Positions 1-64,000 of a stretch of 64,000 nt of DNA are shown piece after piece. Position 1 is the first letter of the stretch, and every line of letters starts with the position of its first letter. Position numbers and translations under genes: made by a program. The stretch lies in contig NZ_CP139698.1 in assembly GCF_034372165.1 (NCBI RefSeq), positions 558,001 to 622,000 on the forward strand, read 5' to 3'. The notes beneath the pieces were generated by a model. The model ran no database searches, was not told the origin of the DNA, and saw only the letters and a program-made list of their open reading frames with translations. Origin of the DNA: Christiangramia sp. OXR-203 (GTDB lineage Bacteria; Bacteroidota; Bacteroidia; Flavobacteriales; Flavobacteriaceae).

Positions 1-272
1 TCAAAGTCATCGTCTAATTGATAGAATCCCTGATAGAATGCATTGATAACCTTACTGCCAGGAGCATGTTCTACAGAAGATTCATTCTGAACGAGATCTA
101 TAAAGTCATATTTTTTAGCAAAACCCTCGACAATTTCTGAAGTTGCATCTGTAGAGTTATCATCCACAACCATTATTTTCGCAGGTTTCAACGATTGCTC
201 AGCCAGCGACTCTAGTGTCCTGCCAATAATATTTGCTTCGTTATGTGCCGGGATAATAATATAGATTCTCAC
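1..272 (-). CDS. Family 2 glycosyltransferase, N-terminal part (cut by window edge)
   Basis: Only the first 90 codons are present; the rest lies left of the window. The start of a GT-A fold is visible: a hydrophobic beta strand leading into IPAHNEAN (residues 7-14), then VVDDNSTD (35-42), the nucleotide-sugar-binding Asp pair of family 2 glycosyltransferases. Such enzymes transfer a sugar from a nucleotide donor, or from a polyprenyl phosphate, at the cytoplasmic face of the membrane. The start is GTG at 272, because an in-frame stop lies 13 bases upstream and no ATG intervenes. The gene follows the methyltransferase by 36 bases on the same strand, so the two are probably co-transcribed. The acceptor cannot be told. 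Confidence 0.85.
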   Translation of the reverse strand, partial: MRIYIIIPAHNEANIIGRTLESLAEQSLKPAKIMVVDDNSTDATSEIVEGFAKKYDFIDLVQNESSVEHAPGSKVINAFYQGFYQLDDDF

Positions 273-308
273 GAAATGGAAATTTCAGTAAGTGGCTAAG
301 ATAGAGTA

Positions 309-830
309 TTAGATCCTTTCAGCATAGACTGCATAGTACCTTGGAGTAAACTTCCGAAGAATAGGGCGTAACCCAATTTTCTTCACTGGATGTGCCCATT
401 GAATACTGTCTTTTATCTCCCAGCCACTTTTTTCAAGCAACCAGTCAAACTGCCATTTTTCAAATTCATGATAATGCCGGTCCCAAGGATCGGTCTTGCT
501 ACGATAGGCCGGAGAAAACCATAATTTTAACGGAACGCTTACTACAAGTTTAGGAGCTTTGATCTCTTTCAGAATGTTATATGGAGCGAGTAGATGTTCG
601 AAGATTTCGAATGCCGTAACGCAATCATAAGAATTTGTTTGAACCGCCCCAAAATGATCGTCCAGATCTTCTCCTTTGGTATTATTTACCAGAAAACCCT
701 CCTTTTCCATAATTTTTGAAAACGGATTGGGAACTCCCAGATCCAGAATTCGTTCATCCCTGGAGATATGATTTTCTAAAAATTTCAGTGTTTTCTGAAA
801 GCGTTTTTCCGGGAAACTTTGTTCGTACAT
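309..830 (-). CDS. Class I SAM-dependent methyltransferase
   Basis: A 173-residue protein resembling methyltransferase family 11/23. The SAM-binding strand is RILDLG (27-32), followed by VPNPF where the usual glycine-rich loop would have GxG, so motif I is atypical. YDCVTAFEIFEHL (68-80) matches the motif that precedes the catalytic region. Its ATG shares one base with the stop of the upstream KAS III gene (TAATG), which implies translational coupling. A glycosyltransferase follows. The neighbours suggest a modified glycan or lipid product, but the substrate is unknown. Family is fairly sure, function is not. Confidence 0.75.
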   Translation of the reverse strand: MYEQSFPEKRFQKTLKFLENHISRDERILDLGVPNPFSKIMEKEGFLVNNTKGEDLDDHFGAVQTNSYDCVTAFEIFEHLLAPYNILKEIKAPKLVVSVPLKLWFSPAYRSKTDPWDRHYHEFEKWQFDWLLEKSGWEIKDSIQWAHPVKKIGLRPILRKFTPRYYAVYAERI

Positions 831-1888
831 TATACCTGGTAAGTGATCGCATTAATGTTCATTCCTGCACCAACGCTGGCAAACATTACAACGTCACCTT
901 TCTCAAGTTTTTGATGGTCAATTTTACCTTTACGTACAAGGTCCAGAAGAGTTGGAACAGTAGCTACACTACTATTTCCCAGTTCGTGGATGGTCATAGG
1001 CATCACATGTTCAGGCGCTTGCATATCGTGTAATTTGTAGAACCTGTTGATGATAGCTTCATCCATCTTCTCATTCGCCTGGTGAATAAATACAGTTTTA
1101 AGATCTTCGATAGATTTACCGCTATTTTCCAGGCAGGTTTTCATCGCTTTTGGTACGTTGACCAGGGCAAATTCGTAGATCTTCCGGCCATTCATTTTTA
1201 TAAAACGAATATCTTCGGAAGATTTACTGTTATTGGATTTTCCGAAGTAGATATACTCAGATTCCTGCAATGAGAATGTTGCCGACTCATGAGATAGAAT
1301 ACCTCCCGTCTCTTCCGAAGCTTCTAAAATTGCTGCTCCGGCACCATCAGAAAATATCATGCTATCTCTGTCGTGACTATCTACAACCCTGGATAAGGCT
1401 TCAGCACCAATTACCAGACATCGTTTCGCAATTCCAGCCTTAATAAATGCATTTGCCTGCACCATACCTTCGATCCAGCCTGGACAGCCAAAGAGAATGT
1501 CATACCCTACACATTTAGGATTGCTAATCTTCAATTTTGCCTTGACCCGGGTAGCTAAACTAGGTACGGTATCGCTTTGAACGGTGTTGGATTTAACGTC
1601 TCCATAATTATGAGCAACTATGATATAATCAAGAGTTTCAGGGTCTATTCCAGCATCTTCTATAGCTTTTTTACTAGCCAGAGTTGCAATGTCTGAAGTA
1701 TTCATTTCAGGTTCAATATACCTGCGTTCTTCAATGCCGGTAATAGCTTTGAACTTGCGAATCGTAGTTGGATTGTCCTGAGGAAAAGAACTCCCGTCGA
1801 GATTAAAAAACTCATGTTGCTCAAAGTCAGCATTTCTTGTGACAACATTAGGTATGTAACTTCCCGTACCGGTAATTTTAAAATTCAT
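830..1888 (-). CDS. 3-oxoacyl-ACP synthase III (KAS III/FabH-like)
   Basis: A 352-residue thiolase-fold condensing enzyme. The catalytic triad can be read: Cys135 in GCPGW, His269 in IHQAN and Asn305 in ELGNSS. Enzymes of this group join an acyl-CoA starter to malonyl-ACP in the cytoplasm. FabH of E. coli is about 317 residues; this longer form, with an extended N-terminus (FNLDGSSFPQDNP), resembles KAS III paralogues used for special lipids or secondary products. The link to a methyltransferase and a glycosyltransferase, rather than to other fab genes, supports a specialised role. That is inference; it could still serve as the housekeeping FabH. Confidence 0.8.
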   Translation of the reverse strand: MNFKITGTGSYIPNVVTRNADFEQHEFFNLDGSSFPQDNPTTIRKFKAITGIEERRYIEPEMNTSDIATLASKKAIEDAGIDPETLDYIIVAHNYGDVKSNTVQSDTVPSLATRVKAKLKISNPKCVGYDILFGCPGWIEGMVQANAFIKAGIAKRCLVIGAEALSRVVDSHDRDSMIFSDGAGAAILEASEETGGILSHESATFSLQESEYIYFGKSNNSKSSEDIRFIKMNGRKIYEFALVNVPKAMKTCLENSGKSIEDLKTVFIHQANEKMDEAIINRFYKLHDMQAPEHVMPMTIHELGNSSVATVPTLLDLVRKGKIDHQKLEKGDVVMFASVGAGMNINAITYQV

Positions 1889-1970
1889 CTGACTCTGAGA
1901 TTATAAATATTTCACAATTTAATTAAATAGCCTTAAGCTACATTTATAATTTAAAACTTTTTGGTCGAAA

Positions 1971-1996
1971 AAAAACCTGCCAGTTGACAGGTTTTT
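1971..1996 (-). terminator. Rho-independent terminator of gcvP
   Basis: Inverted repeat AAAAACCTG (1971-1979) and CAGGTTTTT (1988-1996) with an 8-base loop. Read on the minus strand it lies 22 bases after the gcvP stop and ends in a run of nine T. It separates gcvP from the KAS III gene. Confidence 0.75.
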
Positions 1997-2017
1997 ATTT
2001 CTAAAGTGCTATCTGGC

Positions 2018-4867
2018 TTATACTTCGGCATATTCTTCAGTAGGAGGACAGGTACACATCAGGTTCCTGTCTCCGTAAGCTTCATCTACACGTCGTACAC
2101 TTGGCCAGAACTTATTGTCATGCAAATGGCTTAATGGATAAGCTGCTTTCTCACGACTATACGGTAAATTCCATTCGTTAGCGGTAAGCATATGTATGGT
2201 ATGCGGAGCATTTTTCAAAACATTGTTGGGTTCATCTGCAGATGCTTCGTCTATTTCTTTTCGAATTGAAATTAGCGCATCACAGAATCTATCCAGTTCA
2301 GGTTTTGATTCACTTTCAGTTGGTTCGATCATTACCGTTCCAGCTACCGGGAATGATACTGTTGGAGCATGGAATCCATAATCGATCAAACGTTTTGCAA
2401 TATCTGTAACTTCAATACCTTTTTCTTTAAAGGGTCTGCAATCTACGATCATCTCATGTGCAGCACGTCCTCTTTCTCCGGAATAAAGGGTCTTATAATG
2501 TCCGTTCAAGCGTTCCTTTATGTAATTAGCATTCAAAATAGCATATTCTGTTGCCTTTTGAAGGCCGCCAGTACCAAGCATTTTGATGTATCCATAAGAA
2601 ATAAGGCAAACGAGGGCTGAACCCCACGGAGCTGAAGAAATCGCACCAATCGCCTGATCTCCTCCGGTTTTGATCACCGGGTTTCCAGGAAGGAAAGGTT
2701 TCAACTGTTCAGCTACACAAATAGGACCCACTCCAGGTCCACCACCTCCGTGAGGAATGGCGAAAGTTTTGTGCAGGTTCAGGTGACAGACATCAGCGCC
2801 AATTTTCCCTGGATTGGTAAGTCCAACCTGAGCGTTCATGTTAGCGCCATCCATATAAACCTGACCGCCATTTTCGTGAATGATATTGGTTACTTCACGA
2901 ATAGCAGATTCAAATACCCCGTGTGTAGAAGGGTATGTAACCATTAGTGCAGCAAGATTGTCCTTGTGTTTTAATGCTTTTTCGCGTAGATCATCAACGT
3001 CTATATTTCCATTTTCAGTGGCCTTGGTGACAATCACTTTCATCCCGGCCATTACTGCTGAAGCAGGATTTGTACCGTGAGCAGACGATGGGATCAGGCA
3101 AATATTTCTATGACTGTCTCCATTCGCTTCGTGGTATGCACGTATAACCATTAAACCAGCATACTCACCCTGCGCTCCAGAATTTGGTTGCAAAGAGGTT
3201 GCTGAAAATCCTGTAATTTCAGTTAACTGATCTTCAAGTTCTTTTAATATGGTTTGATAACCCTGAGCCTGGTCTACCGGAACAAAGGGATGTAAATTTC
3301 CCCACTGCGGATTACTTAAAGGCAACATTTCTGAAGCCGCATTTAATTTCATGGTACAGGATCCAAGACTTATCATGGAGTGGTTCAGGGAAAGATCCTT
3401 GCGTTCCAGCTTTTTAATATAACGCATCAATTCAGTTTCTGAATGATACAAGTTGAATACTTCGTGAGTTAAAAATTCGGTTGTACGTTGAAGTGACTCC
3501 GGAATTCTAATTTCAGAAGATAATTCAGAAACTTCATTAGCTTCTTTATCACTTAATTCAGCAAAAACTGCAATGATAGCGTTCAGATCGTCTGTAGTAG
3601 TGGTCTCATTGATTGAAATACAGGCACTTTCAGAATCAGGATAGAAAAAGTTTATTTCGTGCTTTTCAGCAATAGTTTTTAAAGATTTAGCGTCAACCTT
3701 TACATGTAGCGTATCAAAATATGCCGAATTCTGCTGTTCGAAACCAAGATTTTTCAGACTGTCCTCCAGGCTAACTGCAGTCGCATGAACAATACCTGCA
3801 ATGTACTCCAGTCCGCGTGGTCCGTGATATACCGCGTACATTCCCGCCATAACGGCAAGAAGAACCTGTGCAGTACAAATATTGGAAGTTGCTTTATCTC
3901 TTTTGATATGTTGTTCACGGGTTTGCAATGCCATTCTAAGGGCACTATTCCCGTCAATATCTTTTGTAAGACCAATAATACGTCCAGGAAGGTTGCGTTT
4001 AAAATCCTCTCTGGTTGCAAAAAATGCTGCATGTGGTCCCCCATATCCTAACGGAATTCCAAAACGCTGCGTAGTTCCAACAACCACGTCTACTCCAAGT
4101 TCTCCCGGAGCCTGAAGCATTACCAAGCTAAGTATATCTGCCGCAAATGCAGTTTTGATATTAGCTGCTTTACAATTTTCAACAAATTCTTTATAATCGA
4201 AGATCTGTCCGAATTTCCCAGGATACTGAACAAGCGCCCCAAAGTATTCTTCAGAAAAGTCAAATTCCTCATGATCTCCAACAATCATGTCGATCCCAAG
4301 GAAGTTAGCACGCGTTTCCATTAGAGAAATCGTCTGAGGTAAAGTTTGTTGAGAAACGAAAAATTTATTGACGTTTGCTTTTTTCTGATCTCTTTCGCGA
4401 ACAGAGAATAAAAGTGCCATAGCTTCGGCTGCAGCAGTAGATTCATCTAATAATGATGCATTCGCTAGCTCCATACCGGTAAGATCGCTTACCATGGTCT
4501 GGAAATTTAGAAGAGCTTCCAATCTACCCTGAGCGATTTCTGCCTGGTAAGGCGTATACGCAGTATACCAACCCGGATTTTCCAGAATATTTCTCTGGAT
4601 TACCGCTGGCAGGATGCTTTGATGGTATCCTAAACCAATGTAGGTTTTATATAATTTATTCTTTTCTGAAAGCTTCTTAATATGTTCTGCATACTGGTTC
4701 TCACTCATTGCTTTTGGCAGATTAAGCGGGTTTTCCAGCCTGATATCATCAGGAATTGTTTCGTATATAAGTTGCTCTATAGACTCAACGCCAATAGTGT
4801 CCAACATTTCCTGAAGATTTCCAGCTTTGGGACCAATATGGCGTAATGCGAAAGAATCTGTTCTCAT
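2018..4867 (-). CDS. gcvP: Glycine dehydrogenase (decarboxylating), P-protein of the glycine cleavage system
   Basis: A 949-residue single-chain P-protein. It decarboxylates glycine using pyridoxal phosphate and passes the aminomethyl group to the lipoyl arm of H-protein. The N-terminal half begins FALRHIGP; the C-terminal half carries the PLP lysine, Lys700, in NLHKTF, followed by the glycine-rich HGGGGPG. Length equals that of E. coli GcvP (957). The reading frame stays open to 4906, but ATG at 4867 fits the family N-terminus ([12 protein letters not shown]) and the promoter-like TACTTTTG at 4896-4903 would lie inside the longer version. The gene stands alone, without gcvT or gcvH, which is common in this phylum. 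Confidence 0.97.
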
Positions 4868-4895
4868 CAATAAATTAAGTTGTGTTTTTGTGGCG

Positions 4896-4903
4896 CAAAA
4901 GTA
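4896..4903 (-). promoter_or_regulatory. Promoter -7 box of gcvP
   Basis: On the minus strand this reads TACTTTTG, a perfect match to the Bacteroidota -7 box TAnnTTTG, 28 bases before the gcvP start. The -33 position has only a T-rich CTTTAA. It rules against a start at 4906. Confidence 0.55.
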
Positions 4904-4998
4904 CATAATTCCGAGCTAATTTAAAGTTGTTTAGAGGTATACAGTTGTTAAGATTTTTGGGTGACCAAAAACTAGTAAAGAATATGTAATTTCGTAAG

Positions 4999-5838
4999 AT
5001 GAGGTACTTTTGCAAGGCTTTTGACTTATATATTAACAGCAGCATCCACGTTGCTCTTGCGGTGTTATGTTTCGCGCTTATAAGCATGCTGGAATACAAC
5101 CTAACGATTGCCATTGATCTACTTGCTTTTATTTTTTTCTCGACAATAACCGGTTATAATTTCGTCAAATATGCTGGTATTGCGAAACTGCATCATTCCA
5201 GTCTGGCGGGAAACCTGCGAATCATTCAAATATTTTCTTTTGTAAGTTTTCTGGCGTTGATCTATTTTTCTCTTCAACTGTCAGTAAACGTCCTTGTAGC
5301 AACGGGGATCCTTGGCTTACTAACACTTTTGTATGCGCTACCGGTTTTTGGAAACAGCAGGAATTTGAGAAGTCTAGCGGGGATTAAAATATTTGTGATT
5401 GCAATGGTATGGGCTGGAACTACAGTTTTGCTGCCCGTAATCAATGTTCAGCAACTGCTGAATCAACCAGTGCTTATAGATTTCTTCCAGAGGTTTTGTA
5501 TGGTGGTAGTGCTCACGCTACCTTTTGAAATAAGAGATTTAATCTATGACTCTGATTCTCTTGAAACCATTCCCCAAAGAATTGGAGTGCGAAAAACAAG
5601 GATCTTTGGGGTTGTTTTATCGATACTGATATGTGTTATTGAAATATTTCAGCGGCAATTCCGCGGTTATAGTCTTCTAGCTTTATTTCTGGTGTGTGTA
5701 ATTATTGGAATATTCCTGCTAGGTAGTAGGGAACGGCAGTCTAAATATTATGCGTCTTTCTGGGTGGAGTCGACTCCCATAATGTACCTGGGAATTCTGT
5801 TGCTTATGAAGTATGTTCTTCCGAATGCAGTTTATTAA
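4999..5838 (+). CDS. UbiA-like polytopic membrane protein
   Basis: A 279-residue, very hydrophobic protein with about eight or nine membrane segments. FEIRDLIYDSDSLETIPQ (residues 174-191) resembles the second Asp-rich motif of UbiA prenyltransferases, which attach prenyl chains to aromatic acceptors. The first Asp-rich motif is not seen: the matching loop reads TGYNFVKYAGIAKLHH without Asp. It is therefore a divergent member, and catalysis is uncertain. The start at 4999 is the first in-frame start, but the -7-like TACTTTTG (5005-5012) overlaps it. The 3' end overlaps the convergent zinc-protein gene by 35 bases. Confidence 0.65.
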   Translation: MRYFCKAFDLYINSSIHVALAVLCFALISMLEYNLTIAIDLLAFIFFSTITGYNFVKYAGIAKLHHSSLAGNLRIIQIFSFVSFLALIYFSLQLSVNVLVATGILGLLTLLYALPVFGNSRNLRSLAGIKIFVIAMVWAGTTVLLPVINVQQLLNQPVLIDFFQRFCMVVVLTLPFEIRDLIYDSDSLETIPQRIGVRKTRIFGVVLSILICVIEIFQRQFRGYSLLALFLVCVIIGIFLLGSRERQSKYYASFWVESTPIMYLGILLLMKYVLPNAVY

Positions 5839-6073
5839 TTCTTTCACGCCACTCTTTCTTTTTTTCTTCGGAACAACATTCCAAATTTGCTTCTTTCAGC
5901 TTACGGGTAAGTTTAGAATTTCTGCTGGAAAATGTGCGGCAGGTTCTGCAGAAGGCAAGATGGATGGTTAACTTGATCTTTTCGAAAAAACCGGCTTCAT
6001 CGTACTGTGCTTTTGTGCAACAGGTAGCTGCTTCAGAACAGTCAACAAAAAGAGATTTACTTTTTTTACTCAT
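5804..6073 (-). CDS. Small cysteine-rich ZAS-type putative anti-sigma protein
   Basis: An 89-residue soluble protein with no membrane segment. Cys12 and His38-x3-Cys42-x2-Cys45 (HLAFCRTC) form the zinc-binding pattern of ZAS anti-sigma factors. Extra Cys pairs sit at 18-19 and 66-67. It lies two bases after the ECF sigma gene, the usual sigma/anti-sigma order, so its likely job is to hold that sigma factor inactive. The longer frame starting at 6139 would overlap the sigma gene by 64 bases; ATG at 6073 is preferred. Binding to the sigma factor is inferred from position and motif. Confidence 0.7.
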   Translation of the reverse strand: MSKKSKSLFVDCSEAATCCTKAQYDEAGFFEKIKLTIHLAFCRTCRTFSSRNSKLTRKLKEANLECCSEEKKKEWRERINKLHSEEHTS

Positions 6074-6075
6074 AA

Positions 6076-6627
6076 TTAAAACCAGTTTTTTTCCATGCAT
6101 GCAGCCAGAGCAGTTCTGGCGCGGTGAATAATAACCCACAAATTAGACGGCGTGATATCAAATTCATTACAGATCGCTTCCGTGTCAACCCCATCTATAG
6201 TTTTACGCTTAAAAATTGCTGCTTGCTTTTCGTTGATAGAGTCCAGACAATCCAGAATTGCCAGTCCAAGTTCATTATTTTCCATGTCATCCTCGGCGGT
6301 ACGGTCAAATTGATCTGGAACCTGTTCTTCCAGCCATTCACCTTCGCTATCTTCTCCAGTATAATTGATCTTAACTTCTGCCTGACCTTTCGCTGAATTA
6401 TTACGACGATAATGATCAATGATCTTTCGTTTAAGGATTGAGATAAGCCAGGTTCTTTCGCTGGCTTCGCCCTTAAAATTCTTAGCAGATTTTAAGCCCG
6501 CCAGGAAGGTTTCAGAAATTAGGTCATTAGCGACCTCACGGTCATTTACACGCACGATCGTATAATTAAACAGATAATCTGAATATCTGTCTACCCATTT
6601 ATTAGGATCAAGTTGGTTTGAAGGCAT
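6076..6627 (-). CDS. ECF-type RNA polymerase sigma factor
   Basis: A sigma-70 family protein of about 183 residues. Region 2 includes NDLISETFLAGLKS and SERTWLISILKRKIIDHYRR (-10 recognition and core binding). Region 4 includes AIFKRKTIDGVDTEAICNEF and the helix-turn-helix TPSNLWVIIHRARTALAACM. An acidic linker (GEDSEGEWLEE) separates them. The frame is open to an ATG at 6648, but a -7-like box at 6651-6658 would place transcription start at or inside that codon, so the second Met at 6627 is favoured. The partner anti-sigma gene follows after two bases. Target promoters are not evident. Confidence 0.85.
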   Translation of the reverse strand: MPSNQLDPNKWVDRYSDYLFNYTIVRVNDREVANDLISETFLAGLKSAKNFKGEASERTWLISILKRKIIDHYRRNNSAKGQAEVKINYTGEDSEGEWLEEQVPDQFDRTAEDDMENNELGLAILDCLDSINEKQAAIFKRKTIDGVDTEAICNEFDITPSNLWVIIHRARTALAACMEKNWF

Positions 6628-6650
6628 GTGTGCTTGTGACGGTTGCAACT

Positions 6651-6658
6651 CAAAAATA
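6651..6658 (-). promoter_or_regulatory. Possible -7 box for the ECF sigma gene
   Basis: Minus-strand TATTTTTG matches TAnnTTTG. No clear -33 box is present. It would give a leader of roughly 20 bases if translation starts at 6627. Confidence 0.4.
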
Positions 6659-6660
6659 TG

Positions 6661-6709
6661 AAAAGAATGGCGATCCCTAAGCTTTATGGTCAGGTTTTAC
6701 CATTCTTTT
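6661..6709. repeat. Inverted repeat between the M3 peptidase and sigma genes
   Basis: AAAAGAATGG (6661-6670) and CCATTCTTTT (6700-6709) form a perfect 10-bp stem with a 29-base loop, just beyond the stop of the M3 peptidase gene. It may act as a weak terminator for that gene, or as a site controlling the sigma gene. The large loop makes either reading uncertain. Confidence 0.4.
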
Positions 6710-6719
6710 TCAGAATTTT

Positions 6720-8750
6720 TTAATTACTGATTAGACCAGCTCTTCTTAATAGAGCATCTGGTTTTGGTTCTTTTCCGCGGAAGCGTTTGTACAGTTCCAT
6801 TGGATGTTCTGTACCGCCTTGCGAGAGTATATTATCTTTAAATTTATCTGCGATATCCTTGCTGAATATTCCGTTTTCTGTAAAATATTCGAACGCATCT
6901 GCATCCAGTACTTCTGCCCATTTATAAGAATAATATCCTGCAGAATAACCACCCTGGAAAATATGGGAAAATGCTGTACTCATACAATTACTCGCCACCT
7001 CCGGGAATAATTTGGTAGGTTCGAATGCTTCTGTTTCATGTGCCTTTACATCACTTACATTCGAAGGATCCTGAGCATGCCAGCTAAGATCTAACATTCC
7101 AAAGCTTAACTGTCGTAAGGTTGCCATACCTTCCAGGAAGTTAGACGATTCCTTGATCTTAGTAATGTAATCCTGTGGAAGTGCTTCACCGGTTTTATAA
7201 TGTTTTGCAAAGAGTTGCAATGCCTCTTCCTCGTAACACCAGTTTTCAAGAACCTGGCTTGGTAGTTCTACAAAATCCCAGTATACATTGGCGCCAGAAA
7301 GACTTGGGTAAGTTGTATTTGCGAGCATACCGTGTAAGGCATGACCAAATTCATGGAATAATGTAGTTACTTCATTAAAAGTTAATAATGAAGGTTGTTT
7401 CTCTGTTGGTTTAGTGAAATTGCATACAATTGATATATGGGGTCTCTCATTCTGCCCGTTTTCTATCGACTGTTGTTTGTAAATAGTCATCCATGCACCA
7501 TCTCTTTTTCCGGGGCGAGGATGAAAGTCGGTATAAAACAGAGCAATATCATTTCCTATAGTATCGGTAACATTATAGGTTCGAACATCCTGATGATATA
7601 CATCAACATTAGTTGTTTGTTCGAAATTGAGTCCGTAAAGTTTCCCTGCAATAGTAAACACACCATCAATCACTTTCTCTAACTGGAAATATGGTTTCAG
7701 CTTTTCGTCATCCAGATCAAATAATTTCTGTTTCAGTTTTTCTGCATAATAAGCCGAATCCCATTTTTGTAAGGTATCGATCTGGTCAAGATCTTTGGCG
7801 AACTTTTCCAATTGACTAAACTCTCGTTCTGCTGCAGGTCTTGCTTTTTCCAGCATTTCCTCCAGAAAAGACTCTACTTTCTGCGGGGTTTCTGCCATAC
7901 GCTCTTCAAGTACAAAGTGCGCATGGGATTCAAAACCAAGTAGTTTTGCTCTTTCATATCTCAGTTTTGCGATATCAAGTACATTTTGCTGGTTATCCAG
8001 TTCATCACCTTTAAAAGCTCTCGAACCAAATGCGAGAGAAAGTTCCTTTCGCAACTCCCTGTCATCGGCATATTTCATGAATGGAATGTAGCTAGGGTAT
8101 TCGAGACTAAATATCCAGCCTTCGGTATCTTTAGATTTAGCAATATTCCTGGCTTCTTCTTTGAAACTGTCAGGTAATCCACCTAAACGAGATTCTTCGG
8201 TGACAACCAGCTCATATTTATTGGTTTCAGCTAAAACATTTTCATCAAACTGCAACTTTAGCTTAGATAGTTTTTTGTCGATCTCACGTAAGGTCTGCTG
8301 ATCTTCGTTAGTCAGGTTGGCGCCGTTACGCGTAAATGCTTTGTACTTCTGGTCCAGTAAGGTAATTTGCTCCTTGCTGAGGTCCAGCGATTCTCTTTGA
8401 TCGTAAACCTTCTTGACTCTTTTGAAGAGTGTATTGTTCAGAATAATATCATTCTTGAATTCTGAAAGTAGAGGAGAAACATCCTGAGCGATCTTCTGAA
8501 TTTCTTCATTAGTTTCCGCAGAATTTATATTGAAGAAAATGCTGGTAACACGATCCAGTTTCTTTCCGGAAAACTCTAATGCTTCGATCGTATTTTCGAA
8601 GGTTGGTTCTTCCTTACTGGAGGTGATAGCCTCAATATCTTTTTGGGCAAGTTCTATAGCCTTAAGAATGGCAGGTTTGTAATCTGATGTTTTTATGCTT
8701 GAAAAAGGAGCCTGATTAAAATCTTCCAGTAATATATTTTGAGAGCTCAT
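6720..8750 (-). CDS. M3 family oligopeptidase (Dcp/PrlC type)
   Basis: A 676-residue zinc peptidase. The metal site is HEFGH at 466-470 (in TLFHEFGHALHGML); the third ligand is probably the Glu in the downstream ELPSQVLENW segment. Length matches peptidyl-dipeptidase Dcp and oligopeptidase A (about 680). Such enzymes cleave short peptides. There is no signal peptide (MSSQNILLEDFNQAPF), so it acts in the cytoplasm. The last residues KRFRGKEPKPDALLRRAGL match the conserved C-terminus of the Dcp/PrlC group. Dcp and PrlC specificity cannot be separated by eye. It is a single gene with a palindromic leader at 8767-8800. Confidence 0.92.
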   Translation of the reverse strand: MSSQNILLEDFNQAPFSSIKTSDYKPAILKAIELAQKDIEAITSSKEEPTFENTIEALEFSGKKLDRVTSIFFNINSAETNEEIQKIAQDVSPLLSEFKNDIILNNTLFKRVKKVYDQRESLDLSKEQITLLDQKYKAFTRNGANLTNEDQQTLREIDKKLSKLKLQFDENVLAETNKYELVVTEESRLGGLPDSFKEEARNIAKSKDTEGWIFSLEYPSYIPFMKYADDRELRKELSLAFGSRAFKGDELDNQQNVLDIAKLRYERAKLLGFESHAHFVLEERMAETPQKVESFLEEMLEKARPAAEREFSQLEKFAKDLDQIDTLQKWDSAYYAEKLKQKLFDLDDEKLKPYFQLEKVIDGVFTIAGKLYGLNFEQTTNVDVYHQDVRTYNVTDTIGNDIALFYTDFHPRPGKRDGAWMTIYKQQSIENGQNERPHISIVCNFTKPTEKQPSLLTFNEVTTLFHEFGHALHGMLANTTYPSLSGANVYWDFVELPSQVLENWCYEEEALQLFAKHYKTGEALPQDYITKIKESSNFLEGMATLRQLSFGMLDLSWHAQDPSNVSDVKAHETEAFEPTKLFPEVASNCMSTAFSHIFQGGYSAGYYSYKWAEVLDADAFEYFTENGIFSKDIADKFKDNILSQGGTEHPMELYKRFRGKEPKPDALLRRAGLISN

Positions 8751-8766
8751 GAATGTAAGTTTAACG

Positions 8767-8800
8767 CTTTTGCAATATTATATGAACGTTATTGCAAAAG
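8767..8800. repeat. Palindrome in the leader of the M3 peptidase gene
   Basis: CTTTTGCAAT (8767-8776) and ATTGCAAAAG (8791-8800) form a perfect 10-bp inverted repeat with a 14-base spacer, 17 bases before the peptidase start. It could be an operator or a leader hairpin. No Bacteroidota -7 box was found nearby. Confidence 0.5.
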
Positions 8801-8932
8801 ATCTAATTAAAATTTCTATTTTAGCCTTTTAATCGATTAAAGATCAACTTATAACGATACAGTAGTATAACAAGTTCTGGTTAAAATTTAGAATGGTTAA
8901 TAAATAATAACGGATTAAAGGTTTACTGCTTG

Positions 8933-8957
8933 GGGATCACATTGTGATCCCTTTTTT
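8933..8957 (+). terminator. Terminator-like hairpin beside the end of purE
   Basis: GGGATCAC (8933-8940), loop ATT, GTGATCCC (8944-8951), then TTTTTT (8952-8957). The T run follows the stem on the plus strand, where no gene precedes it. On the minus strand, the direction of purE, the stem is not followed by T residues. It may be a poor terminator for purE or the end of an unknown plus-strand transcript. Confidence 0.5.
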
Positions 8958-9447
8958 ATTTCTTTTTCTGAACGCTTTTCGCGCCTTCGATCACCTTCTG
9001 TTTAAGACCTTCTTTGTAGACAAGGATCTTGTCCATTACGCATTTATCTGCCGTGCCCATTATTTGCGCAGCCAGGATACCTGCGTTCTTAGCGCCATCG
9101 AGTGCTACGGTCGCGACAGGAACACCGCCAGGCATTTGCAGAATTGACAATACTGAATCCCACCCATCTATGGAGTTTCTTGATTTCACTGGAACTCCAA
9201 TTACTGGCAATGGGGACATGGACGCAACCATCCCTGGAAGGTGAGCTGCACCACCGGCACCTGCAATAATAACTTTGATATCTCTTTCATGAGCGTTTTT
9301 ACTAAAATCGAATAATTTCTCGGGCGTACGATGAGCGGAAACGATATCTACTTCCACCTGTATGTCAAATCCTTCCAGTATATCGATTGCTTCCCGCATT
9401 ACAGGCATATCGCTGGTACTACCCATGATCACAGCTACTTTTCCCAT
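8956..9447 (-). CDS. purE: N5-carboxyaminoimidazole ribonucleotide mutase
   Basis: A 163-residue class I PurE. It moves the carboxyl group of N5-CAIR to C4 of the imidazole ring to give CAIR, in de novo purine synthesis. GSTSDMPVM (9-17) is the phosphate-binding loop; SAHRTP (around 39) carries the conserved active-site His. GAGGAAHLPGM and the MPGGVPVATVAL block are also typical. purK precedes it with one base between stop and start, so the two-step PurK-PurE route is co-expressed. Length is as usual. Confidence 0.96.
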   Translation of the reverse strand: MGKVAVIMGSTSDMPVMREAIDILEGFDIQVEVDIVSAHRTPEKLFDFSKNAHERDIKVIIAGAGGAAHLPGMVASMSPLPVIGVPVKSRNSIDGWDSVLSILQMPGGVPVATVALDGAKNAGILAAQIMGTADKCVMDKILVYKEGLKQKVIEGAKSVQKKK

Positions 9448-9448
9448 C

Positions 9449-10612
9449 TTATAATTTTTTACTAATAACTTGAATACTATTCTTTACTTCTTCAGCGATC
9501 CTTCGAGCTTCGCCAAGGTCTTCATTTACGATCGTTACATGACCCATTTTTCGAAAAGGTCTGGTAATTTTTTTGCCATAGATATGCGGAGTAACTCCTT
9601 CCATACCCATGATCTTTTCTATGTTTCTATATTGAACTTCACCTTCATGATCTTCATCACCTACCAGATTTACCATGATCCCGCCAAGTTTACTATCGGT
9701 TTTACCTAAGGGCAGATCCAGAATAGCTCTAATTTGCTGTTCGAACTGGTTGGTGTAGGAAGCTTCAATGCTATAATGACCACTATTGTGAGGCCTTGGA
9801 GCCACTTCATTGATCAAGATTTCATCGTCTTCAGTCTGAAACATTTCAACCGCAAGTAATCCTACGTGTTCAAATGCTTCGGAAACCTTTTCAGCCAGTT
9901 TCCTTGCTTTTTCAGCTACATTATTTTTAATACGTGCTGGACAAATGACATATTCTACCTGGTTTGCCGTGGGATGAAATTCCATCTCCACAACAGGATA
10001 CGTGCGAACTTCACCTGAAGGATTCCGTGCCACGATAACCGCCAGTTCATTTTTGAAAGGCACAAGATTTTCAGCAATACATTCTGTATCGGGAAGATTG
10101 GCGAGATCAGCTTCTGTTCTTATAACCGATACTCCTTTTCCATCATAACCACCGGTAGCACTTTTCCAGACGAAAGGCAAGCTTACTTTTTGCTTGTTGA
10201 CCTCTGATTTTAAATATTTCAGATTTGGAAATCTTTTGAAGGCTGCAGTTGGTAAATTGTGCTGTTCGTAAAATTCTTTCTGTACCGCCTTATTCTGAAT
10301 TTTCTCAAGCGTTGCTGCGGAAGGGTATGTTTTAATGCCTTCGCTTTCCAGCTGTTTTAAAGCTTCTATATTAATACCTTCAATTTCGAAAGTTAATGCA
10401 TCTGCTTTTCTACCAAACTGAAGCACAGTTTCATAATCCATTAGATCTCCCTGCTCAAAATAGTCGCAGGAAATTCTTGAAGGAGCCTCCGGACTTGGAT
10501 CCAGCACAAGTGTCTGGATATCGTACTTTCGGGTCTCATAAAGCATCATTTTGCCAAGCTGGCCACCACCTAGAATTCCCAGTTTAAAGTCTGATGAGAA
10601 ATAATTTACCAT
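9449..10612 (-). CDS. purK: 5-(carboxyamino)imidazole ribonucleotide synthase
   Basis: A 387-residue ATP-grasp enzyme that makes N5-CAIR from AIR, bicarbonate and ATP. GILGGGQLGKMM (12-23) is the N-terminal AIR-site glycine loop. The ATP-grasp part includes PFVWKSATGGYDGKGV and the metal-binding INEVAPRPHNSGHY. It leads the purK-purE operon, and the next gene upstream, hpt-adk, is divergent. The promoter box at 10632-10639 fits the ATG start at 10612. Confidence 0.96.
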   Translation of the reverse strand: MVNYFSSDFKLGILGGGQLGKMMLYETRKYDIQTLVLDPSPEAPSRISCDYFEQGDLMDYETVLQFGRKADALTFEIEGINIEALKQLESEGIKTYPSAATLEKIQNKAVQKEFYEQHNLPTAAFKRFPNLKYLKSEVNKQKVSLPFVWKSATGGYDGKGVSVIRTEADLANLPDTECIAENLVPFKNELAVIVARNPSGEVRTYPVVEMEFHPTANQVEYVICPARIKNNVAEKARKLAEKVSEAFEHVGLLAVEMFQTEDDEILINEVAPRPHNSGHYSIEASYTNQFEQQIRAILDLPLGKTDSKLGGIMVNLVGDEDHEGEVQYRNIEKIMGMEGVTPHIYGKKITRPFRKMGHVTIVNEDLGEARRIAEEVKNSIQVISKKL

Positions 10613-10631
10613 AAGTTAATTCGGCTTTTCG

Positions 10632-10639
10632 CAAAAATA
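10632..10639 (-). promoter_or_regulatory. Promoter -7 box of purK-purE
   Basis: Minus-strand TATTTTTG matches TAnnTTTG, 19 bases before the purK start. It faces away from the box for hpt-adk at 10707-10714, so the 122-base interval holds two divergent promoters. Confidence 0.5.
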
Positions 10640-10706
10640 AGTTATTCCTGATTCCTGCCATATTTATTCAGCAAGAATTCGGGAAGGCGGGCTTGTATAG
10701 ATTCCT

Positions 10707-10714
10707 TATCTTTG
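10707..10714 (+). promoter_or_regulatory. Promoter -7 box of hpt-adk
   Basis: TATCTTTG matches TAnnTTTG exactly, 20 bases before the TTG start. It gives a leader of about 15 bases and supports that start. No clear -33 TTTG is seen at the expected distance. Confidence 0.55.
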
Positions 10715-10734
10715 CCACTTAAAATTGCTGAATT

Positions 10735-11847
10735 TTGATAAAGCTACACGATCTGGAATTCGAACCTTTTATCTCTGAGGATGAAATTACGAAAGCCATC
10801 GATACTATTGCTAAACGATTGAATGACGAATATGCAGGTAGAAAACCAGTATTCATCGGGATCCTGAATGGCTCGTTCATGTTTGCTTCCGAAGTGATCA
10901 AACGTTTTGAGACTGACTGCGAAATTAGTTTCGTAAAAATGGGTTCTTATGAAGGCACCAAAACTACTGGAGAAGTCAAAACCTTATTAGGCTTGGGACA
11001 GGAACTTGCCGGTAGGGAAGTTGTTCTTCTGGAAGATATCGTGGATACCGGTAATACGCTCGTTGAGGTTGATAGAATATTAACTGAAGCAGGCGTAGCT
11101 AACTACCAGGTGGCAACACTTTTTTTCAAACCTTCAGCTTACAAAAAAAATGTTCCGGTACAAATTATCGGGATGGAGATACCTAATAAATTTATTGTTG
11201 GTTACGGTCTTGACTACGACGGTCTGGGCAGAAACCTAACTCAAGTATACAAACGCAAAGAAAGCAAAATGACAAATCTAGTGCTGTTTGGCCCTCCGGG
11301 TGCAGGCAAGGGAACTCAGGCAACCATTTTAAAGGAAAAGTACGATCTTATACACATTTCTACGGGAGATGTATTCAGGTATAATATCAAGAATCAGACT
11401 GAACTTGGGCTGAGCGCAAAATCGTTTATTGATAAGGGACAGCTCGTTCCCGATGAGGTTACCATCAATATGCTAAATGCTGAAGTTGAAAAAAATGAAG
11501 GTGCTAACGGATTTATTTTTGACGGATTTCCAAGAACTGAAGCCCAGGCGGAGGCATTAAGCGAATCTTTGGAAGCGAAAGGTACTGAGGTAAATGCCAT
11601 GATCGCACTGGAAGTAGAAGATGAGATCCTTGTGGAAAGATTGCTGGAAAGAGGTAAAACTTCAGGTAGACCAGATGATGCTGATGAGCGTGTTATTCGC
11701 AACCGCATCAAGGTTTATTATGCTGAAACTGCCATTTTGAAGAATTTCTACCAGAAACAAAATAAGTATTACGGAGTGAATGGTGAAGGTAGTATAGAAG
11801 AGATCACTGCTCGACTGAGTTCTGTGATCGATGATTTAATGAAATAA
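10735..11847 (+). CDS. Fused hypoxanthine phosphoribosyltransferase-adenylate kinase
   Basis: One 370-residue frame holds two enzymes. Residues 1-175 are a type I phosphoribosyltransferase with EDIVDTGNT (100-108), the PRPP loop, and match hypoxanthine phosphoribosyltransferase. Residues 180-370 are adenylate kinase with P-loop GPPGAGKGT (186-194), DGFPRT, and a short lid without zinc cysteines (GRPDDADERV). The first makes IMP or GMP from bases; the second interconverts AMP, ADP and ATP. Start is TTG at 10735, since an in-frame TGA ends four bases earlier and the next ATG would remove 48 residues. An in-frame ATG at 11269 begins the kinase half (MTNLVLFG) and might also be used. Such fusions are known in Flavobacteriaceae. 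Confidence 0.93.
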   Translation: MIKLHDLEFEPFISEDEITKAIDTIAKRLNDEYAGRKPVFIGILNGSFMFASEVIKRFETDCEISFVKMGSYEGTKTTGEVKTLLGLGQELAGREVVLLEDIVDTGNTLVEVDRILTEAGVANYQVATLFFKPSAYKKNVPVQIIGMEIPNKFIVGYGLDYDGLGRNLTQVYKRKESKMTNLVLFGPPGAGKGTQATILKEKYDLIHISTGDVFRYNIKNQTELGLSAKSFIDKGQLVPDEVTINMLNAEVEKNEGANGFIFDGFPRTEAQAEALSESLEAKGTEVNAMIALEVEDEILVERLLERGKTSGRPDDADERVIRNRIKVYYAETAILKNFYQKQNKYYGVNGEGSIEEITARLSSVIDDLMK

Positions 11848-11850
11848 GAT

Positions 11851-12846
11851 ATGACTGAAGGGAATTTTGTTGATTACGTGAAGATTCATGTTTTCTCCGG
11901 AAAAGGAGGGAAAGGATCTGCGCACCTGCATAGAGAGAAATATATAACCAAAGGAGGTCCCGATGGTGGTGATGGTGGTCGTGGTGGTCATGTAATCGTA
12001 AAGGGGAATGAGAACCTCTGGACATTATTCCATCTTAAGTTTAAACGTCACGTTAAGGCTGAGCACGGTGGTAATGGGAGTAAACAAAGAAGTTCTGGTG
12101 CCCAGGGTACAGATGAGTATATCGATGTGCCATTAGGTACTGTGATCAGGGATACTGAAACTAACGAGATCATTAAAGAAATTACTGAAGATGGTCAGGA
12201 ATTTATAATTGCTGAAGGCGGTAAAGGTGGGTTGGGAAACTGGCATTTCAAAAGTTCAACCAATCAGACTCCAAGATATGCTCAACCAGGAATTGATGGG
12301 CAGCAGGTGGATATTACCCTGGAACTAAAAGTTCTTGCAGATGTTGGTCTGGTAGGTTTTCCTAATGCTGGAAAATCAACCTTGCTTTCAGTTATTACTG
12401 CTGCAAAACCAAAGATCGCCAATTATGAATTTACCACATTAAAGCCAAATTTAGGGATTGTTCAGTATCGAGATTTTCAAACTTTCGTGGTGGCAGATAT
12501 TCCAGGGATCATCGAGGGAGCAGCAGAAGGTAGAGGTCTTGGACATCGATTCTTAAGACATATCGAGCGTAACTCAACGTTGCTATTTCTAATTCCTTCA
12601 GATGCGAAGGACATTAAAGAGCAGTACGATATTCTAGTTGATGAGCTTAGGCGATACAACCCTGAATTAATGGATAAGGACAGGTTGATCGCAATTTCCA
12701 AAAGTGATCTTTTAGATGAGGAACTTAAGGCAGAAATGAAATCACAGCTTGATAAAGAACTTGATTTTCCATACCTGTTTATTTCTTCCGTAGCTCAAAA
12801 AGGACTGCAGGAGCTTAAGGATAAATTATGGCAAATGCTTAATTAA
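11851..12846 (+). CDS. obgE: Obg family GTPase
   Basis: A 331-residue Obg protein, which associates with the large ribosomal subunit and is essential in most bacteria. The glycine-rich Obg fold covers about 1-160 ([24 protein letters not shown]). The G domain has G1 GFPNAGKST (169-177), the G3 motif DIPGIIEGA and the G4 motif SKSD. The C-terminal OCT domain of some homologues is absent, as usual in this phylum. It starts three bases after adk, so the two are one operon. Confidence 0.96.
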
Positions 12847-12915
12847 GCTTGTTTAATTCCTGTTAAACAGGTGTTTGCTCCGGCTGGTTTTGGCTATTTT
12901 TAGAAAAAACCGGTT

Positions 12916-13437
12916 ATGAAGATTCTCAAAATATCTACGTTATTATTATTTATGGCTGCCTGTAATACACCACAGGCAGTCTACGATTATGATCAAACAG
13001 TTCAGTTCGATCAATACACTTCCTATTCAATTTATTCAGATTTACAAACAGGACTCAATCAGCTTGATCAGGATAGGCTTTTAAATGCTTTAAACTCTAA
13101 GATGCAGGAAAAAGGCTTCAGTAGATCTGAGACAGCCGGACTTCAGGTAAATGTATATACGCAGGAGTACGAAAGAGATAATCGTAGCAGAGTTGGTCTT
13201 GGCCTTGGTGGAGGCGGAGGTAATGTGGGTATGGGAGTGAGCGGAGGTATTCCTATTGGCAAAATGGATGCCTATATGAAGCTAACATTCGATTTTGTAG
13301 ATATTGACAAGGATGCATTGGTCTGGCAGGCAGTAGTAGAAAGTAGTTTTGATGCAAACGCTGATCCGGAAAAACGTCAAAAGACTTTTGATAAAATAGT
13401 TGAGAAAGCTTTAGAAGGATATCCACCTAAGAAATAG
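12916..13437 (+). CDS. DUF4136-type lipoprotein
   Basis: A 173-residue protein with a lipoprotein signal: a short hydrophobic stretch ending in LFMAAC, with Cys16 as the acylated residue. The rest has the DUF4136 pattern: early YDQTVQFDQYTSYSIY, a glycine-rich loop (LGLGGGGGNVGMG) and a C-terminal DALVWQAVVE block. The role of the family is unknown; members are envelope lipoproteins. It follows obgE by 69 bases and ends at a strong hairpin. A TTTG (12874) with a TATTTTTA (12895) 17 bases later may be its own promoter. Confidence 0.75.
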   Translation: MKILKISTLLLFMAACNTPQAVYDYDQTVQFDQYTSYSIYSDLQTGLNQLDQDRLLNALNSKMQEKGFSRSETAGLQVNVYTQEYERDNRSRVGLGLGGGGGNVGMGVSGGIPIGKMDAYMKLTFDFVDIDKDALVWQAVVESSFDANADPEKRQKTFDKIVEKALEGYPPKK

Positions 13438-13458
13438 TCAGCTTAAATCATTTAAATA

Positions 13459-13489
13459 AAAAAGCCCCATGCAATTGCATGGGGCTTTT
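13459..13489. terminator. Bidirectional terminator
   Basis: AAAAGCCCCATGC and GCATGGGGCTTTT flank an AATT loop: a 13-bp stem with A and T runs on both sides, placed between the convergent DUF4136 and OmpA-family genes. It serves both. Confidence 0.9.
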
Positions 13490-13522
13490 CATTTTGATTG
13501 GTTAGTTAGTACAGTGTTGAAC

Positions 13523-15217
13523 CTAGTTCTCGTTGTCTTCAATCATATTCTCATCCATAGAATCTTCAGAATCACCTTCTGTCATTGACTGACTTTCAGA
13601 ATTTCTGTTCGAGACTACAAATGCGCTTCTTCTGTTCTTAGCATATTCTGCATTAGTACATCCGGTTGGTTGAGTACAGTCATTTACTGGCCGTGTTTCA
13701 CCATAACCTTCAGAAGTTAGTCTGCTTCTGTCAATTCCCTTCTTCACAAGGTAGTCGACTGTAGAAGCTGCTCTTCTCTTAGATAACGCCATGTTATAGC
13801 TATCAGAACCTCTAGCATCTGCATGAGACTCAACTTTCACTTTGATATTCGGATAATCATTCATGTAAGTCACTACTGAATCCAGAACAACTTCAGACTC
13901 TTTCTTGATCGTTGCTTTGTCAAAATCGAAATAGATTTTGCTACCATCGATCGGGATAAGATCCTGACCGCTGGTTGGGTCAACTTCAGTAGGAGCTTCG
14001 ACGATCTCATTCTCTTCACGTGTGAATTGATATAAATTATCTGTTCCTCTTCTATTTGAAGCAAAATATCCAGTTTCATCACTTTCTTTCACAACATATG
14101 CGAAGTCATCGTTACCACTGTTTATAGAAGATCCAAGGTTTTCTACTTCACTGAAGTCACCTTCAGTTCTGTAGATATCAAGGTTTCCAAATCCCTGATG
14201 TCCATCTGAAGTGAAGTATAATACATCATTTTCGCTAATGAATGGGAATTGCTCTCTGTGAGCAGTATTTACTCCCGCTCCGAGATTTTGAGGAGTTCCG
14301 AAGGTTCCATCTTCATTGATGTCTACCATATAGATGTCGAAAGATCCACTTCCACCAGGCATGTCGCTGGTAAAGTATAACTTCGTTCCATCCGCACTCA
14401 GGCTTGGGTGTTCTACGGAATATTCTTCACTACTAAAAGGAAGTTTTTCAACGTTGGTCCACTCACCATCGACCATTTCAGCACGGTAAATACTAATGTG
14501 AGCTACACGAACATCATTCTCATTTTTCACACGATCTTCATTCGTTCTGTCAAAATAGATAGTGTTTCCATCCTGGCTAAATGTTGCTGAACTCTCATGC
14601 TCATCTGTATTGATAACATCTGAGAAAAGAACTATGTCTTTCATTTCACCATCATCATTCATTTGAGCACTGTAAAGATCTAATGCAGGCATTTTATTCC
14701 ATGGATAGATAGGACGCTCCTGGTTTCTTGTAGATGCAAAAGCCACTCGGTCACCATAAAATCCAATTCCGAAGTCGGAAGATGAAGCATTGTTCATGAT
14801 CTGATCGTACTTAAATTTATGAGGAACTATAGTGTCAAGAGTATTCTTGAATTCTTCATGATTCCAGTCATTTCCAGTTAACTCGTTCATTAGCTCATCG
14901 GCTTTCACATAATTTCCCTGAGCCATCAATGCGTGAGCATAACGGAATTGATACTCCGGCGCAACTGCACCGGAATGTCTTAAAAATAACATCTCATATA
15001 CTTCAGCTGCATTCTGCATCTGGTTTGTATAGAAGTAAGAGTCTCCAAGATTTTGAAGAATCTCCTGAGATTTCTCATTTACGTTTTCATAAGCATCAGC
15101 TGCATCGATATAAGCTGCATTGGCGAAAAACTTGTTTCCGTCCCTAATGTCAGACTTTTGACCGAAAGCTGTAATGCTCACGAATAAAATTAAAAGTGTA
15201 CTATATATATTTTTCAT
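13523..15217 (-). CDS. OmpA family protein with TPR and beta-propeller repeats (PorE-like)
   Basis: A 564-residue exported protein. In order: signal peptide (1-19, ending AFGQ); TPR-like helices (about 20-140); PD40/WD40-like propeller strands (about 150-390) with repeats such as DGTKLYFTSDMPGG and NDVLYFTSDGHQG; and an OmpA peptidoglycan-binding domain (about 410-540, VESHADARGSDSYNMALSKRRA). An acidic tail ends it. This order recalls T9SS PorE, but the carboxypeptidase-regulatory domain between propeller and OmpA domain is missing. It is the last gene of an operon with a PorP/SprF protein and a T9SS substrate, so it probably anchors that system to the cell wall; the link is inference. Confidence 0.88.
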   Translation of the reverse strand: MKNIYSTLLILFVSITAFGQKSDIRDGNKFFANAAYIDAADAYENVNEKSQEILQNLGDSYFYTNQMQNAAEVYEMLFLRHSGAVAPEYQFRYAHALMAQGNYVKADELMNELTGNDWNHEEFKNTLDTIVPHKFKYDQIMNNASSSDFGIGFYGDRVAFASTRNQERPIYPWNKMPALDLYSAQMNDDGEMKDIVLFSDVINTDEHESSATFSQDGNTIYFDRTNEDRVKNENDVRVAHISIYRAEMVDGEWTNVEKLPFSSEEYSVEHPSLSADGTKLYFTSDMPGGSGSFDIYMVDINEDGTFGTPQNLGAGVNTAHREQFPFISENDVLYFTSDGHQGFGNLDIYRTEGDFSEVENLGSSINSGNDDFAYVVKESDETGYFASNRRGTDNLYQFTREENEIVEAPTEVDPTSGQDLIPIDGSKIYFDFDKATIKKESEVVLDSVVTYMNDYPNIKVKVESHADARGSDSYNMALSKRRAASTVDYLVKKGIDRSRLTSEGYGETRPVNDCTQPTGCTNAEYAKNRRSAFVVSNRNSESQSMTEGDSEDSMDENMIEDNEN

Positions 15218-15229
15218 CTTAGTCTGGTT

Positions 15230-16162
15230 TTAGAAGAATCTTGGTGATTTGTCATATCCTTTCTTAAGTCCGAATAGGTCCAGATCAAACAATAGCATGA
15301 TCTCGTGAGAACCATCATCGCTCAGGTCATAAGTTGGATAATCGTATGCATACCCAATTCGCAATCCCGGAGTAACCTGAAAGTTTACCAAGCCTGTAAC
15401 AGACTTATCGAATCTATAACCAACACCTGCTTCAAATCTGTCATAAAGCAATGCGTTCGCATTCACGTCAACAGATAGTGGAGATCCTTCAACCCCTCTA
15501 ACCATAGTAGAAGGCTTTAGTTTAAAGTTTTCAGTAATGTCAAACACATAACCACCGGTAAGGTAGTAATGGATCTCTTCTGAACCTTTATCTCTTAGCA
15601 ACTGGCTGTCATCAAGATGATCTGCTGTCAACAAGTTAGGCGCAGAAACACCTAAGTAATGCTTGTCACCAAACCAGAAAGCTCCAACTCCAAATACAGG
15701 AAATACTTCGCTGATATTTTGGAATGCTGCATCACCTGGATCATTTACATCTAAGCCAGCAAGGTTTGCGTCGAATGTCGTTAGACCTGCCTTTGCACCG
15801 AAAGATAACTTTGTGTTATCACCAGTTGGGATCACGTATGCGAAATCTGCAGTAATGTTATTTGTTTTCTCAACATCACCAATTTCGTCATGAACTACAG
15901 TTAATCCAAGTTCAACACGCTCACTCACCGGAGTGTGGGCAAAGAAGTTGAGGGTGCGAGGTGCACCATCAACATCTGTCCATTGCATTCTGTAAATCGC
16001 ACCCAGGTTTAACATGCCTGGATCGTCTGTCGCATATGCAGGATTCACTACACTCATGTTGTACATGTATTGAGTGAAGAGTGGATCTTGCTGGGCCATA
16101 CCCTTTATAGAGAAAAGGATAATGCCTGCGAATAATAAATATTTTGTGATTATTTTTTTCAT
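15230..16162 (-). CDS. PorP/SprF family T9SS membrane protein
   Basis: A 310-residue outer-membrane beta-barrel protein. A signal peptide (1-23, ending GMAQ) is followed by QDPLFTQYMYNMSVVNPAYA, the hallmark N-terminus of the PorP/SprF family. The rest alternates beta strands and ends with LFDLDLFGLKKGYDKSPRFF, an aromatic C-terminus typical of barrels. In Flavobacterium johnsoniae, SprF is needed to secrete and place SprB, a type B substrate. Here the gene sits 22 bases after a type B substrate gene and 12 bases before the OmpA partner, so it is probably the dedicated partner of that substrate. Confidence 0.93.
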   Translation of the reverse strand: MKKIITKYLLFAGIILFSIKGMAQQDPLFTQYMYNMSVVNPAYATDDPGMLNLGAIYRMQWTDVDGAPRTLNFFAHTPVSERVELGLTVVHDEIGDVEKTNNITADFAYVIPTGDNTKLSFGAKAGLTTFDANLAGLDVNDPGDAAFQNISEVFPVFGVGAFWFGDKHYLGVSAPNLLTADHLDDSQLLRDKGSEEIHYYLTGGYVFDITENFKLKPSTMVRGVEGSPLSVDVNANALLYDRFEAGVGYRFDKSVTGLVNFQVTPGLRIGYAYDYPTYDLSDDGSHEIMLLFDLDLFGLKKGYDKSPRFF

Positions 16163-16184
16163 CTCTTGTTCTTGTTTATCCTAA

Positions 16185-19100
16185 TTATCTACTTAAGTAT
16201 ACTTTTCCTCTTCTTGGCTCAGTGCTACCATCTTTGAAGTCCAGGTAATAGAAGTAAACTCCTACTGGTAACAAACCGTCACCGAATGAACCTTGATTGC
16301 TGGTACCATCCCAGTTTGGAGTATTTGCATTCCCCTTGTAAACTGAGTCACCCCATCTGTTGTAGATCTCAATAGTATAGTTAGGATAGAAATCTTCGAT
16401 ATATCTAATCTCGAAATCGTCGTTTAATTGATCACCGTTTGGTGAAATACCTTCTGGTATGAAGAAATCACATTCCAGGCTAACGTTCACAGCAAGTCTT
16501 TGTGAGCTATCACAGTCTGATGCCGGGTCATATAGCGAAGCGAAATATGTTACTCCATCCTGAAGTGCAGTTCCAGTACTTAGTGGATCAGTGCTATCTG
16601 CACTTGCATACCAGGTTACATTTGAAGTCTGGTCTATTGCATCATTCAGGTCTGCGATCGTTGGATCGTCGAACTGGCAGAAAGTTTGATTTGCATCTTC
16701 GATCGTAGGAGTTCCAGGATCTGTAATGATAACGTTGAACGTAGTAGCCACAGATTCACAACCTGCTTCTCCACGCTGAGTTACATAGTAAGTTCCTTCA
16801 GTTAAAGGAGCATCTTCAGCAACCATCATTGTAAGATCAGCATCAGTATAGAAAGTTAGGTCTTCACTACCTGCAGTTAGATCTGCACCTGTTGGATCAA
16901 GGATCGCACAGAAAGTTGCATCACCAACTACTGGAGCGTCTCCTACTTCCTGAACAGTAATTGTAAACTCAGCAGTATCATCTCCACAATCATTGATTGC
17001 AGCTACAGTATAAGTTACAGTGTAAGTTGCTGCATCAAAAGCTGAAGGATTCATCATTCCATCTGTAACAACAGTACCATCTTCAAGAGTGAATTCACCA
17101 TCTGTATCAGCATCAACTGATAAGAAATCAAACAGATTCTGTACACCATCGTTTTGACAAACTGCGATGTCCATATCCATTCCTGCAAAAGCAGCATCCT
17201 GTACAGTAATTGTAAAGGTTGCAGATGCTTCGCCAGTTGTACATGGAGAATCTTCAGTTAGAGTATATGTAATTTCGAAATCACCTTCACCCATCATAGT
17301 AGGACTAAATGTTCCGTCTTCATATCCTTCAAACGTTCCGTTTAGGTTTGCATCTTCAGGTAAATAAGAGAATAAATCTACATCTTCAGCATTTCTGCAG
17401 ATTGGAGTAGGGTTCTCGATCGTTCCAATTTCAGCAGCAATTTCGTCAACTACGATAATTACAAGTTCAGCTGAGTCTTCACAGCCTCCATTGCCAACGG
17501 TATAAGTAGTAGCAAAAGTTCCTATTTGATTTTCTAAATAAGCCTGGCGAATATTTTCAATACTTGGATTGAAAGTACCATCTGTTGGAACTCCTTCAGA
17601 AAGAATATTTAAGAAGTAATTACGGACTTCCACGATAGTTGGATTTGAATCCAATCCAACTGAACATACCGTTGCATTCACATCTTCACCTGCATCAAAA
17701 GTTTCAGAAGTCACATTGATTGTAAAGTCAGCAGAAGCGCTTCCTTCAATACAATCTGCATCATCAGAACTAACATTGTAAGTGAATACATATTCACCAT
17801 TTTCTACCATTGTAGCATCGAAAATGTTTCCATCAAATTCTTCTCCGTTCAGTACAAATGTACCACCCAGAGTACTATCCTGAGATAATGCGTCGTTTAG
17901 GTTATAAGAATTTTCGCTTGTACAAATATTGATAGAGTCATTTGCAGCTTCTGCAATAGCTATACCTGGTTCAACAATCGTGATACTAAAAGTTGTTGAG
18001 CTTTCAGTTCCTTCAATTACGCAAGGTGCTGTATCTGTTACAGAGTAAGTTATTAAATAATCACCGGCCTCCATTGAAGCGCCGAACATATTGTTTTCTA
18101 CTCCTTCTCCGGAGAATGTTCCACCTACTGAAGAATCAGCAGTAAGGAAATCTGCCAGGTTAATCATACCTGAATCTGAACATACTGTTTGATCAGCGAT
18201 GTCACCTGCATTTGCAGGACCTTCTTCCTGAATAGTTACAGAAACAGTTACAGATCCCTGACATTCACCACTAGAAACAGTATATATTCTAGTGAAGGTG
18301 TCAATTGGATTGTTGTTGTATTGGGTCAGAATATCTTCTGCAGAGGTTTCAAAAGTACCTCCTGAAGGCAATTCAGCAACTAGACTCATGTAGAATTGAT
18401 CAATTGTACTTGGATCTAAATCATCAGGTACTTCTGAATCGCATAATATAGTAGTAATATCATTTCCAAAATCGAAGTCAGAAGTTACATCTATGGTAAA
18501 GTTAGCTGTAGCGCTTCCTTCGATGCAGTCTGCATCTTCCGAACTTACGGTATAAGTAAACGAATACACACCATCTTCTACAGTAGAAGCATCGAAAATG
18601 TTTCCTTCAAATTCTTCCTCATTCAAAAAGAATGTTCCACCTAAAGTGCTATTTTCCGATAACGCTGCGTTTAGATTAAAAGAAGTTTCGCTAGAACAAA
18701 CATTAATTATATCATCATTTGCTTCAGCAATGGCTTGACCTGGATCAACAACCGTGATGGCCAACTCAACTGAATCACCGCATCCTTCAGTCCCAATAGT
18801 ATAAGTCGTACTGAAAGTTTGGAAATTATCTGAGTTATAGTCAGCAATCAATTCTTCTATAGAAGGATTGAAAGTTCCATTTTGAGGAACACCTGCTTCA
18901 AGTAAGTCAAAATACAGATTTTCAACGTCAGTTGGTATATTGTTTACCAAACCTGGGATGTCTGCATTACATAGAGTGTTATCAGTATTATCTGATCCAG
19001 CATCTACAAGATCACCATCAATAATAGTAATTACAAAATTAGATACATCGGACCCGCAATTGTCGGTGTCATTTCCAACGGTATATTGACCTTCTATTGT

Positions 19101-21263
19101 AATACTAGAATCGCGATTTGGATTCGTATAAAATGCAAATAACGATGCGCCAATCTGATCAAAATCATTTCCAAGATTGCTTTCTATCCTTCCACCAGTT
19201 TCACCATTGAAATCAAATCTTCCAAATAGAGCTGGAATTATATTTTCAGGATTCTGAATGTTAGGTAGTACGATATCTTCTAATTCACTTAGACAAAGTG
19301 TTCCAGAAATATCTTGACCTGCATTGCGGCCTTGAATAACTTCTATAGTAAAAGTGGTTTCCATTGTACCAGAAACACAATCTAACGAATCATCAACAGT
19401 ATAGGTTATTGTAACGTTTCCTGGTGCTACTGTTGAAGGATCAAAAGAATTGTTTGATACTCCCTCGCCCGAGAAAGTTCCGCCAGCAGTTGCATTAGAA
19501 TCATTGTTGTTCAGTAAAGTAAGATCAATTGATTCTTCATTTGAGCAAACATTCTGAATATTATCAAAACTACCTGCGTTAGCATTCTCACCTTCAATAA
19601 CTGTTCGGCTTAGCTCAATAGATTCTGAGCAACCATTGTCAATATTGGCGATAAAGGTAGCAGTAAATGTATCGATGTTATTTTGATTATATTGATCGAT
19701 CACGGCTTGAATAGCTCCCGCCTCGAATTGTCCTGAAGGAACATTACCACCAAAATTCTCTAAAAATAAATCTTCAATATCTTCTGGGATTGCATTAACC
19801 AATGCAGGAATATCATCATTGCATAAAGGTGCAAGCTCAACTAATTCAAAATCTGCTCCTTCAAAAACAGTTACTTCCAGATTTGCTGAATCCTCACAGC
19901 TTGTTCCGTCACCTACGGTGTAAGTTATATTGAAGGTAACTTCATCAGAAGTATTATTTAAATCATCGGCAATAGCTGAAGGTAAAGGAGAAAACTCACC
20001 ATTTTGATCAGCGTCATCACTAAGAAGTCCTATTAGGTAAGCTTCAACTTGAGCTGTAGTAATATTATCTCCAAGATCAGATCTACATAATGTATTGTCA
20101 AGACTATTCTCACCAGCCTCAAAGGTTTCAAAAACAGTCAATTCAATTTCTACTGTATCTATGCAACCTTCTTCAGTAGTAAAAGTTGCTAGTGTGGTAA
20201 AAGTTTGGAAAGGATTGCCGCTATAGGCAGTCACAATACTTTGTATAGATGGACTAAAGCTTACATTTGAAGGTAAATCTCTACCAGCAACTAAGCTCAA
20301 AAAGACTGCAGTAGGAGACTGGGTCTCTAAGCGAGTTTGTAAATCATCCTGGCATATTGATTCCGAAACATCTGGTCCAGCTTCAAAATTCGCAAGTTCT
20401 ACCACCACTCTCGCTCTCTCACTCATTCGTGTTTCGCATGGAGGGAATGGGTCATTTCTATCATTTACAATTTGAGTAGCGAAATAGTCTTCACCATTAA
20501 TCAATTCTACATCATCAGCTAAAGGTGAGTTAGAATTCATACTTCTGTACCACCTAATAGTTTGAGTATTAGGTTCAGTTCCAGATGCAACTAGGTCTGC
20601 AACCGTAGCACCTTCACAAAGTGTTTGAGTAGCTTCGGCGCTAGGAGTTGGAGCTTCCGTAGGACTGTACCCTACTGCAGCTCTAGTCGAAGGACAATTT
20701 CCAGCAACAGAACTTACTTGTCCTACAAAGTAACTCTGTCCGGGAGTTAATTCTTGTGAGTCTGGTAATGGCGTAGTTCCAAATTCCTCTTCATATACTT
20801 CCAGCTGATAGTCTGTATCTGCTATGAATTCATCCTCAAGATCTCCTGCTGTAAAATTAGAAGAGATACAAGGTGATAAGGAAAAATCATCTCTACCGGG
20901 AAAAATGGTATTTTCAGGAGTTGGAGCAGCATTTACAGTAACACTTACTGCAACTCTCTCGCAATCTTCTGTCGTGCTTCCAACAAAATAGGTGACTCCA
21001 TTTGTTAACAGTTCGTCATCGTTAATAGGATCTGTGTCATTTTCAGTGTCCGCTGTTTCGAAAATAGCTGTGTTTGTTCCACTTCTTTGGATGTCATCTA
21101 CGGTTTCTAGGTAACAGAATGATTGTTGGTTTCCGGCAGTATTGCTGTCTTCGTCCGTTACGGTAGCGCAGACTTGTCCATAGGAGGACAGAGTACCAAA
21201 AATTAAGGATAAAGCAAAGAGGTAAAAAACTTTCCCCTTAAACCTTAAAGTAAAATTTTGCAT
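16185..21263 (-). CDS. Large T9SS-secreted repeat protein with type B sorting domain (adhesin-like)
   Basis: A 1692-residue protein. A signal peptide (about 1-29, ending SSYGQ) is followed by Ig-like modules with recurring Cys and the ending FTITV or LTVF. About thirteen units of 80-105 residues run from about residue 290 to 1440, in two kinds: one with LCNADIPGLVNNIP-type starts, one with a GGTFSGEGV-type core. The last 95 residues (from about 1597) form the gliding-motility-associated type B domain: IPEGISPNGDQLNDDF, IYNRWGDSVYKG, NWDGTSNQG and final GKVYLSR. It is therefore predicted to be moved through the outer membrane by T9SS and held at the surface. No catalytic domain was recognised. 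It leads the operon with its SprF-like and OmpA partners. Confidence 0.9.
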   Translation of the reverse strand: MQNFTLRFKGKVFYLFALSLIFGTLSSYGQVCATVTDEDSNTAGNQQSFCYLETVDDIQRSGTNTAIFETADTENDTDPINDDELLTNGVTYFVGSTTEDCERVAVSVTVNAAPTPENTIFPGRDDFSLSPCISSNFTAGDLEDEFIADTDYQLEVYEEEFGTTPLPDSQELTPGQSYFVGQVSSVAGNCPSTRAAVGYSPTEAPTPSAEATQTLCEGATVADLVASGTEPNTQTIRWYRSMNSNSPLADDVELINGEDYFATQIVNDRNDPFPPCETRMSERARVVVELANFEAGPDVSESICQDDLQTRLETQSPTAVFLSLVAGRDLPSNVSFSPSIQSIVTAYSGNPFQTFTTLATFTTEEGCIDTVEIELTVFETFEAGENSLDNTLCRSDLGDNITTAQVEAYLIGLLSDDADQNGEFSPLPSAIADDLNNTSDEVTFNITYTVGDGTSCEDSANLEVTVFEGADFELVELAPLCNDDIPALVNAIPEDIEDLFLENFGGNVPSGQFEAGAIQAVIDQYNQNNIDTFTATFIANIDNGCSESIELSRTVIEGENANAGSFDNIQNVCSNEESIDLTLLNNNDSNATAGGTFSGEGVSNNSFDPSTVAPGNVTITYTVDDSLDCVSGTMETTFTIEVIQGRNAGQDISGTLCLSELEDIVLPNIQNPENIIPALFGRFDFNGETGGRIESNLGNDFDQIGASLFAFYTNPNRDSSITIEGQYTVGNDTDNCGSDVSNFVITIIDGDLVDAGSDNTDNTLCNADIPGLVNNIPTDVENLYFDLLEAGVPQNGTFNPSIEELIADYNSDNFQTFSTTYTIGTEGCGDSVELAITVVDPGQAIAEANDDIINVCSSETSFNLNAALSENSTLGGTFFLNEEEFEGNIFDASTVEDGVYSFTYTVSSEDADCIEGSATANFTIDVTSDFDFGNDITTILCDSEVPDDLDPSTIDQFYMSLVAELPSGGTFETSAEDILTQYNNNPIDTFTRIYTVSSGECQGSVTVSVTIQEEGPANAGDIADQTVCSDSGMINLADFLTADSSVGGTFSGEGVENNMFGASMEAGDYLITYSVTDTAPCVIEGTESSTTFSITIVEPGIAIAEAANDSINICTSENSYNLNDALSQDSTLGGTFVLNGEEFDGNIFDATMVENGEYVFTYNVSSDDADCIEGSASADFTINVTSETFDAGEDVNATVCSVGLDSNPTIVEVRNYFLNILSEGVPTDGTFNPSIENIRQAYLENQIGTFATTYTVGNGGCEDSAELVIIVVDEIAAEIGTIENPTPICRNAEDVDLFSYLPEDANLNGTFEGYEDGTFSPTMMGEGDFEITYTLTEDSPCTTGEASATFTITVQDAAFAGMDMDIAVCQNDGVQNLFDFLSVDADTDGEFTLEDGTVVTDGMMNPSAFDAATYTVTYTVAAINDCGDDTAEFTITVQEVGDAPVVGDATFCAILDPTGADLTAGSEDLTFYTDADLTMMVAEDAPLTEGTYYVTQRGEAGCESVATTFNVIITDPGTPTIEDANQTFCQFDDPTIADLNDAIDQTSNVTWYASADSTDPLSTGTALQDGVTYFASLYDPASDCDSSQRLAVNVSLECDFFIPEGISPNGDQLNDDFEIRYIEDFYPNYTIEIYNRWGDSVYKGNANTPNWDGTSNQGSFGDGLLPVGVYFYYLDFKDGSTEPRRGKVYLSR
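17703..17962 (-). repeat. Recently duplicated adhesin repeat, copy 2
   Basis: Encodes a unit from AIAEAANDSINIC to FTINVTS. It is much more similar to the unit at 18479-18738 (about three quarters identical by eye) than to the other units, so it arose by a recent segmental duplication. The two lie about 776 bases apart. Confidence 0.7.
18479..18738 (-). repeat. Recently duplicated adhesin repeat, copy 1
   Basis: Encodes the unit from AIAEANDDIINVC to FTIDVTS, the near-twin of the unit at 17703-17962. Shared blocks include NSTLGGTF/DSTLGGTF and DADCIEGSA. Confidence 0.7.
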
Positions 21264-21434
21264 AGGCTAGGTGTTAATTATTAAATAAATTCGGTTAAAA
21301 TAAAGTTGCACAAATATTAAAATAATTTTTAATATGCACAGTTAATTTAAGAAACATCTTAACGTTTGGCTCGTGATTTGCTATTTATTGCATCTCAGGT
21401 GTTTATACCTTATAAATTTACTAATATTTTCTAT

Positions 21435-22313
21435 ATGTTAACAAAAAACAGGATTACGCTTTTTTTAGTTATGCTAATGATGTCAATTACCTACGCTCAG
21501 TCCGATATTTCCACAGCAGAAAAGTTACTGAACTCTGGCGATGATAAGGAAGCTGAAATTCTGCTTCTTGAACATGATTCTGAACTAAAGGCCATTGAAT
21601 TATTAGGTGATATTTATAGCTTCAGAAAAAATTGGGATATGGCGATCTCTAAGTATGAGCAACTTGTAAAAGCGAAGCCAAACAATAGTAATTATAATTT
21701 CAAATTAGGCGGAGCATTGGGGATGAAAGCCTATTATGGATCAAAATTTCAGGCAGCCATGCTTATTGGTGATGTTAAAAAACACCTTTTAAAAGCTGCT
21801 GAGCTGGATCCAAATCACTCTGAATCAAGGCGGGCGCTGGTAGAACTCTATATGCAGATTCCAGGATTTGTAGGAGGAAGCCAGACAATGGCAGAAAGTT
21901 ACGCATCAGAACTTCATAGAATAAATGAATTGGATGGTCTTTTAGCAGACGCTTACATCTATAAATTCCTGGACTACCAAAAGCTCGCAGAGACTAAATA
22001 CGAAGCTGCAATTAAACTCTCCAGAAGAAAACCGGAGTTGATCACAAGAAACTATTTAAATTATGAACTTGCTGAAGTTGCGGCAATCTACTCGATTGAA
22101 CTGGATCATGGCCAAAGTCTTGTCAAGTGTTACATTGAAAACTACGGTTATAAAGACATCAAAGATCCTTCCTGGGCTTATTATAGATGGGCTCAGATAG
22201 AGAGGTTAAATAAAAATCAGGACGTCGCTTTGAATTATATCAAAAAATCATTGGAGATTGCACCTAACTTCGATAAAGCACTTATCGAGAAGCAGAAAAT
22301 TCAGAGAATGTAA
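21435..22313 (+). CDS. Exported tetratricopeptide-repeat protein
   Basis: A 292-residue protein. A signal peptide (MLTKNRITLFLVMLMMSITYAQS) precedes paired helices of TPR type, e.g. SKYEQLVKAKPNNSNYNFKLG, AAELDPNHSESRRALVELY and a final KKSLEIAPNFDKALIEK. TPR proteins are protein-binding scaffolds; here it would act in the periplasm or at the envelope. ATG at 21435 is chosen because it begins the signal peptide; the frame extends to a TTG at 21366 without sense as a protein start. Partner unknown. The mpl-like gene follows after 43 bases. Confidence 0.75.
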   Translation: MLTKNRITLFLVMLMMSITYAQSDISTAEKLLNSGDDKEAEILLLEHDSELKAIELLGDIYSFRKNWDMAISKYEQLVKAKPNNSNYNFKLGGALGMKAYYGSKFQAAMLIGDVKKHLLKAAELDPNHSESRRALVELYMQIPGFVGGSQTMAESYASELHRINELDGLLADAYIYKFLDYQKLAETKYEAAIKLSRRKPELITRNYLNYELAEVAAIYSIELDHGQSLVKCYIENYGYKDIKDPSWAYYRWAQIERLNKNQDVALNYIKKSLEIAPNFDKALIEKQKIQRM

Positions 22314-22334
22314 TATTCAGCCCTCCATTACTTT

Positions 22335-22342
22335 TATATTTG
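22335..22342 (+). promoter_or_regulatory. Possible -7 box of the mpl-like gene
   Basis: TATATTTG matches TAnnTTTG and lies 14 bases before the ATG at 22357, which would give a very short leader. No -33 TTTG is seen. Confidence 0.4.
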
Positions 22343-22356
22343 TACAAATCTTTTCC

Positions 22357-23709
22357 ATGAACATACATTTTATAGCCATCGGTGGTAGTGCAATGCATAG
22401 TCTTGCGATCGCGCTTCAGCGAAAGGAATATCATATTACTGGCAGTGATGACGCTATCTTTGAACCTTCCAGATCGCGTCTTGAAAACGAAAATATACTT
22501 CCGCAGAAAATGGGATGGGATGCTTCTAAAATAACTTCAAATCTGGATGCTGTTATTTTAGGAATGCATGCACGGGAAGATAATCCGGAGTTAACAAAGG
22601 CGAAGGAGCTGGGTATTAGGATATACAGTTATCCCGAATTTATATTCGAACAATCAAAGAATAAGACTCGGGTAGTTATAGGCGGTTCACATGGTAAAAC
22701 CAGTATTACCTCAATGATCCTGCATGTGATGAATTACCATAACAGGGAAATTGATTACATGGTAGGTGCAACTCTCGAAGGTCTGGACAATCCTGTTCAT
22801 TTGACCCAGGAGAATGATTTTATTGTTATAGAAGGAGACGAATATTTAAGTTCTGCAATCGATAGACGACCAAAATTTCATCTTTATCAACCAAATATTG
22901 CCTTGCTGAGCGGTATCGCATGGGATCATATTAATGTATTCCCAACGTATCAAAATTATGTAGAGCAATTTAAAATCTTCATCAATTCTATCGTTAATGG
23001 CGGAATACTGGTTTACAATGAGGAAGATCAAACGGTAAAGGAGCTTGCAGAGACTACGGAAAATCCCATTAGAAAGCATCCATATTATACCCCAGATTAT
23101 CATACAGAAGATAATACTACGATACTTGATGCTCCGGAAGGTGAATTGCCTCTGGAGATATTTGGTAAGCACAATATGAATAATCTCGCAGGATCAAAAT
23201 GGATCTGCCAGCATATGGGTATTGATGAGGATGACTTTTACGAAGCTATTGCCACATTTAAGGGTGCTTCGAAAAGACTGGAAAAAGTTGCTGAAACCTC
23301 CAATGGAATCATTATTAAGGATTTCGCACATAGTCCATCCAAAGTTGCTGCTACTACTGCGGCAGTTAAAGAACAGTATCCAAACAGGAAATTGATTGCC
23401 TGCCTGGAGTTGCATACTTACTCAAGCTTAAATGCAGACTTTTTAAAGGAATATAAGAATACTTTAGAAAAGGCTGATGAAGCGCTTGTTTTCTATTCTC
23501 CTGATGCGGTTGCGATAAAAAAACTGGATGATGTTTCTGAAGACCAGATTGAACATGCTTTTCAGAAGCAAGGTTTGAAAGTATATACAAGTCCTGAAAA
23601 TTTCGAGGCTGAGCTGAAGGATTTAGGTTTTAACAATTCTGTATTACTAATGATGAGCAGTGGTAATTATGGCGGTTTGGATATGGAATCTTTAAAAGAA
23701 CTTATCTAA
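22357..23709 (+). CDS. mpl: Mur ligase family protein, Mpl-like (UDP-MurNAc:tripeptide ligase)
   Basis: A 450-residue Mur ligase. HFIAIGGSAMHSLA (4-17) is the N-terminal UDP-binding loop; GGSHGKTS (109-116) is the ATP P-loop; EGDEYLSSAIDRRPKF is the Mpl/MurC-type middle motif; DFAHSPSK begins the C-terminal domain. Mpl re-attaches recycled L-Ala-D-Glu-meso-Dap tripeptide to UDP-MurNAc in the cytoplasm. MurC is the nearest alternative, but EGDEY with DRRPKF and lack of division-cluster neighbours favour Mpl. The frame extends to 22258, but that overlaps the TPR gene; ATG at 22357 gives the family N-terminus. Confidence 0.88.
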   Translation: MNIHFIAIGGSAMHSLAIALQRKEYHITGSDDAIFEPSRSRLENENILPQKMGWDASKITSNLDAVILGMHAREDNPELTKAKELGIRIYSYPEFIFEQSKNKTRVVIGGSHGKTSITSMILHVMNYHNREIDYMVGATLEGLDNPVHLTQENDFIVIEGDEYLSSAIDRRPKFHLYQPNIALLSGIAWDHINVFPTYQNYVEQFKIFINSIVNGGILVYNEEDQTVKELAETTENPIRKHPYYTPDYHTEDNTTILDAPEGELPLEIFGKHNMNNLAGSKWICQHMGIDEDDFYEAIATFKGASKRLEKVAETSNGIIIKDFAHSPSKVAATTAAVKEQYPNRKLIACLELHTYSSLNADFLKEYKNTLEKADEALVFYSPDAVAIKKLDDVSEDQIEHAFQKQGLKVYTSPENFEAELKDLGFNNSVLLMMSSGNYGGLDMESLKELI

Positions 23710-23744
23710 TGCTACTATTAGCTCATATTGATTTATTTTAGAGT

Positions 23745-24440
23745 ATGAGCGAAAATTCATCGAAAAGTATTAAAACATGGGCGGAAGATGATCGTCCACG
23801 AGAGAAGCTTTTATCTAAGGGGCGTCTGGCCTTGAGCGATTCAGAATTACTGGCAATTCTTATTGGTTCTGGTAGTAGGAACGAATCAGCTGTTGAGCTG
23901 TCAAAAAGAATTCTTGCGCAGTCTGAAAATAATCTCAATCAATTGGGAAAGTTCAGCATTGGGCAACTATGTCAATTTAAAGGTATAGGAAATGCAAAGG
24001 CTGTAGTGATCACCGCCGCGCTGGAATTGGGAAGAAGACGACGAGTTGAGGAAACTCTGGAATTAAGTAAAATATCTTCGAGTTCTTCAGTTTACGAGAT
24101 CATGCAGCCCATCATAGGGGAGTTACCTCATGAAGAATTCTGGATCTTATATCTTAATAACAGCAATAAAATCCTGGAGAAATTTCAGATAAGCAAAGGA
24201 GGAATTACCGGGACTCTGGTAGATGTTCGGATAAGCTTAAGAAAAGCTATAGAAATAGGTGCGGTATCTCTTATTCTGACTCACAACCATCCAAGTGGAA
24301 ATTTGCGTCCTAGTGAAGCAGATAAGCAATTAACCCAAAAGCTTAAAACTGCCGCCGAAAGCCTTGATATAAAAATTTTGGATCATATCATTGTTACTGA
24401 AAAGTCATATTTTAGCTTTGCCGACGACGGAATTCTATAA
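23745..24440 (+). CDS. radC: RadC family JAB-domain protein
   Basis: A 231-residue protein. The N-terminal part has a helix-hairpin-helix-like region (FKGIGNAKAVVITAALELGRR); the C-terminal part is a JAB/MPN metalloprotease-like fold with HNHPSG (180-185) and the Ser/Asp of RPSEAD, a complete JAMM metal site. RadC was named for a DNA-repair phenotype in E. coli that was later put in doubt, so the biochemical role is open. It begins 35 bases after mpl and is probably co-transcribed. Confidence 0.93.
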   Translation: MSENSSKSIKTWAEDDRPREKLLSKGRLALSDSELLAILIGSGSRNESAVELSKRILAQSENNLNQLGKFSIGQLCQFKGIGNAKAVVITAALELGRRRRVEETLELSKISSSSSVYEIMQPIIGELPHEEFWILYLNNSNKILEKFQISKGGITGTLVDVRISLRKAIEIGAVSLILTHNHPSGNLRPSEADKQLTQKLKTAAESLDIKILDHIIVTEKSYFSFADDGIL

Positions 24441-24451
24441 GACTTCAATAA

Positions 24452-25741
24452 ATGCTTCTAATTTATACTCAGAAAGTTACACCGCGAATTGTTTACATAT
24501 TCAAGCATTTATGTACACACATTCTAGGGATTCCCATCAACTTCACATCCAAGATCGAAGAGTTTATTGCTCATGACGGTCCAAAATTAAGCTACGGAAA
24601 ACAGGCGCTAGGGAACGAATTTTTTATTCAGAATGTAGATCTTCTCCTGGAGCAGGGTTTTTCAGAAATAGAAATTAAGGTGCAACCTTGGGATGATACG
24701 ATTGGATTTTTTGCCCTGGCAGAATCCAGTGATCTACCCTTTGATATTTTTGCCGCTTCTTTCTATCTACTTAGCAGGTATGAAGAATACCTACCACACG
24801 TTAAAGACGAATTTGGAAGATTCCCGGCATCCGAAAGTATTGCATTTCAGGAAAACTTTCTGCATAAACCAATTGTGGATATCTGGGCTTATAAGTTTCA
24901 GGAAATCCTGATGGAACGTTTCCCACAGTTAGAACATAAAAAAAGAGCTTATCATAATAGCACCATTATTACTTCAGAAAATACATTCATCTTTAAAAAT
25001 AAAGGTTTTCTAAGAAGTTTTGTTGGTCTGCTATCAGACCTTGTGCAGTTTAATATAGGTAAGGTGTTAGATAGATTGCAGGTATGGATCCGAATAAAAT
25101 CAGATCCCAATGATACTTTTGAAGATCTTATTAGCATCATAAGAGAAGATAAGATCGAAACTTTATTCATGTTTCAACTAAGCGATTTTTCGAGGCATGA
25201 TCGAAATATAAGCCATAATAGAATTCCTCACAGAGCGGTAATCAAGTCGGTAGCAGATTATTCGAAAGTTGGATTGTTGATGGGTTATTATGCCATGGAA
25301 GATATCAGAATTCTGCGAAAGGAGAAACTGAGACTAGAGGATATAGTGCATAGTTCAGTAGAACATGCGATGAATCATCAATACAACCTAAGGCTCCCAG
25401 ATCAATACAATAACCTGATTGAGTTGGAGATCAATAATGATTACTCAATGGGTTATCTTGACAAACTTGGTTTTAGGGCTGGTACGAGCACTTCATACCT
25501 ATTTTATGACATTAATATGGAAGTGACCACGCCTCTAAAGGTCCACCCGTATGCGTTCAATTCGAATGTAGTAGCTAAAATGACCCGGAACAAGCTAAAG
25601 GAAGATCTTCGTAGAATCATACTGGAAACAAAGGAAGTTCAAGGAACTTTAAGATCTGTGTTTTCTAATCATGATTTTTCGCAGTATGCAGATTCCAATT
25701 CTTATTATTCAGTATTAAACCAGATTCATGAGATTGACTAA
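24452..25741 (+). CDS. Polysaccharide deacetylase-like protein, probably without catalytic residues
   Basis: A 429-residue protein of the Bacteroidota polysaccharide-deacetylase-like group. The N-terminal domain (TPRIVYIFKHLCTHILGIP; SRYEEYLPHVKDEFGRFPA) is the DUF7033-type region; the C-terminal part follows the NodB-fold layout, with LPDQYNNLIELE and YSMGYLDKLGFRAGTS. The metal-binding Asp pair expected on the first strand reads IITSENTF, and the His expected after VGL reads VGLLMGYYA, so no metal site can be assembled. It may be a binding protein rather than an enzyme. There is no signal peptide. The last 14 bases overlap the next gene. Confidence 0.7.
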   Translation: MLLIYTQKVTPRIVYIFKHLCTHILGIPINFTSKIEEFIAHDGPKLSYGKQALGNEFFIQNVDLLLEQGFSEIEIKVQPWDDTIGFFALAESSDLPFDIFAASFYLLSRYEEYLPHVKDEFGRFPASESIAFQENFLHKPIVDIWAYKFQEILMERFPQLEHKKRAYHNSTIITSENTFIFKNKGFLRSFVGLLSDLVQFNIGKVLDRLQVWIRIKSDPNDTFEDLISIIREDKIETLFMFQLSDFSRHDRNISHNRIPHRAVIKSVADYSKVGLLMGYYAMEDIRILRKEKLRLEDIVHSSVEHAMNHQYNLRLPDQYNNLIELEINNDYSMGYLDKLGFRAGTSTSYLFYDINMEVTTPLKVHPYAFNSNVVAKMTRNKLKEDLRRIILETKEVQGTLRSVFSNHDFSQYADSNSYYSVLNQIHEID

Positions 25742-26417
25742 TATTAAGGACGTATATTTTGATCTTGATCATACGTTGTGGGATTTTGACAAAAATTCTT
25801 CCCTCGCATTTCAGGAAATTTTTGTAGATCAGAAGTTGGAAATAGAGCTTCAGGAATTTTTAAAGATCTATATGCCTATTAACCACCAATACTGGGAATC
25901 TTATCGAAATAATTTGGTTAGTAAAGAGGATCTTAGATACGGCAGGTTGAAAGACAGTTTTGAAGCTTTAAAGTTTGAGGTGAGCGATACTTTAATCTCT
26001 AAAATATCTGAGGATTATATCAATAACCTTCCTAATAATAACCATTTACTGGATGGTGCAGTAGATATTCTAAGGTATCTGTCAGCCTCCTATAATTTGC
26101 ATATTATCACCAATGGTTTTGAGGAGGTTCAGCATTTAAAAATGGAGAAATCTGGCATCCTTAACTATTTTAAAACGGTGACAACTTCAGAAGAAGCAGG
26201 AGTTAAAAAGCCGCATTCGCTCATCTTTGAAAAAGCTATTGAAAAGGGAGTGGGTAAACCCGAAACTTCAGTAATGATAGGAGATAATTTCGAAGCAGAT
26301 ATTTGCGGAGGTCATCAATATGGTATGAAGGTTATCTATCTGGATTCCAGAGAGGGTAATTCCAGGACTGAACATCCCAGGATTCAAAAGTTAAAACAAC
26401 TAAGGGATTATCTATAA
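25728..26417 (+). CDS. YjjG family HAD nucleotidase
   Basis: A 229-residue HAD hydrolase. Motif I is FDLDHTLW with Asp12 and Asp14; motif II is ITNGF; motif III is the Lys in VKKPH; motif IV is GDNFEAD. This order with a helical C1 cap fits YjjG-type pyrimidine 5'-nucleotidases, which remove non-canonical nucleotides. Exact substrate unproven. It overlaps the preceding gene by 14 bases, so translation is probably coupled. Confidence 0.85.
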   Translation: MRLTNIKDVYFDLDHTLWDFDKNSSLAFQEIFVDQKLEIELQEFLKIYMPINHQYWESYRNNLVSKEDLRYGRLKDSFEALKFEVSDTLISKISEDYINNLPNNNHLLDGAVDILRYLSASYNLHIITNGFEEVQHLKMEKSGILNYFKTVTTSEEAGVKKPHSLIFEKAIEKGVGKPETSVMIGDNFEADICGGHQYGMKVIYLDSREGNSRTEHPRIQKLKQLRDYL

Positions 26418-26459
26418 TAATAAAGATTAGGTATTTTCGTAGACTAAGAAAGCTTTCTC

Positions 26460-27011
26460 GTGTCTAGAAAAATCCACATTCCCAAAACAATTGCAGGTCT
26501 GTTTTTACTGGCGCTCTTCACCTCCTGTTTTAAAGATGTAGACCTTAGCCAGACAGAGGATATTCAAATTACTCCAGACATTGATGTCGATATCATTTAT
26601 TACGATCTCAACAAAGATGACTTTCTGGATTCTGACACTGGAGAGTTCACGGCTATCATAAGAGATACGGTCAGGCTTGAATATCTTGATGACAGTTACA
26701 TGCAGGATGGTCTAACCTATGCAGCATTCAGGTTTCGGCATGAAAATAGTTTTCCTTATGCTGTAAGAAGTGAGCTGAATTTTTTAAACGACCGGAACAG
26801 GAAGGAATTTGATGTGAACTATATCATCCCGGCTGGTAGCGATACGATGATCTCTGTAATTGATACGCTTCATATCGTGCAGGAGTCAAATATCAATCAG
26901 GTTAAGAATTCTATAGAACTTGCGGTAGAACTGGAACTTTTAGAGCCTTCTAAAAGTCTTGAAGGGAATTTGAAATTTACATCCAGAGGATTATTCAGAC
27001 TAACTTTTTAA
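26460..27011 (+). CDS. Lipoprotein of unknown function
   Basis: A 183-residue protein. A basic N-terminus and hydrophobic stretch end in LFTSC, a lipobox with Cys23. The body is acidic and predicted beta-rich (VDIIYYDLNKDDFL, TVRLEYLDDS). No family is recognised. Start is GTG at 26460; no ATG precedes the signal sequence. Its stop is one base from the start of the next gene, a beta-barrel-like protein, so the two are probably made together and may work together at the outer membrane. Confidence 0.7.
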   Translation: MSRKIHIPKTIAGLFLLALFTSCFKDVDLSQTEDIQITPDIDVDIIYYDLNKDDFLDSDTGEFTAIIRDTVRLEYLDDSYMQDGLTYAAFRFRHENSFPYAVRSELNFLNDRNRKEFDVNYIIPAGSDTMISVIDTLHIVQESNINQVKNSIELAVELELLEPSKSLEGNLKFTSRGLFRLTF

Positions 27012-27012
27012 C

Positions 27013-28419
27013 ATGAGAATAGCAATAGTACTGCTTATCTTCTTCTATTGCAACTCTGTATCCGGGCAAAATAAACCCTTACTGTATAATGTGGATGACC
27101 TGCCACAGGCATTGCTTCAAAATCCAGGTGCCAGGATAGATTTTACAAGACATTTTGGAATTCCCTTGTTTTCGCAAATTCATTTTGCTGTAGGTTCAAC
27201 AGGTGTTACTGCCAAGGATATTTTTGAAGATGACGGGCGTAATATCAATGCAAGAATTCAAAGCGCTATCAGGAACCTTACTTCTACAGATTTTTTTTCT
27301 ATTAATGAGCAGATAGAAATTGTTTCTTTTGGTTGGAAAATGGGTAATAGAGGTTACTTTTCTGCAGGTGCATATCAGGAAGCTGATATCTTCGCGTACT
27401 TCCCAAGTGATCCTGCAAAACTTGCTTTCGAAGGTAATGCAGATTATATAGGGCGACCCTTCAGATTCGACGATGTTAGCTTTACAGGTGAGGTGCTTAC
27501 CGTTTATCATGCTGGCTTTAATTATAAAATGGATTCTAAGCTAACCGTAGGTGGTCGAGTCAAACTGTACTCCGGGATTTTTAATGTTGAAAGCGTGGAT
27601 AATGAGGGGACCTTTACAACATATGATACACCTGGGGAAGAAAACTTCTATAATCACGAAATTGATGATTTTAATATTTTAATAAATACCTCTGGTTATG
27701 CAAGTCTTCGTGATGAAGAAGATATGACTGTTGACCAGGCAGCTGGTGAACTTCTTAGCAGGTCTTTCTTTGGTCAGAATGTTGGAGTAGGAGTAGATGT
27801 TGGATTTCATTATAGAGTAACTGATCAGTTCTCTGTGAATGCTTCTATAAGAGATCTGGGCTTAATATTTCATCAGAAGGACATTGAAAATTCCAGATAC
27901 TTTGGATCTTATGACTCAAGTGGTTTAGAGCCGCTTTTTCCTGAATTGGATAATGAAGAGACCATTCCTTACTGGGACGTTTTAGAAGAGCAATTTGATG
28001 CGAATCTCAAAGACGTAAAAACCTTTAGCGAATATAATACCTGGCGCCCATTGAAATACAATGCTTCCATACAATTTGGAACTGGCAAGTCGATCTTACC
28101 ATGCGACTATTTGATTAGCAAGAAGCCGCGCTATATGAATTTATTCGGAATGATAGTTTCCGGAGTAAATCGTCCTAAGGGTCCTACTTATGGTGTTACT
28201 ACTTACTGGGACAGGAAAGTAAATGATTATTTTAGATTTAGAGTGGCTTATGGTTTGGATCAATTTTCGCGGACAAAGTTTGGGGTAATGGCTTCGAGTA
28301 GATTTAAAAACTTTAATGCTTATATCGCAGTAAATGATATCATTGGCTATACCAACCTTGCCAATGCGCATAGTGCATCCTTGCAATTAGGCATACAATA
28401 CGTATTCAAAGACTTATGA
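27013..28419 (+). CDS. DUF5723-like outer-membrane beta-barrel protein
   Basis: A 468-residue protein with a signal peptide (1-19, ending SVSGQ) and many alternating strands, ending in a barrel-like strand (SLQLGIQYVFKDL). NPGARIDFTRHFGIPLFSQIHFAVGSTG near the N-terminus and GVGVDVGFHYRVTDQFSVNASIRDLG later resemble the DUF5723 family of Bacteroidota. Function unknown. It is directly downstream of the lipoprotein gene, and its last four bases overlap the next start (ATGA). Confidence 0.75.
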   Translation: MRIAIVLLIFFYCNSVSGQNKPLLYNVDDLPQALLQNPGARIDFTRHFGIPLFSQIHFAVGSTGVTAKDIFEDDGRNINARIQSAIRNLTSTDFFSINEQIEIVSFGWKMGNRGYFSAGAYQEADIFAYFPSDPAKLAFEGNADYIGRPFRFDDVSFTGEVLTVYHAGFNYKMDSKLTVGGRVKLYSGIFNVESVDNEGTFTTYDTPGEENFYNHEIDDFNILINTSGYASLRDEEDMTVDQAAGELLSRSFFGQNVGVGVDVGFHYRVTDQFSVNASIRDLGLIFHQKDIENSRYFGSYDSSGLEPLFPELDNEETIPYWDVLEEQFDANLKDVKTFSEYNTWRPLKYNASIQFGTGKSILPCDYLISKKPRYMNLFGMIVSGVNRPKGPTYGVTTYWDRKVNDYFRFRVAYGLDQFSRTKFGVMASSRFKNFNAYIAVNDIIGYTNLANAHSASLQLGIQYVFKDL

Positions 28420-29288
28420 AAAAATTAATAATATTAGCAGCAATGATTTTTTATGGGAACATCTTTTCCCAGGCTCTGAATGATTATAAGTATATAATTG
28501 TCCCTGAAAGCTATGACATTCTTGGTAAAACGAATCAGTACCAATTAAATGCCCTTACAAAATTCCTATTTGAGAAGAATGGTTTTCAAACTATTATGAA
28601 AACTGAAACCTGGCCAGAAGATCTTCAGCAAAATCCCTGTCTGGGCATAAGTCCGGTTCTAGTGGAAGATTCTGGCTTGTTTGTAACCAAAATGCATATA
28701 GAACTTCAGGATTGTAAAGGAATGTCCGTCTATAAAACTCGTGAGGGAAAGAGTAAGGAGAAAGAATTTCAGGCTGCTTACCAGGAATCTTTTCGAGATG
28801 CTTTTCAGGACCTGGTTGATTTGCAATATGAGTATAAATCCAACTCCGGTATTGCTAAATCGGTTAAAAAGTCAAATGAGATTTCTTCTGTCATGGAGGA
28901 AAAGAATATAACTTCTGAAGTAAAAAATGAGGTAGTTCCAGAATCCGAAAGTAATGTCACTTCTGAATTATTAGCTTCCGAAAAAAATGATCTGCCAGCC
29001 GGGAGTGAAGTTGATGAAAATTTAACTTCTCTGGAAAATAGTCTATGGATCTATGGTGATGCTGTTTTTGAATTAAGAGCCTACAATTCCAACTATGCCT
29101 TATACCAACGGAATGCTCCCGAACCAATAGCGCTATTATTGAAGACCAATAAACCCAATAAATTTGTATATAGATCGCTCCTTAATAGTGGAACCGTATC
29201 TTATCGCAAGAATTCAGGATTAGAAATTAGCTACTTCGACAGTAAGACTAATCAGCAGAAGTCAGTACTACTAAAATCTAAAAATTAA
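28416..29288 (+). CDS. Exported protein of unknown function
   Basis: A 290-residue protein. A signal peptide (1-18, ending NIFSQ) leads to ALNDYKYIIVPESYDILGKTNQYQLNALTKFLFEK, a segment that looks conserved in flavobacterial proteins of unknown role. A low-complexity Ser/Glu/Asn linker (about 155-205) separates it from a C-terminal beta-rich part. It is the last gene of the plus-strand run and overlaps the convergent rarA gene by four bases at the 3' end. Confidence 0.65.
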   Translation: MKKLIILAAMIFYGNIFSQALNDYKYIIVPESYDILGKTNQYQLNALTKFLFEKNGFQTIMKTETWPEDLQQNPCLGISPVLVEDSGLFVTKMHIELQDCKGMSVYKTREGKSKEKEFQAAYQESFRDAFQDLVDLQYEYKSNSGIAKSVKKSNEISSVMEEKNITSEVKNEVVPESESNVTSELLASEKNDLPAGSEVDENLTSLENSLWIYGDAVFELRAYNSNYALYQRNAPEPIALLLKTNKPNKFVYRSLLNSGTVSYRKNSGLEISYFDSKTNQQKSVLLKSKN

Positions 29289-30577
29289 TAACCATACTTT
29301 TTTTGCCAGCGCTTCCGAAGAAATTCACGTTGAGCATTTTCACGCTGATTATTTCCGGGTTCGTAGAAGGTAGTGCCAGCGATATCATCTGGAAGAAACT
29401 CTGCTGCAACGAAATTACCTGCGTGATTATGGGCATATTTATAATCTTTTCCGTAACCTATATCTTTCATTAATTTCGTAGGGGCATTCCTGATCGCAAG
29501 AGGAACCGACAAATCACCTGTTTTCTTTACCAAACTTTGGGCTTTATTAATAGCCATGTAGGCTGCATTGCTCTTAGGTGAAGTGGCTAGGTAGGTCACG
29601 CACTGACTAAGTATGATTCTGGCTTCCGGATATCCAATTGTATTCACCGCCTGGAACGAATTATTGGCTATGACCAGCGCGGTTGGATTTGCGTTCCCAA
29701 TGTCTTCGCTTGCCAGGATCAATAATCTTCGCGCGATAAACTTCACATCCTCACCTCCTTCGATCATTCTTGCCAGCCAGTAAACCGCAGCATTTGGATC
29801 ACTCCCTCTAATAGATTTGATAAATGCAGAAATTATATCGTAATGCTGTTCCCCCGTTTTATCATATAGAACGGTATTTTGCTGAACCTTCTGAAGTACA
29901 AGATCATTAGTGATCTTTACATTTACTTCTTCTGAAGTGACTAGTAATTCAAAGATATTTAGAAGTTTCCTGGCGTCTCCACCGCTTAACCTCAATAAAG
30001 CTTCAGTCTCTTCTAGCTGAACATTTTTAGCCGAAATTACTTTGTCCTGCTCCATTGCTCTCTTTAGCAGATCTACCAGGTCTTCCTTTGAGAACGGTTT
30101 CAGAATATAAACCTGACATCTGGACAAAAGGGCAGATATAACCTCAAAACTCGGATTTTCAGTCGTGGCACCAATTAAAGTAACCCATCCTTTCTCTACA
30201 GCTCCAAGTAGAGAATCCTGTTGAGATTTACTGAATCTATGGATTTCATCAATGAATAGAATCGGACTTTTGGTGGTAAATAAACCATCACTTTTCTTAG
30301 CTTTTTCAATGATCTCACGTACGTCCTTTACGCCACTACTAATTGCGCTAAGGGTGAAGAATGGTCGGCCAGATTCCGAAGCTATGATATTCGCCAGTGT
30401 GGTTTTGCCTACACCAGGAGGTCCCCATAAGATCATGGAAGGAATAATTCCTTGTTTTATTTGCTGTCGCATAGCACCATTCTTACCAATTAAGTGATGC
30501 TGACTCAGGTAATCATCAAGAGTTTTAGGGCGCAATCTTTCTGCTAGTGGTTGACTCATGGGTGTTTTGTCTGACAA
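29285..30577 (-). CDS. rarA: Replication-associated recombination protein A (AAA+ ATPase)
   Basis: A 430-residue RarA/MgsA protein. It has Walker A GPPGVGKT (52-59), Walker B FIDEIHRF (Asp110, Glu111), sensor 1 GATTENPSFEV and the C-terminal MgsA oligomerisation region (GSDPNAAVYWLARMIEGGED). It acts at stalled replication forks with SSB. An alternative start at the Met seven codons later (MSQPLAERLRPKT) is equally plausible. It overlaps the 3' ends of the flanking convergent gene by four bases. Confidence 0.95.
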   Translation of the reverse strand: MSDKTPMSQPLAERLRPKTLDDYLSQHHLIGKNGAMRQQIKQGIIPSMILWGPPGVGKTTLANIIASESGRPFFTLSAISSGVKDVREIIEKAKKSDGLFTTKSPILFIDEIHRFSKSQQDSLLGAVEKGWVTLIGATTENPSFEVISALLSRCQVYILKPFSKEDLVDLLKRAMEQDKVISAKNVQLEETEALLRLSGGDARKLLNIFELLVTSEEVNVKITNDLVLQKVQQNTVLYDKTGEQHYDIISAFIKSIRGSDPNAAVYWLARMIEGGEDVKFIARRLLILASEDIGNANPTALVIANNSFQAVNTIGYPEARIILSQCVTYLATSPKSNAAYMAINKAQSLVKKTGDLSVPLAIRNAPTKLMKDIGYGKDYKYAHNHAGNFVAAEFLPDDIAGTTFYEPGNNQRENAQREFLRKRWQKKYGY

Positions 30578-30636
30578 CTTAACATCCTGAACTATTTGGA
30601 TGCTTTTTTGTAATATTAATTAAAATTGAATAGAAT

Positions 30637-31374
30637 TTGAAACCATCCTCTCCATTTGTTTTTACCAGCGGCACAATAGGATATCCTTTATTATTCGTGT
30701 TGATGATCTGGATTGTTTTCTGGGCAGAGCTTCGATTCAATTTGAATTTAGCCCCCTTCGGTGTAAGGCCGGGTGAAGCGGTAGGGCTTCGGGGGATCAT
30801 ATTCTCACCCTTCATCCACTCAGATATAAAACATCTTTTTAATAATACAATTCCCTTATTCATACTATCTCTCGCCTTATTTTACTTTTACAGACCTTTA
30901 CGCTGGAAGGTGTTGTTAATTGGTCTCGTTTCAACAGGTTTGATTACATGGATTATAGGTCGACCAGCAAATCACATTGGAGCTAGTGGAATTATCTATT
31001 TACTTGCAGCATTCCTTTTCTTCAAAGGAATCTTTTCTAAGAATTACCGGCTCGTAGCCTTGTCGCTTATAGTAGTGTTTGTTTACGGTGGATTGATATG
31101 GTATGTAACTCCAATAGATCCAAAGATTTCCTGGGAGGGACACCTGGCGGGTCTATTGAGCGGCCTGGGTCTCGCTGTAGTTTTTAAAGAACAAATCGCA
31201 AAACCTCCTAAATATCATTGGGAATCTTCAGATTTTAAAGATTCTGATGATTTATTTATGCAGCATTTTGACGAAGAAGGAAATTTTGTTGATAACCTAC
31301 CTTTTCAGAATATGGAAGAAGAGGAAACAGAGTATAACTACATTTATACTGAAAAGTCAGATGACAAGAATTAA
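30637..31374 (+). CDS. Rhomboid family intramembrane serine protease
   Basis: A 245-residue protein with about six membrane segments. The catalytic dyad is Ser117 in GASG and His169 in WEGHLAG; HLFNN (66-70) supplies the conserved His and Asn of the oxyanion region. It cleaves membrane-spanning substrates within the bilayer. Start is TTG at 30637; an in-frame TAG ends four bases earlier and no ATG precedes the first membrane segment. A cytoplasmic acidic tail (about 195-245, FDEEGNFVDN, EEEETEYN) extends past the core. The 3' end overlaps rlmB by four bases. Confidence 0.9.
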   Translation: MKPSSPFVFTSGTIGYPLLFVLMIWIVFWAELRFNLNLAPFGVRPGEAVGLRGIIFSPFIHSDIKHLFNNTIPLFILSLALFYFYRPLRWKVLLIGLVSTGLITWIIGRPANHIGASGIIYLLAAFLFFKGIFSKNYRLVALSLIVVFVYGGLIWYVTPIDPKISWEGHLAGLLSGLGLAVVFKEQIAKPPKYHWESSDFKDSDDLFMQHFDEEGNFVDNLPFQNMEEEETEYNYIYTEKSDDKN

Positions 31375-32105
31375 CTTCTTTGTCTAACAGTTTCGTAAAG
31401 GACTGCACCACAAGCTACAGATACATTCAAAGAAGCGATCTCTCCGAGCATAGGTAGTTTTGCCCTATAGTCGGCTAGCTTAAGAATTGAGTTTGATACC
31501 CCTTTAGCTTCATCACCCATTACGATGGCCACAGGTTGCTTAAGGTCAATATCGTAAACAGTGTCATCCGTTTTTTCAGTAGCTGCAACAATCTTTATAT
31601 CATATGTTTGTAGATGAAATAAAGCATCTTTAATATGATCTACCTTGCAAATAGGGACTTTGAAAACTGCTCCGGCTGAAGTTTTTACCGTATCGGCATT
31701 AATAGGAGCAGATCCTTTTTCCTGGACGATGATGCCATCTACTCCACAACATTCTGCGGTTCTAATTATGGCTCCAAAATTCCGAACATCTGTAATACCA
31801 TCCAGTAGAAGGTAAAGTGGAATAGTACTTTTATTTTGTACAGATTCTACAAGATCATTAAGACTTACAAAACTTATAGGAGATATATTAGCAACGACTC
31901 CCTGGTGATTACCCTTACTGAGTTTGTTTAATTTCTCAATTGGCACATAAGACACGGTGAAAGATCCGCTCTTAAGATGACGGTTCAATTCCTGAAACAA
32001 GCTTCCGGCTAAGCCTTTCTGGATAAATACTTTTTCAATACTTTTCCCACTTTCTATAGCTTCAATCACAGCTCGAATTCCGAATATTCTTGTAGTTTCT
32101 TCCAT
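31371..32105 (-). CDS. rlmB: 23S rRNA 2'-O-methyltransferase RlmB (SpoU family)
   Basis: A 244-residue SPOUT methyltransferase. Motif 1 NFGAIIRTAECCG, motif 2 VMGDEAKGVS and motif 3 LNVSVACGAVLYE form the knotted SAM site. An N-terminal L30e-like substrate domain (IFGIRAVIEAIESGKSIEKVFI) identifies the RlmB group, which methylates G2251 of 23S rRNA; specificity by homology only. It is a single gene with its own -7 box. Confidence 0.92.
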   Translation of the reverse strand: MEETTRIFGIRAVIEAIESGKSIEKVFIQKGLAGSLFQELNRHLKSGSFTVSYVPIEKLNKLSKGNHQGVVANISPISFVSLNDLVESVQNKSTIPLYLLLDGITDVRNFGAIIRTAECCGVDGIIVQEKGSAPINADTVKTSAGAVFKVPICKVDHIKDALFHLQTYDIKIVAATEKTDDTVYDIDLKQPVAIVMGDEAKGVSNSILKLADYRAKLPMLGEIASLNVSVACGAVLYETVRQRS

Positions 32106-32109
32106 GCTT

Positions 32110-32117
32110 CAAAGTTA
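32110..32117 (-). promoter_or_regulatory. Promoter -7 box of rlmB
   Basis: Minus-strand TAACTTTG matches TAnnTTTG and lies only four bases before the ATG at 32105, implying a leaderless or nearly leaderless message. Confidence 0.45.
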
Positions 32118-32152
32118 GTACAATTATATCCTTCGAGAAATGAATAATAAAA

Positions 32153-32178
32153 AAAAGCCACCCATTTGGGTGGCTTTT
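32153..32178. terminator. Terminator of the first SusC-SusD operon
   Basis: AAAAGCCACCCA (32153-32164) and TGGGTGGCTTTT (32167-32178) form a stable stem 22 bases after the SusD stop; A and T runs flank both sides. Confidence 0.88.
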
Positions 32179-32199
32179 CATATTGAATTAATTCAATAT

Positions 32200-33672
32200 C
32201 TATTCATCATCTTCCTCAGTCGCTGGACCAGGGTAAGTTGATTGATCTGGTGTAGTCGTATCCCAGAATACTGGAGTTTGAGCATCATCACCACCAATTG
32301 CACCAGCAGCATCAATGTAGTTAGCATTGTTTAAATTCTGCTCGTCGATTGGATAAGTGTATCTAAGTGGAACGAAAGTCTCATTATCTGTTGGGATATT
32401 GAAAACCGGATCGTCATATAATCTCCATGTAGACCATCCTTCAGCAGGGTTATCATACATTGCTATCCAGAACTGAGTTGCAAATTGCATTTCAGAACCA
32501 TCGTATGCAACTTCAGGCTGTGATAGGTACTCTTCAGTAGCATCACCAGAAACACCCCAGTACTCCATAGATGCTGTAATTGCAGCATTGTAGTGAGTCT
32601 CAGCATCTCCAGGAACATTATATCCAAGTTCAGCAGCTTTAGATAGATTAAATCTAACTTCAGCATAGTCTAAAAGAATTCCTTCTCTAGTTGGATCAAG
32701 GAATGCATCTCCAATGTGAGTGAAGGAACCATAGTTATTACTTCCACCATAATCACCACCAATGTAACCATCAGCAATATTATCATCGAAATAAACCATT
32801 CTTCTTGGGTCTTCAAATTGATTCATGTAATCAACGATTGTCTCAGACGCAAGAAAGTCAGATCTACCGCTCTGTACCAAATCTTCCCAAAGTGGGTTTG
32901 TGTTTGGTGCATTAGATTGGTAATCAATCGTAGCATTGTCATCATTTGATGCGAAAACACCGGCTGATACAGCAGACTCAACAGTAGCTTGAGATAAAGA
33001 AGGATTTACATCCTGAAGTCTAATTCCCATTCTAAGTTTAAGAGAGTTAGCAAACAACATCCATTTGCTCATATCTCCTTCGTAAACAACATCTGAACCT
33101 GAGAATCCTTGTCCAGCTGAAAGCATTCCTCCAACAGCATCAAGTCTGGAAATAAGGTCTGCGTAAACAGTAGCAGCATCGTCATAAACAGGAAGTGAGA
33201 ATTCACTAGGTTGCAAAGCCTGAGTATAAGGAATGTCTCCAAATCCATCAACTAATAAGTGCCAGGTATAAACCTCTATCACTTCAAGTTGTCCTAGTCT
33301 AGCGTCTTTTTGACCCTGAGTCAAGCCTTCGTTAGCATTCACAACTCTCTTAGCATCCTGAAGATCATAAATAACATCTGTGTAATATTCACTCCAAACT
33401 GCATCTGGATTTTGTCGAGCAGTAAAATCATAGTTAGGCTCATCAGTGTAAGTCGTTGTAGTCAAATATTGCCCAAGAAACCTATAAAGAGGTTGGTTTA
33501 CGTTCGGGCTAGCGGTGTAATCACCAAGACTAACCGTAGCAGCAGTAAATAAGAAATCTGAAGCTACAGCATCGGGGTTCTTAGGATCCCGGTTTAAATT
33601 TTCATACTGTTCATCACTCTGGCAGGACCAAAGCATTGCAACAGCTGAAAGAGCAACAATATATTTTTTCAT
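32200..33672 (-). CDS. SusD/RagB family nutrient-binding lipoprotein
   Basis: A 490-residue surface lipoprotein with lipobox MLWSC (Cys17). LNRDPKNPDAVASDFLFTAA near the start and FGDIPYTQALQPSEFSLPVYDDAATVY are typical of the SusD-like_2 group. SusD lids bind the nutrient over the SusC channel. The preceding gene is its SusC partner, 10 bases away. No glycoside hydrolase, protease or sensor gene is near, so the nutrient cannot be inferred; peptides are as likely as glycans. Confidence 0.93.
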   Translation of the reverse strand: MKKYIVALSAVAMLWSCQSDEQYENLNRDPKNPDAVASDFLFTAATVSLGDYTASPNVNQPLYRFLGQYLTTTTYTDEPNYDFTARQNPDAVWSEYYTDVIYDLQDAKRVVNANEGLTQGQKDARLGQLEVIEVYTWHLLVDGFGDIPYTQALQPSEFSLPVYDDAATVYADLISRLDAVGGMLSAGQGFSGSDVVYEGDMSKWMLFANSLKLRMGIRLQDVNPSLSQATVESAVSAGVFASNDDNATIDYQSNAPNTNPLWEDLVQSGRSDFLASETIVDYMNQFEDPRRMVYFDDNIADGYIGGDYGGSNNYGSFTHIGDAFLDPTREGILLDYAEVRFNLSKAAELGYNVPGDAETHYNAAITASMEYWGVSGDATEEYLSQPEVAYDGSEMQFATQFWIAMYDNPAEGWSTWRLYDDPVFNIPTDNETFVPLRYTYPIDEQNLNNANYIDAAGAIGGDDAQTPVFWDTTTPDQSTYPGPATEEDDE

Positions 33673-33682
33673 AGTATTTTAA

Positions 33683-36600
33683 TTAAAAGTTAAATTTAAG
33701 ACTAGCACCTATTTCTCTCATAGTTGGGTAAGCACCAGACTGGTATCCTTGAACGTTACCAGCACTTAAACCTGCTTCAGGATCTGCGTATGGAATGCTC
33801 TTGTCGATGATCCAAAGGTTACGACCAATGAATGATACAGAAGCTCTTGTAAATGGTAAAGCTTCAAGTACTCTATCACCAAAGTTATAAGTAAGCGTAG
33901 CTTCTCTTAACTTAACATATCCAGCGTCATAAACGTGAAGTGCATTAGGAGCACGTGCGTACCCATAAGGGTTAGCGTAGTAATCTGTTCTAGCTCTAGT
34001 CTCGTTTGGAGAAGTATTTGTTACTTCGTAAGTACCATCAGCGTTAAAGCTAACATCACCCTGAACACCATCTAGAAGAACACCACCACCGTTTTCGATA
34101 GTATTTCTAATTGGATTACCAAGTTCGTTAGTTCCTACACTACTTGCATAGATACCGGTAGCAGTACCATACCATTGGTCAAGTGAGAATACACTTCCAC
34201 CTTTTTGAACATCAATTAAGAATCCAAGAGCTATGTTTTTGTAAGTGAATGTGTTTTGAACACCACCAATCCAATCTGGTTGGAAATCACCAATTACATA
34301 GTTTGAGTTAGGGGTTTTAGCATAGTAACCAGCAGAAGTGATCACTTTGTTCCCTTGATTGTCATAAACGAAATCTGTTCCTCTAATAGCACCGTAAGGT
34401 TCTCCAGGAGCAGCATTGATGGAAATACCACCTTGTAAGCTAGCTAACTGTAGGTTTTCAATACCATCAGCAAGTTCTAGTACTTCATTCTCATTCTTTG
34501 CCCAGTTCACGTTGACGTTCCAGTTGAAGTCTTCAGTTCTAATTGGGTTTAAAGTTAATGCAACCTCTATACCTTTGTTCTCAATCACACCTGCGTTAAG
34601 CAATTGCTGACTGAATCCAGTTGAAGGAGATACAGGAACTGGAGTAATTTGATCTTCAGTTCTTGATCTATAGTAAGATACGTCTAAACCAATTCTTCTA
34701 TCGAAGAAGTTTGTTTCCAAACCAACTTCATAAGACTTAAGACGCTCTGGCTTTAAGTTAGGGTTTCTAAGAGTTGAATTGTTACTCGCCACACCAGCTC
34801 CATTGAAACCAGAATATATGGTATACGTGTTAAATACGTTGTAAGGGTTAGTATCGTTACCAACTTCAGCGTAGTTACCTCTAAGTTTTGCGAAACTTAA
34901 CCAGTCTGCATCAATTAGGTTAGATAACAAAACACTTGCAGATACCGCAGGGTAGTAGAAAGTGTTGTTTTCTTTTGGTAATGTAGAAGAACGGTCTCTA
35001 CGGATAGTACCTTCAAGAAAGTAAGTGTTGAATAAACCTACACTTGCTCTAGCGTAAACACCATCCAGCATTCTTACAGATTCGTACTCTGAAGGTGGGT
35101 TAAGTGGGCTTGCACTGTTACTTAGTGCGTAGAATCCAGCTTTATTTAATCCTCCGTTTGTTGAAGCGAAAATGCTATTTCTCTCGTTTCTTCTTAAGTT
35201 GAAACCTAAGTTACCATCAATGTTAACATCATCACTAATGTCTTTGTTGAAGTTTAGGATAAGGTCATAGTTGTATTCAGCAGCTCTGTTGTTATAACGG
35301 CTGTATTTAGCAATATCTGCTGATCCTACATTAATTCTTTCTTCCTGTAATTCGTCATACGTATCGAAAGTAAATCTACCTAGTATGCTGAATACATCAT
35401 TCAGTTCATAGTTAAGGTTTACGTTACCAAAATATCTGTTACGAGTGTCAGTTTGAAAGTTTTCGTAGAATGTCCAGTATGGGTTATCAGAATAAATAGG
35501 TGATAGATCATCTGGAGAATTTGGGTTCCAGGTAATGTTCTGTCCTGTAGCCTCGTAAGCTCTTCTTTGCTCTTCGAAATCTACGTTAGTTTGGAACCAC
35601 TGTCTGAACTGTTGCATAATGTTCAAAGAACTATATCCAGTTCCGTAACGTCCTTTACCATCAGTCTTAGTATAAGTAATGTTCGCCTGAGCGTTGAATT
35701 TATCTGTGAACTCATGAGAACCACTAAACTTAAGAGTGTTTCTCTTAATGTTAGAGTTTGGAAGGTTACCTTGTTGATTCAGGTGAGTTCCACTCAATCT
35801 GAAAGAAGAAGTTTCTGATCCACCATCTAAAGCAACAGAGTTTACAGAAGTGTAACCAGTTTGCCATACACTGTTAGGATCATTCTCACCAGCTACCCAT
35901 GGAGAAGCTTGTTGGTAAGTGTCAAGATCAGGATAGATAGAGTTCCACTGGTAAATTTGTCTGTTAGGATCAAATGCAGCACCAAAAGAAGCATCTTCAG
36001 TAAAAGGAGTTGTTTCATCCAGGTTACCGTCACCGTCAACATCATAAAGGTTAAAGTATCCATCATCAGAAGCATAGTAAGCACCGTATCCAGCACCGTA
36101 CTGATCCTGATATTCTGGAAGAGTTTCCATATCTGGATTCGTTACAGTAATAGAAGACTGTACAGATACACCAATACCTTTACCTTTAGAACCTTTTTTA
36201 GTCTCGATAATTACAACACCATTCGCAGCTCTTGCTCCGTATAGTGCAGTTGCAGCCGCACCTTTAAGTACGTTGATAGACGCAATGTCATTCGGGTTAA
36301 TATCCGAAGCAGCGTTACCGTAATCATAACCACCACGACCAGAGGACTGACCGCTACTGTTAGGAGTGTTATTGCTAATAGGAGTACCATCAACAACAAA
36401 AAGTGCCTGGTTGTTTCCTGTAAGAGATGAGTTACCACGAATTACAACGTTCGTAGATCCACCAAGTGTTCCTGAAGACTTAATACTAAGACCAGAAACT
36501 TTACCTGATAGAGAGTTTACGAAGTTTTGTTGTGGAACATCAGATACAGCTTCACCACCTACTTCCTGAGTAGAGTAACCTAACTGTTTCTTTTCCCTCT

Positions 36601-36937
36601 TAATACCTAATGCAGTTACTACAACTTCATCAAGTTGAGCAGAATCATTCTCCATTACCACATCGATTTGATCGTTTGTGCTAACAGTGTATTCTGCTTG
36701 TTTCAATCCAACGAAAGAGAAAACCAATACATCTCCCTGAGTTGCAGTTATTTCATAATTTCCGTCGAAATCTGTTTGGGTACCCGTGCCAGTACCTTTA
36801 ATAAGAACGTTCACACCAGGAAGGGGAAGACCATCTGAGTCAGTCACCGTACCCGCAATGGAACGCTCCTGTGCAAAAGTTATTTGCACCACGAACGCTA
36901 GTAATAGCGTTAAAATACTACTAAACTTTGTTTTCAT
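33683..36937 (-). CDS. SusC/RagA family TonB-linked outer-membrane transporter
   Basis: A 1084-residue complete SusC protein. In order: signal peptide (1-22, ending ITFAQ), carboxypeptidase-regulatory-like domain (about 25-95, GTVTDSDGLPLPGVNVLIKGT), then EVVVTALGIKREKK, plug domain (about 105-240, IRGNSSLTGNNQALFVVDGTP and VLKGAAATALYGARAANGVV), and a barrel ending in GASLKFNF. It imports nutrient captured by SusD using TonB energy. It is the first gene of its operon and serves as reference for the shortened homologue at 39352-42240. Confidence 0.95.
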   Translation of the reverse strand: MKTKFSSILTLLLAFVVQITFAQERSIAGTVTDSDGLPLPGVNVLIKGTGTGTQTDFDGNYEITATQGDVLVFSFVGLKQAEYTVSTNDQIDVVMENDSAQLDEVVVTALGIKREKKQLGYSTQEVGGEAVSDVPQQNFVNSLSGKVSGLSIKSSGTLGGSTNVVIRGNSSLTGNNQALFVVDGTPISNNTPNSSGQSSGRGGYDYGNAASDINPNDIASINVLKGAAATALYGARAANGVVIIETKKGSKGKGIGVSVQSSITVTNPDMETLPEYQDQYGAGYGAYYASDDGYFNLYDVDGDGNLDETTPFTEDASFGAAFDPNRQIYQWNSIYPDLDTYQQASPWVAGENDPNSVWQTGYTSVNSVALDGGSETSSFRLSGTHLNQQGNLPNSNIKRNTLKFSGSHEFTDKFNAQANITYTKTDGKGRYGTGYSSLNIMQQFRQWFQTNVDFEEQRRAYEATGQNITWNPNSPDDLSPIYSDNPYWTFYENFQTDTRNRYFGNVNLNYELNDVFSILGRFTFDTYDELQEERINVGSADIAKYSRYNNRAAEYNYDLILNFNKDISDDVNIDGNLGFNLRRNERNSIFASTNGGLNKAGFYALSNSASPLNPPSEYESVRMLDGVYARASVGLFNTYFLEGTIRRDRSSTLPKENNTFYYPAVSASVLLSNLIDADWLSFAKLRGNYAEVGNDTNPYNVFNTYTIYSGFNGAGVASNNSTLRNPNLKPERLKSYEVGLETNFFDRRIGLDVSYYRSRTEDQITPVPVSPSTGFSQQLLNAGVIENKGIEVALTLNPIRTEDFNWNVNVNWAKNENEVLELADGIENLQLASLQGGISINAAPGEPYGAIRGTDFVYDNQGNKVITSAGYYAKTPNSNYVIGDFQPDWIGGVQNTFTYKNIALGFLIDVQKGGSVFSLDQWYGTATGIYASSVGTNELGNPIRNTIENGGGVLLDGVQGDVSFNADGTYEVTNTSPNETRARTDYYANPYGYARAPNALHVYDAGYVKLREATLTYNFGDRVLEALPFTRASVSFIGRNLWIIDKSIPYADPEAGLSAGNVQGYQSGAYPTMREIGASLKFNF

Positions 36938-36993
36938 TTTAAAATTTGTTTGAATTAGCCGACATCAAATGTGAGTAGAATAAAGCGTTAAAG

Positions 36994-37001
36994 CAAACAT
37001 A
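36994..37001 (-). promoter_or_regulatory. Promoter -7 box of the first SusC-SusD operon
   Basis: Minus-strand TATGTTTG matches TAnnTTTG, 56 bases before the SusC start. The rest of the 217-base interval (36938-37154) shows no other clear element. Confidence 0.5.
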
Positions 37002-37154
37002 ATCTCATAATAAATCACGCAGATTAGCATAAGGAGCTGATAGCCAACAATATAAAGCGCCTACTTTAACATTATGGCTCTTTTAATCTTAACAAATTGC
37101 AATCATCTTATCGATATTAAACTTAAAATTTTATGATTAATGAATTAATATATT

Positions 37155-37838
37155 TTACAAAGTATAATAATATTCAAGGATTTTCACCAGATCCAGGATC
37201 GATTCAAAATCGATGTTATTCGAATCTATATAAGTCTTCAATTGATCTTTCCTATCCTTTAAAGCTTTGAGAATATGGTTTCTTTTTAGTCTTACTTCAA
37301 CATATTGGTCTGCACGGTTGAGAATGTAATAATTAGTATCTAATTCATATTCGGCACTCAAAGTATTGTCTTTACTCGAAACCCAGCCACTCGCATTGGG
37401 ATCATTTAAATCCTTTATATATTCAACGATAACATAATTCGAAGGTGGGCTTACAACATGGTAATAGCGATCTTCCCTCTTGGTTTTTTCAAATTTGCTG
37501 CCTTCAATTTTAGAGAATAATAACTCGGTATTCTTGTCTTTTAATATAAAGCCACTCATGGAATCATCTAATAATTTCATTGGTTCGCCATTGGTACCTG
37601 TTTTATATACCAGATTGTTACCATAGATATCATAATTCATTTGTTGTGGTCTGGTTGTAGACCCGTCTTTGTTTATTCCATATCCTACATACCATTCAGA
37701 GCTCAAAAATGGATCACCTTTTGGGGAGCTTCTTGTGATTTTAAATCCATCTGAAAGATTTCCTGAATTTGTTGGATTTTGGGATTGGACGGTAAGACAT
37801 ACAATAATGAGCAATAGGGTGGAAGAGAAGTTTTTCAT
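37155..37838 (-). CDS. Exported protein of unknown function between two SusCD pairs
   Basis: A 227-residue protein with a signal peptide (1-19, ending TVQSQ). The middle is beta-rich (MNYDIYGNNLVYKTGTNGEPM). The C-terminal 40 residues are a basic helix pattern, EVRLKRNHILKALKDRKDQLKTYIDSNNIDFE, ending in YYYTL; similar tails occur in other flavobacterial exported proteins, as far as memory allows. No catalytic motif is seen. A terminator separates it from the SusD gene upstream, so it probably has its own promoter. Confidence 0.65.
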   Translation of the reverse strand: MKNFSSTLLLIIVCLTVQSQNPTNSGNLSDGFKITRSSPKGDPFLSSEWYVGYGINKDGSTTRPQQMNYDIYGNNLVYKTGTNGEPMKLLDDSMSGFILKDKNTELLFSKIEGSKFEKTKREDRYYHVVSPPSNYVIVEYIKDLNDPNASGWVSSKDNTLSAEYELDTNYYILNRADQYVEVRLKRNHILKALKDRKDQLKTYIDSNNIDFESILDLVKILEYYYTL

Positions 37839-37877
37839 AATTACATAGATTAATGACCTTCAATATAATACATAAAT

Positions 37878-37907
37878 AAAAACCTGCTCCAATGAGAGCA
37901 GGTTTTT
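37878..37907. terminator. Terminator of the second SusC-SusD unit
   Basis: AAAAACCTGCTC (37878-37889), loop CAATGA, GAGCAGGTTTTT (37896-37907): a 12-bp perfect stem ending in T residues on either strand, 22 bases after the SusD stop. Confidence 0.9.
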
Positions 37908-37929
37908 GCATTACTAAAATAAGTTGCGA

Positions 37930-39336
37930 CTATTCAAATAACCAAATTTTAGTATTAAGTTCATCTGCACCCTGAGCTGATATTGCTTCCTGATAGCTTT
38001 CTTCGTTTAAAGATGCAGCCGTTGCAGCATATGCTTGTCTATCTGGAATATCTGTTGCATTACTCAGTAGATCAGCTGGAGCAACCAGTGCTTTTTCATA
38101 GCCCATAGCTTCCAGTCTTCTCCATTCTGCCCATGCTTCATATCCTTGAAAATAAAGGGCTACCCATTTTTCATAACCAATTGATTCAAAACCATTGTAG
38201 CTATTCTCACTTATATAATCTGCTGCATCATCAGAAGATTGTCCCCATTGTTGGAAGGAAGCTGTAATTGCTTGTGCATATAGATCCTCAGCATCCTCAC
38301 TAGTCCAGCCTAGTTCTGCAGCTTCAGCCCGTGCAAAAAGTACTTCAGCATAAGTGAACATATAAAGGCTTGCTTCCTGGTTGTAGATGATGTCTTCAGT
38401 AATAAAAGAATAATCATCGGTAGCAGAGTTGGACATTCCATATGGCGCACCAACGAACGTTCCAGAATTAAATGCCGGTTCTGCCATACCCATTAGTCTT
38501 TCGTCTTCTGGATCTTCAGCAGAGCCATTACCAATCATAGCATCAACAAAGACATCGCTAACAAGATAATCCCTTCTGAAGCTTGGTGCCAGGAATCTAT
38601 CCTCCCATGGATTATCATTATTCTCGTCTGCCAGATAAGGGTAGAAGAAATTTTCAGAATTACTCATGATTTCATTCCCTAAGGCTTCATTGAACTTTTC
38701 CTGTCCTAATGCAGGATTAGCATTTGATAATCTCAATGCCATAATCATTTTTAAAGTTTGTCCGAAGGACTCCCATCTGGATACATCACCTCCAAAAATA
38801 TAGTCACCCTGAACTGATGAACCACCTGTCTCGATCATTGCTAATGCTGAATCAAGTTCAGAGAATAAACCATTATAGATTTCTTCCTGTGAGTCATAAG
38901 CAGGAAATTGATTTTCCAGGCCTTGAAGTGCTTCAGAATAAGGTAGTCTACCCCATCTGGTAGTCATGCCTTCCATTAAATATACCCTTAGAATGGTACC
39001 GGCCGCGATCTGGTTCGGATTATCGCTGATCTCAATCATACGATCCAAATCTGTTAATATACCGTACCAGTATGAAGTGTCCCAGTTTAAAGTCTGGTAT
39101 CTCGATTCTTCATCATACTGTCCATTGGATAGATACTGAACATAAAGATTAGGAGTTGTTGCACTAACATATGCAGATACAGCACCTTCGGCACTAGCAA
39201 GCAGGCTTCCTGAAGATGGTTGAGTGGGTTCGTTCGGGTTCTCATTGATCCCATGAAAGTCAACCTTTTCACAGCTACCGAAGCATACTACTAAGGAAGC
39301 AAAAAGGACTGATTTTTTTATAAAGTTCATTTTCAT
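37930..39336 (-). CDS. SusD/RagB family nutrient-binding lipoprotein
   Basis: A 468-residue lipoprotein with lipobox VCFGSC (Cys22). INENPNEPTQPSSGSLLASAEG and RWGRLPYSEALQGLENQFPAYDSQEEIYNGL place it in the SusD-like_2 group, like the other SusD here, but the two are clearly divergent. Translation may begin at Met1 or Met3. It is intact, although its SusC partner 15 bases upstream has lost its 5' end, so the lipoprotein may lack a working channel unless it pairs with another SusC. Confidence 0.92.
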   Translation of the reverse strand: MKMNFIKKSVLFASLVVCFGSCEKVDFHGINENPNEPTQPSSGSLLASAEGAVSAYVSATTPNLYVQYLSNGQYDEESRYQTLNWDTSYWYGILTDLDRMIEISDNPNQIAAGTILRVYLMEGMTTRWGRLPYSEALQGLENQFPAYDSQEEIYNGLFSELDSALAMIETGGSSVQGDYIFGGDVSRWESFGQTLKMIMALRLSNANPALGQEKFNEALGNEIMSNSENFFYPYLADENNDNPWEDRFLAPSFRRDYLVSDVFVDAMIGNGSAEDPEDERLMGMAEPAFNSGTFVGAPYGMSNSATDDYSFITEDIIYNQEASLYMFTYAEVLFARAEAAELGWTSEDAEDLYAQAITASFQQWGQSSDDAADYISENSYNGFESIGYEKWVALYFQGYEAWAEWRRLEAMGYEKALVAPADLLSNATDIPDRQAYAATAASLNEESYQEAISAQGADELNTKIWLFE

Positions 39337-39351
39337 TTTTATAGCTTTTAA

Positions 39352-42240
39352 TTAGAAAGAAATATTCACGTTTAAACCGATAGTTCTTGTATTTGGTGAT
39401 TGACCACCTTCAGTCCAACCGTAACCTGTAATCTGGCTGTCCTCTAATTCAGAAATATCAATATCGTCAATAGAGCTGTAGATTAACCAAAGATTACTTG
39501 CAAAGACACCAATATTCAGCTTCTTGATTGGCGTATTGTCGATCAAGCTACCTTCAACTTCATAGTCAATTCTAGCTTGTCTTAGTTTAACGTATGAAGC
39601 GTCATACAGCCATTCTTCATGTAGCGCAAACAATCTTCCGTAATAAGTTTGTGCTTCCACATAGTAAGAGGCAGGTTCGCCAGTTGTTTCATCTACTCCT
39701 TCTATAAGGATACCACCGGTTGAAGCATCTGCATCAGAAGCTGCAACTGCTGCACCTCCACCAGTAACTGCATCACGTAGCGGGTTGCCGGCTGCATTGT
39801 TACCTATAGTGCTTTCTCCTAAACCTGAGTAAGCATTGAACATTTTGGTAACGGAAAAGATCTTACCACCTTTCTGGAAGTCAAAATCCAATCCTAAAGA
39901 TAAATTTTTGTATTGCATAAATGATGTAGCTCCACCAGTCCAGTCTGGTAATACATTACCCAGGTATTGATTAGAGTCGTAACGAGGGTTACCGGTATCT
40001 GATAATAGAATGTTACCTGCATCATCTCTACGGTAAGCTCTACCATATATTGCACCCCACTCTTCACCAACTCTTTCCTGTAGTTGTATTCCTCTCCAAG
40101 TTGTTGATAATACATTTACGTCTGTTCCTGGTGCGATCGCATCCACTGTTCTTTCTAAAGTCGCAAAGTTCGCGTTGATGTCCCAAACAAAGTTGTCATT
40201 TCTAACTGGTACCACATTGAAAGCTAATTCCCAACCTTTATAAGTCTGTTCCCCTGAGTTTGTAGAAAAACTTGTGAAACCTGTAGATGGGTCTAAAGAT
40301 ACTCCAGCAGGAAGTTGATCATCTTGCTTGTTGAAATAAGTAACATCAAGTCCAAGGCGGTTATTTGCGAACCTCATTTCAGTACCAAATTCATATTCTC
40401 TTCGTACACCTCCAGTTAATAGTGGATTGTTCAGGCCGCTTTTAACAGATAGTTTCCCGAAAGATCCATATGGTGTTCCAATGTTATATGTTTCAGATAT
40501 CTGGAAAACGCCTGGAAATCTAGGTGCTTCAGCAATACTGGCTCTTAATTTTCCAAAACTAAGTATATCATTTTGAGGTAGTAATTTGCTAAAGATCAAA
40601 CTTAGAGAACCTCCGTATGTTTCAACTCTGTTGTCTTCTGAGTTCGCAGTAGACTGCCAGTCTAGTCTGGCAGATCCATCCAGGTATAATAGGTTTCTAA
40701 ATCCAATCGAGGCTTTAGAGAACACCGACTGTCTTCCTATTTCCTGATAGTAACTTGAAAGGTTAGGTCTATCTCTTGATGTATTTAAACTGTAGAACCC
40801 GTCTGCGGTAAGTCCACCGGCTGTTGAAGCTGAGATAGACTTTTCATTTCTATCGTAGATTTCAAAACCTGCGCTTGCGCTAATATCGAAGTCTTCAGTA
40901 AGGTCTTTTTGGTAATTCAGAATACCAAATAATTCATCTGTATTATTAGTTTCCTCGTATTCAGAGTAGAAAGGTTGAGAAAGACCACCAAATCCAGCTC
41001 TGTTTGAACTTTCATAGGTGTTTAATGTTTTTCTTACTTCAACACTGGCAGTGAAGTCTTCATTGAAGTTATAATTTAACCCTAATCTACCGTATAAAGC
41101 ATTTTTATTTTGAGGGTTTACATTTTCATTAGTAATGAAATATGGCATATCCCAATACAATGGAGATGTGTTTGTAGGGCTATTAAGGTTCCATGAAACA
41201 ACCTGTCCATTTCTTCTGTAATCCTTCAAGCGATCAATGTCAAGTTGCCTTTGCCACCATTGGTTAAAGTTTGACGCAATATTTCCGTATCCGTTAGATG
41301 GATAATTGGAAGTTCTTCTGTCCTGGTAATTTAAACTCGCAAAACCTTCCAGTTTGTCTGAAATATCCACACTCGCACTTAGCGATCCCTGAACAGTATT
41401 TCTTTCAGAATTAGGTATTACCCCAGTTCTGTCAATTTTAGCTAAACTAGCTCTTACTGAAAAACCTTCTCCACCTTTGGTAAAGGTTACATTGGTATTT
41501 GAAGTAATACCGGTTTCGAAGAAGTCGCGAACATTATCAGGGTTTGGTGAAAACGGTCTTAATTCTCCAAATTCGGGTGTGTTTGGAATCCAGGAATCCC
41601 AGTGTCTAACAAGTTGACCGTCCATCTTTGGTCCCCAACTTTCATCTGCATAATATTCAACCATAGACTGACCATCAAACGAACTCCAATCGGCTGGATG
41701 TATAGATGGATCAAAATTGAAAGTATTAAATTCTTGAGAGTAACCTCCTCCATATTCGTTTTGGTACTCTGGAATTTTATACACATTTTCAATGGCAGAA
41801 CTATGATTTACAGAGATGCTACTTTGTCCTTCTCCTGCGCTTTTGGTGGTAATGATAATTACACCGTTAATACCTTGAGGACCATATAATGCAGTTGCTG
41901 CGGCACCTTTCAACACCGACATATCAGCTATATCATCAGTAATAATATCTGAAGCATCCTGGACTTTAACGTTATCAACAATATACAGCACACCAGTATT
42001 ACCTCTTAATCGGATATTGGAGTTTCCAAATCCAGAACTAGGAGCTCCAGTAAACTGTACACCAGCAACCTTACCGGCAAGAGCATTGTTGATATTCGTT
42101 TCACGAGCTTTGATAAGGGATTCGCCTTCAACTGTTTGCTGTGCATATCCTAAGCTCTGCTTTTCTCGCTTAATACCGAGAGCGGTTACTACCACTTCCT
42201 GAAGCTGTGCGGAATCATTTTCCATCGTAATATCTATCAA
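39352..42240 (-). pseudogene. SusC/RagA family transporter lacking its N-terminus
   Basis: 962 codons stay open, but the frame begins at IDITMENDSAQLQEVVVTALG, which aligns with residue 91 onward of the intact SusC at 33683-36937 (IDVVMENDSAQLDEVVVTALG). The signal peptide and carboxypeptidase-regulatory domain, about 90 codons, are gone, and an in-frame TAA lies two codons upstream (42244-42246). The only starts are TTG at 42240 or the internal ATG of MEND. Without a signal peptide the product could not reach the outer membrane. Plug (VLKGAAATALYGPQG) and barrel (ending TIGLNVNISF) look normal, so loss is probably recent. A sequencing or assembly fault, or recombination with another locus, are alternatives. 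Confidence 0.75.
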
Positions 42241-42427
42241 ATTTTAACTAAATAAATGCAATAAAAACTTAAATCGGCAAACAATAATGCAGTGAATTGG
42301 CAATTTGAAGGTTGTACATAGAGTGTTTCTGAAGCTAAATTTGGTAGGGAACAAGTTTTCAGCTGTCTTCGAGCACTTTATATCTATTCTGTACGAGTAG
42401 TGGTTTCAAAATTAAAGTGGGCATATA
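42241..42427. other. Non-coding interval between shortened SusC and the ribosomal cluster
   Basis: This holds no supported gene. Minus-strand translation just upstream of the SusC fragment shows no remnant of the missing domain. A minus-strand TTATTGTTTGC (42279-42289) resembles the promoter of the intact SusC operon but has one base too many inside the box. Confidence 0.5.
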
Positions 42428-42458
42428 TTTGATTATTAGCTTTTTATTTCTACCTTTG
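42428..42458 (+). promoter_or_regulatory. Promoter of the ribosomal (str-S10) cluster
   Basis: TTTG (42428-42431), 19 bases, then TACCTTTG (42451-42458): a full match to the Bacteroidota housekeeping promoter. It gives a leader of about 50 bases before rpsL. Confidence 0.8.
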
Positions 42459-42513
42459 CAAACCCTAAAAATCGGGGGAATAAAATTTATTAATAATTAG
42501 TGTATAGGAAATT

Positions 42514-42888
42514 ATGCCAACAATTTCACAATTAGTACGAAAAGGAAGAGCCAAAATAACCAAGAAGAGTAAATCGGCTGCTTTGGATTCGTGCCCTCAA
42601 AGGAGAGGTGTTTGCACACGTGTATATACCACTACTCCTAAGAAACCAAACTCTGCTATGAGAAAAGTAGCAAGGGTGAGGTTGACAAACGGGAAAGAGG
42701 TTAACGCCTACATTCCTGGTGAAGGACACAATCTACAAGAGCACTCGATAGTATTGGTTAGAGGTGGAAGGGTAAAAGATTTACCAGGTGTTAGATATCA
42801 CATTGTTCGTGGTGCGCTAGATACTGCCGGTGTTGAAGGTAGAACTCAGCGAAGATCTAAGTACGGTGCAAAACGCCCTAAGAAGTAA
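42514..42888 (+). CDS. rpsL: 30S ribosomal protein uS12
   Basis: A 124-residue uS12, part of the decoding centre. The conserved [19 protein letters not shown] and [18 protein letters not shown] loops are intact, with the lysines that are altered in streptomycin-resistant strains still in their wild-type form. First gene of the cluster; rpsG and fusA follow in the classic str order. Confidence 0.98.
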
Positions 42889-42911
42889 TTAAAAACTTTT
42901 AATGTAAAGAA

Positions 42912-43388
42912 ATGAGAAAAAGACAGGCGAAAAAGAGACCGCTTTTACCAGATCCGAAATTTAACGATCAGCTAGTTACACGTTTCGTGAACATGATGAT
43001 GTGGGATGGTAAGAAGTCGGTAGCCTTTAAAATTTTCTATGATGCTATCGCGATTGTAGAAGAGAAAAAACAAGACGAAGAGAAATCTGGATTGGAAATT
43101 TGGAAAGATGCTCTTTCTAACGTGATGCCTCATGTTGAAGTGAGAAGTAGACGTGTAGGTGGTGCAACATTCCAGATACCAATGCAAATTCGTCCAGACC
43201 GTAAGGTGTCTACTGCTATGAAGTGGTTAATTAGTTTTGCACGTAAAAGAAATGAGAAGTCAATGGCTGGAAAGCTATCTGCTGAAATTCTTGCTGCTGC
43301 AAAAGAAGAAGGAGCTGCTGTTAAGAAAAGAGTAGATACTCATAAAATGGCTGAGGCTAACAAAGCATTCTCTCACTTTAGATTCTAA
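42912..43388 (+). CDS. rpsG: 30S ribosomal protein uS7
   Basis: A 158-residue uS7, which nucleates assembly of the 30S head by binding the 3' domain of 16S r[18 protein letters not shown] and the [16 protein letters not shown] motif are typical. It lies 23 bases after rpsL and 6 before fusA. Confidence 0.98.
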
Positions 43389-43394
43389 AACAAC

Positions 43395-45506
43395 ATGGCA
43401 CAAAGAGATTTAAAATTTACTAGAAATATTGGAATTGCGGCTCATATTGATGCAGGTAAAACTACAACTACAGAGCGTATCCTTTATTATACAGGTATAA
43501 GTCATAAAATCGGTGAGGTTCATGATGGTGCTGCCACTATGGACTGGATGGAGCAAGAGCAGGAGCGTGGTATTACTATTACCTCTGCAGCTACACACTG
43601 TAAGTGGATGTACCGCGATCAGGAATTTACTGTGAATATTATTGATACTCCAGGTCACGTTGACTTTACTGTAGAGGTTGAGCGTTCATTGCGTGTTCTT
43701 GATGGGGTTGTTGCATTGTTTTCTGCAGTAGACGGGGTTGAGCCTCAGTCTGAAACTGTTTGGAGACAGGCAGATAAATATAGAGTTCCACGTCTAGGTT
43801 TCGTTAATAAAATGGACCGTCAGGGTGCAGATTTTTTCAACGTATGTCGTCAGGTAAGAGAAATGCTTGGTGGTAACCCGGTGCCGCTTCAGGTGCCTAT
43901 CGGTGATGAAATCGACTTTAGAGGTGTGGTTGATCTTATTTCTAAGAAAGCAATTATTTGGAATGATGAGGATCATGGGATGACTTATGATACTATTGAT
44001 ATTCCTGAGGAGCTTGTAGATGATGTTAATAAGTACCGTGCAGAATTAGTGGAAGCGGTTGCAGAATATGATGAAGCATTGATGGAGAAATTCTTCGAGG
44101 ACGAAAGTTCTATTACTGAAGATGAGATCATCGCTGCATTAAGAGCTGCAACTATAGATATGAGCATCATTCCAATGATGTGTGGTTCTGCATTTAAAAA
44201 TAAAGGTGTTCAGGCGATGCTTGACGCTGTGATGCGTTACCTTCCTTCTCCAGTGGATGTAGAAGCAATTGAAGGTACTAACCCAGATACAGGTAAGGAA
44301 GAAAGTCGTAAGCCAAATGTGGATTCTCCATTTTCTGCGCTTGCATTTAAAATTGCTACCGATCCTTTCGTAGGTCGTTTAGCCTTTTTCCGTGCTTATT
44401 CCGGTACTCTTGAGGCTGGTTCTTACGTGTTGAACGTACGTTCAGGTAAAAAAGAGCGTATTTCAAGAATTTACCAGATGCACTCAAACAAGCAGGAGCC
44501 AATCGATAGTATTGAAGCTGGAGATATTGGGGCTGCTGTTGGATTTAAGGACATCAAAACTGGTGATACTCTTACAGATTTAAACCATCCAATTGTTCTT
44601 GAATCAATGTCTTTCCCTGCACCGGTAATTGGTATTGCAGTGGAGCCAAAGACTAAGGCTGATGTAGAAAAGATGGGGATGGCTCTTGGAAAACTTGCTG
44701 AAGAAGATCCAACTTTTACTGTAAAGACTGACGAAAATTCCGGACAAACGATTATCTCTGGTATGGGTGAGCTTCACCTTGAGATTATCATTGACCGAAT
44801 GAAGCGTGAGTTTAAAGTGGAAGTAAACGTTGGTGAGCCTCAGGTTGAGTACAAAGAAGCTGTACGTAGAGATGCTGATCAAAGAGAAGTTTATAAGAAA
44901 CAATCTGGTGGTCGTGGTAAATTTGCGGATATCGTATTTACAATGGGACCAGTAGACGAAGACTTCGAAGGTGAAGGACTTCAGTTCGTAGATTCAATTA
45001 AAGGTGGACGTATTCCTAAGGAATTTGTTCCTTCCGTAGAAAAAGGTTTTAAAGAGGCTATGAAGAATGGTCCTTTAGCTGGATTTACTATGGATACTTT
45101 AAAAGTTGAACTTAAGGATGGATCTTTCCACCCTGTGGATTCAGATCAACTTTCTTTCGAATTGGCTGCTAAAATGGGATACAAAGCTGCTGCAAAATCT
45201 GCAGGTGCCGTTATTCTTGAGCCAATCATGAAAGTAGAAGTTGTTACTCCGGAAGAGAATATGGGTGATATTGTTGGTGACCTTAACAGAAGAAGAGGTC
45301 AGGTAAACAACATGTCAGACAGATCTGGAGCGAAAGTAATCAAAGCTGAAGTGCCGCTTTCTGAAATGTTTGGATATGTTACTACATTAAGAACACTTTC
45401 ATCAGGTAGAGCAACTTCAACTATGGAATTCTCTCACTATGCTGAAACTCCTTCTAATATTTCTGAAGAAGTCATCAAAGCAGCTAAAGGAGCAGCAAAC
45501 GAATAA
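43395..45506 (+). CDS. fusA: Elongation factor G
   Basis: A 703-residue translocation GTPase. G1 is [11 protein letters not shown] (16-26), the switch region has [11 protein letters not shown]3 is DTPGHVDF and G4 is NKMD. Domains II-V follow in full length, including [10 protein letters not shown] in domain IV and the C-terminal [17 protein letters not shown]. It moves tRNAs and mRNA through the ribosome. Its place between rpsG and rpsJ, without tuf, is usual for the phylum. Confidence 0.98.
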
Positions 45507-45516
45507 TCTTAAGGAA

Positions 45517-45822
45517 ATGAGTCAAAAAATCAGAATAAAACTAAAATCTTACGATCATAACCTGGTAGACAAGTCTGCTGAAAAGATTGTAAAAACCGTA
45601 AAGACTACGGGAGCTGTTGTAACCGGACCAATTCCGTTACCAACAAACAAGAAAATCTTTACTGTTCTACGTTCACCTCACGTGAACAAGAAATCCAGAG
45701 AGCAGTTTCAATTAAGCTCTTACAAGAGGTTACTTGATATCTATAGCTCTTCTTCAAAAACGATTGATGCGTTGATGAAGCTTGAATTGCCAAGTGGTGT
45801 TGAAGTTGAGATCAAAGTGTGA
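45517..45822 (+). CDS. rpsJ: 30S ribosomal protein uS10
   Basis: A 101-residue uS10 of the 30S head, also the NusE transcription factor. [21 protein letters not shown] starts the fold, and [27 protein letters not shown] is the long loop. The frame reaches back to 45439 inside fusA; ATG at 45517, ten bases after the fusA stop, gives the normal length. A structured 145-base interval follows instead of the usual tight spacing. Confidence 0.98.
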
Positions 45823-45967
45823 TAAAACAGTTCCGCGCACTACGGTGCGCGGTTAACATGTCCTAAGCGTTTCGCGAAGGAAAAACGGTGAAAGATACAA
45901 TTCAGGGCTGAATGTGTTTTTCAGCCCTTAGTTTTTTAAATAAGTAAACAATTAATAATTAATAAAT
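45823..45967 (+). promoter_or_regulatory. Structured rpsJ-rplC intergenic RNA with terminator-like stem (putative attenuator)
   Basis: Three stems can be read. P1: CCGCGCAC (45833-45840) and GTGCGCGG (45845-45852) closed by a TACG tetraloop on a C-G pair, the very stable UNCG type. P2: TCCT (45861-45864)/AGGA (45878-45881) and GCG/CGC (45867-45869/45873-45875) with an AA/GA internal loop and a TTT loop. P3: AGGGCTGA (45904-45911) and TCAGCCCT (45921-45928), followed by TAGTTTTTT. P3 looks like an intrinsic terminator inside the operon. Attenuation of rplC-onward genes, for instance by one of their own proteins such as uL4, is an inference. No -7 promoter box was found. Confidence 0.65.
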
Positions 45968-46579
45968 ATGTCTGGGTTAATAGGAAAAAAGATCGGTATG
46001 ACCAGCATCTTCGACGAGAATGGGAAGAACATCCCATGTACCGTAATCGAAGCTGGACCATGCTTGGTTACCCAAGTCAGAACCAAAGAGGTTGACGGGT
46101 ATGAAGCACTTCAACTTGGTTTCGATGACAAAAAGACTGTTAATAAAGCTGCTGAAGGGCATGCTAAAAAAGCAGGAACCGTTGCAAAACGTAAAGTCGT
46201 TGAATTCCAGGGTTATAATGAAGATTACAAATTAGGTGACTCTGTTACCGTGGAACATTTTAGAGAAGGTGAATTTGTGGATATCGCAGGTACATCTAAA
46301 GGTAAAGGTTTCCAGGGTGTTGTAAAGAGACACGGTTTTGGAGGAGTTGGACAGGCCACGCACGGTCAGCACAACAGATTGAGAGCTCCTGGTTCTATTG
46401 GTGCAGCTTCTTATCCTGCGAGAGTATTCAAGGGAATGAAGATGGCCGGAAGAATGGGTGGCGAGAGAGTTAAAGTTGAAAACCTGAAAGTTTTGAAGGT
46501 TGTGGCAGATAAGAACCTTTTAGTAGTAAAAGGATGTGTGCCGGGATCTAAAAACTCATACGTAATCATTAGTAAGTAA
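45968..46579 (+). CDS. rplC: 50S ribosomal protein uL3
   Basis: A 203-residue uL3, an early-assembly protein near the peptidyl-transferase centre. [18 protein letters not shown] and the loop [15 protein letters not shown], with [17 protein letters not shown]-like continuation, are typical. It is the first gene after the structured leader; its stop overlaps the rplD start (TAATG). Confidence 0.97.
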
Positions 46580-47205
46580 TGGAAGTAGCAGTTTTAGATA
46601 TTAAAGGAAAAGAAACAGGCAGAAAAGCACAGCTTTCTGATTCTGTTTTCGCTATAGAGCCTAATGAGCACGCTGTTTATCTAGATGTTAAACAGTATCT
46701 GGCTAATCAACGTCAGGGTACTCATAAAGCTAAAGAAAGAGCAGAGATCGCAGGATCTACGCGTAAGATCAAGAAACAAAAGGGTACTGGTACAGCGAGA
46801 GCTGGTAGTATCAAGTCTCCTATCTTCAAAGGTGGTGGACGTGTTTTTGGTCCAAGACCTAGAAACTACGGTTTCAAATTAAACAAGAACCTGAAACGTC
46901 TTGCAAGAAAGTCGGCCCTATCTATTAAGGCAAACGACAAGGCTATCATGGTGATTGAAGATTTTTCATTCGATACTCCAAAAACCAAGAACTTTATCGA
47001 AGTTCTTCAGGCTCTGGGGATTGACAGTAAAAAATCGCTTATTGTGTTGGGTGACTCAAATAAAAATGTATATTTGTCGTCGCGCAATTTGAAATCCTCA
47101 GAAGTTATAAATAGCTCAGAATTAAGTACTTACAAAATACTTAATGCTAAGAGTATCGTCTTCGTAGAAGGATCTTTAGAAGGAATTGAGTCGAAATTAA
47201 GTTAA
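46579..47205 (+). CDS. rplD: 50S ribosomal protein uL4
   Basis: A 208-residue uL4, lining the exit tunnel. The extended loop carries [17 protein letters not shown] and [13 protein letters not shown], as in all bacterial uL4. In E. coli uL4 represses its own operon by attenuation; the leader before rplC here would be the natural place for a similar control, though this is not shown. Confidence 0.97.
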
Positions 47206-47214
47206 TAAACCGTT

Positions 47215-47505
47215 ATGAGCATCTTGATTAAACCTGTTATTACAGAAAAAGCTACTACAGATAGTGAGATGAACAATCGCTTCACTTTTGTAGTAAGTAA
47301 CAAGGCAAATAAGATTCAGATCAAAGACGCAGTTGAATCTGCTTATGGCGTGTCTGTTACTAAAGTTCGAACTATGAATGTCCGCCCGGATCGTAAGACT
47401 AAATATACTAAGTCTGGTATGATCACTGGTAAAACTAATGCTTTCAAAAAAGCAGTAGTACAGGTGGCGGAAGGGGAAACTATTGATTTATACAGTAATC
47501 TTTAA
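47215..47505 (+). CDS. rplW: 50S ribosomal protein uL23
   Basis: A 96-residue uL23 at the exit-tunnel rim, docking site for SRP and trigger factor. ILIKPVITEKATTDSE and TFVVSNKANKIQIKDAVESAYGV are diagnostic. It starts nine bases after rplD. Confidence 0.96.
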   Translation: MSILIKPVITEKATTDSEMNNRFTFVVSNKANKIQIKDAVESAYGVSVTKVRTMNVRPDRKTKYTKSGMITGKTNAFKKAVVQVAEGETIDLYSNL

Positions 47506-47514
47506 GATTAAAGA

Positions 47515-48351
47515 ATGTCAGTTAGAAAATTAAAACCAATTACACCTGGTCAGCGTTTTAGAGTAGTTAATGGGTATGACGCCATTACTACTGATAAGCC
47601 GGAGAAAAGCCTATTGGCGCCGATAAAAAAATCAGGTGGTAGAAACAGTCAGGGAAAAATGACCATGCGCTATAAAGGTGGTGGTCATAAAAGAAGGTAT
47701 CGTGTAATCGACTTTAAGCGTGACAAGCAGGGAATTCCTGCTACAGTAGCTTCTATCGAGTACGATCCAAACAGAACGGCCTTTATCGCATTATTGAATT
47801 ATCAGGATGGAGAGAAAAGGTATATTATTGCTCAGAATGGGCTTCAGCTTGGACAGAATATAGTTTCTGCTAATGAAGCTGCTTCTCCTGAGATCGGGAA
47901 TGCAATGCCTTTGGCAAACATTCCACTTGGTACGGTTATTTCCTGTATCGAGTTGAGACCAGGGCAGGGAGCTGTGATGGCGCGTAGTGCCGGTGCTTTT
48001 GCTCAGTTATTGGCAAGAGAAGGTAAATATGCAACTATCAAGTTGCCCTCTGGGGAGATTAGACGTGTTCTTTCACTTTGTATAGCTACAATCGGAGCTG
48101 TATCCAACAGTGATCATCAGTTAATGATTGGTGGTAAAGCTGGTAGAAGCAGATGGTTGGGTATACGTCCAAGAACAAGACCGGTAGCGATGAACCCTGT
48201 CGATCACCCAATGGGTGGTGGTGAAGGTAGAGCTTCAGGTGGTCACCCACGTTCTAGAAAAGGTCTTCCTGCTAAAGGATTCAAGACCCGCTCAAGAACA
48301 AAAGCGAGTAATAAATATATTGTAGAACGTAGAAAGACTAGAAAGAAATAA
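47515..48351 (+). CDS. rplB: 50S ribosomal protein uL2
   Basis: A 278-residue uL2, needed for subunit joining and peptidyl transfer. [22 protein letters not shown] and the conserved [20 protein letters not shown] loop, with its essential His, are present. The length is normal. Confidence 0.98.
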
Positions 48352-48354
48352 GAT

Positions 48355-48633
48355 ATGGCACGTTCATTAAAAAAAGGACCTTTCGTTCATTACAAACTGG
48401 AACAAAAAGTGGCTCAGAATGTTGAGTCAGGAAAGAAAGCCGTGATCAAAACTTGGTCTAGAGCTTCTATGATTACTCCAGATTTTGTAGGACAAACTAT
48501 AGCGGTACACAACGGGAAACAATTTGTTCCTGTTTATGTAACTGAAAATATGGTGGGTCATAAACTAGGAGAATTTTCACCAACACGTTCTTTCAGAGGA
48601 CATGCAGGTGCGAAAAATAAAGGTAGAAAATAA
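48355..48633 (+). CDS. rpsS: 30S ribosomal protein uS19
   Basis: A 92-residue uS19 of the 30S head. [14 protein letters not shown], the [14 protein letters not shown] segment and C-terminal [14 protein letters not shown] are typical. It starts three bases after rplB. Confidence 0.97.
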
Positions 48634-48641
48634 TTGAAGCT

Positions 48642-49049
48642 ATGGGAGTTCGTAAAAGAGAAAGAGCAGAGCAAATAAAAGAAGCCAAGAAACAGGTAGC
48701 TTTTGCAAAGTTAAATAACTGCCCTACTTCGCCTAGAAAAATGCGTCTTATGGCGGATTTGGTTAGAGGAGAGAAAGTAGAAAAAGCGCTTCATATTTTA
48801 AAGTTCAGTAAAAAAGAAGCATCAAATCGTTTAGAGAAACTTTTAGTTTCAGCTATCGCCAACTGGCAGGCTAAGAACGAGGAAGCTAACCTTGAAGAAG
48901 CTGAGCTATTTGTGAAAGAGATTCGTGTAGACGGAGGAAGTATGTTGAAAAGACTTCGTCCTGCTCCACAGGGTCGTGCACACCGAATTAGAAAGAGATC
49001 CAATCATGTTACATTAGTGCTTGGAGCAAACAATAATACACAAAGCTAA
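48642..49049 (+). CDS. rplV: 50S ribosomal protein uL22
   Basis: A 135-residue uL22 with the hairpin that reaches into the exit tunnel ([21 protein letters not shown]). The N-terminus ([20 protein letters not shown]) is about 20 residues longer than in E. coli, as often in this phylum. Confidence 0.96.
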
Positions 49050-49057
49050 GAGATAGT

Positions 49058-49777
49058 ATGGGACAGAAAACAAATCCAATCGGGAATCGCCTTGGTATCA
49101 TTAGAGGTTGGGAATCCAACTGGTACGGAGGTAATGACTACGGCGATAAACTTGCCGAAGACGATAAGATTAGAAAGTACATCCATGCTCGTCTTTCTAA
49201 AGCGAGTGTATCGCGTGTAATCATCGAGCGCACGCTTAAGCTTGTAACCGTTACTATCACTACTGCCAGACCTGGTATTATTATCGGGAAAGGTGGACAG
49301 GAGGTAGACAAGCTTAAGGAAGAGCTTAAAAAGATTACCGACAAGGAGGTTCAAATTAACATCTTTGAAATCAAAAGGCCAGAACTTGATGCGCATTTAG
49401 TTGCTTCAAGTGTTGCTAGACAAATTGAGAATAGAATCTCTTACCGTCGTGCAATCAAAATGGCTATTGCGGCTGCAATGAGAATGAATGCTGAAGGAAT
49501 CAAGATTGAGATTTCCGGACGTTTAAATGGTGCTGAAATGGCACGTTCAGAATCATACAAGGATGGAAGAATACCTTTGTCTACTTTTAGGGCTGATATT
49601 GATTATGCTTTGATCGAAGCTCATACTACCTATGGTAGATTGGGGATTAAAGTTTGGATCATGAAGGGTGAGGTATACGGAAAAAGAGAGCTTTCGCCTC
49701 TAGTTGGTCTTGCAAAGAACCAAGGAAAGAAATCCGGTGCCGGACGAGGTGGGAACAAATCACGTCGTAGAAAGTAA
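49058..49777 (+). CDS. rpsC: 30S ribosomal protein uS3
   Basis: A 239-residue uS3 at the mRNA entry. [18 protein letters not shown] opens it; the KH domain holds [27 protein letters not shown] and the basic C-terminal tail ([17 protein letters not shown]) complete it. Confidence 0.97.
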
Positions 49778-49797
49778 TTTTTTAAAGGAAAGAAAAA

Positions 49798-50217
49798 ATG
49801 TTACAACCTAAAAGAACAAAATACCGTAAGCAACAAAAAGGCCGTATGAAAGGGCTTGCTCAAAGAGGGCATAGACTTTCAAACGGAACCTTCGGAATCA
49901 AATCAATGGATTCCAGCTTTGTTACTGCACGTCAAATAGAAGCTGCGCGTATCGCCGCTACCCGATATATGAAAAGAGAAGGTTCTATCTGGATCAAAAT
50001 TTTCCCAGATAAGCCTATCACAAAGAAACCTCTTGAAGTACGTATGGGTAAAGGTAAAGGTGCCGTGGAATATTGGGCAGCAGTGGTTAAACCAGGAAGA
50101 ATAATGTTTGAAATTGGTGGAGTACCAATGGCAACTGCTAAAGAGGCTTTACGTCTTGCAGCACAAAAACTTCCGGTAAGAACAAAATTTGTTGTAGCTA
50201 GAGATTATCAAGAATAA
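49798..50217 (+). CDS. rplP: 50S ribosomal protein uL16
   Basis: A 139-residue uL16, near the A-site t[23 protein letters not shown] and [19 protein letters not shown] are typical. The segment [12 protein letters not shown] includes the Arg that is hydroxylated by YcfD in E. coli. Confidence 0.97.
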
Positions 50218-50227
50218 TATTGGAATT

Positions 50228-50419
50228 ATGAAACAATCAGAAGTAAAAGAATTGTCTGTTGCAGAATTGCAAGAAGAGCTTGGTAAGTCTCGAAAAGCTT
50301 ATTCAGATTTAAAAATGGCTCATGCTGTTTCGCCTTTGGAGAATCCGATACAGTTGAGAACTGAAAGGAGAAAAGTGGCGAGATTAGCTACAGAGTTAAC
50401 TAAAAGAGAACAACAATAA
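50228..50419 (+). CDS. rpmC: 50S ribosomal protein uL29
   Basis: A 63-residue two-helix uL29 near the exit tunnel. EVKELSVAELQEELGKSRKA and NPIQLRTERRKVARLATEL match the family. Confidence 0.95.
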   Translation: MKQSEVKELSVAELQEELGKSRKAYSDLKMAHAVSPLENPIQLRTERRKVARLATELTKREQQ

Positions 50420-50437
50420 TTGTTATTCTGCTGAAAG

Positions 50438-50695
50438 ATGGAAAAAAGAAACTTAAGAAAAGAGCGTGTAGGGGTTGTTACAAGTAACAAAATGCAGAAA
50501 TCCATAGTGGTTGCTGAAGTGAAAAAAGTAAAACACCCTATGTATGGAAAATTCGTTTTGAAAACGAAAAAGTACGTAGCACACGACGAAAATAACGACT
50601 GCAACGAAGGTGATACTGTAAAGATCATGGAAACAAGACCTTTAAGTAAATCCAAGACTTGGAGATTAGTAGAAATAATTGAAAGAGCGAAGTAA
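50438..50695 (+). CDS. rpsQ: 30S ribosomal protein uS17
   Basis: An 85-residue uS17 with OB fold, an early binder of 16S r[22 protein letters not shown] and [20 protein letters not shown] are diagnostic. Confidence 0.97.
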
Positions 50696-50698
50696 ATC

Positions 50699-51067
50699 AT
50701 GGTACAACAAGAGTCCAGACTAAAAGTAGCAGATAACACCGGAGCTAAGGAAGTCCTTACTATCCGTGTGTTAGGAGGTACAAAGAAAAGATACGCATCT
50801 GTTGGAGACAAGATAGTTGTCAGTGTAAAAGAATCTACACCTAACGGAAATATCAAGAAGGGTGCAGTTTCAACAGCAGTTGTTGTTCGTACCAAGAAAG
50901 AAGTACGCAGACCAGATGGATCTTATATCCGTTTTGATGATAATGCATGTGTACTTTTAGGTCCTCAGGGTGAAATGCGCGGTACTCGTGTATTTGGTCC
51001 TGTAGCACGTGAACTTCGTGATAAGCAATTCATGAAAATTGTATCATTGGCACCTGAAGTGCTTTAA
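50699..51067 (+). CDS. rplN: 50S ribosomal protein uL14
   Basis: A 122-residue uL14 at the subunit interface. [19 protein letters not shown] and the [15 protein letters not shown] loop are typical. It starts three bases after rpsQ. Confidence 0.97.
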
Positions 51068-51079
51068 TACATTAAGAAA

Positions 51080-51391
51080 ATGACAAAGCTTAAAATAAAA
51101 TCAGGAGATACCGTACGTGTAATCGCTGGTGACCATAAGGGTCAGGAAGGGAAAGTGCAGAAGGTACTTATCGAGAAGAATAAAGCTATTGTGGAAGGGG
51201 TTAATATGATCTCTAAGCATGAGAAGCCTAGTGCTTCTAATCCACAAGGTGGAATTAAGGAGAAAGAAGCTCCAATCCATATTTCTAATCTATCACTTAT
51301 CGACAAGAACGGTGATACAACGAGAGTTGGTTATAGAGAAGAAGATGGAAAGAAAGTGAGATTCTCTAAAAAATCTAATGAAGTAATATAG
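51080..51391 (+). CDS. rplX: 50S ribosomal protein uL24
   Basis: A 103-residue uL24, an assembly initiator with a KOW motif ([20 protein letters not shown]). Normal length and position between rplN and rplE. Confidence 0.97.
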
Positions 51392-51393
51392 TT

Positions 51394-51945
51394 ATGGCAT
51401 ACGTACCAAGACTTAGACAGGAATATAACGAGAGAGTTAAGAATGCTCTTAAGGATGAATTCAGTTACTCCAATATCATGGAGGTGCCAAAACTGGAGAA
51501 GATAGTAATTAGCCGTGGAGTTGGTGGAGCAGTGGCAGATAAGAAACTTATCGACCATGCAATCGACGAACTTTCCGCAATTAGTGGACAAAAGGCTGTT
51601 GCTACGATCTCTAAGAAGGATGTTGCATCATTCAAATTACGTAAAGGAATGCCAATTGGCGCTAAAGTAACTTTACGTGGGTATAGAATGTATGAATTCC
51701 TGGATAGATTGATTACTAGTGCATTGCCACGTGTTCGTGATTTTAATGGTATCAAATCTAATGGGTTTGATGGTAGAGGAAATTACAACCTTGGAATCAC
51801 TGAGCAAATCATCTTTCCTGAGATCGATATCGATGCTGTGAATAGAATCGCTGGAATGGATATCACTTTTGTTACTTCTGCGGAAACCGATAAGGAAGCA
51901 AAAGCATTGTTAACCGAACTAGGATTACCTTTTAAAAAGAACTAA
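51394..51945 (+). CDS. rplE: 50S ribosomal protein uL5
   Basis: A 183-residue uL5, which binds 5S r[24 protein letters not shown] and [20 protein letters not shown] are conserved elements. Its stop is two bases before rpsN. Confidence 0.97.
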
Positions 51946-51947
51946 TT

Positions 51948-52217
51948 ATGGCTAAAGAATCAATGAAAGCCCGTGAGGTGAAAAGACAGAAATTGGTAAA
52001 GAAGTATGCTGAGAAACGCGCTGCCCTTAAAGAAGCAGGTGATTACGAAGGTTTACAGAAACTACCAAAGAATTCTTCTCCGGTTCGTTTGCACAACAGA
52101 TGTAAATTAACTGGAAGACCAAAAGGGTATATGAGACAATTTGGTCTTTCTCGAGTAATGTTCAGAGAGATGGCTAATCAAGGTCTTATACCAGGTGTTA
52201 AAAAGGCAAGCTGGTAA
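51948..52217 (+). CDS. rpsN: 30S ribosomal protein uS14, zinc-free form
   Basis: An 89-residue uS14 of the long, C-minus type. [22 protein letters not shown] has one Cys where the short zinc-binding form (61 residues) has CxxC pairs, so it does not bind zinc. The Trp end (KKASW) is conserved. Confidence 0.97.
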
Positions 52218-52273
52218 TATTATAAACTGGATGAAGGTTCAATAAGGAAAACCACATCCGCAAATAAATTTAA
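52218..52273 (+). promoter_or_regulatory. Hairpin leader between rpsN and rpsH
   Basis: GGATG (52229-52233) pairs with CATCC (52255-52259) and GGTT (52236-52239) with AACC (52250-52253), leaving a small asymmetric A-rich internal loop. It sits 14 bases before rpsH in an otherwise tight operon. A site for uS8 feedback is possible, since uS8 represses the spc operon in E. coli from a stem with an internal loop near rplE; unproven here. Confidence 0.4.
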
Positions 52274-52672
52274 ATGAATACAGATCCTATTGCAGATTAC
52301 TTAACAAGAATCAGGAATGCAAATGCTGCAAACCACAGAGTTGTGGAAATTCCTGCTTCCAATGTTAAAAAAGAGATCACTAAGATATTATTCGATCAGG
52401 GATATATTCTAAGTTACAAATTCGAAGACACTACCGCTCAGGGAGTGATCAAGATCGCTCTTAAGTATGATAAGATTACTAAAGAGCCAGTAATTAAGAA
52501 GATTCAACGAATAAGTAAACCTGGTTTACGTAAGTATGCCGGATCAACAGAGATTCCAAGAATCCTGAATGGTCTTGGTATCGCGATTGTTTCAACTTCT
52601 CACGGAGTTATGACTGGAAAACAGGCTAAAGCCGACAAAGTTGGTGGTGAAGTACTGTGCTACGTTTACTAA
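52274..52672 (+). CDS. rpsH: 30S ribosomal protein uS8
   Basis: A 132-residue uS8, binder of the central domain of 16S rRNA. DPIADYLTRIRNANAANH and the C-terminal GLGIAIVSTSHGVMTGKQAK with Ser-rich RNA loop are typical. Confidence 0.97.
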   Translation: MNTDPIADYLTRIRNANAANHRVVEIPASNVKKEITKILFDQGYILSYKFEDTTAQGVIKIALKYDKITKEPVIKKIQRISKPGLRKYAGSTEIPRILNGLGIAIVSTSHGVMTGKQAKADKVGGEVLCYVY

Positions 52673-52691
52673 TACTTAAAAGACTAAAGAG

Positions 52692-53234
52692 ATGTCAAGA
52701 ATAGGTAAAAATCCCATTACAATTCCAGAAGGTGTGACAGTAGAGCACAAAGATGGTCTTGTTACGGTAAAAGGAAAATTAGGAGAGCTTAAGCAGCAGG
52801 TACAGGATATCGATGTTAAAATCGAAGATAATGTAATTACTTTTGAGCGTACTTCTGATAAAAGTGATCAGAAAGCAAAACACGGTCTTTATCGTGCTTT
52901 GGTAAATAATATGATTGAAGGTGTATCTAATGGATTCACTAAATCACTTGAACTTGTAGGTGTTGGTTATAGAGCTAGCAACCAGGGTAACAAGCTTGAT
53001 TTGGCTGTTGGTTATTCTCACAATATTGTACTAGATTTGGCTCCCGAAGTTAAAGTGGAGACGATCTCAGAAAAAGGTAAGAACCCTGTCGTTAAACTTA
53101 CTTCACATGACAAGCAACTTGTAGGACAGGTAGCTGCGAAGATCCGATCAATGAGAAAACCTGAACCTTACAAAGGAAAAGGTATCAAATTTGTTGGTGA
53201 GCAATTGAGAAGAAAAGCAGGTAAATCAGCATAA
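52692..53234 (+). CDS. rplF: 50S ribosomal protein uL6
   Basis: A 180-residue uL6 with two similar halves, near the factor-binding site. [17 protein letters not shown] and C-terminal [20 protein letters not shown] are diagnostic. Confidence 0.97.
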
Positions 53235-53245
53235 TAAAGATAGTT

Positions 53246-53602
53246 ATGGCAGTGTCAAAACAAGATAGAAGAAATAAAATTAGAAAACGTATCCGTAGGG
53301 ATATCGTTGGAACAACAAGCCGTCCTAGATTATCTGTATTCAGAAGCAATAAAGAGATTTATGCTCAGATTATCGATGACGTTGAAGGTAAAACTTTAGC
53401 TTCAGCATCTTCAAGAGATAAAGATATCGTGTCTGCTTCTGCAGATAGAAAAGAGCAGGCTCAAATGGTTGGTAAAGCCATTGCTGAGAAAGCGAAAAGT
53501 GCTGGTATCGATACAATCTCCTTCGATAGAGGTGGATATCTATATCACGGTAGAGTTAAATCATTAGCAGAAGGTGCTCGCGAAGGAGGACTTAAATTCT
53601 AG
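53246..53602 (+). CDS. rplR: 50S ribosomal protein uL18
   Basis: A 118-residue uL18, which with uL5 binds 5S r[23 protein letters not shown] and [24 protein letters not shown] are conserved. It is followed by rpsE after five bases. Confidence 0.97.
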
Positions 53603-53607
53603 AAAAT

Positions 53608-54132
53608 ATGTATCAAGATTATAAAAACGTAGAACATGTAAAACCAGGAGGTCTTGAATTAAAGGACCGTTTGGTTGGAGTACAACGTGTTACTAAGGTT
53701 ACAAAAGGTGGTAGAGCCTTTGGATTCTCTGCTATTGTTGTAGTAGGAGATGAAAATGGTGTAGTTGGTCAGGGACTTGGTAAATCCAAAGAAGTGGCAG
53801 ATGCTATCTCTAAGGCTGTAGAAGACGCTAAGAAAAATCTGGTACGCATCCCTTTACATAAAGGAACATTACCTCACGAACAAAAAGGTAAGTATGGTGG
53901 AGCAAGAGTTATGCTTCTTCCTGCTGCAGCTGGTACTGGTATCATTGCCGGTGGAGCGATTCGTGCGGTACTTGAGTCTGTAGGTGTGCATGATGTACTT
54001 TCTAAGAATCAGGGATCTTCGAACCCACACAACGTAGTCAAAGCTACTTTTGATGCTTTACTTCAATTGAGAAGTGCTGAAACTGTTGCAAAACAGAGAG
54101 GTGTTTCTTTGGAAAAAGTATTTAAAGGTTAA
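53608..54132 (+). CDS. rpsE: 30S ribosomal protein uS5
   Basis: A 174-residue uS5, involved in accuracy and mRNA unwinding. [21 protein letters not shown] and [22 protein letters not shown] are typical. Normal length. Confidence 0.97.
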
Positions 54133-54146
54133 AATCAAGGAATAAG

Positions 54147-54329
54147 ATGGGAAAGATAAAAGTCACTAAAAGGAAAAGTGCTATTAATCGCACGAAAAAT
54201 CAAAAACTCGTGCTTGAGTCTCTTGGACTTAAGAAGATCGGGCAGACGGTTGAACATGACGATACGCCAAACATCCTTGGTATGGTAAATAAAGTTAAAC
54301 ACTTAGTTTCTGTTGAAGAAACAAAATAA
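54147..54329 (+). CDS. rpmD: 50S ribosomal protein uL30
   Basis: A 60-residue uL30. [19 protein letters not shown] and [20 protein letters not shown] match the family; it lies between rpsE and rplO as usual. Confidence 0.96.
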
Positions 54330-54338
54330 TAATCTCTC

Positions 54339-54791
54339 ATGGATTTAAGTAACTTAAAACCTGCAGAAGGTTCAGTTAGAAAGAATAGCAAGCGTATTGG
54401 TCGCGGTGAAGGATCTGGTAAAGGTGGAACCTCTACCAGAGGTCACAAAGGAGCCAAGTCTCGTTCTGGTTATTCAAAAAAGATCGGATTTGAAGGAGGG
54501 CAAATGCCACTTCAAAGACGTGTGCCTAAGTTTGGATTCACCAACAGAAATCGTAAGGTTTACCAGGGAATTAACCTGGATACTCTTCAATCTCTTGTTG
54601 ATGAAGGAAGAATTAAGGATACAGTTGATATGGACGTGCTTGCAGAAAACGGTCTTGCCGGAAGAAACGAGCTTGTTAAGATATTAGGTAGAGGTGAATT
54701 AAAGGCAAAGTTGAAAATATCTGTTCATAAATTTACGGCCTCAGCGAAAGAAGCTATCGAAGCTGCCGGAGGTGAAGTTGTTACTTTATAA
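54339..54791 (+). CDS. rplO: 50S ribosomal protein uL15
   Basis: A 150-residue uL15. The basic N-terminal tail (GRGEGSGKGGTSTRGHKGAK) and FEGGQMPLQRRVPKFGF are diagnostic. It precedes secY by eleven bases. Confidence 0.97.
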   Translation: MDLSNLKPAEGSVRKNSKRIGRGEGSGKGGTSTRGHKGAKSRSGYSKKIGFEGGQMPLQRRVPKFGFTNRNRKVYQGINLDTLQSLVDEGRIKDTVDMDVLAENGLAGRNELVKILGRGELKAKLKISVHKFTASAKEAIEAAGGEVVTL

Positions 54792-54802
54792 TAGATAATC
54801 AA

Positions 54803-56140
54803 ATGAAATTCATCAATACGATTCAAAATATTTGGAAAATCGAGGAGCTAAAAAATAGAATTTTAGTAACCCTCGGTTTGCTTTTGGTATATCGTTTCGG
54901 GGCGCAGGTAGTGCTTCCCGGAATTGATGCCGCTCAACTTTCAAGTCTGGCTAACCAGACAGATAGTGGACTATTAGGTCTACTTAATGCATTTACAGGT
55001 GGAGCGTTCTCGAATGCTTCAGTATTTGCTTTAGGTATTATGCCTTATATATCAGCCTCTATTGTAGTGCAATTAATGGGGATTGCTATTCCTTACTTGC
55101 AAAAGCTTCAGAAAGAAGGTGAAAGTGGACGTAAAAAGATCAATCAAATCACCCGATGGTTAACCATTGCTATCACATTAGTTCAGGGACCTGGTTATAT
55201 TTATAACCTGTTTGCTACCTTGCCTGGAGAAGCATTCTTGCTTGGCGATAACTTAACTTTTGTTATCTCCTCAGTAATAATACTTACCACAGGTACAATT
55301 TTCGCGATGTGGTTAGGTGAGAAGATCACAGATAAAGGGATTGGTAATGGTATTTCATTGTTAATTATGGTGGGTATTATTGCTACTCTACCTCAGGCAT
55401 TCATTCAGGAATTCGCTTCCAGAGTATTTGAATCCAATGGTGGTATGGTAATGATCCTTATTGAACTGGTGATCTGGTTTGCTATCATCATGGCGTCTGT
55501 AATGTTGGTAATGGCAGTACGTCAAATACCTGTACAGTATGCAAGAAGATCTGCTTCTGGCGGATATGAAAAGAATGTGTTTGGTTCAAGACAGTATATC
55601 CCTTTGAAATTAAATGCTTCTGGGGTAATGCCAATCATTTTCGCTCAGGCGATTATGTTCATTCCTGTAGCTCTTGCTGGTCTATCAGACTCAGATACTG
55701 CTCAGGGTGTGACGGCAGCATTTCAAAACATCTTTGGTTTCTGGTATAACCTTGTATTCGCTTTATTGATTATTGTCTTTACATATTTCTATACAGCGAT
55801 CACGGTACCAACAAATAAGATGGCAGATGATCTTAAACGAAGTGGTGGTTTTATTCCAGGGATCCGTCCAGGAACTGAAACTGCTGAATACTTAGATAGG
55901 ATCATGTCTCAAATTACGCTTCCTGGATCTATATTCCTGGCTCTTATTGCGGTGTTCCCTGCAATAGTTTTCTCTTTGTTGGGTGTACAGCAAAGTTGGG
56001 CGTTGTTCTTCGGAGGTACTTCACTTCTAATTATGGTTGGAGTTGCGATAGATACTATGCAGCAGGTAAATTCTTATCTACTGAATAGACACTATGACGG
56101 ATTAATGAAAACAGGTAAAAACAGAAAAGCAGTAGCTTAA
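54803..56140 (+). CDS. secY: Protein translocase subunit SecY
   Basis: A 445-residue channel protein with ten membrane segments, the core of the Sec translocon. [26 protein letters not shown] forms the plug and second segment; the cytoplasmic loops have [16 protein letters not shown] and [16 protein letters not shown]. Standard length. It lies in the spc operon without adk after it, because adk is fused to hpt elsewhere in the window. Confidence 0.98.
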
Positions 56141-56142
56141 TT

Positions 56143-56358
56143 ATGGCAAAGCAGGCAGCGATTGAACAAGACGGAACCATTATTGAAGCATTGTCTAATG
56201 CAATGTTTCGTGTGGAATTAGAGAATGGTCACGTAGTGACTGCACATATCTCTGGAAAGATGCGTATGCATTACATTAAATTACTTCCTGGAGATAAGGT
56301 GAAACTGGAAATGAGTCCTTATGATTTAACTAAGGCTCGAATAACTTACAGATACTAA
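56143..56358 (+). CDS. infA: Translation initiation factor IF-1
   Basis: A 71-residue OB-fold protein that occupies the A site during initiation. [29 protein letters not shown] and [15 protein letters not shown] are typical. Two bases separate it from secY. Confidence 0.97.
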
Positions 56359-56390
56359 AAAGTAATTTTCAGCCTTTTATAAATTTTTTA

Positions 56391-56398
56391 TACTTTTG
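56391..56398 (+). promoter_or_regulatory. Internal promoter of the rpmJ-rpsM-rpoA part of the cluster
   Basis: TACTTTTG, a perfect TAnnTTTG box followed by CA as in strong promoters of the phylum. The upstream region has TTTTCA at 56366-56371, near the -33 position. It would start a transcript about 70 bases before rpmJ. Confidence 0.6.
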
Positions 56399-56473
56399 CA
56401 CTCTGAAAAATTTATGACGGCTAAAATTTCACTAAAAGGATAATTCCTTGTAAGTGAATTAAAAAGAGATAAG
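56399..56473 (+). promoter_or_regulatory. Leader of rpmJ with hairpin and small open frame
   Basis: TTCACT (56428-56433)/AGTGAA (56453-56458) and AAGGA (56436-56440)/TCCTT (56445-56449) form one interrupted stem with a TAAT loop. A nine-codon frame (56414-56443) runs into its 5' arm. The set-up resembles a translated leader that could control rpmJ and the genes after it. Confidence 0.45.
56414..56443 (+). CDS. Putative leader peptide upstream of rpmJ
   Basis: ATG to TAA encodes MTAKISLKG. The stop lies in the loop of the leader hairpin, so a ribosome on it would open the stem. Nothing else supports translation; chance occurrence is quite possible. Confidence 0.25.
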   Translation: MTAKISLKG

Positions 56474-56590
56474 ATGAAAGTTAGAGCATCAATAAAAAAG
56501 AGAAGTGCCGACTGCAAGATTGTTCGCAGGAAAGGGCGCCTTTACGTTATTAACAAAAAGAATCCTAGATTTAAACAAAGACAAGGCTAA
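56474..56590 (+). CDS. rpmJ: 50S ribosomal protein bL36, zinc-free form
   Basis: A 38-residue protein, [17 protein letters not shown] at the start and NPRFKQRQG at the end, the classic bL36 frame. Zinc ligands at positions 11, 27 and 33 are Ser, Asn and Phe; only Cys14 remains, so this is the zinc-free type. It ends two bases before rpsM. Confidence 0.96.
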
Positions 56591-56592
56591 TT

Positions 56593-56967
56593 ATGGCAAG
56601 AATTGCAGGGGTAGATATACCTAAACAAAAGCGAGGAGTTATAGCGTTGACCTATATCTTCGGAATTGGCAGAAGCAGGGCTCAAGAGATACTTGCACAA
56701 GCTAAAGTAGACCAGAGTAAGAAAGTTTCTGAATGGGACGATGATGAAATCGGTAAAATTCGTGAAGCCGTTGGTCAGTTTACAATCGAAGGTGAGTTGC
56801 GTACTGAAGTTCAGATGAGCATCAAACGTCTTATGGACATTGGATGTTACAGAGGAATTCGTCACAGAGCTGGTTTACCTTTAAGAGGGCAGCGTACTAA
56901 GAATAACTCGAGAACCAGAAAAGGTAGAAGAAAAACAGTTGCTAACAAGAAAAAAGCAACTAAATAG
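56593..56967 (+). CDS. rpsM: 30S ribosomal protein uS13
   Basis: A 124-residue uS13 of the 30S head, touching the P-site t[28 protein letters not shown] and C-terminal [20 protein letters not shown] are typical. Confidence 0.97.
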
Positions 56968-56975
56968 TAATTAGT

Positions 56976-57380
56976 ATGGCAAAGAAGACAAATCAAAAGG
57001 CCGGTAAGACTCAGAAGAAACGTAAAGTAATCGTTGAATCCAACGGTGAAGCTCACGTTACTGCTTCTTTTAATAACATCATTATTTCCCTTACCAATAA
57101 AAAGGGTGATGTTGTAGCGTGGTCATCTGCTGGTAAGATGGGCTTTAGAGGATCCAAGAAAAATACACCTTATGCTGCGCAGTTAGCTGCTGAAGATGCT
57201 TCGAAAGTAGCACATGAAGCTGGGATGCGTAAAGTTAAGGTTTATGTGAAAGGTCCTGGAAATGGTAGAGAGTCTGCTATTAGAGCAGTGCACAATAGTG
57301 GTATCGAGGTTACTGAAATTATCGACATCACTCCACTTCCACATAATGGATGTCGTCCTCCTAAGAGACGTAGAGTTTAA
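56976..57380 (+). CDS. rpsK: 30S ribosomal protein uS11
   Basis: A 134-residue uS11 at the platform. [21 protein letters not shown] and C-terminal [15 protein letters not shown] are conserved; the Asn-Gly of PHNG is the site of iso-aspartate in E. coli. Confidence 0.97.
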
Positions 57381-57463
57381 AAAAATTTAATCATAGAGAA
57401 GGATTAAGATTATCGAAGGACTTATGCCTTAATTCATAATCCCTTTTCAAAACAACTTAAGTA
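57381..57463 (+). promoter_or_regulatory. Structured leader of rpsD
   Basis: An 83-base interval in a tightly packed operon. GGATTA (57401-57406) pairs with TAATCC (57437-57442), and AAGG (57416-57419) with CCTT (57427-57430). Ribosomal leader motifs upstream of S4 genes have been described in Flavobacteria and relatives; this is likely the same kind of element, but the match to a published model was not tested. Confidence 0.5.
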
Positions 57464-58069
57464 ATGGCAAGATATACTGGTCCAAAAACTAAAATAGCCC
57501 GTAAGTTCGGTGAAGCTATTTTTGGTGACGACAAATCTTTCGAAAAAAGAAATTATCCTCCAGGACAGCACGGTAATAACCGTCGTAGAGGAAAGAAATC
57601 GGAATATGCAATCCAGTTGATGGAAAAGCAAAAAGCTAAGTATACTTATGGTATCCTTGAGCGTCAATTCCGTAATATGTTTGAAAAAGCAACCAGAGCA
57701 CAGGGTATTACCGGTGAGGTTCTTCTTCAACTTTGTGAGTCTCGTTTAGATAATGTAGTGTACCGTATGGGTGTAGCGCCTTCAAGAAGAGCTGCTCGTC
57801 AATTAGTAGGTCACCGTCATATCACTGTAAACGGAGAACTTGTAAATATTCCTTCTTACCACCTAAAGGCTGGTGATGTTGTTGGGGTAAGAGAAAAATC
57901 TAAATCACTTGGTGTGATTCAGGAGTCATTATCTAATAGCAGTAATGTTTACGAATGGCTTTCATGGAATTCTGAAAAGAAAGAAGGTACTTTCGTTTCT
58001 GTTCCAGGAAGAGTTCAAATTCCTGAAAACATCAACGAGCAATTTATAGTCGAATTATATTCGAAATAA
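57464..58069 (+). CDS. rpsD: 30S ribosomal protein uS4
   Basis: A 201-residue uS4, a primary 16S rRNA binder that in other bacteria represses its own operon. [21 protein letters not shown] and the S4 RNA-binding motif ([32 protein letters not shown]) are clear. It lacks the N-terminal zinc cysteines of some homologues. Confidence 0.97.
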
Positions 58070-58094
58070 TAATTCATCATACAGAAGTCGAAAT

Positions 58095-59087
58095 ATGGCA
58101 ATACTAAATTTTCAGAAGCCCGATAAAGTTATAATGATTGATTCTACAGATTTCGAAGGGAAATTTGAATTTCGCCCTTTGGAGCCTGGATATGGATTGA
58201 CTGTTGGTAACGCTTTAAGACGAGTGCTTTTATCTTCTTTGGAAGGTTTCGCGATCACTTCAGTAAGAATTGAAGGTGTAGATCACGAATTCTCTACCAT
58301 CGCAGGTGTAGTGGAAGATGTAACTGAGATCATTTTGAACCTAAAACAAGTTAGATTCAAAAGACAGATCGATGAGATCGATAACGAATCAGTAACAATT
58401 TCAGTTTCCGGAGAAGAGCAATTAACTGCCGGTCACTTCCAGAAATTTATTTCAGGTTTCCAAATCCTAAATCCAGATCAGGTGATCTGTCATATGGATA
58501 AGAAAGTAAATCTGAACATGGAAGTTACCATTGAAAAAGGTAGAGGTTACGTTCCGGCAGAAGAAAACAAGAAGGCCAATGCACCACTAGGTACCATATT
58601 CGTAGATTCTATTTACACTCCTATAAAGAATGTAAAATATAGTATCGAGAATTACCGTGTGGAGCAGAAGACTGACTATGAGAAGCTGGTATTCGAAATC
58701 ATTAGTGACGGTTCTATCCATCCTAAAGATGCTTTAACTGAAGCTGCGAAAACTCTAATTCACCACTTTATGTTGTTCTCTGATGAGAGAATCACTTTAG
58801 AGGCTGATGAGATCGCTCAGACTGAAACTTATGATGAAGAAAGTCTTCACATGAGACAATTGCTTAAAACTAAACTGGTCGATCTTGATCTGTCTGTTAG
58901 AGCGTTGAACTGTCTAAAAGCTGCTGAAGTTGATACTTTAGGAGACCTTGTTTCTTACAATAAGAATGACCTTATGAAGTTCAGGAATTTCGGAAAGAAA
59001 TCTCTAACTGAATTAGAAGAACTTGTAAGTAATAAAGGTTTAAACTTTGGAATGGACCTTTCAAAATATAAACTCGATAAAGACTAA
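58095..59087 (+). CDS. rpoA: DNA-directed RNA polymerase subunit alpha
   Basis: A 330-residue alpha subunit. The N-terminal dimerisation domain has [26 protein letters not shown]; the C-terminal DNA-binding domain has [20 protein letters not shown] and [16 protein letters not shown]. Residues that contact activators or UP elements are in the second part. It follows rpsD by 25 bases. Confidence 0.98.
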
Positions 59088-59185
59088 TATAAAGGCGGGA
59101 TCTCTCGCCTTTCTTTTATAATTCAAATCTGTCATATTTTGCTCCCCATAAAGGGTAGAAGCAAGATGGCAAAAGATAAAAAGTC
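59088..59185 (+). promoter_or_regulatory. Leader of rplQ: terminator-like stem, second hairpin and coupled mini-frame
   Basis: First stem: AAAGGCG (59091-59097) and CGCCTTT (59106-59112), followed by CTTTT, just after the rpoA stop. Second stem: TTGCT (59139-59143)/AGCAA (59160-59164) with CCC/GGG inside. Right after it a seven-codon frame ends on the rplQ start. Together they suggest that rplQ is regulated apart from rpoA. Confidence 0.5.
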
Positions 59186-59189
59186 ATGA
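59166..59189 (+). CDS. Putative coupled leader peptide of rplQ
   Basis: ATG to TGA encodes MAKDKKS; the TGA overlaps the rplQ ATG as ATGA, a common arrangement for translational coupling. With only seven codons it may be chance. Confidence 0.3.
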
Positions 59190-59722
59190 GACACGGAAAA
59201 AAAACAAATCATTTAGGTAGAAAAACAGCTCATCGTAAAGCTATGCTTGCGAATATGGCATGTTCCCTAATTGAACACAAGCGCATCAACACTACAGTTG
59301 CAAAAGCTAAAGCTTTAAAAGTTTTTGTTGAGCCTCTAGTAACTAAGTCTAAAGATGATACTACTCACAACAGACGTATTGTTTTTAGTAAGTTAAGAAG
59401 CAAAGAAGCAGTTAGCGAACTATTTCGCGAGGTTGCTCCTAAAGTAGGTGATCGTCCAGGTGGATACACAAGAGTTATCAAACTTGGTAGTCGTCTTGGA
59501 GATGCTGCTGAAATGGCCCTTGTCGAATTGGTTGATTTCAATGAGACTTACAACGTAAGCGGAGATAAACCTAAGAAGAAAAAGTCTACTCGTAGAGCAG
59601 GTAAGAAGAAAGCTGAAGAAACTACGGCTCAACCTGACGAAGCGAAGGCCGAAACAAAAAAAGAAGAGTCTAAAGCTGAAGAGCCTAAGACAGATAATAA
59701 AGAAGATAAAAAAGACGAATAG
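59186..59722 (+). CDS. rplQ: 50S ribosomal protein bL17 with long charged tail
   Basis: A 178-residue bL17. [21 protein letters not shown] and the [28 protein letters not shown] block are diagnostic of the core (about 1-122). The last 55 residues are a Lys/Glu-rich tail ([18 protein letters not shown] and on), making it far longer than the E. coli protein (127). Extended bL17 tails are seen in Bacteroidota; function unknown. It is the last gene of the cluster. Confidence 0.97.
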
Positions 59723-59750
59723 AAATGAATCTTTTCAACTTCTAATTTTT

Positions 59751-59788
59751 AAAAAGGATAAACTTTCAGAGTTTATCCTTTTTTTTAT
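59751..59788 (+). terminator. Terminator at the end of the ribosomal cluster
   Basis: AAGGATAAACT (59754-59764), loop TTCAG, AGTTTATCCTT (59770-59780) followed by a long T run. It lies 29 bases after the rplQ stop. Confidence 0.9.
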
Positions 59789-59833
59789 ATCCATACGATA
59801 ATTGTTTAATTTTATTGCCACAACAACATAACT

Positions 59834-60949
59834 ATGAAATATCAGGCTAAAAGAAAAGCGATCATTTTACTGGAAGATGGAACGATCTTCTATGGAAAAG
59901 CAGTAGGTAATGCTGAAGGTGAGGCTTCAGGGGAAGTATGCTTCAACACCGGTATGACAGGATACCAGGAGATCTTTACTGATCCTTCTTATTATGGGCA
60001 GCTCATGGTGACCACCAATGCTCATATTGGTAATTATGGTACGAGTAAGGATGAGAATGAATCCAACGGAGCTAAAATTGCTGGGTTGATTTGTAAAAAC
60101 TTTAGCTACGTACAAACCAGACCTTCAGCTGATCAAACACTACAGGAATTTTTAGATGCCAATAAGATCTTTGCAATATCTGATGTAGATACCCGTGCGC
60201 TTGTTACTTATATTCGCGAAAATGGCGCCATGAACGCTATTATATCGACAGATGTTGAAAATATTGAATCTCTTCAGAATAAGCTTAAGGGGGTTCCGGA
60301 TATGAACGGTCTTGAACTTGCTTCGAAAGTTTCTACAAAAGAAGCTTACTATTATGGGGATGAAAATTCAGATTTAAGAATTGCAGCATTGGATGTTGGT
60401 ATTAAAACGAATATTCTACGTCACCTTGCTCAACGCGGTGCTTACATCAAAGTTTTTCCTTATGACGCCAGTTATGAAGATATGAAATCATGGGACCCAG
60501 ACGGTTATTTCCTGTCCAATGGTCCCGGAGATCCTCAGCCACTTGAAAATGCAATTCGGGTAACAAAACAGATCATTGAGAACGATCATCCTTTATTCGG
60601 AATTTGCCTTGGTCACCAGATCATTGCACTTGCTAATGGTATTGAAACTTACAAGATGCATCATGGTCACCGCGGAATTAATCACCCGGTAAAGAACCTG
60701 GTTACCGGTAAAGGTGAGATCACTTCTCAAAATCATGGTTTCTCTGTAGATAAAGCGCAAACCGAAGCTCACGCAAATGTGGAGGTAACCCATGTTTGCC
60801 TAAATGATCAAACGCTTGGTGGATTAGCTATGAAATCAAAGAATGTGTTCTCTGTACAATATCACCCGGAAGCTGGTCCAGGGCCACATGACGCTAGTTA
60901 TCTTTTCGATGAATTCATAGATCGCATCAAGAAAAAGCAGTCAGCATAG
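59834..60949 (+). CDS. carA: Carbamoyl-phosphate synthase small subunit
   Basis: A 371-residue glutaminase subunit that feeds ammonia to CarB for arginine and pyrimidine synthesis. The N-terminal CPSase domain has FNTGMTGYQEIFTDPSYYGQ; the GATase domain has GICLGHQIIALA with the nucleophilic Cys, and QYHPEAGPGPHD with His and Glu of the triad. carB is not adjacent. Its own terminator follows directly. Confidence 0.97.
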   Translation: MKYQAKRKAIILLEDGTIFYGKAVGNAEGEASGEVCFNTGMTGYQEIFTDPSYYGQLMVTTNAHIGNYGTSKDENESNGAKIAGLICKNFSYVQTRPSADQTLQEFLDANKIFAISDVDTRALVTYIRENGAMNAIISTDVENIESLQNKLKGVPDMNGLELASKVSTKEAYYYGDENSDLRIAALDVGIKTNILRHLAQRGAYIKVFPYDASYEDMKSWDPDGYFLSNGPGDPQPLENAIRVTKQIIENDHPLFGICLGHQIIALANGIETYKMHHGHRGINHPVKNLVTGKGEITSQNHGFSVDKAQTEAHANVEVTHVCLNDQTLGGLAMKSKNVFSVQYHPEAGPGPHDASYLFDEFIDRIKKKQSA

Positions 60950-60950
60950 T

Positions 60951-60980
60951 AAAAAGCCGGAGTTCACACTCCGGCTTTTT
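60951..60980 (+). terminator. Terminator of carA
   Basis: AGCCGGAGT (60955-60963), loop TCAC, ACTCCGGCT (60968-60976) with flanking A and T runs; it begins at the carA stop. Confidence 0.92.
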
Positions 60981-61004
60981 TATTACTCTTACAGGTAAAA
61001 TAAA

Positions 61005-61035
61005 TTTGGTATTGTAGATTTAAGTTCTAGTTTTG
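61005..61035 (+). promoter_or_regulatory. Promoter of the 405-residue envelope protein gene
   Basis: TTTG (61005-61008), 19 bases, TAGTTTTG (61028-61035): the same spacing as the rpsL promoter. The ATG lies 17 bases further. Confidence 0.75.
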
Positions 61036-61052
61036 AACAACAAATCTAATTA

Positions 61053-62270
61053 ATGAAAAATTTCGTCGCCCTATTTGCATTTCTAATATGTGCAACTGCA
61101 TCTTCCCAAATCCAGTTTGAAAAAGGTTATTTCGTAACTATCTCAGGTGAAAGGGTTAATTGCTTAATTAAGAATTCAGACTGGGTATACAATCCAGAAA
61201 GCTTTGATTACAAACTAAGTAAGAACACAGAGGTCAAGACTGCTGAATTAAAAGAAATTCAAGAATTCAAAGTAAATGAGTTTTATTTTATCAATGAATC
61301 TGCAAAGATTGAAATGTCTTCCGAGAAAACAAGTGACCTAAGTAGCGATAGAAGCCCAGACTTTACTGTAAAGAATGTATTTCTAAGATTACTGATAGAT
61401 GGTGAGGTTGATTTCTATGAATATGTATCCAGAAACAAGGTTAATTTCTTTTACAGAAAGAATGGAGAAAAATTAGAACCATTAATTCAAAAGAAATACC
61501 GAGTAAACAGTAAGATAAAAGAGAACCTAAGGTATCGTCAACAATTAATATCAGACCTTAAATGTAACGATAGGAATTTTGATGTAACTGACATCGCTTA
61601 TAGTCGTAGAGATTTGATGGGCTATGTCCAAAATTTAAATAAATGTCTGGGATCAGATTCAGATATCTATTTTAATAGTCAGAAAAATTCAAAATGGGTC
61701 TTGTATCCGGTAGTAGGTTTAGGATTGGCAAACCTAGAAGTTGACAAGGGACTCGGCGCAGGGGGGACAAGTTTAAGTGGACTGGAATATAGTGTTGGAT
61801 TGGAATTGGAGTATATTTTCAATTTTAACAAGTATAAATGGTCTACAGCTATCGAAACGACTTATAGAGGATTTCAGGATGAACAATTGATTGAGAATGC
61901 CGGTTACAAATCAGATTTAAGAGTGCGTTACAATTCAGTCTCCACATTTTTAGCTTTGAGGCACTATTTTTATCTGAGTGAAAAATCAAAACTTTTTGTC
62001 CATATAGGTCCTATAGTGGACGTCCCTGTCGGTTCGGAAATTTTATACGCAAATACTGGCAGAGCAATGGATCCCGTCCTAAATGAATTAGACACTAATT
62101 TTGGTCTTGGATTAGGAATTGGTTACACTGTATCCGATAAACTTAGCATAGGCGTTGATTACACTTCAAAAAATATTGCTGGTGAGAAGTTTGTAGAGGC
62201 CAACTACGATCTTGATTGGAAAAGTTCATATTCCAGTTTCAGTTTAAAACTTGAATACGCTATTTTCTAG
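61053..62270 (+). CDS. Outer-membrane beta-barrel protein of unknown function
   Basis: A 405-residue protein. Signal peptide (1-18, ending TASSQ); an N-terminal domain (about 20-190) starting FEKGYFVTISGERVNCLIKNSDW, a pattern seen in Bacteroidota proteins of unknown role; then a barrel-like part (about 210-405) with alternating strands such as GLGLGIGYTVSDKLSIGVDY and the aromatic end LKLEYAIF. It has its own good promoter and no obvious partner. Confidence 0.7.
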   Translation: MKNFVALFAFLICATASSQIQFEKGYFVTISGERVNCLIKNSDWVYNPESFDYKLSKNTEVKTAELKEIQEFKVNEFYFINESAKIEMSSEKTSDLSSDRSPDFTVKNVFLRLLIDGEVDFYEYVSRNKVNFFYRKNGEKLEPLIQKKYRVNSKIKENLRYRQQLISDLKCNDRNFDVTDIAYSRRDLMGYVQNLNKCLGSDSDIYFNSQKNSKWVLYPVVGLGLANLEVDKGLGAGGTSLSGLEYSVGLELEYIFNFNKYKWSTAIETTYRGFQDEQLIENAGYKSDLRVRYNSVSTFLALRHYFYLSEKSKLFVHIGPIVDVPVGSEILYANTGRAMDPVLNELDTNFGLGLGIGYTVSDKLSIGVDYTSKNIAGEKFVEANYDLDWKSSYSSFSLKLEYAIF

Positions 62271-62345
62271 TTTTGGGAGAGTTTCGATGAAATAGAAATC
62301 TGATTTCAATGGTGTCTGATAGCATAAAAAAATGAATTACCGATT

Positions 62346-62882
62346 ATGAGGATAGTACTTTTAGCACTTGGATTGCTTATTAGCAATTTAAGCTTTTCAC
62401 AATCAACAGAAAATCAGTTTTCTTTAAACATTTTAATGCCTTCAGCAGAATATGAGCTTGCCCTGGGTGATAATACCAGTTTTGATGCCAACCTTGGTTT
62501 TGGTTTCGGCTATCATTATTCAGACTTTACGGATGAAAGTGAATTCGGCGTTTATCCCAATTTAAGAGCGCAATACCGTTGGTACTATAATTTTGATAAA
62601 AGGATCGAGAAAGGAAAGATGGTATCCGAGAATAGCGGGAATTATGTAGCAGGAGTGCTATTGTTATCCAGTGGTGAGCCACTCTTTGGCGATATGGAAT
62701 TACGAAATGATCTGTCAGGATTCGTTGGTCCAGCCTGGGGGCTACAGCGGGTATATAATAGCAATTTCAAACTAAACTTAAATCTTGGGATTGGTTATGG
62801 TTTTAACGATAATGGCGATGGTTATGTATCTCCGCTTATTGATCTTCAACTAGGATTTAAGCTAGGAAAAAATAGAAGCTAA
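62346..62882 (+). CDS. Small outer-membrane-type protein of unknown function
   Basis: A 178-residue protein with signal peptide (1-18, ending LSFSQ). Strands alternate hydrophobic residues (FDANLGFGFGYHYSDF; NLNLGIGYGFND; LIDLQLGFKLG), as in small eight-stranded barrels. No family is recognised. It lies 75 bases after the previous barrel gene. Confidence 0.65.
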   Translation: MRIVLLALGLLISNLSFSQSTENQFSLNILMPSAEYELALGDNTSFDANLGFGFGYHYSDFTDESEFGVYPNLRAQYRWYYNFDKRIEKGKMVSENSGNYVAGVLLLSSGEPLFGDMELRNDLSGFVGPAWGLQRVYNSNFKLNLNLGIGYGFNDNGDGYVSPLIDLQLGFKLGKNRS

Positions 62883-62913
62883 AATTCGCTATGTTTCTTA
62901 ATATAATTCTATT

Positions 62914-62936
62914 CCCGGTTTCAAACCGGGATTTTT
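62914..62936 (+). terminator. Terminator after the small barrel gene
   Basis: CCCGGTTT (62914-62921) and AAACCGGG (62923-62930) with ATTTTT after it, 31 bases past the stop. Confidence 0.8.
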
Positions 62937-63076
62937 AGTTTTGTTATGACTGCAACTTCGAAAACGTTTTAGTAGATTTCCTGTTATAAATGCTTTAAAA
63001 CTAGCTCTCTCAGTCGGAATTTAATCCTTGTATTCGTATCTTGCCTGTAATTCAAATAAATATTAAAATACAGAAC

Positions 63077-64000
63077 ATGAGCGCAATTTTAGATATACAT
63101 GCACGTCAGATTTTTGATTCAAGAGGAAATCCAACCGTAGAAGTAGATGTTTACACAGAAAATGGGATAATGGGTAGAGCTGCAGTTCCATCTGGAGCAT
63201 CCACCGGAGAGCATGAAGCTGTTGAACTTCGTGACGGAGGAGATGACTTTATGGGTAAAGGAGTATCTAAAGCGATCGAGAACGTAAATGGGGAGATAGC
63301 TCAAAAGCTTTTGGGTTTTTCTGTATTTGAACAAAATCTTATCGATCAAACGATGAGAGACCTTGATGGAACTCCTAACAAATCAAAGTTAGGTGCTAAT
63401 GCCATTTTAGGTGTTTCCCTAGCTGTTGCCAAAGCAGCTGCGAATGAACTTAATATGCCATTGTACAGATACATTGGTGGAGTTAGTGCTAACACACTAC
63501 CTGTACCTATGATGAATATTATTAACGGAGGTTCACATAGTGACGCTCCTATTGCGTTTCAGGAATTTATGATCATGCCGGTAATGGCAGAGAGTTTTTC
63601 TCATGCTTTAAAGACAGGTACAGAGATCTTCCATAATTTGAAGAAAGTACTTCATGATCGTGGGTTGAGTACTGCAGTAGGTGATGAAGGTGGTTTTGCA
63701 CCGACTCTTGATGGAACTGAAGATGCTTTGGATACCATACTAAAAGCTATTAAGCAGGCTGGATACGAACCAGGCAAGGAAGTAATGATTGCACTGGATT
63801 GTGCCGCTGCTGAATTTTTTGTGGATGGTAAGTATGATTACACCAAATTTGAAGGTGATAAGGGTAAAATTAGAACTAGTGAAGAGCAGGCAGAATACCT
63901 GGCAGAATTAGCATCTAAATACCCGATTATTTCTATTGAAGATGGTATGGATGAAAATGACTGGGAAGGTTGGAAAGCCGTTACTGATAAGATCGGAGAT
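63077..64000 (+). CDS. eno: Enolase, N-terminal part (cut by window edge)
   Basis: The first 308 codons of phosphopyruvate hydratase (about 430 in full), which interconverts 2-phosphoglycerate and phosphoenolpyruvate in glycolysis. [21 protein letters not shown] starts it; the mobile loop SGASTGEHE is at 39-47; His154 and Glu163 of [12 protein letters not shown] are active-site residues; Asp241 and Glu288 bind Mg2+. The third metal ligand and the catalytic Lys lie beyond the edge. It stands as a single gene after a terminator. Confidence 0.97.

Follow-up and report, generated by a model that had tools for sequence, protein, structure and literature searches.

The 145-base gap between rpsJ and rplC in Christiangramia sp. 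OXR-203 holds a conserved RNA element that very probably works as a cis-acting transcription attenuator of the S10-spc block of Flavobacteriaceae. Comparison among genomes establishes its conservation, its location and two overlapping, covarying hairpins, and we put the probability of the whole explanation, i.e., an attenuator under feedback from a ribosomal protein, at about 0.7. A first-pass annotation of this DNA had proposed a new cis-regulatory RNA between rpsJ and rplC; the proposal is supported, as the covariation analysis across Flavobacteriaceae found frequent compensatory changes in relatives and all the strong and pattern matches examined lie at this same site.

Genomic Context

In the window (the whole stretch of 64,000 nucleotides analysed), the gap 45823-45967 separates the end of rpsJ (45822) from the start of rplC (45968); from rplC onward runs a block of about twenty ribosomal genes, S10-spc. 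The names rpsJ, rplC, rplD, rplW and fusA were checked against Pfam, while the other ribosomal genes were named from their order and translations. Flavobacterial promoters follow the consensus TTG-N17-25-TAnnTTTG, made of a -33 part and a -7 box. The genes and promoters needed here are the following:

42312-42343, plus strand: second full-consensus promoter match, upstream of rpsL
42429-42459, plus strand: likely operon promoter by this consensus, TTG-N19-TACCTTTGC, upstream of rpsL
45517-45822, plus strand: rpsJ (uS10), Pfam PF00338, the last gene ahead of the element
45968-46579, plus strand: rplC (uL3), Pfam PF00297, the first gene past the putative attenuator
46579-47205, plus strand: rplD (uL4), Pfam PF00573, candidate ligand by analogy

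A plus-strand scan of 42200-58600 for the full consensus gave two matches outside genes, both before rpsL, as well as matches inside genes at 47042-47076 (two overlapping) and 53008-53039; there was none in the gap 45823-45967. This anatomy fits the earlier suggestion that uS10 and EF-G could be made apart from the rest.

Two other signals were seen further down. The S4-Flavobacteria leader RF03141 matches with 46.3 bits at 57408-57441; the gene that follows it, at 57464, is rpsD by position. One or more described leader RNAs thus accompany the element between rpsJ and rplC in this cluster. A promoter-like box, TACTTTTGC, stands at 56391-56399 between an ORF ending at 56140 (secY by position) and an ORF at 56593, which suggests a second transcription unit.

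Parts of the RNA

All three stems that the first-pass annotation had claimed for the gap are present in 45823-45967, which folds at -42.1 kcal/mol vs. -26.2 (sd 3.66) for shuffles (z -4.3), with none of the 200 shuffles as good. Comparison of relatives delimits a conserved core of about 85 bases (45855-45939) across Flavobacteriaceae. It starts with AUGUCC, a stem-loop with variable interior and GGAAAAACGG; an A-rich and then a U-rich strand flank a hairpin region, and a terminator comes last. This order, common to most family members read, was impossible to reveal from one sequence alone. The parts, with the evidence for each, are:

45833-45852, plus strand: P0 hairpin with a UACG tetraloop; position kept among relatives, sequence not
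45855-45890, plus strand: putative receptor, comprising AUGUCC, P1 (45862-45880) and GGAAAAACGG (45879-45888); alignments A1 and A4
45890-45899, plus strand: antiterminator 5' strand, GAAAGATACA, forming 10 bp with 45913-45922; covariation
45901-45912, plus strand: inner antiterminator hairpin, UUCA-GGGC-UGAA, of which 45904-45912 doubles as the terminator 5' strand
45913-45922, plus strand: antiterminator 3' strand, UGUGUUUUUC, pairing with 45890-45899; covariation
45904-45928, plus strand: intrinsic terminator stem, AGGGCUGAA/UUCAGCCCU; covariation and hairpin scan
45932-45937, plus strand: terminator U-tract; sequence

The GC-rich stem with a UNCG tetraloop, c(UACG)g, turned out to lie outside the conserved core, which begins just 3' of this hairpin. 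Among 172 distinct P0 segments (up to 45 bases upstream of the core, 40 shuffles per segment), the mean fold z was -2.79, with z below -1 in 152; P0 may serve to insulate the element, or to protect the message upstream of it. The second stem, described with an AA/GA internal loop, was found as P1, within a putative receptor that is small and has a nearly invariant tail; the receptor model has a single match in the genome, at 43.2 bits. The terminator-like stem with its T run is followed by TAG and six T. The helix joining 45890-45899 to 45913-45922, which had not been named before, overlaps and competes with this terminator.

Covariation of Two Competing Hairpins

Two alignments were used: A1, built by MAFFT from 83 sequences (identical ones, most close members of the organism's own genus and loci without the strict pattern left out), and A3, fitted to a model with 87 sequences after removal of six opposite-strand matches, which leans towards structure. 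RNAalifold gave nine pairs in the terminator, six of them with double changes, and a scan found the terminator hairpin followed by at least four T within 7 bases in 82 of the 83 sequences (L104 gave another hairpin). For P1 and the terminator in the MAFFT alignment, 94.5% of cells are paired, against at most 56.4% when the partner is slid; the corresponding figures for the antiterminator and P1 in the structure-leaning alignment are 93.9% and at most 56.8%, with double changes in 11 of 15 pairs.

Swapping strands between species, a procedure that ignores kinship, weakened both hairpins: native against swapped values were -14.88 and -10.79 for the terminator (z -14.7), and -4.00 and -2.77 for the antiterminator (z -9.6). 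P1 alone gave a weak signal (z -3.0). One base belongs to both hairpins and tracks both its partners, as A/U/U in 60 and G/C/C in 7 of the 83 sequences; among the remaining 16, nine have A/C/U, which breaks the inner antiterminator pair. Double changes counted on trees (85 of 87 taxa) came to 60 on the A3 structure and 39 in the terminator on A1, numbers that are indicative only, as A3 is structure-fitted and register shifts can mimic double changes.

An attenuator should combine a conserved intrinsic terminator ahead of a gene with a conserved alternative structure that excludes it. The first is found here, and the second is borne out by the antiterminator swap, the shared base and the structure-fitted counts; the secondary structure is thus backed by covariation, as in ribosomal-protein leaders. 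One has to consider that the best fold of the whole tail, i.e., the terminator, beats the best fold available before the terminator 3' strand, i.e., the antiterminator, in 87 of 87 sequences (means -15.7 vs. -5.8). Read-through therefore needs either kinetics or a stabilising factor.

Spread among Genomes

We located rplC in 54 of 59 genomes from a search for relatives and in 248 of 249 from a family sample, both including the organism's own genome; in part of these genomes the sequence ahead of rplC was read (loci L002-L117). The covariance model of the element, R1, has one clear match in its own genome (84 bits, the next being 21.5). It matches in 219 of the 249 family genomes, 3 of them weakly (E above 0.005), and has no match in the other 30. 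Twelve of the 20 family genomes listed among these 30 measure 2.5 Mb or less, and a few of the absences may be assembly gaps; loss of the element may go with small genomes.

In a sample of the class, R1 matched in 29 of 396 genomes. The nine matches of at least 56 bits all fall in Flavobacteriaceae and all between rpsJ and rplC; they represent 9 of the 17 Flavobacteriaceae genomes of that sample, the other eight all belonging to genus g132, where R1 matches in none of the eight. Twenty-two weak class matches (up to 42.2 bits) were set aside as ordinary terminators because rpsJ and rplC are absent from their stretches: neither gene is near in the 21 that could be checked, and one has no locus.

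A 31-base pattern, run on a named genome collection, hit at least 118 stretches, and those listed all lie beside rpsJ and/or rplC. Of these, 109 are flanked by rpsJ and rplC in that order, 6 show rpsJ alone and 3 rplC alone, the single-gene cases lying at stretch edges; genera include Polaribacter, Maribacter, Winogradskyella, Salegentibacter, Christiangramia and Zobellia. The element thus sits upstream of ribosomal-protein genes, where a ribosomal-protein leader belongs, in these stretches (at least 118) and in 9 of 9 strong class matches. The distance from motif to rplC is 654 bases in L232 and 73-166 in the other 108 two-gene stretches listed. In some long gaps, Polaribacter included (L161, L195, L205, L228, L241), a common second stretch, AATAGACGCGCTGG...CGTCTAAAATTTTAAC, was seen by eye just 5' of rplC; it is possibly a translational element.

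Of a set of 20 fetched stretches, 18 come from other families of the order; 15 of these had a readable gap and 3 an unresolved rplC; the strict motif is absent from the 15 readable gaps. One of these, L065, has no adjacent rpsJ. Loose matches in L061 and L065, with up to 5 errors allowed, fail the strict pattern.

Proposed Mechanism and Alternatives

RNA polymerase would arrive after starting at the rpsL promoter; in some relatives, the start could also be at a promoter immediately after rpsJ. The receptor (AUGUCC, stem, GGAAAAACGG) would be transcribed first; the A-rich strand would then pair with the U-rich strand as the antiterminator, and the intrinsic terminator would be made last, reusing part of the antiterminator RNA. 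A ribosomal protein of the operon in excess (uL4 as first choice, then uL3 or another) could bind the receptor together with the antiterminator strand next to it; the terminator would then form and expression from rplC onward would go down, with rpsL, rpsG, fusA and rpsJ staying on. A ribosomal protein is a probable ligand, uL4 in particular a tentative one, named by analogy for two reasons. The S10 operon of E. coli is under the control of uL4, as stated in a passage of PMC10931766, and one ligand often serves the leaders of different lineages, according to part of PMC7247131.

A more far-reaching and, in our view, unlikely reading is that of a family-wide, undescribed RNA class serving as a valve in a fused str-S10-spc operon, with a ligand that may be new for ribosomal leaders or may be free uS10/NusE, a ribosomal protein made just upstream that would license transcription downstream. 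If this were true, the proteins from uL3 onward would be set apart from uS12, uS7, EF-G and uS10.

A related and still less probable reading takes the receptor as a binding site for a metabolite, an alarmone or a transcription factor, forming an antitermination signal. The product of rpsJ, just upstream, is uS10, which is NusE, and together with NusB it would be an example of such a factor; the small receptor with its nearly invariant tail and the apparent need of read-through for stabilisation would suit this reading as well. A shared Nus signal would, however, be expected in the rRNA operon, and the pattern and model searches of the organism's rRNA operon found no likeness to the receptor above chance; the receptor model has a single match in the genome. 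The known leaders of ribosomal operons, as presented in part of PMC7247131, bind products of their operon. The same searches leave little room for mimicry of rRNA: GGAAAAACGG has two matches with 2 mismatches in the organism's 23S, where about 1.2 are estimated by chance, the receptor model scores no higher than 8.8 bits (E 0.57) across the rRNA operon stretch, and a 12-base likeness to 23S (L118:1729-1740, 7.1 bits, E 1.5) was discounted, as several genera have a different sequence in that part of the leader.

Could the element simply be a constitutive terminator of the str transcript, in which case rplC would be read from a separate promoter further down and the conserved upstream part would act in mRNA processing or stability? 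The terminator stem is indeed strong, and genus g132 lacks the element: of its eight genomes, six were read by eye, and the rpsJ-rplC gaps of L280, L281, L282 and L284 show a terminator followed by a TAnnTTTG-like box. We also examined 189 gaps with the core, which pool two partly overlapping sets with related genomes. The TAnnTTTG box alone, without the -33 part, stands downstream of the core, i.e., before rplC, in 23 of them and upstream in 13, so that some start sites may lie behind the element. In none of the 189, however, does the full consensus stand between core and rplC; ten have it upstream of the core, many of these being alike, and the window's own gap has none. Such a terminator would, moreover, leave the conserved receptor and the covarying antiterminator unexplained, and we regard it as very unlikely. 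In several of the ten gaps with an upstream promoter, a terminator comes first after rpsJ (by eye). Taken with the g132 gaps, these layouts of promoters and terminators make the rpsJ-rplC gap look like a transcription-unit boundary in the family, and the element seems to be located where the rplC message begins or is gated.

The least probable alternative is attenuation coupled to translation, in which a ribosome leaving rpsJ, or one on a short ORF starting at the conserved AUG, would set the fold. All but one of the 189 gaps have the AUG of AUGUCC (188), and 79 read AUG-UCC-stop; the core starts about 28-39 bases 3' of the rpsJ stop in many genomes. Against such coupling, the ORF from this AUG varies from 2 to 49 codons, the distance from rpsJ to the element ranges from 12 to 494 bases among the 109 two-gene stretches listed, and several genomes have a terminator and a promoter between the two (by eye). 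A leader peptide can be dismissed on the same ORF lengths, as no short ORF is conserved.

What is known about the regulation of the largest ribosomal gene cluster comes mainly from E. coli. An attenuator of the kind favoured here would be a regulator of this cluster in Flavobacteriaceae, unusual in its position after rpsJ. Its compact receptor would allow the ligand to be tested directly, and relatives lacking the element would serve as a natural comparison.

Novelty and Comparison with Known Systems

None of the 4227 families of Rfam 15 reaches its gathering score in the gap (four sub-threshold hits, the best with E 0.026, on the minus strand), and seven relatives gave no Rfam 15 match up to E 1. 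New leaders of Flavobacteria are listed for S4, S15 and S16 in Table 1 of PMC7247131 and for L19 in its text, in the parts seen, and a passage of PMC11109978 reports an rpsJ motif in Peptostreptococcaceae. The passages on rplC, S10 and Flavobacteria in PMC11109978, PMC8040213 and PMC2864571 hold no description of the element, and none of the titles listed by our literature search describes it. On this coverage, the element is likely, though not proven to be, undescribed.

The GUCCY-hairpin motif recalls the GUCC of the stem by its name and by one of its phyla, Bacteroidetes, in the part of PMC2864571 seen; it differs in being reported from Proteobacteria as well as Bacteroidetes, in having no Rfam number and in its doubtful standing as an RNA and as a cis element. 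The two may overlap, being set apart by the table description only. The L4 leader of Archaeoglobi likewise precedes rplC, rplD, rplW and rplB, according to a passage of PMC7247131, where it is an archaeal candidate deemed borderline by its authors; the likeness seen is one of location. Closer in taxon is the S4-Flavobacteria leader RF03141, a ribosomal-protein leader of the same gene cluster (PMC7247131, in part), which is nevertheless separate: it has a 33-position model and lies about 11 kb downstream, before rpsD.

In E. coli, the S10 leader precedes rpsJ, whereas the flavobacterial element lies after it and so lacks the E. coli-type location. Both control, or would control, the S10 gene block and have an intrinsic terminator in a structured leader, transcription of the uL4-controlled E. 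coli leader being believed to stop at that terminator (passages of PMC10931766). The flavobacterial element differs further in its evident antiterminator and in having no Rfam match.

The L10(L12)4 attenuator of rplJL in B. subtilis has the same series of receptor, antiterminator and intrinsic terminator before a ribosomal-protein operon, as described in part of PMC10931766. No anti-antiterminator pairing was noticed in the flavobacterial element. The B. subtilis operon and receptor are different, the latter having a kink-turn according to the same passages. In the flavobacterial P1, the G-A loop is replaced by Watson-Crick pairs in several genera, so that a kink-turn is not a conserved feature of the element.
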